64,000 nucleotides of DNA. Origin: Siderastrea radians (Eukaryota; Cnidaria; Anthozoa; Scleractinia; Rhizangiidae). Each line of letters opens with the position of its first letter. Positions within the stretch are counted from its first letter, which is position 1. This document shows positions 1-64,000 of this stretch, one piece after another. The stretch covers positions 37,357,036 through 37,421,035 of the forward strand of contig OZ024897.1 in the NCBI GenBank assembly GCA_964017195.1, read 5' to 3'. Under the pieces are notes generated by a model. That model saw only the letters and a program-made list of their open reading frames with translations, was not told where the DNA came from and ran no database searches. The position numbers were made by a program, and so were the translations under genes.

Positions 1-3000
1 TGACCACGCGTGATAGTTTCTTGGGAACTGAAGGCGCATTCTTGGAGCTTTTTACAAATCTCTTGACCCAGTTTCTCACACTTTCCAAGGAGATGAACTC
101 GCTGAGTGGAAGGCGTGACCAGGGGTTTGAATTGTTCATATCAAGCACAGCTACTGCCATTGCTCGTCCAACCTAACAGGACAACCAGAAAGTAAATCAT
201 TGAACCTATAAAATTAATCATATATATACGTCTTTCATATATTCATTCTGTCAAAAATTAATCTCCTGGACACCACAAATTAAAACTGACACTGAAAGCA
301 ACTTAGAAGCGTCTTAAAAATTACCGGTATATATTAAAAAACCATACTTAGTCTTGACTAATAATATTGCTTAGAGCTACAAAAAATTTGATCTGACTTA
401 TAAACCTGTTTTAAATAAAGCTTAAGTTTAATTCAAAGCAATTTGTAAACATTGTTTTGCTTTGGTTTTCTTTTACTGTACTCCTCAATATTTTGTTGTT
501 CCAGAAAAAATCCATACCCCTCCTACAGATATTTATTGGTTTGAAACGGGGTGGTACGCAGCTCTTACGAAGTCTTCTCTGATTTGCTGAGAAAACAATA
601 GAACAAACAACAAAACAATGGACACTAACCCTGAAAACAATAGAGCTGCGTGATACCAAGGTCCAATGAAATTAGAGGTTGTAAAGAGCTGCGTGGTATC
701 TGTTTGAAACTCCTGACCCCTATGAAAATCCCAGTTAAGTTTTATACTTTCCTATAAAACTTTGCCCCTTGGAATTTCCAAAGACCATCCATAGGGTGCA
801 TAAATGTATGGATATTTTCTGGAATCGCACATTGCATTTTGGTTTTAAGTAATACTCAGCTATTCTTTTTTATAAATAAATCTGAACCAATTAGAAGTAA
901 AACCAAAACAAACATAATAAATCTATTTTAATTTGTTGCTTGTTTGTTGGGCACATTTCTCTGCAGTTGGCACTTGTCACATATAAACTGACTAGTTGTT
1001 TGCATTTTTGTGACTGGTCAGAGTGACCTCTGTAATTTTGTTTTTGTGAGGCACTCAGACTAATGAAAACCACTCTTGACTATGTTTTCTTTTTACTATT
1101 AAGAAGCTAATAAATGTGTTGTAGGTTTAAATGAATTTGCGGTCAAAATGATTTCAAACTACCGTAGTTTGATTTGTATTTTCCTTTGTTTCAGTTTGAT
1201 GATAATGACTGTAAAACGAAGGAAATACAAATCAAACTAGTTTGAAATCATTTTGACCTGAAATTCATTTTAACATAAAACAAATGTATAAAATGTTGTA
1301 GTACCTCTTCATAAATCTCTGGTGTATACTTTGGTGGAAAGCCTGGAGCAGGGGGCGGGGTGGCACGCCCATTGTCACAAGTGGCAGGTGGAATACAATT
1401 CACCATTCTTCCACAGTTATAGTTACACTCCAGTGTGTAGCTATGAGGCAAATTGCAATTATTAATGTTTATAATTTAAAATAAGGAACTCAAGAAGTTG
1501 ATGTGAATTAATTCAGTTGAAATGATACTGAACTGCACTTGAAGGGTTGAGAGCATAACTGTCTCATGTTGAATTTTAGGCCGGTTTTATTTCTTTCCTC
1601 CAAACAACTTCAATTTTTGCATGGGACCTCCAGTTCATTCAAAGAACACTGCCTAAAGCTTTTTGAAGGTCCTATGCAAAAGTTGAAGCAGTTTGGAGCA
1701 AAAAAATTAAAACGGCCTAAAATTTGACATACTGGTAAGACAGTTATGCTTTCAGCCCTTCACTTGGTCCTACCTGCATTTAGATGGGATATTGTCGGGG
1801 TTTTGGCAAGAGGTAGAAAAACCTTTCAACTGAAGAAATTTACCCTAGCACATGTCAAGTAACCCTTTGGATTATTGAGAGCAGAGAACCTGGATTCAAC
1901 ACACCCTCAATCAATTTCCCAGAAGTGAAAAATGAATCAAAAAGTTCTCTAGATGTGTCACACTTGAGCAGGCAAGTTGAAATTAAAAAGCATTACAAAG
2001 AAATGAATTCAGTCTGCCTAGTGACAGAAAATAAAAACAAATAAAACTATCTTTTCAACAGTGTTATGAAATTTTTCAAAAGAGTTTTGGGCTAACCCCT
2101 TCGTCAGGCCCAGACCGACAGAGTTGAATAACAACTGCGCATGTCAAAAGCGCGCGCCAAGGAAAACTGGGGACCACAATACAAAACCATAGCAACAATG
2201 GCGGACTTTTTAAAAATTTTGACACCGCGAAGATTTTCACCTTCAATAAGAGTTTTGTTGCAAACTTAAGTTTCAGACTTCTGCAAAGCCTTCCTCTGTT
2301 GTCGAGACAAATTATATCTTTTGTACACCGAGGTTATTTTTCTGAACACCTGGTGAAAACGTGTCTCAAAAACACCAGTCCGCGAAAATGCAGCGAGATT
2401 CTTACCATTCCTGGAGTACACCTCGTCATCTTGCCTTTACATTCTTCCCCTGACTGGGTACTCTTACACAGGAGTAGGTGTGGTGACCGGAAGTTTCCTT
2501 CCACGTTGTATAAAAGCAACACAGTGCAGAATCACTGCATTTTCGCGGACTGGAGTTTTTTAGAGACGTTTTCATCTGGTGTTCTGAAAAATAACCTCGG
2601 TGTGCAAAAGATAAAATTTGTCTCGACAACAGATGAAGGCTCTACAGAAGTCTGAAACTTAAGTTTGCAACAAAACTCTTATCGAAGGTGAGAATCTTCG
2701 CGATATCAAAATTTTTAAAAAGACCGCCATCTTGTTGCTATGTTGTTGCTATGGTTTGTCTTGTCGTCCCCAGTTTTCCATAGCGCGCGCTTCTGACATG
2801 CGCAGTTGTTATTCAGCTCTGTCGCCCAGACCATAACAAAGAAACATTGTTGATGGAAACTTTGACTGTCACAATTTTAGCACAATATCTGTGTGGATCG
2901 ACCACCCAGAGATAGAGAGCGAGTTTAACGGGTTAAAATTGTAACATCAGTACTATTATTAATTTTAATGGCCGTTACCTACCTATGAACAATCCCAGTA

Positions 3001-5767
3001 GCTTTATAAATAGCAACCCTTCCACTGCCTTCCTTTGACATGCCATCTCGCTTGTCTTTGCTGTACATATTCTTTTCAGTAAAGTTACAAGCTGCAAAGT
3101 CAAAGTTGGCTGAATTTATGGAAATAAGTTTAGGAAACAAAATGGAGCTCACATAGTTATCTTCATTCTCCAGATAGTTTGCATAAACAAAACACCCCCG
3201 CTTGGAGGCATGCCCATGAAGATCAATGTAGTATGCAACCCCACTTCTGCTTTCTGTTGAAGTATTGCATTGCTTTGGTGACTCACTCTTATGCACCTTG
3301 CTTATTGCTAACTGCTTGAGATGACGACTATTTGACTGGGGTTCTGAGTGACAGTCACTTGACATGCTGCTAGTGCTCTCATTGGAAAGCTGATTGATAG
3401 CAGAATTCTCCTTTTGAGCATCACTGCTTGCTAATGACGAGTCAGCTTGAGTAGCGGACAATACAACATTTTCCTCCAGAACCAAACAGTTGAGATTTTC
3501 TGATAGAATCACAGTGTCACTATTATCATTGTTGTTATTTATATCATCTTTCTCTGCTGCATTACTTGCCACACTTTGTAACTCCATTTTAACAGACTCA
3601 GAATCAGGTGATCCTGGTTTTAACTCTGGAGGAATTGGCACAATATCCATTATATGAGCCTTGATTGCAGATTCAATGCCGTTTTGTACATTGGCAGTGT
3701 CATGAGCCTCCTCTGTATTACATGTACAAACTTTGTTGACTTCAGAGTTTTGATGCAAGTCTCCATGTGTATGGTGGTACATGATAATGCTTTTAGCAGC
3801 AAATATTGAAGGGTGGAGTAGAGGATCAGGGTCAAGATACACCCGGTTCAAATTAACACCTCGAGGGTCAGTCCGGTAATGACCACGCTTGACACCATCT
3901 GGATTTAACATTGGTATCAGCTTAAAAACATACTGGTTCCGTAATGCTGCCGCCCTTGGATCCTCTTTTCGCAAAATAAAGTCCAGAAATCCATTAAATA
4001 CAAAGCTTGAAGGTGTTTCACCTGGATGTACTCTAGCACTCAAGAAAAATACCTGCAAGTGCCACAAAACAACAGAAAGTTGATGACTAATATTTTCATC
4101 CAGTGTCTTTAATTTTCGTAATTAATATATTCATGTAAGTTTTCTTTTCATTACACTGGTCCAGTTACTGCTGTAGAAGTTGTTATTGTTGTCCTGAGTC
4201 CAAGAAATCCATGACGCCCCTGTAATATTTGAAGGCCAGCTGGTTAGCTGCCTAAAGCCATTCTTAATGGGGACCTTGCACTTTTAATATCAGTTGCCCA
4301 AAGCTTCACTAGTTGTAATAGATAAAAACCTTGCAGTAGAACATAGAGGATGGCAAACAGCTCTACAATAAAGAGCAAAAGCAAATGACTTGGTCCATTT
4401 TTTGCAAAAATTTAGGCCAACCTTGAGAAGTGTGATTTCAGCCACCCCCCACCCCACCCCAACTTGTGCAAGCCTAACCATCTTCTGAGACAAAAAATGT
4501 CACATGTTGCTGTTTGTTTTTGTTGTTTTCAATGTTTTATATTTATTTAATAAAAATAATATTAATTACCCTTTTGCCTTGGAACTTGTGTGCCCTTGGA
4601 ATAGTTTTATCAGGAAAAAGACGTGGCAGGCATTCCTCCCTGCTATCCGTCATGCCCTTGGCTGATGTTACTGTCAGCAGATCCACTCTCAGGTTGTCCA
4701 GTGAATGACAAAGAAGTTCCCGATGGTAATAAATACCATCTTTTGGTGAAGAGGGTGTCATTTGCTGACAATAAATAAAGCTTTTATCTAACTCTTCCAG
4801 CTTTGCCTGACACTCTGAGTAGGAATATGGATAGCAGAAAGCAAAATAATGCACACCATTCTTCTGATCAGGAAAGCGATAGGTGAATGATAGTCTGAAC
4901 TGTCCGTCAACTGTCTGAAATTGAAAAGTATAAACACATTGTATGTTTTGGTAAAGATGTGGTGATTGTTCATCGTGGTGTGTATGATACGTAGATGAAT
5001 GCAAGGCCAGTGATACTAAGTAATTTGAAGATCTTGCAAAAATTATGAATGGTAGAACTTACAGTTTCCAGTTTGAATAATTCACGTTTCAAAAGAATTA
5101 GATAGACGACAGATTTAACATTCCCACCAAATGCAAGCTGGTAAGGGTAAGGCACTGTTTTAACCTGCTTTTATAAAAAAGCTCACAAATATAAAGACCA
5201 CACCTAAAACGGCGGGAATTAATCAACAGTCACGGATCTACAAACGCGTTTTGTTAAAACAATAGGTAATGATAAAGCCAATCTTAATCAATTATAGAAA
5301 GCGGGTAAACTTTACATGTTTACATGTTAAATCAAAGCTGAAAAAAGAGATGTTTCGATCTTTTTTGATAAAAATCCACAGAAAAACAAGCTTACCTCAA
5401 ATTTAGGCTTATCTCGTATTCTTTCCCATTTATTCCTTGATGGGACAGCTTTCACTAGCGGTGACATGCCCTGACTATACAGTTTTCCTTGGCGATTCAA
5501 ATTCATAATATTAATTCGTAAAAGTTTTCCTAGTTGGCCTCCTTTGACGCCAAAATAAAACCATGTCCTGTTGGCATTTTCACACTCCATTCCAGCACAG
5601 TCAGGAGCCGTCCAAACATTGTAGTCATAGTCCGGGACAACAACAACAGACCCGTCCGCATCTTCAGGAGACGAGCTGTTTTCCTCCTGTTTCACCTTTT
5701 CCACACGGGCTAAATTGCCCGAGTCAAAGTTCGAAAAGAAAGTTAAAGGACCTATTCTTTCCTCCAT
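1..5767 (-). CDS. AGBL5: AGBL5/CCP5-like cytosolic carboxypeptidase (tubulin deglutamylase), 5 exons, 3' end outside window
   Basis: M14-family zinc carboxypeptidase expected to remove glutamates, including branch-point glutamate, from polyglutamylated tubulin. Exons in transcript order: 5396-5767, 4570-4914, 2983-4052, 1305-1440 and 1-172 (running off the left edge). All have GT-AG borders and matching phases, giving 698 codons. The start Met (5765-5767) opens a conserved N-terminal domain with [21 protein letters not shown] and SQGMSPLVK. The HxxE zinc motif HPGETP begins at about residue 248. The third zinc histidine is in [10 protein letters not shown], about residue 518. The catalytic glutamate is in SYTLECNYN, about residue 600. 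Between the zinc motifs, about residues 335-510, lies a Ser/Asn/Glu-rich insertion longer than I recall for the vertebrate protein. The last exon carries [12 protein letters not shown] and [11 protein letters not shown], as in AGBL5. Introns contain MITE-like repeats. AGBL5 is preferred over other CCPs because of this N-terminal domain and the position of the insertion. Confidence 0.93.
541..700. repeat. Short inverted and direct repeat cluster
   Basis: The word AGAGCTGCGTG(A/G)TA occurs near 640 and 690, and its inverse GGTACGCAGCTCTTAC occurs at about 553. This resembles remains of a small foldback element in the fourth intron of the AGBL5-like gene. Confidence 0.35.
1129..1271. repeat. Palindromic MITE-like element (~143 bp)
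   Basis: The left arm AATGAATTTGCGGTCAAAAT and the following TGATTTCAAACT are matched in inverse by AGTTTGAAATCATTTTGACC and the following AAATTCATT at the right end. Nearly the whole element folds into one hairpin. It is in the fourth intron of the AGBL5-like gene. Confidence 0.75.
1537..1764. repeat. Foldback MITE-like element (~228 bp)
   Basis: Two arms of roughly 90 bases are inverted copies. GAGCATAACTGTCT and TAGGCCGGTTTTA on the left face AAAACGGCCTA and AGACAGTTATGCT on the right. It is in the third intron of the AGBL5-like gene. Confidence 0.75.
2115..2830. repeat. Large foldback element (~716 bp)
   Basis: The two halves are long, imperfect inverted copies meeting near 2470. The outer arms share CGACAGAG and AACTGCGCATG, followed by a GCGCGCG run, and then CCCAGTTTTCC in inverse. 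Because of the symmetry both strands carry a similar short ORF. It is in the third intron of the AGBL5-like gene. Confidence 0.8.
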
Positions 5768-5950
5768 AACATCTTAATTCACTTCCGTGAAATCTCCTCA
5801 CTTACTTCAACCGTTTATATTTTCGTCGTTTTTGTAAACAAAGTGAGTGGACGCTATCTTTCCGCCATTTTGACCGATGTTCGTTTCCAACTGTCCCCCG
5901 TTGCCTCGCAACCATGCCTAGAGCTTAGTTCTCCGCGCCACTATTAGTTG
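5768..5950 (-). promoter_or_regulatory. Probable 5' UTR/promoter region of the AGBL5-like gene
   Basis: This stretch lies directly upstream of the AGBL5-like start codon and contains several CpG-bearing segments, unlike the AT-rich surroundings. No TATA box is evident. The call rests on position only. Confidence 0.3.
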
Positions 5951-6004
5951 TCACGTTTTTCATTCATTCTATTCACAAAGAAGGAGAAAGAATTAAGAAA
6001 GGGG

Positions 6005-6545
6005 TACAGTAGAGAGTCAGTGGAGCCCCGGTAACTCGAACTCGGATAACTCGAACTCCCCCGCTTACTCGAACCAAGTCCCATTTCCCTTGGATTTTAC
6101 CCTACTGTTCAGTCATTTTTACTAGATGAACTCGAACTAGGATAAGTCGAACTATATTTCGTTTCCCTTGATCAAAACTTACCCCGATAACTCGAATTCT
6201 GTTCTTGCAACTCACCACGGATACCCATTGAAATATCCCATTAGCTCTTCTTGTCGAGTTATAAATCGTTAAAAACATTAAAACTAACACTACAGCAATT
6301 TGATTTAAAGTGCAAGAGTTACATTCATAGTCCTGTGTTATCATCTCGTTTCTGACGAGATAAGTTTAATTTGCGCTGTACTGTATATACCCATACTGAA
6401 GTGCTGAAAATTCAGTAAACTATCAATTATTAACATAGCAGATTGAATATTCAATCGACCCCGATAACTCGAACCTCCGCTAACTCGACCTGTTTTTCAT
6501 TTCCCTTCAGGAGTTCGAGTTTCCGGGGTTCTACTGCAGTACTGT
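6005..6545. mobile_element. Tigger/pogo-like non-autonomous element (~540 bp)
   Basis: The inverted ends contain ACAGTAG, then a GGAGCCCCGG / CCGGGGTTCTACT pair, and are filled with repeated TAACTCGAACT-type words at both ends (about 6030-6200 and 6465-6515). Repeats of this type at the termini are typical of Tigger-type Tc1/mariner MITEs. No transposase ORF remains. Confidence 0.7.
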
Positions 6546-6766
6546 GAAAGGAAGGGGAAAAAAGAATAGCCTGCAAGCAAAATTTTGGGGAAAGGAGAAG
6601 GGGCCGATGGGGCCGGTGTAGGAGGATACAATTATTTTTTCTTATCTATTGTTATTTACCCACGGAAAATCGTCGGTACAAATATGCTAAAAAACTATTA
6701 TAAAAAATATCCTAATATTATACGCTACAAAAATCAACTGATTTACATGATTGCCGTGTGGGAGCC

Positions 6767-7090
6767 TCAAGAAGAAAAGTAAGCTTTCGCGTTCTTTTTG
6801 AAAGCCCCCAGGGAGTTACATTCTCTAAAAGCCTGTGGCAGACAATTCCATAAAGCAGCACCACTATAAGAGAAGCTGCGCTTCAGGTACTTTGTTCTAG
6901 GCTTAGGTAATATAAGTTTGTTTGTCGAGTTTCTTAAACCATAATGAGTATTAAAATTGCAAAGCATATTGTGGAGATACACTGGAGTGAGATAATGTAA
7001 AGACTTGAAAAACATGATAGCCTTGTGTTTTTTTTGGTTGGAAATCAACTTTACCCACCTAAGTGCGTCCAGAAAAGGAGATGAACTAAC
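6767..7090 (-). mobile_element. 5'-truncated LINE: C-terminal tail of a non-LTR reverse transcriptase
   Basis: A 93-codon minus-strand reading frame carries RSFSYSGAALWNCLP followed by a Phe/Lys-rich end. This is the characteristic C-terminal tail of many animal LINE reverse transcriptases. Upstream codons WVKLISNQKKHKA also read in frame beyond the nominal Met. Catalytic domains are absent, as expected for a 5'-truncated insertion. Confidence 0.65.
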
Positions 7091-7377
7091 TTCATAGCTA
7101 GATTTTGTTATGACCCTGGCGGATCATCGCGGCAAACAAGACCATAAGCCAATTCTGCAATCAACGAGGTTGGGAGTTCATACCGAACGAGAGCATGACA
7201 AGTAGTAACCTTAGCACTGTAAACAGCTGCCAAGACCGGATCGTTGGCCATACGGGCGAAATTAACGTTGCCCTTTTGGTTAAATCCATTTGATTTCAAA
7301 AAGGCATGGGAGGAATTGAGTCAAGGATTTGGACTAGGCCGAGCTAATGGTAAGGCCGTGCAAGGGAAGAGGGTCTA

Positions 7378-7850
7378 ATACTTGCCCCGGGGGGGGGGGG
7401 GGACACTTGACCCATGTTTGGGTAAAGGGGTGCCGCTGAGGGTTTGAAACCCTGACCCTGTTTAGGACAAAAAAAAAGCCCTCACATACCTACCCTACGT
7501 AGAACAACACCCTCCATTCTAGGTCCCTGTTTAGGACGAATGGCAAAGTACACGCTCTCTTGTTATACACAATTTTGGAATGTTTCAAAGACCAGCAAAC
7601 GTCCACGATTGTTGTAATTAAGGGGGCATTCTGGTCAGATGCCCTGTTTTCCCAACGTTTTAGCCCTCTTTCTTAATTATCTCCACGAAATTTCATTCAA
7701 TCCAAAAACGCTCCCATACCCTGTTTAGGACAAGTTCAGAACCTACTTAGGACGGACTCGCACAAAATTACATACCCTTATTAAAGATAGAGCTGTCCAG
7801 CGGCACGTCCCCGCAAAGGCCACATAAGGGACCCCCCTCCCCCACCGGGA
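7378..7850. repeat. GC-rich inverted-repeat element with G and C homopolymer runs
   Basis: The left end has CCCCGG followed by a G run and GGGGTGCCGCTGAG. The right end has the inverse, CAGCGGCACGTCCCC, and a C-rich stretch. The word CCCTGTTTAGGAC recurs inside. It is probably a non-autonomous DNA transposon; the family was not recognised. Confidence 0.5.
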
Positions 7851-8150
7851 ATATTTGATAGAGATAATGAAAAGAAGACAAACGCGCTATTGATTACAAC
7901 TGAATTAAAATACTTGAATTAAATTACTTTTTTTAACAACAGTGGAATAGACTATTATTCTGAAACCTATGTTGCAAATTAATAGCTATCTGCTCTGGAA
8001 AATACAAGCAGAATAACTCCTCCGTCTTTCCACATTCCAAATAAAATTTTCTTTAGCACTCTTATCAAGCTAAGCTACGCTAGATTGGTGATTTTTGCCT
8101 TTGCTCTTAAAGCTGATAACTGCTGTGTGCGGACCCAGGTCTTTCAGATA
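7851..8150. other. Intergenic stretch with no recognisable feature
   Basis: AT-rich sequence without a plausible coding frame or a repeat I could delimit. Confidence 0.4.
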
Positions 8151-8365
8151 TCATTGGTGGTGCGGTTAAGGGCAGTGGGACGTGCACGGGAAGTGGGAAA
8201 AGAGAGGGCGGGAAGCGAGGAAATAGGGGGAATCACACAATAATGTGTAATATTTTGCAAATCGAAAAAGGGCAAAGGAGGGAGCCAACAAAAAAGGGAC
8301 GGAAACCGAGCGTAAAGTGTGCGAAAAAAGAGCAGCTTGGACCCCCCCCCCCCCCCCCGCTTCCC
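8150..8365 (+). repeat. Purine-rich dispersed repeat related to the flank of the large minisatellite
   Basis: GGGAAGTGGGAAAAGAGAGG resembles the unit of the 48-bp array. The segment AATATTTTGCAAATCGAAAA and GGGAGCCA recur, with small differences, just after the array at about 57675-57725. A run of about 19 C closes this copy. Confidence 0.55.
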
Positions 8366-8894
8366 CTCCAACATAATTCGGAAGCTGTCGTTTAATCACA
8401 AGGCAGTGAACGAACTTCTGGATATTTACGACTGTTTTCATTTCAGGGATTTAGGATTTGATCTGTAAACTCGTCGCAAATTTTCATCTTTATGCTGTGG
8501 CCATGGGCGAATTTGCGCATCAACTGAATTAAAAAAGAAGATACTAACTTTCTGAGATATAAACAATAACAAAGAAGCAAAAGATCTGCAAATTTCTTTC
8601 ACCACTTTGTAATTGTGGGATAGTTACGTGGGCGAATCACAGCCGTCAAATCAGGTTTGAGAAAACTGGGTCCGCTACTCTGTAAACAGTAGTGAAAGTG
8701 GCTGTAAACATTTTTTTTTCAGCAAATTGTGAGTGTTTTCTTCAAGACAGTTTCAATTTTATAAATATTAACCCAAAATTTTCTCTATAGTATACATACT
8801 TTTCGATGGCTTGTAAATGATTTTTCTTAAGCTTTACTTGAATCGCTGATTTAAATCGGCTATAAGTACAGGTTTCGTTTGACTAAAAGACGAC

Positions 8895-11765
8895 ATTGTG
8901 GTTATTTAAAGTGTATATGACACGAAAATTTTTTCTTCGGTTTTTGATTGTTTTATGTGTATAAAAAACGATTCTGAGCTTTAAACCGGCATCAAACTTT
9001 TCAAACGTACTTTTTTCGCAGTGAAAATAGCACAAATTTGACTTCAAAAGTGTCGCCGTCTCGCGCGGCCAAAATGACACGTGATTAGCTAATGTGACGT
9101 CAATCGACTTGATAACAAAAACAACATGGCGTCAAAGTGGAAGGAACTTGGCAGAGTTGGGAAAGGTTTCTCGTAGCTGAAGCGCCTAATAAGCAGTGGT
9201 TTGCGTATTCCTTTTGACGATATGGAGGAAAAGTACTCAGTATTCCTCGAAACCAGCATTTTGGGACAAGGGAATCGAAATAATTGTGTTGAAGGAGATG
9301 CAAGATCGAAGCACTCAGGCTGGTTACGAACGAGCATTGTTTTATAAGGATCTGTCTCGATAAGCAAAGAAGTTTTACTGCAAAGCCCAGGGATGCTTTT
9401 CATTCGCAAAGCAGGACAGGTACGATAGCGTGGTCTGACTTTCGATTGTACAGGCGAACAGAGCTACCAGTACGGTCTTAAATGAAATTTGTTTTTATTC
9501 TTCTCTGGACTTTAGTAAGACATTATGATATCAATATAATTTCAACGACGATCGCCTACTCATAACATTTTTACACTGGACTGTGCATACACTATCTTAA
9601 CCTGACTGCACTGGATGTAGGATTTTAACTTAAATAAATCACCTTTTTAGCAAGACCAGAGTTCAGGACTTTGTTTGACTCTTCCTGTGAGGAGGCTGTG
9701 AATGCCTCGAGAGTGAAAATAGAAAGAAAATCAAGAGGTTGCTGAAAGAATTCCAGGAAAATGTCTCAGTTGGTTATATTTGTTTATGAAGACAAACATT
9801 TTCTAGCGTTTGTTTAATCCTATGTCTACATATCAAGTTTTTTGCCAATCAGTCTGAAATAAATTCCCTGCCTTTTCACTGATGACCTGACCTGATTTAC
9901 ATCAGCTTGCCAACAACAAAAATCCCTGTTAATACCAACAGCTGTAACTAAGCTCGATCCATCCAGGCCTCGAGAGATCTAGATTGGGTGGTTGTTGATA
10001 CTGACACAGGGCATTCAGACCTCCCCCCCCCCTTGCTTTTTGGTCAGATGAGTAAACATGGAATCATTATCTCTTGTTGCTTTATGTTTGGTGGTGGTTC
10101 TGAGAAATCAATAAATATCAACTATCAAAATTGAAGATCAAGTGATGATCACAGAAGGACGTTCCTTCTGTTGCAATGATTGTGACCTATTGTCAACAAG
10201 AACGATACATTACATTGTATTTAATTTACGATTTTAGAAACTTCCCATGTAGGAATACTTAGATAAATTGTTGTTGTTGTTGTTGTTGGGGGGGGGGGGT
10301 GTATGGATCCTCATCACTGTGTCTGAGTGATACATATGCCTTGGTAATCGCCCAGTTAATAATGATTATTATTGATAAAGATAATGATTATTATTGATGA
10401 AGATTGATGTTGATTTCCACTGTTCATAGGAAAATTGTTTGAGAAGGAGTCAATATGGAGACCCACTGTTGATTTGCAAATGTACTCATCAATTGTCAAT
10501 TCCTGTTGGTTTATTTATAATTAAATGTTAGTTTCAGAAGAGTTTGATGTGCTGCGCTCCCCTCCTGTGGTATTAGAAACACCAAACGCTATTTTTAAAA
10601 GAAGCTCAAGGACACCAGTTATTTTAAAAGCTAATGAACATGATTATGATTCAATAACAGTTCTACAATATTGGGAAACCATACCCACTGCAAAACAAAA
10701 CAAAATGAACTGTATTCTAATGTGAAATGTGACATTGCCTTCATGGTACTGAATTGTTTAAAAAATTACTGAGCCAAGATTAATATTAGTGTTAATACCC
10801 TAACATTGATACTCTAGATAGCAACAGTCTTAAGCTGCTATATTTTCTGAATCAGCCAGTGATATGGCAAGTAGCATACGAGCCGAAGTCAGTTTCAGTG
10901 CCATTTTCAAAGTAAAGCGTATATAGATTCTAATTGCAGGATAACACGACAGTGGAAATAAATGTCTTTTCTGGCCTGGAAGTGCATTGCGTACGGCCAT
11001 TATCAACAAAACGATTTCGTCATTGGCTTTTCTCTACACTCTGTAAAAACACTCTTGCTTGCTGCAGAAACCATTGAAACTAAGGCCAGGCTGGGAATAA
11101 ACTCTGGGAACTCGTTCTTAAATCGAAATGAATCGAAAATCCAGCGCACTCTCTATAAGAACGACGACATCTTTTGCGGTCTTAAAACATCAAAACAATC
11201 GGCACTTTCGGTTCTCCTTAGGTTGATGGAAACAGAGCTGTTTATGTGAACACAAGGGCTTTGATGTTTTTGATAAACCCTAAAAGAACTCAACAAAGAA
11301 ATCTCACAACTGAGGTGCTTCCACTGATGTACAGTCAGAGATCAACATCTTCACCACAGTACGAAAGAAGAGAAGACATCGCAAATGTTAGTCGTTGCCT
11401 GGTTTGATAAGACCTAAAACAGCTCTATTTTTTCTCCTACTTGTTCTTTCTCACTGTAGGTCTTGGAAGTTTCGAAAAGATCCCCGATACTGCCGAACAA
11501 TGTCAACATTTTGAGGCGATTTGTAACAAAAACACTGCGTTCGTGGGAACGCAATCAAGTTGATTGACGTCACTATGCGGTAAATTCGGTCCCAGTCCCC
11601 GGGACAGTTTTGAAGTGAAAAATAGGGTCTTTTGCCCGAGAAAAAAGAGGTTTTTAAAAATTTCAGACAGGTTTTCAGTCAAGTATCGTTTTTTATACAC
11701 GTCAGACTCTCAAAAACCGAAGAAAAAAATTTCGTGTCATATACACTTTAAAAGAAATAACAACG
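8895..11765. mobile_element. DNA transposon with ~200 bp divergent terminal inverted repeats (~2.9 kb)
   Basis: The left end (about 8895-9115) contains AAAGTGTATATGACACGAAA, TTCTTCGGTTTTTGA, GTATAAAAAACGAT and TGACGTCAATCGACTTGAT in that order. The right end (about 11550-11752) contains the inverse of the same words in mirrored order. The interior shows no convincing transposase frame, so it is probably non-autonomous or decayed. Family not recognised. Confidence 0.65.
10270..10302. repeat. (TTG)n microsatellite followed by a G run
   Basis: Several consecutive TTG units followed by about ten G. It lies inside the 2.9 kb inverted-repeat element. Confidence 0.8.
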
Positions 11766-12600
11766 CCTCTAGTGTCATCTAACATCGCTAAAATTTGGAA
11801 ACACGCCATTGGTCTTCACATCTAATCTGCCCAAGAGGCAGCTTGACTGGCAAACAAATGGACGCTCTCTAGCCCTCCATGGTAACAACTTGGCTTCCAA
11901 AACACAGAGCATTCAATGAAACCTGGCTTGAGAATCCCTGTCCGGTGCTTTTTGCTTTTTCTACGAGGAAAGTCACAGACACAATCAAAGAAACCCCAGA
12001 GGATGATGAAGGTAAAAGTCCGTTTCATTTTAAACACACCAAAGCAATTTTATCAGTCTAGCCAACCAAAGCTGCGTTCACACTTGTACCGAAACATGTT
12101 TTGGCCTGGTGTGAACACAGTATAGCTATGGTATGGCTAATCACAGCAAACGCAAACAGCACAGTGAAGCAGTCAGAACTCGAAGCAAAATAATGTAACC
12201 AGTGGTCACCAGTTGGCTTGCTTACACTGTGCCGACAGAATTTCTTGCAGAATAGGTGCTTATAGGGATTCACAAGCGAAAAAGCCCTTTTGCAACAGAA
12301 TATGGCCCATAAGGAATTTCACCGAAAGTACGAGGGAAAAAAGGGTGTTAAATCGACGGCATGGCTGCTAAGACGTCTTTTTTTTTAGCAGAATTCAACA
12401 AAATAGTTCTCTTTAGAAAACTTTCAAGCAGAATTGGCCAATTGACGGGTAGAACAACCTTCTTTTAGCAGAATGTAAACAAGCCTAGTAACAAGTGACA
12501 TAAGGGCGGGAAAACAAACGCAAGTCAAATCACCGCGGGGTTTGCTTTTTCTCCTGCTTTGGTTGAGTTAGGGAAAAAATGCCAAAACGAATAAATGAAT
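11766..12600. other. Intergenic stretch with no supported gene
   Basis: Several short frames occur on both strands without recognisable domains. It probably includes 3' flanking DNA of the DHX36-like gene. Confidence 0.4.
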
Positions 12601-12613
12601 AGCTAGCTTTCGA

Positions 12614-12652
12614 TCATACGTGAGTTTGTATTCTCATCGCTTGAGATCCGGT
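12614..12652 (-). CDS. Candidate short terminal coding exon of the DHX36-like gene
   Basis: The preceding coding exon stops at a strong GTGAGT donor about a dozen residues short of the DHX36 C-terminus, so a small last exon is expected. Here an acceptor (ATGACAG) is followed in the right phase by 12 codons and a TGA. The 12 residues show no clear similarity to DHX36, so this is only a candidate. Confidence 0.2.
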   Translation of the reverse strand, partial: TGSQAMRIQTHV

Positions 12653-12838
12653 CTGTCATGATGGGGACATCGCGTAGAATGGCGGGTCACGCAAGCGTGA
12701 AAGTTCAATAAAAGCGCCTCAATTACAGAGGAAAGGGTCGAATCGGGTGAAGTTGACCGACTGTAATGGTCATTTTGCAGTACTTAGATGGAGCATTTCT
12801 AATATTATACAGCGGATTCTTGAAGTGCAAAGCTAAAA

Positions 12839-13051
12839 CTACAATTTTATCCAAAAATTGAGGAAATTGATCCATAACAAGGGTATGTGGAGGAAACTCA
12901 CCCAATTTGTGTTCTCCTCGCTCGTGATCAGATCGATGATGGCTCGCAGTAGAGCACTCTCCTTGTTACCTGCCCCAGTCCCCGCACTCAGCTTCATCTT
13001 CGGCTGAGCTATTTTCTGTTTCAGCAGTTTGTCGAGTTCAACTCGTAGCTC
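12839..13051 (-). CDS. DHX36: DHX36-like most 3' recognised exon, with read-through stop
   Basis: Encodes [16 protein letters not shown] and later [19 protein letters not shown], matching the DHX36 C-terminal segment. A strong donor (TGG|GTGAGT) follows at 12901. If it is not used, translation runs 20 further codons to a TAG at 12839-12841. Confidence 0.75.
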   Translation of the reverse strand, partial: ELRVELDKLLKQKIAQPKMKLSAGTGAGNKESALLRAIIDLITSEENTNWVSFLHIPLLWINFLNFWIKL

Positions 13052-16000
13052 CTGAAAAGGAACAAATAAAAAGTTATTTCTTTTTATTACCTGCTACATG
13101 TACTCCTCCTTAGATATAGGCTACCCACTGAACAGCAGGATTTCCACTAGACTTTCACCAATTTCATTTGTGCGCTTGAGTTCTTTTCCGCAAGACAGTT
13201 GACCAGAGAAATGAATCCACTCACCAAACGACTGCAAATCGACCCCCTTTACTTCTAAGCTTCATCAGTTAAAACACTAAGAACTTGCTGACAATGCAAA
13301 TATACCGCCGTGTTGGCAGTTGTTTGACCGTTGAGAGTGTAAATTCGTCTTTGCGTTAATTGGTCTTGCCCTACTTCGCTATGTGATTGGTTAAAAAAAA
13401 AACTCCAAAACCAACTGTGTCATTGGAGCACGCGTTTTCTCGCGTTTGGCACCAGTTACACGTATCTACTTTAAATTCTTATAGGTCCATTGTCCTGTTT
13501 GCGTCTTTTGTGATTGGTCAGATCTAAAGTGATTGCTTCAATTTGGTTTTGGTTTTAACACACTCAACTGATCGGACAAATCCAAAGTTCAAGTCCTTTG
13601 TGTATACGGCCAGGACGTTTTTTTTTTTTGTGACATTTTACAAACAATAACACCAACCTTAACCAAATTAGCGATTCTTGTCGGAGATTTGAATTTAATA
13701 ACTTCGTCAACTGCAACAGTTTCATGGCCTTCTTCCATAAAAACGGAAATATCGCCACCAAAGAACAGCAAAGGAAAAGGGGCAATCATAGTGCTGTCGT
13801 ACAGGAACAACTGCAGTGAAAGTAACAACAAAGTTAAAATTCTAAAAATTCCTGCCGGGGGAGCGGCGAGAAAGCGGGTGCGATATTCGAGCGGCGAGGC
13901 CTATTTCCCTTTCGTAAACGGTCGTTGCCATTTTTGACGGTCGATGCCATCATTGGTAACCAAGCCTTAGCGGTTTACGGTTTACTGAGCATTTCAACAA
14001 CATACGAATACTGAACTACAAAACCGGACCGTATTTTTTAATGCTGTTGAACACCTGTTGATCATAATTTCATCCACAATCATCGGACCGTGGAAAAAAA
14101 AACCCAACAGAGCGCAACGAAAGCGACCTCTTGAACACGTGGAACTGCACTTCTTTGAATTTCGTGTGTCAGAGGAGGTTATCAGTTCTAATGTTCAAAT
14201 GTATAGAAAATAGACATCTTAGGAATATTTTTTTTATTCGACGTCCGGAATACAATCAAACGCACGTTAATTAGCGTTGCTGCCCTACCGAGGAAGACTT
14301 CATCTTTTCGTGATATATCATCCAGTTGTCCTCAAACACTGTCACTTCAGCATTCACTGACTTCGGGTGAAGAAAAACTCTGCCATCCTCCTGTGTGTAG
14401 AGCTTTGGAGGCCTGAGGATTTGTAAAACAAAGAAATCCTTTAACCAGCTATTTTTAGACCCACTGTGGAAACCCTGAATTGTATATAATAATATAATAC
14501 ACATAATATATTTGGAAATCTCAACACAATAGCTCAGTTTTGCGAAAAGTTATAAGCGTACTAAGGCCATCATTAAGGACGGCCACGTATGGTCATGACG
14601 AAAATAGATAGATAGCACCCCGAAAACGTTGCTTCCTTTTGGTATTATAAAAAAATACAAAAGGATTTCCTGAGCAAAATCAAGGTCTTTATAACTCACT
14701 CTCATTTTGGCCTGCGTGCAGATGTCTCCTATTTCAGGTGAAGAAAAGGAAGTGGGAGACGTCTGAATGCAGGATATCTCATCTCGGTAAAGGATATATT
14801 TCATCTTAACTCTTCCATGTTTATATATAACTTGCCTTTTAAACGTCCGATGACGTTCTATTTAAGCAACGTTAGGGTACAGTCCCGCACACAAGATGGC
14901 TTTCACAAGCTTTAAGGTAACTGTAAAGGTAACGTAAAGGGAGGTATACTTCATCTTAACTCTTCCATGTTTATATATAACTTGCCTTTTAAACGTTCGA
15001 TGATGTTCTATTTTAGCAACGTTAGGGTACAGTCCTGCACACAAGATGGCTTTCACAAGCTTTAAGTTACCTGTGAATAAAACAAAACCATCAGTAACTG
15101 AGGAAAAAAAGGAACTGAGAAAGGAAGAAAAACGACAAAATTAAAACAACAAAACACCTGAATTGTGGTTAGCAGCTGGTGCCTTAGGGTCGGAGGAGTC
15201 GAGGAAACCTATTTCACAAAGTAATCCGGAAAACTGCTGCTTCATATCTTTTATCATCTGAAATTAAAAATAAAGGATAGCTGTATACAGTACTTTGTTG
15301 TGATACTGTTTATTATGCTAGAAAAGCAGGATGTAACTTTTCAGTTCGTGGATGAATGAATCAAATAAAAACTCTTTGAATGGCAATTTCATGTAATACT
15401 GTTTTTTTTTTCTTATCAATACTTTTCCAACTTTTTCCAGCTTCGAATTCAAGCTCTCCTGAGAGAAAAAGATTTTTAAAAAGATTGTTAACTGATGTCG
15501 ACCGCAATCCCGCATCTGTCAAATGAAATGAATGCAGGCATGTGGGTAGTGTTTAGGTAGCTGATGGAAACACTTTTCTGGGATCAGCCTTCTAGTGTCG
15601 ATTTTATTTTGTTTTATTTTTACTTCTGACTGGATAGTTTCGTACCTTACAGGCAGATCGCTACGTTTGCCTAGTTATTCAATTTACGATTTTTGGACAC
15701 AAAACTTACCGCTTTCGATTCATTCCATTCACAGCGAATTTTTGTTGACACAAAATCGCAACCCAATAAACCCTAATTCCACATTCTCTGTAAAACCTAT
15801 AACGCGTCCCTCCCAACCCACCCCAGAAAATAAACCATCTAAAAAGCATTTGTAACAAATTTCGCTGTCCCACTGCATTAAACGTCTAGGGTATTCCCCT
15901 ACCCCACCTCAGCTTTCAGATACCGCCGGCTGTGGCGTGCCTTATACTCATTAGCTTCTTCAGAACTTTCAAGGGTGTGCCCCTTCACCTTCATTTTACG

Positions 16001-19000
16001 GCAGGGTGCACCAAATAGCTTTATTCCCATTTTTACTTTAAAGACCGCATAGTTTAATGCGTCTTCTGACCAGCAACACAGTTGGTAATTAGACCGCCTA
16101 ATGCATTTTACCTTCATGGTGTTTCCAGAAAGGAAGTTCCTCCAGCAGAAGTCTTTTTCACGCCCATGCCTAACTGCGCGCTCCCAGCCCTGATATAAAG
16201 AGCAGACAGAAAACACATTAAATAAAATGTTTATACTACTTACACATTTTTCCGACTGTAACTTCCTGTCTTCTCTTTCGTTTGTTTGCTTTTACGTTGT
16301 AAACTACCAGAGGAGGATAATTTTAGCCAGGCTCTAGGCAGGAGAAAGCGTCAATATGCATAAGTAATTAGCCGTCATGCTTGTCACACAGGAGATTTGA
16401 GAGATTTTGCTCTCCTCTTTCTTAAGCCGTCCTGTAGTGTAAGTTGCCGACTTTGTAAACGGCCTAACATACCCTTACTACTGACAAAGCTGTGGCTCTA
16501 AGATTCCTGGTCCAATTAGAATTAAGAAATATTGCTTTTCGAGAATAAAGGAACCGGAGACCCGAAGAAAGATCGTCGGGGATTCGAAACCGGGCCACAT
16601 TAGTGAGACGCCTTCTCCGAAAAGGACAAAGGACAATTCACTTAAACAGTACTTATAAGCCGATTTCTGCTGACAAAGGTTTATCAACAACTTTTTCAAT
16701 TCCAAACACCTCTAAGACTTTGAACAAAGAAACTTTAATCTTTAGCACCTAATCAAAGAGTACCAGGTTCATTTAAATAATTGAAATCCTCCTATACTGC
16801 TAGACACAAGAAGTGTCGGCTTGATTAAGGCGGGTTTCCAAGACCTGTGGTTTTGTGGTATCATCACACTGATTGATGGTATCTCACCTGAAAAGCATTC
16901 AGCAAAGCTAAATGATCACTACGTGTTTCACCAGCAAACTTAGAGCGAGCGTTCTCAGCTTCCTTCTGTTTTCCCTGTCAATAAAATGAAAATGATGAAA
17001 AACTACTACAAACAGCGTAACAAAGATATTTTCGAGAGTCGGCCACAAACAGTTGTCGAGTGAGTTTTCCTTGTAATAAGCCTACCCGGCGTTTCCTTTT
17101 TTAGGAACCCTCCCAAGTTTAAGTAACCCTCCAATAAGCACTCTCTTACTGTCTTGAAATACGAGATACACACTACCCTTTCCCACTAAAAGGCAGTCAG
17201 AAAAAGGTACATAAAGTAAGGAATTGTTCTGGGTTTCCAATATTTAAGCTGGTACAATGAGGTTAACAAAGGGAAAAATCTTAATTTCAAATAAGCAGCT
17301 TGAGTGCTTGTATTTGATTTTGCAATATTTCAGCAAAATACTGCACTCAGCTTACTTACCAAAGGAAAAACAAAAGGATCCTTAAATCCCAAAACAGATG
17401 CTACAGTCAGCACGGGGTCCAAACATGAGAAGATTGCGCCAAATAAGATCATCTTGCCGATTCGTGGATTGACTGGTAATGCAGCCAGGTGATACCCCAG
17501 GGGGGTGAGCCCTTCATGAGCGTCCAGTGCATTCTGCAATGAAATAAACATCCAGTTTCTCCTTGCACTACAAACCCAATGTCAAGTGGACAAAAGTCGC
17601 GATCAAAGAAAGTCTCAGATTGCCTGTGCTACAGTGTTTGATTAACGACAAAACAGCACTTGCCTCCCGACTGGGAGTACTTATTAGATTAAGTTTCTTA
17701 TAACACTAACACATTTTCAAAAGACGAGTATAGAGAATAAGAATCAAATTCCATGAATTAGCAGCGAAACGAATGTGTGACACCCAGTAAGAATTGTTTT
17801 TTCTAACGTGACAGTCGTAAGCAGCCCGTACACGCGGTCTTACGTGACATCAATAACATAAGATTATTACTTGTCTTCCGAATGGCACTACGTACCAGTT
17901 GATGAAGTACTTCCAGGGCATTGATAACAGCTTGTTCCTCAGGAGGTTGCAAGGCCTTTGACAAAAAAGGCCGGATCATGCCCAGTTTGAGAATCTACCA
18001 AATATGAAAAAAAAAAAAAAAAGTTCAGAAAACCAGTAATCGCATTTAACTAATGAAAACACAGACATTAACGCAACGAACCAGTCAGAATTCGGCAACG
18101 GGTGCCAAGCGCGAGAGGGACTTTGCTGAGTTTGCTCTGTGATTGGTTAGAGTGTGGCAACGGGTGCAAAGCGCGCCAAATACTTTGGTCTGTGATTGGT
18201 TAGAGTACGACAACGAGTGCAAAGCGCGGCAAACACGTTGCCGCTCTGTGGTTGGTTGAAGTATGGTATACGAGTCTATTTAACCAAAGAATGCACTATA
18301 GCGCCCCTATAACAAAACTCCAGATCGCAATTTTGTGCAAACAAAACTGCTGTGTATATGTGAGTGATTACCTTGATTTGAAGACACAGTTCTTCAAGTG
18401 GCGTTCGCATCATCTCTGGCAGCTGGTAATCGTCAAGAGACTCGGCACGGAATCGGGTGAACAAATGAAAGCAGTAACCAGGCTGAACTCTGAACAAACA
18501 ATTTTAGCCACATGAATAATTACTGACCACGCTTTCTTGAAATGTCCCAAATAAATAACTATTTTCCCTTAGAAGCCATTGGACAAAAGCATCGCGCCGT
18601 GCAATATGCTTCAACTACAACTGGGAAATATTTAAGGTTATAACCCACCACTTAATTTTAGCGCGCGCACAGTAGTCCAAACACATCACGTGATCCAAAA
18701 TCGGACGGCGGGTATCAGGCGATACCCGTCGCCTGATTTTGTCGATGTGAGAAAAACATGAAAGGAAGTCAGTTTTTCAGGTTTTACTGAACTTTTCAGA
18801 TCTAATCACAGTGTACTAAAATCGAGTAAACTAACCAAACTGGATTTGTTTAGCCGCAAATGTCCTGTGATCCCCACTGACTTTTCAACAATAAAGAACA
18901 CGCGTTGTAGAAATTAATCGGAGGGTTATAAAATAGATGAACCCCTTCCTGGCTTGCTGGTATATCGGAGGACAATGCCATTGGCTGAAAGATTGTCCTC

Positions 19001-22000
19001 AAAATTTCACAGTAGCCTTCGAAGCTTCGCTTCTCGGCCAACTGTTCATTTTTCAGACAATCTTTCAGCCTCGGGTATTATCCTCCGAGATACTAGCCGC
19101 CGGAAGGGCTATTATTTACTAATTATCTCTAAAGCAACATTTCCCAGTTTCAAAGTTTGTTTTACTTTTGCACTTTCACGTTTGGTAGAGAAGCGTGTGG
19201 ATAAAAGAATATTATTGTTTATTTAACTGATACAAATATAAGAAGTACTACCATCACGCCGCCGTGAGGATATATTAAATAATTTAATCAGTTTGGTTTT
19301 AATACTTTCCTGACATTACCCACCTTCCAGCTCGACCTCTTCTCTGACGTGACGAAGCCTTGCTTATCCACACTGGCTGCAAACAGGCGATTTTGTTGTT
19401 CACATCGTACGTCTGGTCATTAAAACAAATGTCGGAATTAACTGTGCAGTAATTCAGATAGAACATTCTTGCTAAACCAAGATCAAACAGAGTCACAAGT
19501 CGAGTCATCGCACGTGTGAGAATGTCAACTTTCCTAAACAGATTGTCAAGCCCGGAGAGGGAGTGGTCAAACTGTCTCTCAAATAGATGCACCTTAGATC
19601 TAGCAATTTAAAGAAAACGATACTGAGAAGAACATGTGTCGATCTGCGACACAAAGTTAGTGCAAGATTGGAAACTTGTGTCTACTTGCGACCACGCGAC
19701 TCTGTTTAGCCAAGGCTTGAATGTCCCGATATTTCGTACCAAAAATAAGTCGTTGTTTTACCTTTTCCTTCACCTTGCCGGCATCCACAACAAAGACAAC
19801 ATCGTCAATAGTGATGCTACATAAACAAAAGAGGGTTGCAATGCAATTACAATACAGCTCTCATACAGCAAAACGATTAGATAGAATGCACAAGATCTCT
19901 TGCAAATACACGACTCACCTGGTTTCTGCAATGTTAGTGGCAATCACAATCTTTCTGACACCTTTAGGTGGACGGTCAAAAACCTGCAAGAAAACTGTTT
20001 ATTATAAAATTGTAGACTTTGCCGACCAACAACATGCACAACAAACACATACTGCTCCGCCGCAATGACGTCACCATCCTGCAGACTGCCTCTTGAACTT
20101 TACAAATAAATGTACTGTGTAGACAGCTCCAAAACAACCAAATCATCATCAAATCCTCAACTAAGACTTCGTCATCTTGATTCCTGTCATACCAGCTCGA
20201 AGGGATTTTTAATACAAATTGCCTGGAATTGAAGACTCCATCCGCTCTTGCTTTAAAATGATTTCATGCATTTGCAGAGCTTCATCACTTTGTTCTAATT
20301 AACAATTAAATTACATTAGACTACAAGGCCAAGTTTCCGACTTTAAGCGAATAGTCAACAAGGCGCAACCAAGTTGACTTTTGCTAATAGACAACGAGGA
20401 CGAGCAGTGTAGATGTTGAAGTAGACCTGCAAATGCTTTTAACACGAAAACAGCTGTAATTAAGTCGTATTTACAATACATGGCATGGCGTGGCATGGCA
20501 TGGCATGGCATGGCATGGCATGGCATGGCATGGCATGGCATGGCATGGCATGGCATGGTAACTTTATTTAGGAAGGTGGCCAATTGCGATCATTACCAAT
20601 TGCTATCAAGCCTACTATAAATGTTTAAACTTGGTAGCTTTTGCCTTTTGCGGTGTTAATATTTTAGCTCTTTCGTGAAATGAATGAATAAAGTTAATTT
20701 TCACATTAAGTTGTCTGACGTGTGTAAACCCTAACTTGTATGCACTCGCTCATGGTGGGTAGGGTGAGGCATTATTATCTAGACTGACCGCAGGAGTCAG
20801 TTACCTCTCTTTGATTCGCTGATGGCATCATAGAATGCAAAGGAATGATGATAAATTTATCTGCAACACAAAAAAGAATAACAAATGACAACATTTTATT
20901 TTGCAACAAGTCCAAAAAGGACAGTACAACCCAGTAGAAAGGATTCAGAAACAATGACTACCAATATCAAGAATTAACTGACCGGACATGTTTGTATTCC
21001 GTTAATTGTTGGAAATTTTCACGCCAGAAAGATAACCTAACGTTGTATATTACTAAATAGCCTGTGTAGCCCTAGAGGGACACTGTCACGGGGTTTTATA
21101 TTTTTTGGGGTGGACAATGTGCTGAAATGTAAATTAAATGCCTTTTCTCGTACATAGAATAGTCTGAGAACGTCAAGAGAAAAAAATCAAATGATTTTGT
21201 CAAAGAAAGAACAAACCATAGTCAGTATCTGGCGGTTTTTTCAGGAAACAAAGGAAAAACTTGAAAACGTCAGCCTGATGTCTTCAAGATGCAATTCATT
21301 TCCATCCTCGCAATCCGCAGCCAAACACACTTAATAACAGTCTCAGAGAACTGGTAGAATAGTTTTAAACGAAAGTAAACCAGTATTTTGGGGTTTCCTC
21401 TGATTAGAATATGTCTTTTAGCTTTTGAAAGATATCCTAAAGATTGGTGACAGTGTCCCTTTAACATTGCACCCCATAACAATTTAACATAGTAATTTAC
21501 AGAGGCCAGCTACGCTGGCTTTCAAGTAAATTATTTTGCTAACTGACGCTATTGAAATTCAGGCAAAACATAGACAGCAACAATAACAAGAATACTACTC
21601 TTTCATAGTTTGGGAGGAATGCTCAAAAAATCTTTTGGAGAAAAGGGAGTAAGTTCAAAGTTACAAAATGACCTGACACTGATCAAAGTTCAGCGTATCC
21701 TGAAAACAACACTATTCATTTGAGTTAACTTTTGTTCCAAACGGATGTGCGAACTATTAACTTGTGCATGTCACAAGATGCCAATAAAAGAAGCATTCAT
21801 TCATTATTTATTTTTTTAAAATAAACACAGCTCTCAACAATCGCTAACCCTTCAAGCCAGATAACTGTACAGACTGTTTCAAAGCAGGAAAGTTCATAAA
21901 ACCAAGGTTCCATCACAACATCAAGAATGGATTTGTAATGAACTGGGTAAGGGTTTTGCTTAGAATACCTGAAGAGAAAAGTGTTTCTTTTTTCAGGTTG

Positions 22001-25000
22001 TCGTGAAGTTTGCTAATATCATCCCAGCCAGGTAGAAAGACGAGAATAGCTCCTTCCTAGAGGGAAAGAAAACAAAATTATGTAGAATAATAGCTCTAAA
22101 ACTAAGAGAGCATTCCCTATCAAAAAACTATCAAAAAAAACTTCAGTTATACGAACGCACTTTCTTTAGTGCGAGTAGGGATGGTGCAGTTGGCAGTATC
22201 GTGGAGTGGTTTAGGGCGCTGGATTTCAACTCGGTAGCCCCGGGTTCAAATCCCACTCCGGCCACCAGCTGGAGTTGTTTCTCGGCAGTCCAAGTTCAAC
22301 TCCTCGGTCATTCTTGTACATAGTAAACGGTCTGCCTCCGGCCAGTTGGGATTCTTACTTTTTCTTCGAAATATTTGGGTTACTTACACGGCCCCACAAG
22401 CCTATGGCTATAATACATACCGTGCGTAAATACGTTTTTATTTTTATTCATTATTACGTTGTGAGATGTAGCTTGTCGTTGGTTTTTGTCCCTGCTCCAC
22501 GGGGTTTTCTGCCAGGTTGTCCAGTTTTCCTTCTACCACAAAGCTAGGTAAAGTTTAAGTCGCACACGAGCCACAGGACCCCCACACAACAGGGTACCCA
22601 CAGAACAGGAAACCCACAGAACAGGAGACCCACACAACAGGCGACCCACACAACAGGAGACCCACACAACAGGAAACCCCCACAACTGGAGACCCACACA
22701 ACCGGAGACCCACACAACAGGAAACCCACACAGCAGGACAACCACACAACAGGACACCCACACAACAAGAGAGCCACACAACAGGACACCCACACAACAG
22801 GACACCCACACAGCAGGATAATAAAATCATATATTATATACAGTACATTAAACTGCTATTTACATAGGTAACAATTGCATTGATGTTCGAATATTGCATA
22901 CTGAGTGGAGAGAGACAATGTGGGGGAAGTTTCTTTTCTAAGGAACACGATGCCAAGGACCAGGTCTTCCACTATCGACCTTCAGGTCGTTAGTCCAATG
23001 CACTATCCAGTAAACCACCGCACCACCTACCGCAAAGACCTACTGCATTTCTAAATTCCGCTTCAGTTCAGAATCCAGGGACCTCAAGTTTGACACTAGT
23101 TGGACCGTTACATCTCATCAAACAACATGGATTTGTTATTTAATTACATTTTTATTTATTTATTTATTTTTACCTCCATTTGAAGGGAGATGTGACTGAT
23201 TACTCTAACAAGAAGGCCCATGTCAATCCTTTCTAAGTCCATGTTCTGAAGGGTTGTGATTGTTCTGGGTGAAAATCTGTGAACACAACGAAACATTCCC
23301 AATGATTGACCATCCATTCAGAATTCAACAAGAGCTAACAGGAAACCAACTCAACGTCATAAATGAATTCAGCTGTTTTTTAGAAAACTATTCTATCACT
23401 AGTGGTCACAGTTTGTGTGTGATGTTATGAAAAAGTTCTGAAAGAGCCTGCCCGTATAGCTTACAGTATAGGGAGTTCCTGTAGGCCCTTCACAGACTGG
23501 CTTAACATTGCCTGATACACTTTCTTGGTTCGCCAGATTCCAAAACTGTTTTTATTAGTTTATAGCTACTTATTCAGTAGATGGTTGCCCATAGAGAAAT
23601 TGGCACAAATAGGAATTAACCATGCCCTCGTGAGGCTTCAGTTGCGTGTAGCTTGAGCATCAAAATCCTAATTGTTCGGTTTTCTAGCTAATGATTCAGC
23701 AGATGGCTTGCCCATGAATTATAAAATGCACACAAATAGGAATTAACCATGCCCTCATGAGTCTTGAGATGCGCGCAGATCAGCATCAAAATCCTAAACT
23801 GTTTTGTTTTCAGCTAATAATTCAGCGGATGGCTTTCCCATGGAGAAAATGCATGCAAATAGGATTTAACTGAGGTGCCCTGACTTGCATGCAGCTCAAC
23901 ATCAGAATCTTGTCCCAGATAACAGGAGAAATATTATTCAAAAGACTTGAACTGGTACGAATTTCCTTGTTACAAGATCCATGGGATTATAAATGGAGTC
24001 GATCTGGGATTTTATGGTATAACAAAAGTCAAGATCACTGTAGTGCTAGTTTTCTGAGACAAGAAACACAGACATGTTGAAATGTTTCACTTACCGATCT
24101 CTGATGGAGTGCACATACTGTTGCCACTTCATCTCTTCATCATTCATCTGACTCTCTGCCAGCCAAGCTGTGGACTTTTCTAACCTCCTGTCTTTTGCAT
24201 AGCTTTTTCTTCCTCTATGTTGCATCCATTTTGGTTGCTTTCTGTAAGCACTTTGATTCCTTTCCTCTACATGGTAACTAGAACGAAGTAAACTCAAATA
24301 TCATTATCCAGCTCACTAAAAACAAGTACAAATATTTGATGCAATATTATTTTGTTTACATTAGGTAGAAATATATACAGTAAAAAACCAGTTTCTCACT
24401 ATTTCCATAATAACATGCTCACACATCCTGTTTTTTTTGGATATCGAGTCTTTGTTGTTACTCATTACATAATAAGCCCGGTGGTTTCTTGAGGTCTCCT
24501 TGCCAATCTCTCCGAGCTGTAAATTTCTCGAATGTATTTTGACACGGCGAATACATGATGATTAAGTGAACAACGTTATGTGTATATAAATCTGGTGTGC
24601 GGTATCACTGAGTATTTATTTTTACTTGTATTTTGACTTGCCCTACAGGTTTCTCAAAATTCAGCACAACTGATATCCAGTGACTGGTGGCAATGCTTTT
24701 ATGATTAACATGTTGTTTTAATTTCTTACCCTGTTTTTTCTATGATTTCCTCAAGGTAAAGCTCTTGGACAGGATAGGTGAAGCCAGGAATGTGAGCCAT
24801 TTTGCAATTCCCTTGAGAAAAAAAAATGTTAATAAGATAAACAGTCTCCTTCCAGACCAAGTATATGCAAATTATTTCATTCAAACAAGATTTCTTTGTG
24901 GGACTTCAGTGTCCAGGCTGCTGCATTTAAGGCAGCCAGGAGCCTGCCTTAACCTTCTAAGCCCTGATATAAAAATGCATATTCTCCTTGCTGTTCTCCA

Positions 25001-28000
25001 TACATTTCTTATGGAACTAGAAAGGAGAATTAGTCCAAATATCAAGACATCTTATCCTTGGTGATCACTTCCTATATTCTCATCACTTGAATGTTTGATC
25101 AAGTAGTCATAATGTAAAGAGAAATTTCATTTTCGTCACTGTTAGGGCTTAAAGGGTTTTAAAAGCTTGCTTTAATAGTTATAATACCATAAAATTCCGA
25201 TAATAAGCCCTAGGCTTATATTTGTCGAAAAGATTTTTCGCTGGGCTTATTTTCTGGAGGGCTTATTACTGGAGGGAGTTTTGCGCTTCAAAAATTGTTC
25301 AGCTTATATTTGGAAGGGACTTGTGTCTGAATATGCTATGCCAGAAGGAATGTGGGCACAACGTGGAGGAATTGAACTTCCTTGTAAGTACTATCTTTAT
25401 GCTCTCAAGAAATACAAGCCCAGTATAAGGAATGCAATACGACAAAAATGATGGTCATAAGACTGAACTGTAAAACCATTGTTGTTGTGCATTCGGTATT
25501 CAGATTGCTATTTACATAGATAGAATAATACAGTAAAATATGTGCAGGCTTATATTATTTCACAGAATATCATGCTGTAATCATTCCTCGGAAATAAACT
25601 TAATATAAGCCCATGGGCTTATATATATATATATATATTTTTTTTGGGGGGGGGGTTATTACTGGAGGCCTTTTGCGAGATTGAGATTTTGGAGGCTTAT
25701 ATTCTGGAGGGCTTATTTTTTTTTGGGGGGGGGGGGGGGCTTGTTATTGGAATTTTATGGTATTGTAATCTAGAGATAGGAAAAGAAAACACTTCACAGC
25801 AATGAAAGCAAAAATACAAGTATAATTAACCGGCCGTCGCCATGATGGCGACCGCCGGTTTATAAAATGGACACGGTTTTTCCTGAAGGCAAGTTGGCTT
25901 AACATACGAAGAAAGTGCTGTAAAGCTTGTGGTACGGGTACTCAAGAGCGGTACTGTCTTATGTAAGACGCATGCGCATATAAGTCTTCCGAACATTACC
26001 TTCCTATGTTTTTGTCTTTTAATTTACAGTATTTAAGATATGAACGGCGAAGGGTTGTTTAAGTTTGGGGTTTTTTGTATTTGTCTTGTATAACGCATGC
26101 GCAATTGAGTAAACGAGCTAATAGGATTGAATGCGAAATTGGCTGTGCTGTCTGATCTAGTTAGTGGTTATGGTGAAAATTTTTTTAGCGCAGGAGTTTT
26201 TTTTATTGGGATTGACATTTTGAGGGGTATAAAAATGTGGGAGTCAGAAGGATTTGTGAATGTCGGGAGCATATCACGCTTCTGTGAATGTGATTTGCTA
26301 AGTGAAAGTTGCGTTTTGTATAGGAGCGGTGTAATATTGTGCTGCGTGAGAGGCAGTTTCCCTTGGCGTTTTATGGGGGGGGGGGTGGTTTGCGAAGTGG
26401 ATTGTAAGGTTTCTGATTGGCTAACTTGTATTTCGCAGCGGACAAAAAGGACAGTTGCGTTTTGCCGGCGTGGGCTAGGAAGAGAAGGAATTGGTGCTAG
26501 TATGATGATGCAATATTAGTTGATTGCACCATCAGTACATGATAGTTCTTGTGAACGGAGAGAGATGAGTGTTTATTTGAGGCGAGAGGTTGATACGAAG
26601 GAATCGTCATTAATAAGGAGATCAATTAATAAGGCAGGTGTTACGAGTCTTTTTGCATTGAAAGAACGAAAATATCTGAATATTATCGACGGATTTGTGT
26701 AGTTTGCGTGTGGCGTTCGCTAAAGGCTACGAGCAGTCTCTCTTTCCGTTCAGAGATAGTGAAGGAAAAGAAAAACAAGCGAGTGAGCGCGAAATCGATT
26801 GCAGGTCGACAGGTGCTTTAGCTTTCAAAGACGTGGGCGACTTTCGTCCCCGCTCGCTTGTTTACTTTTCCAAGGGGATTCCCGGGTTAGCAAACCGGAT
26901 TTAAACATCACGTCATGAGATATGCCTTGACGTGCCCCATACTCTGACGATCTGCTCGAGCTCGTGTTTATCAAACGTTATATTTTGATTCTACTGCTAT
27001 GTTCACTGTTTGCATTTAAGGTCTAGGCACAACAGTAAATACTTCGTCGTTCCGGTGTGAGCTTTCTCAGTTGTGGACGAATTTTTATCGACATTCAACG
27101 TTTGGGTGAATTTGCGTTTTTCAGCACAAATAAAGGCGATAAGAAAAATAAGCTGAGTCATCAGAGTTTAAACATTACGTCACCCAGTAACGTTATAGTC
27201 AAAATATTGTGTCACACAATCACACTTTTCATCACGCTGGTTCGTATAAATAGAGGATCACGCTAACATTTGTGAAACCTCGGGGTGGGGAGGGTCAGAA
27301 TGGCCGGTTAAAATGCCCAATGGGCTTTCTTGTTAACCGGCCGTCGCCATGATGGCGACCGCCGGTTTATAAAATGGACACGGTTTTTGGTGAAAGCAAG
27401 TTCGCTTAACATACGAAGAAAGTGCTGTAAGGCTTGTGGTACGGGTACTCAAGAGCGGTACTGTCTTATATAAGACGCATGCGCATGTTAGTCTTCTGAA
27501 TGTTACCTTGCTATGTTTTTGTCTTTTAATTTACAGTATTTAAGATATGAACGGCGAAGGGTTGTTTAAGTTTGGGGTTTTTTGTACAGTACAGCCCAAA
27601 AATAATGCACGCGCAAGAACTTCTTTTTGCGTCCGCAAGCCGAGAACTTCTTGTGGCTACTTGCAGGATGCCTGCACTTGAATACTGGAAGCCGCAAGAA
27701 CGTCTTTGCGTTTAGAAGTTAAAACCGCAAGAACTTCTTTGTGGTAAGATATCTGGACCGCAAGTAAGCGCAAGAACGTCTTTGCGCTAACATCTTAAAA
27801 ACCCGGAACCCGGAGAAGGTAAAAAAGAGACCACTTTGTAGTGCAACGCACGTTCGAAATTGGCTGCCTTTGTAACTTGCAATCAGTTGTTTATTTGGTC
27901 CCTTGTAAGTTTTTTTCTTCGGTTTTGAATTTTTTATCCGATAAAGAGTTCACTAAGTTCTGAATTTGACACTGGTCGCCTTCTATGCTATTTTTTAACG

Positions 28001-31000
28001 GCTAGGGAGAAACGAGACTCAAACGAAGCACGCGTATGTTATTGTTTATGTGTCCCGGAGTCCCAGACATGCGGTACACTTAGCGGCGCGAAAGATTTCG
28101 CTCGATTTATTTCACTTAAATGAGGAACAATGGCAAAGCACAGTCCATCAGTCACATTATTAAAGAACCGACATTCACCTGTTCAGTGTTGCTGTACTTC
28201 CACCAACATATTAAACTCGGACAAATACTTTTTAATTAGTTGCGCTCACACGTGTGAGAAATGAACATGGTCACTCAGATGAGAAGAAATAATACCCGAA
28301 GTCTTAATTGGAAAAACACATTATGTTTGTAAAAATAGTTCCACTCATTACGCTGAAGTCGATATCACATTTTAAATCTCCGAAGTAAACCAAAAAAGTC
28401 TGAAGGAAACTAAAACTCCGCGATCTGAAAGAAATTCGGCACGTCAATTCTAACCTGACTAAACACAAATCTGCCGTATGCAAATTTGGTATGATTTGCT
28501 TGAATGACATTTTGTAACGCAATGCATGAGCAGTTCTCTAAGCCGTCAAGACAGCAAGCCCCGGGCAGCAAGCTGTGTCGAAAGGCGAATGTGTAGTTGA
28601 AATCATATGTCTATGCTATTTCTTCGAGTATCCCTTTTTTGCTGGGAAATTAAACTGGTAAAGATGCAGGGATTCTTGATGACTTCACCCACGCGATGGC
28701 ATGACCTCCTGCTTGTGTAAGTCTTGTCTTGTCTTGCCTGTCAAAGAAGAGTTCGCGCAGTTTGCCACAATTATAGCTTTTGGACCTTTTTGTTTCTATT
28801 TCTTGGATGGAATAAAAAACTGAATTGAGTCAGTTCTGAGTTGAACCCGTATCACTGTATCTGAGACATGCTTAAAAAAATTGTTCATGTTTTGTCATGT
28901 GCCGGAGATCATGTTTACCGGGTGTTTATCTTGCAGTCGGAAAGCTGGCGGATATTCCATTTCGTGATGTGAATTTTCTTCGATACTTCGGTTGTTCGAA
29001 CATTTGCTTCCTTGATTTTTTGATTAGCCGTGTGAACTTTCGCTTGACTTGGCGAATTGTCGCGCCAACACGCCAACACGGCGAAAAATCGCTCGAAAGC
29101 TCGGTGATATTTCGAAGAGAATAGAGCGCGAGATTCGCTCTCATTACTTTTGCAATACCTCACACTAACACGAGCACTACAAGTTTCTTCGGCTGGACCC
29201 TCAGTACTTCTTGCGCCTTCTTGCGGCTTGCGGTAACATTAGTAACTTCTTGCGGCTAGATTTTCAACTTCTTGCGTTTCGAATGTTCTTGCGGGTAAAC
29301 TGCAAAAACCTAGCACTTTCACTTCTTGCGCGGGCTTGCGTGTTCTTGCGACGCAAGAACTTCTTGCGCCACTTCTTGCGCGTGCATTATTTTTGATAGG
29401 ATTGAATGCGAAAATAGGATTGAATGCGAAATTGACTGTGTTGTCTGATCTAGTTAGTGGTTATGGTGAAAATTTTTTTAGCGCAGGTGGATTGTAAGGT
29501 TTCTGATTGGCTAACTTGTATTTCGCAGCGGACAAAAAGGACAGTTGCGTTTTGCCGGCGTGGGCTAGGAAGAGAAGGAATTGGTACTAGTATGATGATG
29601 CAATATTAGTTGATTGCACATCAGTACATGATAGTTCTTGTGAACGGAGAGAAATGAGTGTTTATTTGAGGCGAGAAGTTGATACGAAGGAATCGTCATT
29701 AATAAGGAGATTAATTAATAAGGCAGGTGTTACGAGTCTTTTTGCATTGAAAGAACGAAAATATCTGAATATTATCGACGGATTTGTGTGGTTTGCGTGT
29801 GGTGTTCGCTAAAGGCTACGAGCAGTCTCACTTTCCGTTCAGAGATAGATAGTGAAGGAAAAGAAAAACAGGCGAGTGAGCGCGAAATCGATTGCGGCTC
29901 GACAGGCGCGTTAGCTTTCAAAGACGTGGGCGACTTTCGTCCCCGCTCGTTTGTTTACCGGGTTAGCAAACTGGATTTAAACATCACGTCACGAGATATC
30001 TTGACGTGCCCCATACTCTGACGATCTGCTCGAGCTCGTGTTTATCAAGCGTTATATTTTGATTCTACTGCTATGTTCACTGTTTGTATTTAAGGTCTAG
30101 GCACAACAGTAAATACTTCGTCGTCCCTGTGTGAGCATTCTCAGTTGTGGACGAATTCATATCGACATTCAACGTTTGAGTGATTTTGCGTTTTTCAGCA
30201 CAAATAAAGCGATAAGAAAGATAAGCCGAGTCATCAGAGTTTAAACATTACGTCATCCAGTACCGCTATAGTCAAAATATTGTGTCACACAATCACACTT
30301 TTCGTCACGCCGGTTCGTAAAAAAGAGGATCGCGCTAACATTTGTGAAACCTAGGGGTGGGGAGGGTCAGAATGGCCGGTTAAAATGCCCACTGGGCTTT
30401 CTTGTTATACATAAACTAGACAGACAATACAACAGATGAAAAATATTCAAAGTTCTATCAGAATGGCAACCCGAGAGCTAATTTGAGAATACTTTTGCAA
30501 TAGTAATTAATGGTTACTGTTTTTGTTCTAGTCGTTAACTCTGGAAATTTAAGGCTGTATTACAGGTAATTAAGTTACTTGGTTTGATCTGTCAACTTAA
30601 AAACAGTGATAATCATGATGATAGTGGACAGTGGCACTAGCAAGCTAGCCATGCCACTCTGCCCAGGAAAATGACCATTTTTTGTTACCACTTATTTTAT
30701 CTCTTGGATTTCAGCAAATAAAGTTCGAGGCTCAATGTACATTTATGATGCAAATAGATGTTATAGGGTTATAATGTACATAAGTTCAATAATCAAGATT
30801 CCCTACCAAAATAAGCAGAGAACATCTCTGAATTCAATGTCGCACTCATTAGGATAAGCTTCAAGTCAGGCCTACATCAAACAAAACAGGATATACTGTG
30901 TTAGCAGAGTGCTTATTCATAGAAATAAGATTCTAAACAAGTTTATAAAATAATATAGTTTTTCAGCAACAATTGATGAAGGTCTGACTACTGCAGTACT

Positions 31001-34000
31001 GCACCACACCATTGCCATGCACTTGCATTTAACCCTTTAAATGAAAATTCCTATTCTCCTTTCTGTTCTCCATACATTTCGTATGGAACCAGTAAGAAGA
31101 ATTTGACTAAACATCAAGACATCAAGATCTTATCCTTGGTGATTGTTTCCTTTATTCTTATCACTTCAATGTTTAATTAAACAAGCAGTGATTATGTAAA
31201 GAGAAATTTCATATTGGGCTTATAGGGTTAAGTGACATCTTTTAAACAACTTTTGATGGCTTCCTCTTCAGCTTCTAGTTTATTTGCTATTGTTTGTTTT
31301 TGTCTATTTGTAAATGATTATTTGCTGTTGTTATTAACCCTATTTAGCCTGGGAGGGGGGGGGGCACATTGTCCCCGCGCTGACTTTAACGAATGATAAC
31401 TTTTAAACGGCTAGACGAATTATCGCCAAACCTCGTGACTTTTCCTGAAATTTATCAGAGAAAATTTTCCAGTGTCAATGATGTACTGTCTATGATGATT
31501 GACGTTTCATAGCAACCATCTACTCAGGAGGTGTTTTGACTATTTTCTGTCTTTTTTCAGTCTTTTATTCAGTTTTTTTCCCCTTCGATTTTAAGAAGAA
31601 GATAATCCTTGTGCTTGTTTTGATTAAGTATGTTTCTTAGAAAAAATTCATATAGTTTTCAATGTCGTCATTGTCAACTGTATGACTGCATGCTCGGGAA
31701 TCAAGATGGCGGCTCAAAATTCAAAATGGCTGCTTTGTGACATCTTTGTGACATCATTGTGACGTCATGAAACATCATAATCGACACGTCATAAATCCAA
31801 TCTGTTAAGCTAATGACGTGCAAAAAACGTGCCAAGTTTCATCACAAGAGCGTGAATACTTTTGCCCCCCCTCAGGCTCAGAAACTCAAAAAAAGCCCAG
31901 GCAGAGTAGGGTTAACATCTAATATGAACAGCAAGAGTCCACTTGAGTGCAAATTTCACAAGTGCACAAACTTTGTTTTTTACTTTGACATGCCAGTTTT
32001 ATACTATGACTAATCAGATGAGAGTTCAAAACAAAAGCAAAGCAATTCTGTTCTGTTTTTGCTTGAATTCGATATGTATCTTACATCTGATGGGGAATAA
32101 CTGTATTTAGTGTCCATGTTTTCCTGATTGGCTCAGCGAATAATAAGACTGCAATTCCCACCAGCTACCATACAATAAAGCAGTTGTCTGGGTGTAGTTG
32201 GCACACCCTCCACAGTGCATGAATTATGTTCTTACCTTTTTGGCAAAAGATCTCTGACAATGATGATCAGGAAATCTGATAAAATATCCCTTTCATGTAT
32301 CTCATCAAGTATGATGTGACTGGTCCCTAACAGTAGTCTGTTAGAAGAAAAACATCTTCATCAGTTATCCTTTACCGTTATGAACATTATCAACAACAAA
32401 ACGGTTTCTCTTTCGCCTGATACGAGAAAACTGGATAACAACATTTTAATCTGGGGATAGGGTGGATGAAGTGAAAAGTAGATCCTATAATATTGTATAT
32501 TGCAATTCCCCAATAAAGCCACCTTAATAGTACTTTCTTAAAATTATTTCATATTTTTAATTCACAGTAAGACACGATAGTAGCAAAAACTCATCATAAA
32601 TTACAACAATGCAACTAACACTAGCTTAATACAGCATTTCATTTCTTTCACCTCCAACACAATAGTTTTTACAATAAAAGGGTGTTACATCATTGTGCAG
32701 TCATAAAGAAAAGACCATGGTTTCATAAACCCAATACAGATATTTGGGTCAGACTTAGAGAAGAGGTCAGCTTATTAAGTATTTGGCTGTACTGAAGTAA
32801 AGTGCTGCAAAGCATATGTCTTAGCTGTTGGTTTCACTGTCTAATTTACAGCAGCTTGTTGTAACTTGTATTTGGGTGAGGTATAGCAAATGTGTCTCCT
32901 TATGTATGTCCTTATCATACTCTGAAGTTTGGCACAAAAAAGGTTGCCTTGTGTCCAATTCCTTGGAGTGAACAAGCCTGGCAGCTAATCAAGGCTGATG
33001 CTTAAATTCAGTTTCTGTGGCATGAAGAGACTATGAGTTTTACTTGACAACCCCCTCCCCCCTTTGCCCCCTGGATCAGGGTTGCTGGTACATCATATGG
33101 TTAACACCCCACACCCTCCCCTCCCACAGCATTTTGTTATGATTCTCGAACAGTTCACTTGTACTCATTTATACATCTTTCTTCTCTAGAGAAACAGTCT
33201 TTGAATACCGTAAATGATCTCATAAACACCCAGGGCTTTTATTAAATTTTCGGGATTTTCTGGGGGCATCTATTAGATATGGGGCAATAAATAGAGAGGC
33301 GTTTACTATGTTTTCCCAAACAAGTAGTAAAACAAACTGTTCAAATTTTCTTAAAATTCAAGTGGCTGTTATACAATGTAAGTGAAAAAACTCTATATAA
33401 TTTATAAACAACATAGTTGTCGATATCCATAGCACCAAATCATCGTTCCTTATGTTTAATTTCACTGTCTTTGTCAATAATATATAGATTTAGCCAAGCC
33501 TAAAAGCGGAGCTCCCCTTTTGTTTTTGTTTTTTGGGGGCACTTAATAATTTGTGAAAATACTCTCATTCAAGTCATTAAATTAAAAAAAAGAAAAAAGA
33601 AAAAAACTCATGTCCTCGCTGAGAACCAAACTCGGCTCCACGGTGTCGTAAGCTGGCGATTAGTCCACTAGGCCATAAGCATTTATTGTTATCCTCAAAT
33701 GTTAATTTTACTACTTATCCCTTTTTTCGTGACAAGTTGCCTATCAACATGAAAATGCTGGTGTTTTTCCTGGCAAAATGTGTTCGGACCACTGCAAAAA
33801 CCATGGTTATGGACAGAAAAAACCAAAAAGCACTGTCTAGCTCTGCTATATTTGGCGTTGAAACCGCTGCAAAATGCTGTGAACTCAAGCGGTGTGCTGA
33901 CCGAGTTCGCAACAGAACTGACAAGGCAAATTTGAACTTTTTGTCTGAACTTTATCACCTAATTTTTTTCGCCTAAATTGAACTTTTCACCTTCCACCAA

Positions 34001-37000
34001 AAAGACAACTGAGTATTCTTTTGAACTTTTTTTTTCCATCAACAAATTTGTTTTTGACCTTAGTTGTCTTTGCTTGTTTTGCTACAATGCGGGTCACCAT
34101 GCGATTTCGCACAAAAAACACGGGATTCAACACAGGGTTTTATCCAGTGTATGCCACTTCATATTGGTAACCCTGTGGTGCAGACGGGCGTATGGACAGA
34201 CGGTCACGTGACAATTACGTCACTACCAAAATTTCTTGGCTTGATAGGTTACCAAATTTGCTTAGCAATGGCGCTCCACTGACGCACTAGCGCACGAGCT
34301 CCGCTTAGCCTAATAGAAAAATATTAGGATGACTTTATCGGATTAGCTTGTCTGATTCAGCCTGCTATTTGCAAAAGGTGTTTACTAGACAGGAGTTTCT
34401 TAGATAAAAGGCATGTATTACAGAGGGGCATTTAACTCAAAATTCCTATTTCAGAGGGGCTTTTATTGGATACAAGGTATTTACTAGTGAGTGGGCATCT
34501 AAAAGATCATTTACGGTAAGCTTAATTCCTAGTACATAAATTTACTCACGGATCGGAAACAAGCCATCTAAGCAGGATTCCTGTTGTACAATACAGAATT
34601 GATCCTTGTTCCCGAGGTAGCTTGCTATATATAACAGAAATACAATGACAATGCTCAAGCCAATCTCATGCTTTTAAATTGACGATGATGAAGACAAGAA
34701 TGATAAAAAGAAAAATAATGTAAATAATGATTCTACAAAGTCATAAGTTAACAAAATTCATTGTCGTCATGATCACAGTAATTATTTTTAATGTTGGGTA
34801 GGACACAGAAAACAGAAATGCCTGAATACAAACTTAACATTTTTTTCTTGTCAAACTTCCACCTACAATTTAACAGGATTAGAATAACACATCTGCTTCA
34901 CAGGATAGTATTACTGAGCAGATTTGATTTAAATAATCACAATTAAGTTTTTATTGAAAATTGTTCATTGCATGGCAAAAGGTTTGAGAACTGCTAAGAG
35001 CCACAGAACTAAATTAAAAAAAACATAACTGTTTATTGAACACCATTGCAGTAAAAAAAACTGAATTACAGGGATAAAATACATGATTTAAAAGTTAACA
35101 CTACTATAATAGTACCATAGTAATATACACTATTAAATATAGGGTTGCTATTCAACTAATTTTTATGATTTACACATTGAGCCATTGACGAAAGTGTGAT
35201 AAATGAGCCGGAACGCTTCGTGCGGCACATGTTCCTGTTGTTACACTTATACAATGTTATGGCATTTAAACAAAAACTGAGAAAGCGGGTGCAGCTCATC
35301 TTAAACAGTCACATACACACCTTTCCAGTCTGATCTGAAAACCCACACTGCTGTTTCCACCACAGCTTTCATCCCGCTCAGCTGCAACTCTCTCTGCCAC
35401 CTGGTGTGTAAATGATGATGTCGTGATGCTAACATTGCTAAGGTGAATGACTGTGGACTTTATAAGAAGAGATTTAACTTACTGAAATTGCACTTATTCT
35501 CCTGGGTTGTGTACAGATGACTGGACATAATGATCCACCCCCTTGTTCAATAGCATCATCCAAGATGAACTGTGCAACCTATAAGAGATTATACTGAATT
35601 GAAGTTATATGCAATTTGGGTACTAAGTGAATTCAGAATCTTTTATTACTTATGGTGCACATGTATGCATGAGCAATCATGTATGATGCAATGCAATCAA
35701 GATAGGCAGACAAGACTGTCAATGTGAAAAATTAACTTAAGCCAATATACTTTATCCTGTAAGTAGAAAATTATCTTATCATGATTTGATTTGGCAAGTT
35801 CAACTAAGAAGCAGCTAGCATGGGCAATCGTTTTAAACTTGCAGGCTCAGAAGGAAATAATCCTTCCCTCTAATTAGTGGAGAGGTAAGGAAATAAGGAG
35901 CCTGGGAGAAAAGGGGGCAGGAGGTGTATGGGAGGTGGGAAAAGAGGGGACAGGAGAAAAGAGGGCAGGAGGTGTATGGGAGGTGGGAAAAGAGGGGACA
36001 GGAGAAAAGGGGGCAGGAGGTGTGTGGGAGGTGGGAAAAGAGGAGACAGGAGAAAAGGGGATAGGAGGTGTATGGGAGGTGGGAAAAAAGGGGACAGGAG
36101 AAAAGGGGATAGGAGGTGTATGGGAGGTGGGAAAAGAGGGGATGAGAGAAAAGGGGGCAGGAGGTGTAAGGGAGGTGGGAAAAGAGGGGACAGGAGAAAA
36201 GGGGGTGGGAGGTGTATGGGAGGTGGGAAAAGAGGGGACAGGAGAAAAGGGGGTGGGAGGTGTATGGGAGGTGGGAAAAGAGGGGACAGGAGAAAAGGGG
36301 GCAGGAGGTGTATGGGAGGTGGGAAAAGAAAGGACAGGAGAAAAGGGGATAGGAGGTGTATGGGAGGTGGGAAAAGAGGGGACAGAAGAAAAGGGGGCAG
36401 GAGGTGTATGGGAGGTGGGAAAAGAGGTGACAGGAGAAAAGGAGGTAAGAGGTGTAAGGAGATGAGGAAAGAGGGGACAGGAGAAAAGGGGGCAGGAGGT
36501 GTATGGGAGGTGGGAAAAGAGGGGACAGGAGAAAAGGGAGCAGGAGGTGTATGGGAGGTGGGAAAAGAGGGAACAGGAGAAAAGGGGGCAGGAGGTGTAT
36601 GGGAGGTGGGAAAAGAGGGAAAAGGAGAAAAGGGGGCAGGAGGTGTATGGGAGGTGGGAAAAGAGGGGACAGGAGAAAAGGGGGCAGGAGCTGTATGGGA
36701 GGTGGGAAAAGAGGGAACAGGAGAAAATAGGGCAGGAGGTGTATGGGAGGTGGGAAAAGAGGGGACAGGGGAAAAGAGGGCAGGATGGTGTATGGGAGGT
36801 GGGAAAAGAGGGTACAGGAGAAAAGGGGGTGGGAGGTGTAGAGGAGGTGGGAAAAGAGGGGACAGGAGAAAAGGGGGCAGGAGGTGTATGGGAGGTGGGA
36901 AAAGAGGGGACAGGAGAAAAGGGGGCAGGAGGTGTATGGGAGGTGGCAAAAGAGGGGACAGGAGAAAAGGGGTTGGGAGGTGTATAAAAGGTGGGAAAAG

Positions 37001-40000
37001 AGGGGACAGGAGAAAAGGGGGCAGGATGGTGTATGGGAGGTGGGAAAAGAGGGGACAGGAGAAAAGGGGGTGGGAGGTGTATAGGAGGTGGGAAAAGAGG
37101 GGACAGGAGAAAAGGGGGCAGGATGGTGTATGGGAGGGTGGGAAAAGAGGGGACAGGAGAAAAGGGGGCAGGATGGTGTATGGGAGGTGGGAAAAGAGGG
37201 GACAGGAGAAAAGGGGGCAGGAGGTGTATGGGAGGTGGGAAAAGAGGGGACAGGAGAAAAGGGGATAGGAGGTGTATCGGAGGTGGGAAAAGAGGGGACA
37301 GAAGAAAAGGGGGCAGGAGGTGTAAGGGAGGTGGGAAAAGAGGGGACAGGAGAAAAGGGGGCAGGAGGTGTATGGTAGGTGGGAAAAGAGGGGACAGAAG
37401 AAAAGGGGGCAGGAGGTGTAAGGGAGGTGGGAAAAGAGGGGACAGGAGAAAAGGGGGTGGGAGGTGTATTGGAGGTGGGAAAAGAGGGGACAGGAGAAAA
37501 GGGGGTAGGATGGTGTATGGGAGGTGGGAAAAGAGGGGACAGGAGAAAAGGGGATAGGAGGTGTATCGGAGGTGGGAAAAGAGCGGACAGAAGAAAAGGG
37601 GGCAGGAGGTGTGAGGGAGGTGGGAAAAGAGGGGACAGGAGAAAAGGGGGTGGGAGGTGTATAGGAGGTGGGAAAAGAGGGGACATGAGAAAAGGGGATA
37701 GGAGGTGTATGGGAGGTGGGAAAAGAGGGGACAGAAGAAAAGAGGGTGGGAGGTGTATAGGAGGTGGGAAAAGAGGGGACAGGAGAAATGGGGGCAGGAG
37801 GTGAATAGGAGGTGGGAAAAGAGGGGACAGGAGGAAAGGGGATAGGAGGTGTAAGGGAGGTGGGAAAAGAGGGGACAGGAGAAAAGGGGGCAGGAGGTGT
37901 AAGGGAGGTGGGAAAAGAGGGGACAGGACAAAAGGGGATAGAAGGTGTATGGGAGGTGGGAAAAGAGGGGACAGGAGAAAAGGGGATAGGGGGTGTAACG
38001 GAGGTGGGAAAAGAGGGGACAGGAGAAAAGGAGGTAGGAGGTGTATGGGAGGTGGGAAAAGAGGGGACAGGAGAAAAGGGGATAGGAGGTGTATGGGAGG
38101 TGGGAAAAGAGGGGATGAGAGAAAAGGGGGCAGGAGGTGTAAGGGAGGTGGGAAAAGAGGGGACAGGAGAAAAGGGGGTGGGAGGTGTATGGGAGGTGGG
38201 AAAAGAGGGGACAGGAGAAAAGGGGGCAGGATGGTGTATGGGAGGTGGGAAAAGAGGGGACAGGAGAAAAGGGGGCAGGAGGTGTATGGGAGGTGGGAAA
38301 AGAGGGGACAGGAGAAAAGGGGATAGGAGGTGTATAGGAGGTGGGAAAAGAGGGGACAGAAGAAAAGGGGGCAGGAGGTGTAAGGGAGGTGGGAAAAGAG
38401 GGGACAGGAGAAAAGGGGGCAGAAGGTGTATGGGAGGTGGGAAAAGAGGGGACAGCAGAAAAGGGGGCAGGAGGTGTAAGGGAGGTGGGAAAAGAGGGGA
38501 CAGGAGAAAAGGGGGTGGGAGGTGTATCGGAGGTGGGAAAAGAGGGGACAGGAGAAAAGGGGGTAGGATGGTGTATGGGAGGTGGGAAAAGAGGGAACAG
38601 GAGAAAATAGGGCAGGGGGTGTATGGGAGGTGGGAAAAGAGGGGACAGGAGAAAAGAGGGCAGGATGGTGTATGGGAGGTGGGAAAAGAGGGGATGAGAA
38701 AAAAAGGGGGCAGGAGGTGTAAGGGAGGTGGGAAAAGAGGGGACAGGAGAAAAGGGGGTGGGAGGTGTATGGGAGGTGGCAAAAGAGGGGACAGGAGAAA
38801 AGGGGGTGGGAGGTGTATAGGAGGTGGGAAAAGAGGGGACAGGAGAAAAGGGGGCAGGGTGGTGTATGGGAGGTGGGAAAAGAGGGGACAGGAGAAAAGG
38901 GGGTGGGAGGTGTATAGGAGGTGGGAAAAGAGGGGACAGGAGAAAAGGGGGCAGGATGGTGTATGGGAGGTGGGAAAAGAGGGGACAGGAGAAAAGGGGG
39001 TGGGAGGTGTATAGGAGGTGGGAAAAGAGGGGACAGGAGAAAAGGGGATAGGAGGTGTATGGGAGGTGGGAAAAGAGGGGACAGAAGAAAAGGGGGTGGG
39101 AGGTGTATAGGAGGTGGGAAAAGAGGGGACAGGAGAAATGGGGGCAGGAGGTGAATAGGAGGTGGGAAAAGAGGGGACAGGAGGAAAGGGGATAGGAGGT
39201 GTAAGGGAGGTGGGAAAAGAGGGGACAGGAGAAAAGGGGGCAGGAGGTGTAAGGGAGGTGGGAAAAGAGGGGACAGGAGAAAAGGGGATAGGAGGTGTAT
39301 GGGAGGTGGGAAAAGAGGGGACAGGAGAAAAGGAGATAGGGGGTGTAACGGAGGTGGGAAAAGAGGGGACAGGAAAAAAGGAGGTAGGACGTGTATGGGA
39401 GGTGGGAAAAGAGGGGACAGGAGAAAAGGGGATAGGAGGTGTATGGGAGGTGGGAAAAGAGGGGATGAGAGAAAAGGGGGCAGGAGGTGTAAGGGAGGTG
39501 GGAAAAGAGGGGACAGGAGAAAAGGGGGTGGGAGGTGTATGGGAGGTGGGAAAAGAGGGGACAGGAGAAAAGGGGGTGGGAGGTGTATGGGAGGTGGGAA
39601 AAGAGGGGACAGGAGAAAAGGGGGCAGGAGGTGTATGGGAGGTGGGAAAAGAACGGACAGGAGAAAAGGGGGCAGGAGGTGTATGGGAGGTGGGAAAAGA
39701 GGGAACAGGAGAAAAGGGGGCAGGAGGTGTATGGGAGGTGGGAAAAGAGGGAACAGGAGAAAAGGGGGCAGGAGGTGTATGGGAGGTGGGAAAAGAGGGG
39801 ACAGGAGAAAAGGGGGCAGGAGCTGTATGGGAGGTGGGAAAAGAGGGAACAGGAGAAAATAGGGCAGGAGGTGTATGGGAGGTGGGAAAAGAGGGGACAG
39901 GAGAAAAGGGGGCAGGAGCTGTATGGGAGGTGGGAAAAGAGGGGACAGGAGAAAAGAGGGCAGGATGGTGTATGGGAGGTGGGAAAAGAGGGGATGAGAG

Positions 40001-43000
40001 AAAAGGGGGCAGGAGGTGTAAGGGAGGTGGGAAAAGAGGGGACAGGAGAAAAGGGGATGGGAGGTGTATGGGAGGTGGCAAAAGAGGGGACAGGAGAAAA
40101 GGGGGTGGGAGGTGTATAGGAGGTGGGAAAAGAGGGGACAGGAGAAAAGGGGGCAAGATGGTGTATGGGAGATGGGAAAAGAGGGGACAGGAGAAAAGGG
40201 GGTGGGAGGTGTATAGGAGGTGGTAAAAGAGGGGACAGGAGAAAAGGGGGCAGGATGGTGTATGGGAGGGTGGGAAAAGAGGGGACAGGAGAAAAGGGGG
40301 CAGGATGGTGTATGGGAGGTGGGAAAAGAGGGGACAGGAGAAAAGGGGGCAGGAGGTGTATGGGAGGTGGAAAAAGAGGGGACAGGAGAAAAGGGGATAG
40401 GAGGTGTATCGGAGGTGGGAAAAGAGGGGACAGAAGAAAAGGGGGCAGGAGGTGTAAGGGAGGTGGGAAAAGAGGGGACAGGAGAAAAGAGGGGAGGAGG
40501 TGTAAGGAGATGAGGAAAGAGGGGACAGGAGAAAAGGGGGCAGGAGGTGTATGGGAGGTGGGAAAAGAGGGGACAGGAGAAAAGGGGGCAGGAGGTGTAT
40601 GGGAGGTGGGAAAAGAGGGGACAGGAGAAAAGGGGGTGGGAGGTGTATAGGAGGTCGGAAAAGAGGGGACAGGAGAAAAGGGGGTAGGATGGTGTATGGG
40701 AGGTGGGAAAAGAGGGGACAGGAGAAAAGGGGGCAGGAGGTGTATGGGAGGTGGGAAAAGAGGGGACAGGAGAAAAGGGGGCAGGAGGTGTATGGGAGGT
40801 GGGAAAAGAGGGGACAGGAGAAAAGGGGGCAGGATGGTGTATGGGAGGTGGGAAAAGAGGGGACAGGAGAAAAGGGGGCAGGAGGTGTATGGGAGGTGGG
40901 AAAAGAGGGGACAGGAGGAAAGGGGGCAGGAGGTGTATGGGAGGTGGCAAAAGAGGGGACAGGAGAAAAGGGGGTGGGAGGTGTATAGGAGGTGGGAAAA
41001 GAGGGGACAGGAGAAAAGGGGGCAGGATGGTGTATGGGAGGTGGGAAAAGAGGGGACAGGAGAAAAGGGGGCAGGAGGTGTATGGGAGGTGGCAAAAGAG
41101 GGGACAGGAGAAAAGGGGGTGGGAGGTGTATAGGAGGTGAGAAAAGAGGGGACAGGAGAAAAGGGGGCAGGATGGTGTATGGGAGGTGGGAAAAGAGGGG
41201 ACAGGAGAAAAGGGGGTGGGAGGTGTATAGGAGGTGGGAAAAGAGGGGACAGGAGAAAAGGGGGCAGGATGGTGTATGGGAGGTGGGAAAAGAGGGGACA
41301 GGAGAAAAGGGGGTGGGAGGTGTATAGGAGGTGGGAAAAGAGGGGACAGGAGAAAAGGGGGCAGGGTGGTGTATGGGAGAGTGGGAAAAGACGGGACAGG
41401 AGAAAAGGGGATAGGAGGTGTATGGGAGGTGGGAAAAGAGGGGACAGGAGAAAAGGGGGTGGGAGGTGTATCGGAGGTGGGAGAAGAGGGGACAGGAGAA
41501 AAGGGGGTGGGAGGTGTATCAGAGGTGGGAAAAGAGGGGACAGGAGAAAAGAGGGCAGGGGGTGAATGGGAGGTGGGAAAAGAGGGGACAGGAGAAAAGG
41601 GGGTGGGAGGTGTATGGGAGGTGGGAAAAGAGGGGACAGGAGAAAAGGGGGTGGGAGGTGTATGGGAGGTGGGAAAAGAGGGGACAGGAGAAAAGGGGGT
41701 AGGAGGTGTATGGGAGGTGGGAAAAGAGGGGACAGGAGAAAAGAGGGTAGGAGGTGTATAGGAGGTGGGAAAAGAGGGGACAGGAGAAAAGGGGGTGGGA
41801 GGTGTATCGGAGGTGGGAAAAGAGGGGACAGGAGAAAAGAGGGTAGGATGGTGTATGGGAGGTGGGAAAAGAGGGGACAGAAGAAAAGGGGGCAGGAGGT
41901 GTAAGGGAGGTGGGAAAAGAGGGGACAGGAGAAAAGGGGGTGGGAGGTGTATAGGAGGTGGGAAAAGAGGGGACAGGAGAAAAGGGGATAGGAGGTGTAT
42001 GGGAGGTGGGAAAAGAGGGGACAGAAGAAAAGAGGGTGGGAGGTGTATAGGAGGTGGGAAAAGAGGGGACAGGAGAAATGGGGGCAGGAGGTGAATAGGA
42101 GGTGGGAAAAGAGGGGACAGGAGGAAAGGGGATAGGAGGTGTAAGGGAAGTGGGAAAAGAGGGGACAGGAGAAAAGGGGGCAGGGGGTGTAAGGGAGGTG
42201 GGAAAAGAGGGGACAGGAGAAAAGGGGATAGGAGGTGTATGGGAGGTGGGAAAAGAGGGGACAGGAGAAAAGGAGATAGGGGGTGTAACGGAGGTGGGAA
42301 AAGAGGGGACAGGAGAAAAGGAGGTAGGAGGTGTATGGGAGGTGGAAAAAGAGGGGACAGGAGAAAAGGAGGTAGGAGGTGTATGGGAGGTGGGAAAAGA
42401 GGGGACAGGAGAAAAGGGGATAGGAGGTGTAAGGGAGGTGGGAAAAGAGGAGACAGGAGAAAAGGGGGTGGGAGGTGTATGGGAGGTGGGAAAAGAGGGG
42501 ACAGGAGAAAAGGGGGCAGGATGGTGTATGGGAGGTGGGAAAAGAGGGGACAGGAGAAAAGGGGGCAGGAGGTGTATGGGAGGTGGGAAAAGAGGGGACA
42601 GGAGAAAAGGGGATAGGAGGTGTATCGGAGGTGGGAAAAGAGGGGACAGAAGAAAAGGGGGCAGGAGGTGTAAGGGAGGTGGGAAAAGAGGGGACAGGAG
42701 AAAAGGGGGCAGGAGGTGTATGGGAGGTGGGAAAAGAGGGGACAGGAGAAAAGGGGGCAGGAGGTGTAAGGGAGGTGGGAAAAGAGGGGACAGGAGAAAA
42801 AGGGGTGGGAGGTGTATCGGAGGTGGGAAAAGAGGGGACAGGAGAAAAGGGGGTAGGATGGTGTATGGGAGGTGGGAAAAGAGGGGACAGGAGAAAAGGG
42901 GATAGGAGGTGTATCGGAGGTGGGAAAAGAGGGGACAGAAGAAAAGGGGGCAGGAGGTGTAAGGGAGGTGGGAAAAGAGGGGACAGGAGAAAAGGGGGTG

Positions 43001-46000
43001 GGAGGTGTATAGGAGGTGGGAAAAGAGGGGACAGGAGAAAAGGGGATAGGAGGTGTATGGGAAGTGGGAAAAGAGGGGACAGAAGAAAAGGGGGTGGGAG
43101 GTGTATAGGAGGTGGGAAAAGAGGGGACAGGAGAAATGGGGGCAGGAGGAGAATAGGAGGTGGGAAAAGAGGGGACAGGAGGAAAGGGGATAGGAGGTGT
43201 AAGGGAGGTGGGAAAAGAGGGGACAGGAGAAAAGGGGGCAGGAGGTGTAAGGGAGGTGGGAAAAGAGGGGACAGGAGAAAAGGGGATAGGAGCTGTATGG
43301 GAGGTGGGAAAAGAGGGGACAGGAGAAAAGGAGATAGGGGGTGTAACGGAGGTGGGAAAAGAGGGGACAGGAAAAAAGGAGGTAGGACGTGTATGGGAGG
43401 TGGGAAAAGAGGGGACAGGAGAAAAGGGGATAGGAGGTGTATGGGAGGTGGGAAAAGAGGGGATGAGAGAAAAGGGGGCAGGAGGTGTAAGGGAGGTGGG
43501 AAAAGAGGGGACAGGAGAAAAGGGGTGGGAGGTGTATGGGAGGTGGGAAAAGAGGGGACAGGAGAAAAGGGGGTGGGAGGTGTATGGCAGGTGGGAAAAG
43601 AGGGGACAGGAGAAAAGGGGGCAGGAGGTGTATGGGAGGTGGGAAAAGAGGGAACAGGAGAAAAGGGGGCAGGAGGTGTATGGGAGGTGGGAAAAGAGGG
43701 AACAGGAGAAAAGGGGGCAGGAGGTGTATGGGAGGTGGGAAAAGAGGGAACAGGAGAAAAGGGGGCAGGAGGTGTATGGGAGGTGGGAAAAGAGGGGACA
43801 GGAGAAAAGGGGGCAGGAGCTGTATGGGAGGTGGGAAAAGACGGAACAGGAGAAAAGGGGGCAGGAGGTGTATGGGAGGTGGGAAAAGAGGGGACAGGAG
43901 AAAAGAGGGCAGGATGGTGTATGGGAGGTGGGAAAAGAGGGTATGAGAGAAAAGGGGGCAGGAGGTGTAAGGGAGGTGGGAAAAGAGGGGACAGGAGAAA
44001 AGGGGGTGGGAGGTGTATGGGAGGTGGGAAAAGAGGGGACAGGAGAAAAGGGGTCAGGAGGTGTATGGGAGGTGGGAAAAGAGGGGACAGGAGAAAAGAG
44101 GATAGGAGGTGTATCGGAGGTGGGAAAAGAGGGGACAGAAGAAAAGGGGGCAGGAGGTGTAAGGGAGGTGGGAAAAGAGGGGACAGGAGAAAAGGGGGCA
44201 GGAGGTGTATGAGAGGTGGGAAAAGAGGGGACAGAAGAAAAGGGGGCAGGAGGTGTAAGGGAGGTGGGAAAAGAGGGGACAGGAGAAAAGGGGGTGGGAG
44301 GTGTATAGGAGGTGGGAAAAGAGGGGACAGGAGAAAAGGGGGTAGGATGGTGTATGGGAGGTGGGAAAAGAGGGGACAGGAGAAAAGGGGATAGGAGGTG
44401 TATCGGAGGTGGGAAAAGAGGGGACAGAAGAAAAGGGGGCAGGAGGTGTAAGGGAGGTGGGAAAAGAGGGGACAGGAGAAAAGGGGGTGGGAGGTGTATA
44501 GGAGGTGGGAAAAGAGGGGACAGGAGAAAAGGGGATAGGAGGTGTATGGGAGGTGGGAAAAGAGGGGACAGAAGTAAAGGGGGTGGGAGGTGTATAGGAG
44601 GTGGGAAAAGAGGGGACAGGAGAAATGGGGGCAGGAGGTGAATAGGAGGTGGGAAAAGAGGGGACAGGAGGAAAGGGGATAGGAGGTGTAAGGGAGGTGG
44701 GAAAAGAGGGGACAGGAGAAAAGGGGGCAGGAGGTGTAAGGGAGGTGGGAAAAGAGGGGACAGGAGAAAAGGGGGCAGGAGGTGTAAGGGAGGTGGGAAA
44801 AGAGGGGACAGGAGAAAAGGGGGCAGGAGGTGTAAGGGAGGTGGGAAAAGAGGGGACAGGAGAAAAGGGGGCAGGAGGTGTATGGGAGGTGGGAAAAGAG
44901 GGGACAGGAGAAAAGGGGGCAGGAGGTGTAAGGGAGGTGGGAAAAGAGGGGACAGGAGAAAAGGGGGTGGGAGGTGTATAGGAGGTGGGAAAAGAGGGGA
45001 CAGGAGAAAAGGGGGCAGGATGGTGTATGGGAGGGTGGGAAAAGAGGGGACAGGAGAAAAGGGGGTGGGAGGTGTATAGGAGGTGGGAAAAGAGGGGACA
45101 GGAGAAAAGGGGACAGGATGGTGTATGGGAGGTGGGAAAAGAGGGGACACGAGAAAAGGTGGCAGGATGGTGTATGGGAGGTGGGAAAAGAGGGGACAGG
45201 AGAAAAGGGGGTAGGAGGTGTATGGGTGGTGGGAAAAGAGGGGACAGGGGAAAAGGGGGTAGGAGGTGTATGGGAGGTGGGAAAAGAGGGGACAGGAGAA
45301 AAGGGGGTAGGAGGTGTATGGGAGGTGGGAAAAGAGGGGACAGGAGAAAAGGGGGTGGGAGGTGTATAGGAGGTGGGGAAAGAGGGGACAGGGGAAAAGG
45401 GGGCAGGAGGTGAATAGGAGGTGGGAAAAGAGGGGACAGGGGAAAAGGGGGGAGGAGGTGTATGGGAGGTGGGAAAAGAGGGGACAGGAGAAAAGGGGGT
45501 GGGAGGTGTATGGGAGGTGGGAAAAGAGGGGACAGGAGAAAAGGAGGTGGGGGGTGTATCGGAGGCGGGAAAAGAGGGGACAGGAGAAAAGGGGGCAGGA
45601 GGTGTATCGGAGGTGGGAAAAGAGGGGACAGGAGAAAAGGGGGTGGGAGGTGTATGGGAGGTGGGAAAAGAGGGGACAGGAGAAAAGGGGGCAGGGGGTG
45701 AATAGGAGGTGGGAAAAGAGGGTACAGGAGAAAAGGGGGTGGGAGGTGTATGGGAGGTGGGAAAAGAGGGGACAGGAGAAAAGGGGGTGGGAGGTGTATG
45801 GGAGGTGGGAAAAGAGGGGACAGGAGAAAAGGGGATAGGAGGTGTATGGGAGGTGGGAAAAGAGGGGACAGGAGAAAAGGGGGTGGGAGGTGTATCGGAG
45901 GTGGGAAAAGAGGGGACAGGAGAAAAGGGGGTGGGAGGTGTATCGGAGGTGGGAAAAGAGGAGACAGGAGAAAAGGGGGCAGGGGGTGAATGGGAGGTGG

Positions 46001-49000
46001 GAAAAGAGGGGACAGGAGAAAAGGGGGTGGGAGGTGTATGGGAGGTGGAAAAAGAGGGGACAGGAGAAAAGGGGGTGGGAGGTGTATGGGAGGTGGGAAA
46101 AGAGGGGACAGGAGAAAAGGGGGTAGGAGGTGTATGGGAGGTGGGAAAAGAGGGGACAGGAGAAAAGAGGGTAGGAGGTGTATAGGAGGTGGGAAAAGAG
46201 AGGACAGGAGAAAAGGGGGTCGGAGGTGTATGGGAGGTGGAAAAAGAGGGGACAGGAGAAAAGGGGGCAGGAGGTGTATAGGAGGTGGGAAAAGAGGGGA
46301 CAGGAGAAAAGGGGGTAGGAGGTGTATGGGAGGTGGGAAAAGAGGGGACAGGAGAAAAGGGGGTGGGAGGTGTATAGGAGGTGGGGAAAGAGGGGACAGG
46401 GGAAAAGGGGGCAGGAGGTGAATAGGAGGTGGGAAAAGAGGGGACAGGGGAAAAGGGGGAGGAGGTGTATGGGAGGTGGGAAAAGAGGGGACAGGAGAAA
46501 AGGGGGTGGGAGGTGTATGGGAGGTGGGAAAAGAGGGGACAGGAGAAAAGGAGGTGGGGGGTGTATCGGAGGCGGGAAAAGAGGGGACAGGAGAAAAGGG
46601 GGCAGGAGGTGTATCGGAGGTGGGAAAAGAGGGGACAGGAGAAAAGGGGGTGGGAGGTGTATGAGAGGTGGGAAAAGAGGGGACAGGAGAAAAGGGGGCA
46701 GGGGGTGAATAGGAGGTGGGAAAAGAGGGTACAGGAGAAAAGGGGGTGGGAGGTGTATGGGAGGTGGGAAAAGAGGGGACAGGAGAAAAGGGGGTGGGAG
46801 GTGTATGGGAGGTGGGAAAAGAGGGGACAGGAGAAAAGGGGATAGGAGGTGTATGGGAGGTGGGAAAAGAGGGGACAGGAGAAAAGGGGGTGGGAGGTGT
46901 ATCGGAGGTGGGAAAAGAGGGGACAGGAGAAAAGGGGGTGGGAGGTGTATCGGAGGTGGGAAAAGAGGAGACAGGAGAAAAGGGGGCAGGGGGTGAATGG
47001 GAGGTGGGAAAAGAGGGGACAGGAGAAAAGGGGGTGGGAGGTGTATGGGAGGTGGGAAAAGAGGGGACAGGAGAAAAGGGGGTGGGAGGTGTATGGGAGG
47101 TGGGAAAAGAGGGGACAGGAGAAAAGGGGGTAGGAGGTGTATGGGAGGTGGGAAAAGAGGGGACAGGAGAAAAGAGGGTAGGAGGTGTATAGGAGGTGGG
47201 AAAAGAGAGGACAGGAGAAAAGGGGGTGGGAGGTGTATGGGAGGTGGAAAAAGAGGGGACAGGAGAAAAGGGGGCAGGAGGTGTATGGGAGGTGGGAAAA
47301 GAGGGGACAGGAGAAAAAGGGGTGGGAGGTGTATGGGAGGTGGGAAAAGAGGGGACAGGAGAAAAGGGGGTAGGAGGTGTATGGGAGGTGGGAAAAGAGG
47401 GGACAGGAGAAAAGGGGGCAGGATGGTGTATGGGAGATGGGAAAAGAGGGGACAGGAGAAAAGGGGGTGGGAGGTGTATAGGAGGTGGTAAAAGAGGGGA
47501 CAGGAGAAAAGGGGGCAGGATGGTGTATGGGAGGGTGGGAAAAGAGGGGACAGGAGAAAAGGGGGCAGGATGGTGTATGGGAGGTGGGAAAAGAGGGGAC
47601 AGGAGAAAAGGGGGCAGGAGGTGTATGGGAGGTGGAAAAAGAGGGGACAGGAGAAAAGGGGATAGGAGGTGTATCGGAGGTGGAAAAAGAGGGGACAGAA
47701 GAAAAGGGGGCAGGAGGTGTAAGGGAGGTGGGAAAAGAGGGGACAGGAGAAAAGGGGGTAGGAGGTGTAAGGAGATGAGGAAAGAGGGGACAGGAGAAAA
47801 GGGGGCAGGAGGTGTATGGGAGGTGGGAAAAGAGGGGACAGGAGAAAAGGGGGCAGGAGGTGTATGGGAGGTGGGAAAAGAGGGGACAGGAGAAAAGGGG
47901 GTGGGAGGTGTATAGGAGGTCGGAAAAGAGGGGACAGGAGAAAAGGGGGCAGGATGGTGTATGGGAGGTGGGAAAAGAGGGGACAGGAGAAAAGGGGGCA
48001 GGAGGTGTATGGGAGGTGGGAAAAGAGGGGACAGGAGAAAAGGGGGCAGGAGGTGTATGGGAGGTGGGAAAAGAGGGGACAGGAGAAAAGGGGGCAGGAT
48101 GGTGTATGGGAGGTGAGAAAAGAGGGGACAGGAGAAAAGGGGGCAGGAGGTGTATGGGAGGTGGGAAAAGAGGGGACAGGAGGAAAGGGGGCAGGAGGTG
48201 TATGGGAGGTGGCAAAAGAGGGGACAGGAGAAAAGGGGGTGGGAGGTGTATAGGAGGTGGGAAAAGAGGGGACAGGAGAAAAGGGGGCAGGATGGTGTAT
48301 GGGAGGTGGGAAAAGAGGGGACAGGAGAAAAGGGGGCAGGAGGTGTATGGGAGGTGGCAAAAGAGGGGACAGGAGAAAAGGGGGTGGGAGGTGTATAGGA
48401 GGTGAGAAAAGAGGGGACAGGAGAAAAGGGGGCAGGATGGTGTATGGGAGGTGGGAAAAGAGGGGACAGGAGAAAAGGGGGTGGGAGGTGTATAGGAGGT
48501 GGGAAAAGAGGGGACAGGAGAAAAGGGGGCAGGATGGTGTATGGGAGGGTGGGAAAAGAGGGGACAGGAGAAAAGGGGGCAGGATGGTGTATGGGAGGTG
48601 GGAAAAGAGGGGACAGGAGAAAAGGGGGCAGGAGGTGTATGGGAGGTGGAAAAAGAGGGGACAGGAGAAAAGGGAATAGGAGGTGTATCGGAGGTGGGAA
48701 AAGAGGGGACAGAAGAAAAGGGGGCAGGAGGTGTAAGGGAGGTGGGAAAAGAGAAGACAGGAGAAAAGGGGGTAGGAGGTGTAAGGAGATGAGGAAAGAG
48801 GGGACAGGAGAAAAGGGGGCAGGAGGTGTATGGGAGGTGGGAAAAGAGGGGACAGGAGAAAAGGGGGCAGGAGGTGTATGGGAGGTGGGAAAAGAGGGGA
48901 CAGGAGAAAAGGGGGTGGGAGGTGTATAGGAGGTGGGAAAAGAGGGGACAGGAGAAAAGGGGGCAGGATGGTGTATGGGAGGTGGGAAAAGAGGGGACAG

Positions 49001-52000
49001 GAGAAAAGGGGGTGGGAGGTGTATAGGAGGTGGGAAAAGAGGGGACAGGAGAAAAGGGGGCAGGGTGGTGTATGGGAGGGTGGGAAAAGACGAGACAGGA
49101 GAAAAGGGGATAGGAGGTGTATGGGAGGTGGGAAAAGAGGGGACAGGAGAAAAGGGGGTGGGAGGTGTATCGGAGGTGGGAAAAGAGGGGACAGGAGAAA
49201 AGGGGGTGGGAGGTGTATCAGAGGTGGGAAAAGAGGGGACAGCAGAAAAGGGGGCAGGGGGTGAATGGGAGGTGGGAAAAGAGGGGACAGGAGAAAAGGG
49301 GGTGGGAGGTGTATGGGAGGTGGGAAAAGAGGGGACAGGAGAAAAGGGGGTGGGAGGTGTATGGGAGGTGGGAAAAGAGGGGACAGGAGAAAAGGGGGTA
49401 GGAGGTGTATGAGAGGTGGGAAAAGAGGGGACAGGAGAAAAGAGGGTAGGAGGTGTATAGGAGGTGGGAAAAGAGGGGACAGGAGAAAAGGGGGTGGGAG
49501 GTGTATCGGAGGTGGGAAAAGAGGGGACAGGAGAAAAGGGGGTAGGATGGTGTATGGGAGGTGGGAAAAGAGGGGACAGAAGAAAAGGGGGCAGGAGGTG
49601 TAAGGGAGGTGGGGAAAGAGGGGACAGGAGAAAAGGGGGTGGGAGGTGTATCGGAGGTGGGAAAAGAGGGGACAGGAGAAAAGGGGGTAGGATGGTGTAT
49701 GGGAGGTGGGAAAAGAGGGGACAGGAGAAAAGGGGATAGGAGGTGTATCGGAGGTGGGAAAAGAGGGAACAGAAGAAAAGGGGGCAGGAGGTGTAAGGGA
49801 GGTGGTAAAAGAGGGGACAGGAGAAAAGGGGGTGGGAGGTGTATAGGAGGTGGGAAAAGAGGGGACAGGAGAAAAGGGGATAGGAGGTGTATGGGAGGTG
49901 GGAAAAGAGGGGACAGAAGAAAAGAGGGTGGGAGGTGTATAGGAGGTGGGAAAAGAGGGGACAGGAGAAATGGGGGCAGGAGGTGAATAGGAGGTGGGAA
50001 AAGAGGGGACAGGAGGAAAGGGGATAGGAGGTGTAAGGGAGGTGGGAAAAGAGGGGACAGGAGAAAAGGGGGCAGGGGGTGTAAGGGAGGTGGGAAAAGA
50101 GGGGACAGGAGAAAAGGGGATAGGAGGTGTATGGGAGGTGGGAAAAGAGGGGACAGGAGAAAAGGAGAGAGGGGGTGTAACGGAGGTGGGAAAAGAGGGG
50201 ACAGGAGAAAAGGAGGTAGGAGGTGTATGGGAGGTGGGAAAAGAGGGGACAGGAGAAAAGGAGGTAGGAGGTGTATGGGAGGTGGGAAAAGAGGGGACAG
50301 GAGAAAAGGGGATAGGAGGTGTAAGGGAGGTGGGAAAAGAGGAGACAGGAGAAAAGGGGGTGGGAGGTGTATGGGAGGTGGGAAAAGAGGGGACAGGAGA
50401 AAAGGGGGCAGGATGGTGTATGGGAGGTGGGAAAAGAGGGGACAGGAGAAAAGGGGGCAGGAGGTGTATGGGAGGTGGGAAAAGAGGGGACAGGAGAAAA
50501 GGGGATAGGAGGTGTATCGGAGGTGGGAAAAGAGGGGACAGAAGAAAAGGGGGCAGGAGGTGTAAGGGAGGTGGGAAAAGAGGGGACAGGAGAAAAGGGG
50601 GCAGGAGGTGTATGGGAGGTGGGAAAAGAGGGGACAGGAGAAAAGGGGGCAGGAGGTGTAAGGGAGGTGGGAAAAGAGGGGACAGGAGAAAAGGGGGTGG
50701 GAGGTGTATCGGAGGTGGGAAAAGAGGGGACAGGAGAAAAGGGGGTAGGATGGTGTATGGGAGGTGGGAAAAGAGGGGACAGGAGAAAAGGGGATAGGAG
50801 GTGTATCGGAGGTGGGAAAAGAGGGGACAGAAGAAAATGGGGCAGGAGGTGTAAGGGAGGTGGGAAAAGAGGGGACAGGAGAAAAGGGGGTGGGAGGTGT
50901 ATAGGAGGTGGGAAAAGAGGGGACAGGAGAAAAGGGGATAGGAGGTGTATGGGAAGTGGGAAAAGAGGGGACAGAAGAAAAGGGGGTGGGAGGTGTATAG
51001 GAGGTGGGAAAAGAGGGGACAGGAGAAATGGGGGCAGGAGGAGAATAGGAGGTGGGAAAAGAGGGGACAGGAGGAAAGAGGATAGGAGGTGTAAGGGAGG
51101 TGGGAAAAGAGGGGACAGGAGAAAAGGGGGCAGGAGGTGTAAGGAGGTGGGAAAAGAGGGGACAGGAGAAAAGGGGATAGGAGGTGTATGGGAGGTGGGA
51201 AAAGAGGGGACAGGAGAAAAGGAGATAGGGGGTGTAACGGAGGTGGGAAAAGAGGGGACAGGAAAAAAGGAGGTAGGACGTGTATGGGAGGTGGGAAAAG
51301 AGGGGACAGGAGAAAAGGGGATAGGAGGTGTATGGGAGGTGGGAAAAGAGGGGATGAGAGAAAAGGGGGCAGGAGGTGTAAGGGAGGTGGGAAAAGAGGG
51401 GACAGGAGAAAAGGGGGTGGGAGGTGTATGGGAGGTGGGAAAAGAGGGGACAGGAGAAAAAGGGGTGGGAGGTGTATGGGAGGTGGGAAAACAGGGGACA
51501 GGAGAAAAGGGGGCAGGAGGTGTATGGGAGGTGGGAAAAGAGGGAACAGGAGAAAAGGGGGCAGGAGGTGTATGGGAGGTAGGAAAAGAGGGAACAGGAG
51601 AAAAGGGGGCAGGAGGTGTATGGGAGGTGGGAAAAGAGGGAACAGGAGAAAAGGGGGCAGGAGGTGTATGGGAGGTGGGAAAAGAGGGGACAGGAGAAAA
51701 GGGGGCAGGAGCTGTATGGGAGGTGGGAAAAGACGGAACAGGAGAAAAGGGGGCAGGAGGTGTATGGGAGGTGGGAAAAGAGGGGACAGGAGAAAAGAGG
51801 GCAGGATGGTGTATGGGAGGTGGGAAAAGAGGGGATGAGAGAAAAGGGGGCAGGAGGTGTAAGGGAGGTGGGAAAAGAGGGGACAGGAGAAAAGGGGGTG
51901 GGAGGTGTATGGGAGGTGGGAAAAGAGGGGACAGGAGAAAAGGGGGCAGGAGGTGTATGGGAGGTGGGAAAAGAGGGGACAGGAGAAAAGAGGATAGGAG

Positions 52001-55000
52001 GTGTATCGGAGGTGGGAAAAGAGGGGACAGAAGAAAAGGGGGCAGGAGGTGTAAGGGAGGTGGGAAAAGAGGGGACAGGAGAAAAGGGGGCAGGAGGTGT
52101 ATGGGAGGTGGGAAAAGAGGGGACAGAAGAAAAGGGGGCAGGAGGTGTAAGGGAGGTGGGAAAAGAGGGGACAGGAGAAAAGGGGGTGGGAGGTGTATAG
52201 GAGGTGGGAAAAGAGGGGACAGGAGAAAAGGGGGTAGGATGGTGTATGGGAGGTGGGAAAAGAGGGGACAGGAGAAAAGGGGATAGGAGGTGTATCGGAG
52301 GTGGGAAAAGAGGGGACAGAAGAAAAGGGGGCAGGAGGTGTAAGGGAGGTGGGAAAAGAGGGGACAGGAGAAAAGGGGGTGGGAGGTGTATAGGAGGTGG
52401 GAAAAGAGGGGACAGGAGAAAAGGGGATAGGAGGTGTATGGGAGGTGGGAAAAGAGGGGACAGAAGTAAAGGGGGTGGGAGGTGTATAGGAGGTGGGAAA
52501 AGAGGGGACAGGAGAAATGGGGGCAGGAGGTGAATAGGAGGTGGGAAAAGAGGGGACAGGAGGAAAGGGGATAGGAGGTGTAAGGGAGGTGGGAAAAGAG
52601 GGGACAGGAGAAAAGGGGGCAGGAGGTGTAACGGAGGTGGGAAAAGAGGGGACAGGAGAAAAGGGGGCAGGAGGTGTAACGGAGGTGGGAAAAGAGGGGA
52701 CAGGAGAAAAGGGGGCAGGAGGTGTAACGGAGGTGGGAAAAGAGGGGACAGGAGAAAAGGGGGCAGGACGTGTATGGGAGGTGGGAAAAGAGGGGACAGG
52801 AGAAAAGGGGGCAGGAGGTGTAAGGGAGGTGGGAAAAGAGGGGACAGGAGAAAAGGGGGTGGGAGGTGTATAGGAGGTGGGAAAAGAGGGGACAGGAGAA
52901 AAGGGGGCAGGATGGTGTATGCGAGGGTGGGAAAAGAGGGGACAGGAGAAAAGGGGGTGGGAGGTGTATAGGAGGTGGGAAAAGAGGGGACAGGAGAAAA
53001 GGGGACAGGATGGTGTATGGGAGGTGGGAAAAGAGGGGACACGAGAAAAGGTGCCAGGATGGTGTATGGGAGGTGGGAAAAGAGGGGACAGGAGAAAAGG
53101 GGGTAGGAGGTGTATGGGTGGTGGGAAAAGAGGGGACAGGGGAAAAGAGGGTAGGAGGTGTATCGGAGGTGGGAAAAGAGGGGACAGGAGAAAAGGGGGT
53201 AGGAGGTGTATGGGAGGTGGGAAAAGAGGGGACAGGAGAAAAGGGGGTGGGAGGTGTATAGGAGGTGGGGAAAGAGGGGACAGGGGAAAAGGGGTCAGGA
53301 GGTGAATAGGAGGTGGGAAAAGAGGGGACAGGAGAAAAGGGGGGAGGAGGTGTATGGGAGGTGGGAAAAGAGGGGAGAGGAGAAAAGGGGGTAGGAGGTG
53401 TATAGGTGGTGGGAAAAGAGGGGACAGGGGAAAAGGGGGTAGGAGGTGTATGGGAGGTGGGAAAAGAGGGGACAGGAGAAAAGGGGGTAGGAGGTGTATG
53501 GGAGGTGGGAAAAGAGAGGACAGGAGAAAAGGGGGTGGGAGGTGTATAGGAGGTGGGGAAAGAGGGGACAGGGGAAAAGGGGGCAGGAGGTGAATAGGAG
53601 GTGGGAAAAGAGGGGACAGGGGAACAGGGGGGAGGAGGTGTATGGGAGGTGGGAAAAGAGGGGACAGGAGAAAAGGGGGTGGGAGGTGTATGGGAGGTGG
53701 GAAAAGAGGGGACAGGAGAAAAGGGGGTAGGATGGTGTATGGGAGGTGGGAAAAGAGGGGACAGGAGAAAAGGGGGTAGGATGGTGTATGGGAGGTGGGA
53801 AAAGAGGGGACAGGAGAAAAGGGGATAGGAGGTGTATCGGAGGTGGGAAAAGAGGGGACAGAAGAAAAGGGGGCAGGAGGTGTAAGGGAGGTGGGAAAAG
53901 AGGGGACAGGAGAAAAGGGGGTGGGAGGTGTATAGGAGGTGGGAAAAGAGGGGACAGGAGAAAAGGGGATAGGAGGTGTATGGGAGGTGGGAAAAGAGGG
54001 GACAGAAGTAAAGGGGGTGGGAGGTGTATAGGAGGTGGGAAAAGAGGGGACAGGAGAAATGGGGGCAGGAGGTGAATAGGAGGTGGGAAAAGAGGGGACA
54101 GGAGGAAAGGGGATAGGAGGTGTAAGGGAGGTGGGAAAAGAGGGGACAGGAGAAAAGGGGGCAGGAGGTGTAACGGAGGTGGGAAAAGAGGGGACAGGAG
54201 AAAAGGGGGCAGGAGGTGTAACGGAGGTGGGAAAAGAGGGGACAGGAGAAAAGGGGGCAGGAGGTGTAACGGAGGTGGGAAAAGAGGGGCCAGGAGAAAA
54301 GGGGGCAGGACGTGTATGGGAGGTGGGAAAAGAGGGGACAGGAGAAAAGGGGGCAGGAGGTGTAAGGGAGGTGGGAAAAGAGGGGACAGGAGAAAAGGGG
54401 GTGGGAGGTGTATAGGAGGTGGGAAAAGAGGGGACAGGAGAAAAGGGGGCAGGATGGTGTATGCGAGGGTGGGAAAAGAGGGGACAGGAGAAAAGGGGGT
54501 GGGAGGTGTATAGGAGGTGGGAAAAGAGGGGACAGGAGAAAAGGGGACAGGATGGTGTATGGGAGGTGGGAAAAGAGGGGACACGAGAAAAGGTGCCAGG
54601 ATGGTGTATGGGAGGTGGGAAAAGAGGGGACAGGAGAAAAGGGGGTAGGAGGTGTATGGGTGGTGGGAAAAGAGGGGACAGGGGAAAAGAGGGTAGGAGG
54701 TGTATCGGAGGTGGGAAAAGAGGGGACAGGAGAAAAGGGGGTAGGAGGTGTATGGGAGGTGGGAAAAGAGGGGACAGGAGAAAAGGGGGTGGGAGGTGTA
54801 TAGGAGGTGGGGAAAGAGGGGACAGGGGAAAAGGGGTCAGGAGGTGAATAGGAGGTGGGAAAAGAGGGGACAGGAGAAAAGGGGGGAGGAGGTGTATGGG
54901 AGGTGGGAAAAGAGGGGAGAGGAGAAAAGGGGGTAGGAGGTGTATAGGTGGTGGGAAAAGAGGGGACAGGGGAAAAGGGGGTAGGAGGTGTATGGGAGGT

Positions 55001-58000
55001 GGGAAAAGAGGGGACAGGAGAAAAGGGGGTAGGAGGTGTATGGGAGGTGGGAAAAGAGAGGACAGGAGAAAAGGGGGTGGGAGGTGTATAGGAGGTGGGG
55101 AAAGAGGGGACAGGGGAAAAGGGGGCAGGAGGTGAATAGGAGGTGGGAAAAGAGGGGACAGGGGAAAAGGGGGGAGGAGGTGTATGGGAGGTGGGAAAAG
55201 AGGGGACAGGAGAAAAGGGGGTGGGAGGTGTATGGGAGGTGGGAAAAGAGGGGACAGGAGAAAAGGAGGTGGGGGGTGTATCGGAGGCTGGAAAAGAGGG
55301 GACAGGAGAAAAGAGGGCAGGAGGTGTATCGGAGGTGGGAAAAGAGGGGACAGGAGAAAAGGGGGTGGGAGGTGTATGGGAGGTGGGAAAAGAGGGGACA
55401 GGAGAAAAGGGGGCAGGGGGTGAATAGGAGGTGGGAAAAGAGGGTACAGGAGAAAAGGGGGTGGGAGGTGTATGGGAGGTGGGAAAAGAGGGGACAGGAG
55501 AAAAGGGGGTGAGAGGTGTATGGGAGGTGGGAAAAGAGGGGACAGGAGAAAAGGGGATAGGAGGTGTATAGGAAGTGGGAAAAGAGGGGACAGGAGAAAA
55601 GGGGGTGGGAGGTGTATCGGAGGTGGGAAAAGAGGGGACAGGAGAAAAGGGGACAGGATGGTGTATGGGAGGTGGGAAAAGAGGGGACACGAGAAAAGGT
55701 GCCAGGATGGTGTATGGGAGGTGGGAAAAGAGGGGACAGGAGAAAAGGGGGTAGGAGGTGTATGGGTGGTGGGAAAAGAGGGGACAGGGGAAAAGAGGGT
55801 AGGAGGTGTATCGGAGGTGGGAAAAGAGGGGACAGGAGAAAAGGGGGTAGGAGGTGTATAGGAGGTGGGAATAGAGGGGACAGGAGAAAAGGGGACAGGA
55901 TGGTGTATGGGAGGTGGGAAAAGAGGGGACACGAGAAAAGGTGCCAGGATGGTGTATGGGAGGTGGGAAAAGAGGGGACAGGAGAAAAGGGGGTAGGAGG
56001 TGTATGGGTGGTGGGAAAAGAGGGGACAGGGGAAAAGAGGGTAGGAGGTGTATCGGAGGTGGGAAAAGAGGGGACAGGAGAAAAGGGGGTAGGAGGTGTA
56101 TGGGAGGTGGGAAAAGAGGGGACAGGAGAAAAGGGGGTGGGAGGTGTATAGGAGGTGGGGAAAGAGGGGACAGGGGAAAAGGGGTCAGGAGGTGAATAGG
56201 AGGTGGGAAAAGAGGGGACAGGAGAAAAGGGGGGAGGAGGTGTATGGGAGGTGGGAAAAGAGGGGACAGGAGAAAAGGGGGTAGGAGGTGTATAGGTGGT
56301 GGGAAAAGAGGGGACAGGGGAAAAGGGGGTAGGAGGTGTATGGGAGGTGGGAAAAGAGGGGACAGGAGAAAAGGGGGTAGGAGGTGTATGGGAGGTGGGA
56401 AAAGAGAGGACAGGAGAAAAGGGGGTGGGAGGTGTATAGGAGGTGGGGAAAGAGGGGACAGGGGAAAAGGGGGCAGGAGGTGAATAGGAGGTGGGAAAAG
56501 AGGGGACAGGGGAAAAGGGGGGAGGAGGTGTATGGGAGGTGGGAAAAGAGGGGACAGGAGAAAAGGGGGTGGGAGGTGTATGGGAGGTGGGAAAAGAGGG
56601 GACAGGAGAAAAGGAGGTGGGGGGTGTATCGGAGGCGGGAAAAGAGGGGACAGGAGAAAAGAGGGCAGGAGGTGTATCGGAGGTGGGAAAAGAGGGGACA
56701 GGAGAAAAGGGGGTGGGAGGTGTATGGGAGGTGGGAAAAGAGGGGACAGGAGAAAAGGGGGCAGGGGGTGAATAGGAGGTGGGAAAAGAGGGTACAGGAG
56801 AAAAGGGGGTGGGAGGTGTATGGGAGGTGGGAAAAGAGGGGACAGGAGAAAAGGGGGTGGGAGGTGTATGGGAGGTGGGAAAAGAGGGGACAGGAGAAAA
56901 GGGGATAGGAGGTGTATAGGAAGTGGGAAAAGAGGGGACAGGAGAAAAGGGGGTGGGAGGTGTATCGGAGGTGGGAAAAGAGGGGACAGGAGAAAAGGGG
57001 GTGGGAGGTGTATCGGAGGTGGGAAAAGAGGAGACAGGAGAAAAGGGGGCAGGGGGTGAATGGGAGGTAGGAAAAGAGGGGACAGGAGAAAAGGCGGTGG
57101 GAGGTGTATGGGAGATGGGAAAAGAGGGGACAGGAGAAAAGGGGGTGGGAGGTGTATGGGAGGTGGGAAAAGAGGGGACAGGAGAAAAGGGGGTAGGAGG
57201 TGTATAGGAGGTGGGAAAAGAGGGGACAGGAGAAAAGAGGGTAGGAGGTGTATAGGAGGTGGGAAAAGAGAGGACAGGAGAAAAGGGGGTGGGAGGTGTA
57301 TGGGAGGTGGAAAAAGAGGGGACAGGAGAAAAGGGGGCAGGAGGTGTATTGGAGGTGGGAAAAGAGGGGACAGGAGAAAAAGGGGTGGGAGGTGTATAGG
57401 AGGTGGGAAAAGAGGGGACAGGAGAAAAGGGGGTAGGAGGTGTATGGGAGGTGGGAAAAGAGGGGACAGGAGAAAAGGAGGTGGGAGGTGTATGGGAGGT
57501 GGGAAAAGAGGGGACAGGAGAAAAGGGGGCAGGAGGTGTATAGGAGGTGGGAAAAGAGGGGACAGGAGAAAAGGGGGTAGGAGGTGTATGGGAGGTGGGA
57601 AAAGAGGGGTTGGGAAGCAGGATTCCTGAGGTGGAGAAAAGCAGAAGAAATAAAGGGAAATTATGCAACATCGACAATATTTTGCAATCGAAAAAGCACA
57701 AAGAGGTAGGAGCCAGAAAAGGTAAAGTGGGAGCAGGATTCAAGGGTACAGGAAGCAAGACATTAAGCCACCCAAACCCCCACTAATTAACTAGTATGGT
57801 AAGGCAAGAAAATGAAGGAAAAATACACCTTGCTAGTCAGCAAAGGTATTTTTGGCGTTCTTAAATTAACAGTGATTTCACTAGACACTTGACGTAGTTT
57901 TAACTTGCATGTGAGAGCAAAGTTTATAACCCTCTATTGTGCAGTCCTTGGGAATATTGATTTACGCCGAGCAACATTTTCTCCGTGTATAACTTCATTT

Positions 58001-58427
58001 GCAAGTACTGCCACTATAAGTTAAAGCTGCGTTTTTACTATGGGTCTTTTGTCGTACATCAGTAGACAGCGACGTAGGGGCATCTAGGTGAACTAAAATA
58101 GCCGCCTCATTTGTCCTGATTTTCACTCAAATGCATACAAGAGCTTCGGCAGCCATCTACTTTGGCTAACTCTGACACATTATTCAAACCACTATGTAAG
58201 CCTGTCTATGATTTTAGACACAACAATTTAATATTGTTTTTAGACACCAAAGTCACTTCTGCAAATGGTACATGCGTTTAAAAATTCCTTTGTTGTTGTG
58301 AAAAGAATTATTAAAACAAGCACTTTTTCATATTAGAAACTAACTCTGAGACCTGAGTTGTTTTTCCACAGCCTGTCTCTCCACTGATAACCAACACCTG
58401 TTCTGAGTTGATGAGTTGAAGTAATTC
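12902..58427 (-). CDS. DHX36: DHX36-like DEAH-box G-quadruplex helicase, 24 exons assembled (N-terminal exons not found)
   Basis: DEAH/RHA helicase; DHX36 family members unwind G-quadruplex DNA and RNA in nucleus and cytoplasm. Exons in transcript order: 58353-58427, 35483-35578, 35321-35400, 34550-34624, 32236-32337, 30807-30871, 24730-24811, 24095-24277, 23174-23276, 21969-22056, 20805-20860, 19919-19983, 19762-19816, 19324-19412, 18372-18489, 17896-17994, 17360-17533, 16888-16974, 16112-16189, 15158-15257, 14986-15070, 14289-14412, 13658-13810, 12902-13051. Phases match throughout and give 794 codons, close to the equivalent part of human DHX36. Motifs in order: [10 protein letters not shown] (I), CTQPRR (Ia), DEIH (II), SAT (III), LVFLPGW (IV), ATNIAET (V) and QRRGRAGR (VI). 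HA2 and OB-fold segments follow, with [34 protein letters not shown] and LLFFGGDIS. The C-terminal segments match DHX36 better than DHX57, DHX30 or YTHDC2. The glycine-rich N-terminus and DHX36-specific motif were not located, so the 5' end is incomplete. Confidence 0.92.
14836..14920 (-). pseudogene. Decayed duplicate of the DHX36-like [10 protein letters not shown] exon
   Basis: Near-identical second copy of the upstream exon, offset by 150 bases, including the GCAAGT donor and an AG acceptor. The codon AAA (Lys) after PNVA is TAA here, so use of this copy would truncate the protein. It could be a dead duplicate or a regulatory poison exon. Confidence 0.8.
14986..15070 (-). CDS. DHX36: DHX36-like coding exon (functional copy of a duplicated exon), GC-AG donor
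   Basis: Encodes [20 protein letters not shown] and the following residues up to FKR. The reading frame is kept only if the intron starts at AAAAG|GCAAGT. This is the classic GC-AG donor consensus and joins in phase to [10 protein letters not shown] at 14412. It is the intact member of a tandem 150-bp-offset duplication. Confidence 0.85.
18092..18262. repeat. Tandem repeat (~60 bp, about 3 copies) with inverted CCAAT words
   Basis: Three successive copies share a GATTGGTTAGAGT-like word (third copy GGTTGGTTGAAGT) and AACG(G/A)GTGC(A/C)AAGCGCG. It is in the intron between the exons at 17994 and 18372. Confidence 0.75.
18700..18742. repeat. Perfect hairpin within a palindrome
   Basis: CGGGTATC, a four-base AGGC loop, then GATACCCG. 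The flanks CAAAATC and GATTTTG extend the symmetry. It is in an intron of the DHX36-like gene. Confidence 0.7.
18952..19108. repeat. Foldback MITE-like element
   Basis: TCGGAGGACAAT and GGCTGAAAGATTGTC on the left are matched by GACAATCTTTCAGCC and ATCCTCCGAGATACTAG on the right. It is in the intron between the exons at 18489 and 19324. Confidence 0.65.
19324..19412 (-). CDS. DHX36: DHX36-like exon with motif VI
   Basis: Contains [17 protein letters not shown]; the paired arginines of QRRGRAGR contact ATP. The exon joins in phase to [11 protein letters not shown] in the next exon. Confidence 0.92.
20478..20560. repeat. (TGGCA)n microsatellite
   Basis: About 16 uninterrupted or nearly uninterrupted TGGCA pentamers. 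It is in an intron of the DHX36-like gene. Confidence 0.95.
21073..21463. repeat. MITE-like element (~390 bp)
   Basis: Inverted ends AGGGACACTGTCAC and GTGACAGTGTCCCTT. The interior is AT-rich and non-coding. It is in an intron of the DHX36-like gene. Confidence 0.7.
22170..22440 (+). mobile_element. tRNA-derived SINE
   Basis: A tRNA-like head contains an A-box-like GTGGTTTAGGGCGCTGG and a B-box GGGTTCAAATCCC, then CCGGCCACC. An unrelated body follows containing CCTCCGGCCAGTTGGGATTC. It lies in an intron of the DHX36-like gene, antisense to the gene. The head does not fold as a clean functional tRNA, so this is a SINE rather than a tRNA gene. Confidence 0.7.
22562..22818. repeat. 16-bp minisatellite (about 16 copies)
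   Basis: Unit AACAGGAGACCCACAC with point variants. The period is not a multiple of three, so all frames stay open by chance and produce spurious ORFs. Confidence 0.95.
22885..23040 (-). mobile_element. tRNA-derived SINE, minus strand
   Basis: On the minus strand a tRNA-like head (GGTGCGGTGGTTTACTGGAT, then CATTGGACTAACGACCTGAA) is followed by GGTCCTTGGCATCGTGTTCC and ending CATTGTCTCTCTCCACTCAG. This CCTTGG...CTCTCTCCACYCAG body is common in marine-invertebrate SINEs. Confidence 0.65.
23560..23912. repeat. ~124-bp tandem repeat, about 3 copies
   Basis: ATTCAG(T/C)(A/G)GATGG recurs at about 23573, 23694 and 23820. Each copy continues through AAATAGGA(A/T)TTAAC and CATCA(A/G)AATC. It lies in the intron between the exons at 23276 and 24095. 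Confidence 0.85.
24949..25162. repeat. TTAA-flanked MITE, copy 1
   Basis: Related along its length to 31029-31231. Both contain CTGTTCTCCATACATTTC and TTATCCTTGGTGAT, then GTAAAGAGAAATTTCAT near the right end. Copy 2 ends as TTAACCCT...AGGGTTAA, a piggyBac-like signature. Confidence 0.7.
25185..25762. mobile_element. Non-autonomous DNA element with TACCATAAAATTCC inverted ends (~580 bp)
   Basis: Starts TACCATAAAATTCCGATAAT and ends with the inverse ATTGGAATTTTATGGTA. The interior repeats GGCTTATATT(T/C)TGGAGGG-type words and carries an AT microsatellite and G runs. No coding capacity. Confidence 0.75.
25826..27332. mobile_element. ~1.5 kb element, copy 1 of a tandem pair, with palindromic end
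   Basis: Begins at TTAA with a 33-base near-palindrome (AACCGGCCGTCGCCAT and its inverse with three mismatches). It ends with GGCCGGTTAA, a small GCCCAATGGGC hairpin and TTTCTTGT. Copy 2 begins immediately. The single long frame inside (26127-26519) lacks recognisable domains. Confidence 0.7.
27333..30407. mobile_element. Copy 2 of the ~1.5 kb element, interrupted by another transposon
   Basis: Same start and end sequences as copy 1. It has a ~200-base internal deletion near 29486 and a 1.8 kb insertion (27597-29395) that also removed some host-element sequence. Head-to-tail with copy 1. Confidence 0.7.
27597..29395. mobile_element. Inserted DNA element with clustered subterminal repeats (~1.8 kb)
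   Basis: Inverted ends CAAAAATAATGCACGCGCAA. Both subterminal zones (27615-27790 and 29205-29375) are filled with variants of GCAAGAACTTCTTGC, roughly 5 on the left and 9 on the right. The interior shows no transposase frame. Confidence 0.75.
30807..30871 (-). CDS. DHX36: DHX36-like exon with motif III (SAT)
   Basis: Encodes [23 protein letters not shown] couples ATP hydrolysis to unwinding. The next intron (24812-30806) is packed with nested transposons. Confidence 0.9.
31029..31231. repeat. TTAA-flanked MITE, copy 2
   Basis: TTAACCCTTTAA at the left and ATAGGGTTAA at the right. Body shared with 24949-25162. It is in the intron between the exons at 30871 and 32236. Confidence 0.75.
31334..31915. 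mobile_element. piggyBac-like non-autonomous element (~575 bp)
   Basis: TTAA then CCCTATTTAGCCTGGG at the left; CCCAGGCAGAGTAGGG then TTAA at the right. The TTAA duplication and CCC-start inverted ends fit piggyBac-type MITEs. A G run follows the left end. Confidence 0.7.
32236..32337 (-). CDS. DHX36: DHX36-like exon with motif II (DEIH box)
   Basis: Contains [17 protein letters not shown], the Walker B/DEAH-box motif for ATP hydrolysis, in its DEIH form as in DHX36. Borders AACAG and GTAAG. Confidence 0.92.
33208..34517. mobile_element. ~1.3 kb DNA element with TACCGTAAATGATCT inverted ends
   Basis: Starts TACCGTAAATGATCTCATAA and ends AAAAGATCATTTACGGTA. Both ends contain GGGCTTTTATT-type words in inverted orientation. 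A tRNA-like SINE remnant lies inside. No transposase frame. Confidence 0.75.
33590..33682 (-). mobile_element. tRNA-like SINE remnant inside a DNA element
   Basis: On the minus strand, GGCCTAGTGGACTAATCGCC resembles a tRNA 5' half, with a GGTTCTCA box-B-like word, followed by T-rich sequence. It is short and degenerate. Confidence 0.4.
35483..35578 (-). CDS. DHX36: DHX36-like exon with motif Ia
   Basis: 32 codons beginning VAQFILDD and containing [13 protein letters not shown]. Acceptor TTATAG, donor GTAAGT. It is the first coding exon after the giant minisatellite intron. Confidence 0.92.
35904..57610 (+). repeat. ~21.7 kb minisatellite: about 450 copies of a 48-bp G-rich unit
   Basis: The unit reads GGTGTATGGGAGGTGGGAAA, then AGAGGGGACAGGAGAAAAGG, then GGGCAGGA. 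Common variants are ATGGG/ATAGG/ATCGG/AAGGG after GGTGT, and GGGCAGG/GGGTGGG/GGATAGG at the end. Occasional 49-bp units occur (GGATGGTG). One strand is almost pure purine. Each unit has G runs of 3, 3, 4 and 5 separated by 4, 6 and 11 bases. The array lies in the intron between the Walker A exon and the motif Ia exon of the DHX36-like gene, with the G-rich strand as template. Confidence 0.97.
57611..57793 (+). repeat. Unique right flank of the minisatellite, copy of a dispersed repeat
   Basis: Contains AATATTTTGCAATCGAAAAA and AGGAGCCAG, shared with about 8250-8300 and more weakly with 59040-59100. CCACTAATTA near 57780 is the inverse of TAATTAGTGG at 35871-35880 on the left side of the array. 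Confidence 0.5.
57794..58352. other. Intronic stretch with no recognised feature
   Basis: AT-rich, non-repetitive at this scale, between the minisatellite flank and the Walker A exon. Confidence 0.5.
58353..58427 (-). CDS. DHX36: DHX36-like exon with Walker A (motif I)
   Basis: Encodes 25 residues ending [11 protein letters not shown], the P-loop that binds ATP. Acceptor TTTCAG; donor CAG|GTCTCA is weak. A stronger-looking GTTAGT lies a few bases downstream but would break the frame into the next exon. The next exon ([11 protein letters not shown]) lies 22.8 kb away across the minisatellite. Confidence 0.9.
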
Positions 58428-58662
58428 CTGAAACATAATAATCCACTTCAGTGCTAAGAGCTATTCAGTAAATGCATTGTTTAGGAACTGGAATAAACAA
58501 GCAGCTTCATTGACCTACTGGGGATGTAAACAAACCCAAAGAATTTAAACTGCTTAATGCACAAGGTTACCTTCAAATGAAGATTGGTTAAAAATGGATC
58601 AGCAATGTACTGAAACTAACTAACTGTATGTACAGACTATAGAGTATATAAGTAGTAAATGG

Positions 58663-58786
58663 CTAACCTGTTCCAGGCTCTCAGATAGTTGGGACGGCAT
58701 GAAAATTAGAAAGGGAACGCTTTTTTTTTGCGCTCTTTTTCTCAATTCACGCTTTCCCCACTATCTCGGAGCCTGGAACAGGCTAG
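58663..58786. repeat. Foldback MITE (~124 bp)
   Basis: CTGTTCCAGGCTCTCAGATAG at the left is the inverse of CTATCTCGGAGCCTGGAACAG at the right with few mismatches. Confidence 0.8.
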
Positions 58787-58949
58787 TGAATGGGTAACTA
58801 TGCAGCCTGAGCTGGCTTCTGATGGGTCACGAGGCAAAGCAACTAACAAGATAAAACAAGGTCCTATGATCCTGTGATAATATCCTTGATGATATCACAT
58901 CACAAGAGAGGTTTACTGTAAATTACGGGGAGTGAGGAACAGCAGATGG

Positions 58950-59150
58950 ATACCCAAGTGAAAACAAAACAAGAACCAGGCAAGGACGGGGCTAGTAACC
59001 AGGAATTATAACGGATTTTGAGAGATGGAGGGAAGTGAAAGAAACAGGGAAAATAAGCATAAAAATTGTATAACAAAAATGCAAAGAGGTGGCAGGCAAC
59101 ACATGAGGGGCAAGCATCAGGGGGTAAAGGGTACAGTAAGTGGAAAATCA
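58950..59150 (+). repeat. Diverged third copy of the minisatellite-flank repeat
   Basis: Purine-rich. GGGAAAATAAGCATAAAAAT, then ATGCAAAGAGGTGGCAGGCA and GGGTACAG, align in order with 57655-57750. Confidence 0.4.
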
Positions 59151-59507
59151 AAAACCTCGTGTGTCCTCACTTTTAAGACTTCAGAAGATTGACGCATACT
59201 TGTGAAGAGGTGTAGGTATGTGCATCATGAAATGACTCAGTGACTTGGTTACTTTCAAAAAGAATTAAAATATTCAATCAATGAACAAAACTGCAAAAAA
59301 TGAAAATTCCATACTTTTAATGATGACAATGAATAACAACGCATATGCACGAAATTAGATTAGAATGTTCTGGTAGAATAGTGTACCACTCAACTGTAGT
59401 TAACTCTACATTGTTGCTAGAATTTAGTGTAGTTACTGTTCATTGACATTAAGGCCCCACAAATGTTCTGCTTGATGTTTTGAATGTTCATGGAATGGCA
59501 GGTGTAC

Positions 59508-60686
59508 TTACTTCAGCCTTGGTACAACAAAAGCTACAAAAGATATTCCAGCTGTAACAATGGTCATAAAAATCTTCATGGATAGTTCTACAGTAATACG
59601 AATTCCCAGAATCTTAAGACCCATGTCTGATTCACACCATGCAATGTACTGAAATAGCTGCATATCCTCAAGAGGGAGTTGTGTCGACACGGGTGTCACT
59701 TGTAACTGGTACCTCTTAGCAGCCTGTACAACTATGCGATGCACAGCAGCTGCAACAATGGCTGGAGGATACAGTTTGACAATAATACTCATTAAATCAA
59801 AAATTACACCACCAACATACTGCCACAACTGATATGTACTGCCAAATGAAGAATCAAAGTAAGCAAAACTAAATATGATCAGGTCTGCTGCATGATATGC
59901 AAGAGCAAATGAAATGATTATGTGGAAATCCTTCTGTGTTCTTTCCAATGAAGTTCGTAACTGGGAATGTTTTTGCATGATGGTTACTGCTCTGCATTCT
60001 CTCGACTTCATTTCATCAACGACAATGTCAATTTGTACACTGTGAACATGGCAGACAAATCCATACATGCTAAGCCATGTTCCCCACCAGCCTGTAGTAT
60101 ATATAGCAGCCACAATGTAAGCTACATAATGCCATGATTTGGACAAGAATGGAAGCCAGTGAACTATGAAAAATGCTGCTCCAAGGCCCCATAGACAAAG
60201 AGACATCAAAGTGTACCATTTTGCAATTCTCTTCAGTTTCTGGTGCCATTCATCTGAAACACTCTGCACGCTGAAAACGAGCTCAACAAACTGTCCTCGC
60301 TTAAAATAATACACAGTAAATATGAAAGGGCAAAGTAAATTGAGACATGTGGGCACACTGTTCATGATCTCTCCCAAGCGAATCCCGTCCTTTTTAAACC
60401 CATAGTGCACAAAATTCAAACACATAATGGCTGCCAGGATTCCTAGCCATAAAACGTAGATAAAACCGCCATAAACACGCCAAATAAAGTCAAGTTTTCC
60501 GTTTCTAGGTTTCCACATACCCAGAATCTGCAGGATGTAGTAGCAAGGTCGTACAACATCCGGTGAATGTGGTTCTCGATCAGCAGCGGGCGGAAGAAGA
60601 CGGGTTCTTTCCTCATATGAAGAACTCATTTCATTCAAGTATCTTGAGTTAAGATGAGCACTTTCACAAACCTCTACAACTGCCAT
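59508..60686 (-). CDS. Gustatory-receptor-like 7TM protein, paralog 1 (single exon)
   Basis: 392-codon open frame. A Met seven codons upstream (60707) exists, but the chosen Met aligns with the start of the second paralog at 62932. An acidic/Ser-rich N-terminus of about 45 residues lacks a signal peptide. About seven hydrophobic segments follow, roughly residues 70-95, 105-130, 155-180, 190-210, 260-285, 295-320 and 365-388, with a long loop before the last one. This topology, with the conserved end region GLKILGIRITVELSMKIF, resembles gustatory-receptor-like proteins of the insect chemoreceptor superfamily known from cnidarians; ligand unknown. The stop codon overlaps a perfect donor (AA|GTAAGTA), so a further short 3' exon is possible. 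It lies 1.1 kb upstream of the DHX36-like Walker A exon on the same strand. Confidence 0.75.
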   Translation of the reverse strand: MAVVEVCESAHLNSRYLNEMSSSYEERTRLLPPAADREPHSPDVVRPCYYILQILGMWKPRNGKLDFIWRVYGGFIYVLWLGILAAIMCLNFVHYGFKKDGIRLGEIMNSVPTCLNLLCPFIFTVYYFKRGQFVELVFSVQSVSDEWHQKLKRIAKWYTLMSLCLWGLGAAFFIVHWLPFLSKSWHYVAYIVAAIYTTGWWGTWLSMYGFVCHVHSVQIDIVVDEMKSRECRAVTIMQKHSQLRTSLERTQKDFHIIISFALAYHAADLIIFSFAYFDSSFGSTYQLWQYVGGVIFDLMSIIVKLYPPAIVAAAVHRIVVQAAKRYQLQVTPVSTQLPLEDMQLFQYIAWCESDMGLKILGIRITVELSMKIFMTIVTAGISFVAFVVPRLK

Positions 60687-60837
60687 GTTCCTTCCGCGAA
60701 TTCGCAAAGGCGTATTACAACTAGTACGTCACAGGGTCCAGAGGAGTTAAATTTGTACGCAAGAATTATCCTTCGTACAACTTACCATATAAAATACATA
60801 GCCAAGTCATTTGATCAATACATATGCCCAATGCAAC

Positions 60838-60922
60838 CTTTGTGAATCCAATTTGAACGGTTTTCTTCTCTTTCCATACGCTGTATTTCTCGATCTCGAT
60901 CTCGCTTAGTATCGTCCGCCAT
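60838..60922 (-). CDS. Candidate first coding exon of an unidentified gene
   Basis: ATG in an AATATGG context opens MADDTKRDRDREIQRMEREE and eight more codons to a possible donor (AAAG|GTTGCA). The charged, Arg/Glu-rich start and CpG-richer upstream DNA resemble a housekeeping 5' exon. It could be the missing 5' end of the DHX36-like gene or another gene. Its end phase (1) does not join directly to the Walker A exon (phase 0). Confidence 0.25.
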
Positions 60923-60972
60923 ATTGAAAATTGCTATTAACCGCAGACCATTCTTCCGCGGTCGCCTAACAC

Positions 60973-61036
60973 GTTGCCCGAAGGGCAACGGCTTTTTTTC
61001 GGAAAGCGAAGCTTTCCGAACGAGGCACGAAGTGCC
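60973..61036. repeat. Three consecutive perfect hairpins with identical GAA loops
   Basis: GTTGCCC-GAA-GGGCAAC (60973-60989), CGGAAAGC-GAA-GCTTTCCG (61000-61018) and GGCAC-GAA-GTGCC (61024-61036). Confidence 0.85.
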
Positions 61037-61086
61037 GAGTAAAAATAAGGACAAGGGAGGAAACTTATACCACGTGATCTCGATCG

Positions 61087-61995
61087 ATGTGCACCGCAGC
61101 ACATGGTGACGGAAGTGATCGTTACCGGAAACGTAAGAGCAAAGTTCAAAACATCAACATGTGGAGGGAGTTTTAAAAATGGCGAGTTCGCCCTTGAAGA
61201 GGAAAGCTCCGTTACAAGAAAACCAGCCTGAGCGGTAGAAATCGAAACTATCGAACAGGGAAAAACACGTTTTCGTATCTAAACGGTAAGTGTTTCGACA
61301 ATCTGCTTTCAAACGCGAATATAAAAATACCATATTTCCGCGATCAAACGGCCCCTGAGACCAATTTTAAAATTTAAAAATTTATTGCAGGCTACCGCTG
61401 AATTACCAGATAGACTGCCGAAATTACACAGCACTGTGAAAAGGAAAATTTCGTTTTGAATGCCAAAGAAATGGGTATGAGTTTGAGCGAGGTCTTTCCA
61501 GAGGCGACTCGAGTGCAGCGGAGAGAAAACGGTAACCGAACGTCGAATTCCCCACTTTCAAATGAGTCTCAGCAAGGTGAAGATGCACTAAAATGGGAAG
61601 ACCTGCCACATTTCACGAAAGAGTTTGGTTGGCTTTTGTCTACCACGTGCACCACTTGGCAATTCTTCGCGTTCCGATTTCGTTATTTCCAGGCGCTTGA
61701 TCTTTCACACAATAGCTCATTCGAATTTCTAACGTCTCTGATTTCTTCCAAGGTTGAATCGAGTCTTCCGTTAAGCGTTTTAAAAGCAGAATGGCTTCAT
61801 TGCTCATGATTCCGTGGCGGAGACGCACCAAGCGAGAATGAAATATGAGCGACGAAACGTCGCTCAAAACAATAACAGAAGTTAATATGAAACTTACAAT
61901 GTTCCGCCTGACTACAGTCCCAACAGGACAACTTCCGCTTTCGATCAAGTCACCATATTTACGTCATTTCCGTCACCGAGTGTTGCGGTGCACAT
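61087..61995. mobile_element. ~0.9 kb DNA element with ATGTGCACCGCA inverted ends
   Basis: Left ATGTGCACCGCAGCAC followed by GGTGACGGAAGTGA; right is the inverse with a few changes. It sits between the two receptor-like genes. A short frame (MASSPLKRKAPLQENQPER) opens at about 61180, and 61456-61809 is open but unrecognised; both may be remains of element genes. Confidence 0.65.
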
Positions 61996-62931
61996 AGTAC
62001 GAAAGCGAAGCGTGAAAGCCGTAAATTCCGCTTGGCGAAAACGTATGTTTTTCGTCATTTTCAAACGACTTTTTTCCATATTTGTTGAGAATAGGTCAAT
62101 TCTAGGCCAGATTCTTAAAATTAGGCATTTTGGCGAATTTTCTTACGAGATAGAGGGATTCGAAAAATCAGCCCAAATCTGTTTCTTCCCTTGTCGTATT
62201 ATTTAGTGTAAGTCGATCTCAGTAATCCTAAGAGCCCACAGTAATTTGACCAGGGGTAAAAATATAGGTAACGCGAGTAACGCAAGTTCTCAGCATATTA
62301 TGTCGGTTGTCTTTCGCAAGGAAAAGTCCTGCTCGAACTTCGCTCCTCTGGACCCTGTGGTACGTCAACAACACCTCCCGCATAAACACGCTTTTGTTCG
62401 ACACGTGTTCGAAAGAGAAAAACAAATGAATTATGAAATAATTCAGTAACCTTGCGCTTACAAGGTAAAAGGGAGATCGGATCTACGAACTATGATCGGA
62501 CAACACGAAAAAAGAAACCCTCCGTCCACTGATCTGTGAAAATTTCAATCATAAACCAAGGGATAAACCGGAAATGAGATCGCCCGCCTTTGGAAAAACA
62601 GGAAATGAAATGCACAATGAATGAATTCATTTCATAGGCAAATAGGTGATCGTGGAGTCAACACTGAATTAAACGATCAATTGATTTACTGAAAGTAAAG
62701 AAGCTATTGCAAATTAGCGTTCTGTACCGAGAAATTTTTTATTTGCATCGCAGGTGAAGAAGCGCACCTTCTTTCGGCTTGTCACGCAATATGCGAAAAA
62801 GAGAGAAATCTGGGAATATGCCGTTGTAATACAATCTGGGGGTTTCGCAGGCCGGAAGTAGACTTTTAGTTTTCAAGTTCCAACAAAATCACCGATGTTT
62901 GTTAGGAAAACGCAACGAAAGGCTGCAAACC
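61996..62931. other. Upstream region of receptor-like paralog 2
   Basis: No gene or clear repeat seen. It probably contains the promoter and 5' UTR of the plus-strand receptor-like gene. Confidence 0.4.
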
Positions 62932-64000
62932 ATGGCTGAAGACGAAGATTGGGAAAATGCGTCAGTGAAGTCAAGGTATATGAGACAAGTGAATTCTTCA
63001 TACGATTCTTACGAGGTAGATCGAGGACCTCATTCGCCGGATGTTGTTCGACCTTGCTACTACATCCTGCAGATTCTCGGCATGTGGAAACCCAGAGACG
63101 GAAAATTCGAATTCATCTGGAGTGTTTATCGCAGTTTTGTCTATGTCTTATGGCTTGGAAGTCTTGCAGCCGTCATGTGTTTAGATTTTGTGCACTACGG
63201 CTTGAACAAGGACAGCATTCACGTGAGAGAAATTATGAACAGTGTTTGCACTTGTCTGGTTTTCTTGTGCCCGTTTATGTTTACTGTGTATTACTTTCAC
63301 CGAGGACAGTTTGTTGAGCTTGTTTTCAGCGTACAAAATGTTTCAGATGAATGGCACCGGAAGCTAATCCGCATTGCAAGATTGTACACCTTTATGTCAG
63401 TTTGTCTCTGGGGACTTTGTGCTGCCTTTTTCATGGTTCACTGGTTTCCTTTCTTCTCCAAAACCTGGCATTATGCCGTGTACATTCCAGTTGTCATATA
63501 TCTTGGAGGATGGTGGGGAACATGGTTAAGCATATACGGGTTTGTTTGCCACGTTCACAGCCTACAAATTGATACTCTTGTAGAAGAAATGAAGTCGAGA
63601 GAATGCTGCTCAACAAACATTGTGTACAAACACTCTCAGATACTTACCTCACTGGATAAAACCCAGAAAGATTTCTGTTTCATCATTTCATCAGCACTAG
63701 CATACCACGCATTAGATTTGATCGTTTTCAGTTTTGCTTATTTTAATTCTGCCTTTGGTAAAAACTACCCTATATGGCAGTATGCTGGTACTGTTATTTA
63801 TGATTTAATTAGTATTATTGTCAAGCTGTACCCCCCAGCCATTGTCGCAGCTGCCTCACACCGTACAGTTGCACAGGCTGCCAAAAGATGCCAGTTACAA
63901 GTAACATCCACATCAACAGGTCTTCCCCTTGAGGATATGAAGTTATTTCAGTGTTTGGCTTGGTGTGAGAAAGATATGGGTCTTAAAATTCTGGGAATTC
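62932..64000 (+). CDS. Gustatory-receptor-like 7TM protein, paralog 2 (runs off window end)
   Basis: An ATG in a CCATGG context opens a frame that stays open for 356 codons to the window edge. It begins MAEDEDWENASVKSRYMRQV and aligns without gaps over most of its length with paralog 1: shared PHSPDVVRPCYYILQILGMW, HRGQFVELVFSVQ, GWWGTWLS, GFVCHVHS, IIVKLYPPAIVAAA and DMGLKILGI. The hydrophobic segments coincide. By comparison about 35 codons remain beyond 64000. Head-to-head with paralog 1, about 2.2 kb between starts. Same functional inference: a seven-pass channel-type receptor-like protein of unknown ligand. Confidence 0.8.
   Translation, partial: MAEDEDWENASVKSRYMRQVNSSYDSYEVDRGPHSPDVVRPCYYILQILGMWKPRDGKFEFIWSVYRSFVYVLWLGSLAAVMCLDFVHYGLNKDSIHVREIMNSVCTCLVFLCPFMFTVYYFHRGQFVELVFSVQNVSDEWHRKLIRIARLYTFMSVCLWGLCAAFFMVHWFPFFSKTWHYAVYIPVVIYLGGWWGTWLSIYGFVCHVHSLQIDTLVEEMKSRECCSTNIVYKHSQILTSLDKTQKDFCFIISSALAYHALDLIVFSFAYFNSAFGKNYPIWQYAGTVIYDLISIIVKLYPPAIVAAASHRTVAQAAKRCQLQVTSTSTGLPLEDMKLFQCLAWCEKDMGLKILGI

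Follow-up and report, generated by a model that had tools for sequence, protein, structure and literature searches.

A minisatellite of 21.7 kb fills most of one intron of a coral DHX36 gene, and we consider it (with a probability of roughly 0.75) a non-coding, lineage-specific repeat that came to lie by chance in an otherwise ordinary gene. The array was analysed within a 64-kb window (the whole stretch of DNA under study, 64,000 nucleotides). As DHX36 is a quadruplex helicase and the repeat is G-rich, the initial annotation had suggested that the gene's product could influence its own expression or the array's stability, while allowing for coincidence. On the evidence gathered here coincidence is the better reading of the two: the location in DHX36 is most likely due to chance, and the array itself looks like an ordinary, quickly evolving repeat that appears to be without function.

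The 24 exons recovered assemble into a single open frame of 794 amino acids (final coding exon unplaced), whose predicted product holds the Pfam domains DEAD, Helicase_C, HA2_N, HA2_C and OB_NTP_bind above their cut-offs. Among solved structures the DHX36 entries scored highest (939-955 bits, vs 632 for CG9323 and 617 for DHX29), and coral DHX36-like proteins were 88-90% identical to the predicted protein across the aligned 73%. With the helicase core, HA2 and OB domains predicted and DHX36 as the nearest relative, the host gene is assigned to DHX36, as was initially annotated; the array intron, flanked by the exons for Walker A and motif Ia, and the orientation (gene on the minus strand, G-rich template on the plus strand) likewise agreed with our exon placement (Table 1). 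The N-terminal RHAU-specific motif of DHX36 contacts quadruplexes. A stretch matching it, as judged by eye, is present in the Oculina and Acropora proteins; residues 1-245 of the Oculina protein had no match in the window at E <= 1 (array masked), and the exons concerned may lie past position 64000. The protein from a 2,532-base contig matched E8-E22 and the end of the preceding exon at 508 of 509 residues, and since these exons span more than 9 kb, the 3' half of DHX36 is expressed and spliced. Among the best 120 of 3335 matches, no near-identical transcript crossed the array intron.

Table 1. Positions of the array, its intron, its internal duplications and the DHX36 exons within the window.
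Feature	Position	Strand	Details
48-bp minisatellite	35905..57609	Plus strand G-rich; sense (-) strand of the gene C/T-rich	TRF and wrap-around alignment, 451 units
Array-bearing intron	35579..58352	-	22,774 bp; array to acceptor 326 bp, array to donor 743 bp
Youngest-looking block duplication	52222..55256		31 matched units at a 32-unit (1,542-bp) offset, 2 differences
Zone of the two longest runs of matched units, one of 39 and one of 35	41880..53378		164-unit (7,892-bp) offset, 0.65-0.8% different
DHX36 exon E1 (Walker A)	58353..58427	-	Earliest exon detected in the window
DHX36 exon E2 (VAQFILDD..., motif Ia TQPRR)	35483..35578	-	
DHX36 exons E3-E22	12902..35400	-	Plus two more, 24277-24095 and 23276-23174

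The annotated extent of the array (about 450 copies over ~21.7 kb) was reproduced by TRF, which returned a period of 48, 450.9 copies, 91% matches and a score of 35681, vs 378 for the second-best tandem array in the window. By wrap-around alignment 386 of the 451 units are exactly 48 bp long and another 64 are 47, 49 or 50 bp; the head-to-tail arrangement and constant unit length are those of a minisatellite (units of about 10-100 bp), which makes up 95.3% of its host intron. A coding repeat was considered on account of a minus-strand open frame of 6,783 codons (35833-56184) and rejected, as all three minus-strand frames are nearly stop-free (6 stops across the array in the three together) and, given the 64 units that deviate from 48 bp, the reading frame is not kept along the array. 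Of 7988 candidates scored, no protein matched the translated repeat at E <= 0.001, and an exact 38-mer of it had 0 matches in viral and prokaryote contigs (collections unlikely to contain coral DNA); both are weak negatives. Rfam gave 0 matches.

Block duplications within the array are evident: when it is cut into ten-unit blocks, 28 of the 45 recur elsewhere as a near-copy (at most 5 differences per ~480 bp), vs a median of 25 best-match differences after one shuffle of the unit order. Matched runs diverging by 0.1-1.9% (40 listed of 49) occur at many offsets, with near-copies lying 21, 28, 32, 151, 160, 164, 209, 230 and more units apart and graded in divergence. We reason that the array probably grew by repeated duplication of multi-unit blocks (via unequal exchange or break-induced copying), and these internal duplications, read from one sequence, suggest that its length probably varies between individuals. 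Part of the length might instead have arisen from alleles or repeats wrongly joined during assembly, since the runs at the 164-unit offset differ no more than alleles of an outbred coral might; we regard this as unlikely, because the many offsets and graded divergence of the near-copies are what stepwise growth would give. With a duplication history that can still be read, the intronic array offers a good natural case for minisatellite growth and for transcriptional tolerance.

The description of the array as quadruplex-prone holds by composition, but beyond composition the picture is mixed. The consensus unit carries four G runs of at least 3 bases, as annotated, yet all four are retained in only 244 of 451 units. 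G4Hunter values of at least 1.2 were found in 86% of the 25-nt windows, vs 67% in array shuffles (50 dinucleotide shuffles of the whole array). Against the same null, strict motifs on the G strand (three-tetrad, loops to 7 nt) were fewer than expected (34 vs 167 +/- 8), while long-loop motifs (loops to 12 nt; 310 vs 266 +/- 7) and two-G-tract (two-tetrad) motifs (836 vs 580 +/- 10) were more numerous; the number of three-tetrad motifs rose from 0 at loops of up to 4 nt to 15 (5 nt), 34 (7 nt) and 310 (12 nt). Because the array units are copies of one another, shuffled single units form a fairer null, and beside 2000 of them the 48-bp unit is unremarkable: a strict motif was absent in 54%, a long-loop motif occurred in every unit for 72%, and the consensus was matched by 20% for two-G motifs and by 10% for windows of at least 1.2. 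There is no sign that G tracts are preserved among units, with a mean of 5.8 changes per site in G tracts of at least 3, vs 2.45 at other G sites. The folding energy of two units (RNA parameters, quadruplexes allowed) was not informative (-21.8 vs -27.7 +/- 10.7 in 100 shuffles). For genome scans, G-richness and four consensus G tracts alone do not distinguish such a repeat from others of equal composition.

The autoregulation first proposed would have template-strand quadruplexes stall RNA polymerase II and DHX36 unwind them, so that the helicase's own level sets its expression. The identity of the host gene, the G-rich template, the high G4Hunter values and the counts of two-G and long-loop motifs agree with this, but the scarcity of strict motifs, the ordinary unit and the unpreserved G tracts argue against it. 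Moreover, the sense RNA strand of the array has no quadruplex motif, G2 tracts included, hence DHX36 would find no predicted RNA target in this intron. Quadruplex motifs near the splice sites of human genes favour the non-template strand, although the template strand is enriched too (PMC9065059). Comparison of the intron between related species, also suggested initially, was possible in part: a single 12,189-bp contig of Desmophyllum pertusum supplies the same exons and 175 upstream residues and is too short for 21.7 kb, thus this relative seems (from one small contig) to lack an array of such size. No title on an array inside DHX36 stood among the listed matches for DHX36 with minisatellites, autoregulation or intronic tandem repeats, and nothing on a DHX36 array among those for coral tandem repeats and scleractinian intron minisatellites. 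Taken together, the initial interpretation holds in part: it named the right gene and strand, placed the array in the right intron and recognised its G-richness. Autoregulation is very improbable. If array length did affect a quadruplex helicase, a structure-forming repeat would be acting on its own resolver, which is unlikely on present evidence.

The human minisatellites CEB1 and CEB25 also have G-rich units (39 and 52 bp), and CEB25 is intronic, like the coral array (PMC3486850). Folding has been demonstrated for both, CEB1 instability depends on short-loop quadruplexes, and minisatellite instability in yeast is tied to short loops (PMC5491262), whereas the coral array has no motif with all loops short and its quadruplexes are predicted. 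This lack is not decisive, because CEB1 itself, which folds in non-canonical ways, goes undetected by the pattern at loops of up to 3 nt; CEB25 has no strict motif by our pattern search either.

Of the structural features tested, the most unusual in the unit is a homopurine mirror repeat (11-bp arms, 5-nt spacer), singled out after data inspection among several features. Of 3000 shuffled units, 20 attained arms of at least 10 bp and 2 arms of at least 11 bp, and the exact 10-bp form occurs 286 times for 450 unit junctions, with 2 such sites in the remaining 42.3 kb of the window. H-DNA motifs are homopurine mirror repeats with arms of at least 10 bp and a short spacer, and the consensus unit is a predicted motif of this kind. 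The mirror-repeat polypurine-polypyrimidine tract of PKD1, which also lies in an intron and has its pyrimidines on the sense strand, resembles the coral array as a purine/pyrimidine tract with mirror repeats inside a gene. Since the mirror repeat is unusual and the two-G and long-loop motifs exceed array shuffles, structure-based effects have to be kept in consideration. H-DNA at homopurine mirror repeats can stall polymerase and is resolved by DHX9 and DDX3X (PMC12887540). The repeats might fold during transcription or replication, slow the polymerase and drive copy-number change in whichever gene hosts them. We find it rather unlikely that such a brake accounts for the array, as the arms are short and of mixed G/A, the mirror is mismatched at 165 of 450 junctions and no pair has matched changes. 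A broader version, in which hundreds of template-strand triplexes or quadruplexes act in cis to slow the polymerase and helicases including DHX36 relieve the block, linking array length to DHX36 level, with both varying from one coral to another, is exceedingly improbable. For a chance-placed minisatellite, the purine-rich template strand could form triplex-type mirror repeats and long-loop or two-tetrad quadruplexes; such structures may favour changes in copy number and cause a slight slowing of transcription.

Transcription of the array would yield C/U-rich RNA of 21.7 kb, to be removed together with the intron. That this intron, once excised, acts as a sponge holding many copies of PTB-like or poly(C)-binding proteins is hardly credible, even though YUCUYY occurs 887 times on the sense strand (618 +/- 17 over 30 shuffles; the density elsewhere is 83 per 21.7 kb). 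The precedent, PNCTR, is a long pyrimidine-rich repeat RNA similarly dense in such sites (2,178 YUCUYY/YYUCUY) that sequesters PTBP1 (PMC6224606); it is a noncoding RNA with demonstrated binding, whereas its coral counterpart is an intron with predicted sites. CUCUCU (7 vs 69) and CCCC (1218 vs 2058) are both fewer than in shuffles, and this reading would have to assume a stable intron RNA and a like specificity of coral PTB.

As an intronic minisatellite of hundreds of units, the array resembles the human ABCA7 VNTR (~25-bp unit, 12 to 427 or more units; PMC8239992), whose length is associated with reduced expression and with skipping of exon 19 (PMC5954066). Unit and gene differ, the ABCA7 effect was shown in people, and the coral array is longer in bp and described at the DNA level. 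A weak donor (5 of 9 positions against the donor consensus) was dropped as a special trait of the array intron, two others of the 22 donors scoring equally. Over its 21.7 kb the sense strand of the array holds 7 AG dinucleotides and a single acceptor-like site, and is thus poor in cryptic acceptors.

Tandem Repeats Finder resolved the 48-bp repeat, G-rich on the plus strand, as one array (period 48, 450.9 copies, 91% matches) with a score of 35681, against 378 for the second-best array in the window. Alignment to the cyclic consensus yielded 451 units (386 of 48 bp, 47 of 49, 10 of 50 and 7 of 47, the final one being cut at 45), which fall into 146 distinct sequences; purines make up 87% of the plus strand and the GC skew is ~0.88. 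Exon mapping placed the array between the Walker A exon (E1) and the motif Ia exon (E2) of the minus-strand DHX36-like gene, with the position and strand stated by the initial annotation, whose observation of the array was accurate. It occupies 95.3% of this 22,774-bp intron, leaving 743 bp on the donor side and 326 bp on the acceptor side. The most likely reading is that the minisatellite is nearly neutral and that its correspondence to the product of its host gene is due to chance. Three smaller tandem arrays were also found in DHX36 introns, so tandem repeats are not rare there.

Positions of the array, the helicase motifs and neighbouring features in the window
Feature	Position	Strand	Description
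Array	35905-57609		48-bp minisatellite
E1	58427-58353	minus	Walker A exon
E2	35578-35483	minus	motif Ia exon
Walker A	58359-58382	minus	helicase motif
TQPRR	35498	minus	helicase motif
DEIH	32295	minus	helicase motif
SAT	30838	minus	helicase motif
FLPG	22027	minus	helicase motif
QRRGRAGR	19323	minus	helicase motif
Small array	20479-20558		unit 5 bp
Small array	22573-22818		unit 16 bp
Small array	23559-23870		unit 127 bp
Open reading frame	59508-60728	minus	406 codons, uninterrupted
Similar piece	about 63262-63345	plus	resembles the 406-codon frame
Partial exon copy	14826-14912	minus	in-frame stop
GC donor	14986	minus	AAG/GCAAGT, apparent
Carboxypeptidase-like pieces	2979-5773	minus	cytosolic carboxypeptidase-like gene
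Peptidase_M14	2979-4121	minus	domain
N-terminal domain	5327-5773	minus	N-terminal domain of the same gene

The 24 exons of the host gene (58427 to 12902) splice into one stop-free open frame of 794 codons, and its predicted product is DHX36: the top solved structures are DHX36 entries (939-955 bits), followed by CG9323 (632) and DHX29 (617), while the nearest named proteins are coral ones (Oculina patagonica 90%, Acropora palmata 88%, across the aligned 73%). A JGI contig of 2,532 bases encodes a protein of 524 aa that matches the model at 508 of 509 positions, beginning in the last part of the exon preceding E8 and running through E22; as the matched exons span >9 kb in the window, this contig must come from spliced RNA. 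Among the best 120 of 3335 matches, no near-identical transcript covers the E1-E2 junction. Residues 1-245 of the Oculina protein found no match in the window at E <= 1 (array masked), and the N-terminal exons may lie beyond position 64000. The interval toward that position contains the 406-codon frame and, on the opposite strand, a piece similar to it; the frame has no Pfam match, judged by eye perhaps encodes a gustatory-receptor-like membrane protein, and may sit inside an upstream DHX36 intron. Directly downstream of E19 lies a partial second copy of an exon, and the intron after E19 apparently uses a GC donor.

By composition the plus strand is quadruplex-prone (mean G4Hunter score 1.43). 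Measured against 50 dinucleotide shuffles of the whole array the picture is mixed: the array exceeds them in G4Hunter windows >= 1.2 (86% vs 67%), motifs with loops to 12 nt (310 vs 266 +/- 7), two-G motifs (836 vs 580 +/- 10) and runs of at least three G (1737 vs 1599 +/- 16), and falls below them in windows >= 1.5 (39% vs 45%) and strict motifs with loops of 1-7 nt (34 vs 167 +/- 8). Since the units were copied from one another, shuffled single units (n=2000) are the fairer null; 54% of these lacked a strict motif, 72% carried a long-loop motif in every unit, and 20%, 10% and 56% reached the level of the consensus in two-G motifs, windows >= 1.2 and G runs, respectively. Given its own composition, the unit is unremarkable by these measures. 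Changes were counted on a minimum spanning tree linking 142 aligned unit types: the 15 sites within tracts of at least three G averaged 5.8 changes and the 11 other G sites 2.45 (Mann-Whitney P = 0.0009). Because the sites lack independence and mutation may be quicker in runs, this shows no more than the absence of a sign of preservation; all four tracts are intact in 244 of the 451 units. In yeast, loops of up to 3 nt are reported to favour CEB1 instability, which drops to low or background levels when a loop is extended (PMC5491262), whereas every motif in the coral array has at least one loop longer than 4 nt. The comparison is not decisive, since a pattern limited to loops of at most 3 nt finds no match in CEB1, and the strict pattern none in CEB25, which is described as folding into a quadruplex (PMC3486850).

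The autoregulation suggested by the initial annotation is very unlikely to act via sense-RNA quadruplexes, because the G-rich strand is not the RNA strand; via DNA it is possible but unsupported. The RNA strand of the array holds no quadruplex motif, even with G2 tracts, and therefore offers no predicted target for an RNA-level DHX36 loop. The predicted intron RNA is rich in YUCUYY sites (887 vs 618 +/- 17 in shuffles), and CUCUCU and CCCC are rarer than in shuffles. With 7 AG dinucleotides and 1 acceptor-like site on the sense strand of the array, little disturbance of acceptor choice is expected. Long minisatellites in introns have been found to affect expression in other genes, ABCA7 being an example (PMC5954066; PMC8239992).

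Where one unit meets the next, the consensus sequence is GGGAAAAGAGG-GGACA-GGAGAAAAGGG, whose 11-bp arms make up a homopurine mirror repeat; 20 of 3000 shuffled units attained 10-bp arms and 2 attained 11-bp arms, figures that carry less weight as the mirror repeat was one of several features examined. Across its 450 junctions the array contains 286 exact instances of the 10-bp form, and 2 such sites lie outside the array (42.3 kb of the window). Mismatches affect 165 of the 450 junctions, and no mirror pair among them shows matched changes on both arms. Homopurine mirror repeats are reported to form H-DNA, able to stall polymerase and resolved by DHX9 and DDX3X (PMC12887540); H-DNA could form at those of the array.

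Long unit runs reappear at numerous offsets, and the 40 listed (of 49 in all) diverge by 0.1-1.9%. When the array is divided into 45 blocks of ten units, 28 of them have a near-copy differing at no more than 5 positions; with the unit order shuffled once, the best matches had a median of 25 differences and a minimum of 14. On account of these near-copies and recurring runs, the array appears to have grown by block duplication. An assembler that joined two alleles could have inflated it, and could imitate the longest matched runs, 164 units (7,892 bp) apart, but would not reproduce the spread of offsets that block duplication accommodates.

Pieces of a cytosolic carboxypeptidase-like gene were also recognized in the window. 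A Desmophyllum pertusum protein (P0121; annotated as dhx29 partial) takes in 175 residues ahead of the Walker A exon, continues through motif V and is encoded on a contig listed at 12,189 bp; a published assembly of this species (as Lophelia pertusa) is reported to derive from PacBio long reads (PMC10022433), although the source of this contig may differ. As E1 to E10 of Siderastrea alone span 38.5 kb, this one small contig suggests that Desmophyllum pertusum probably lacks an array of such length.
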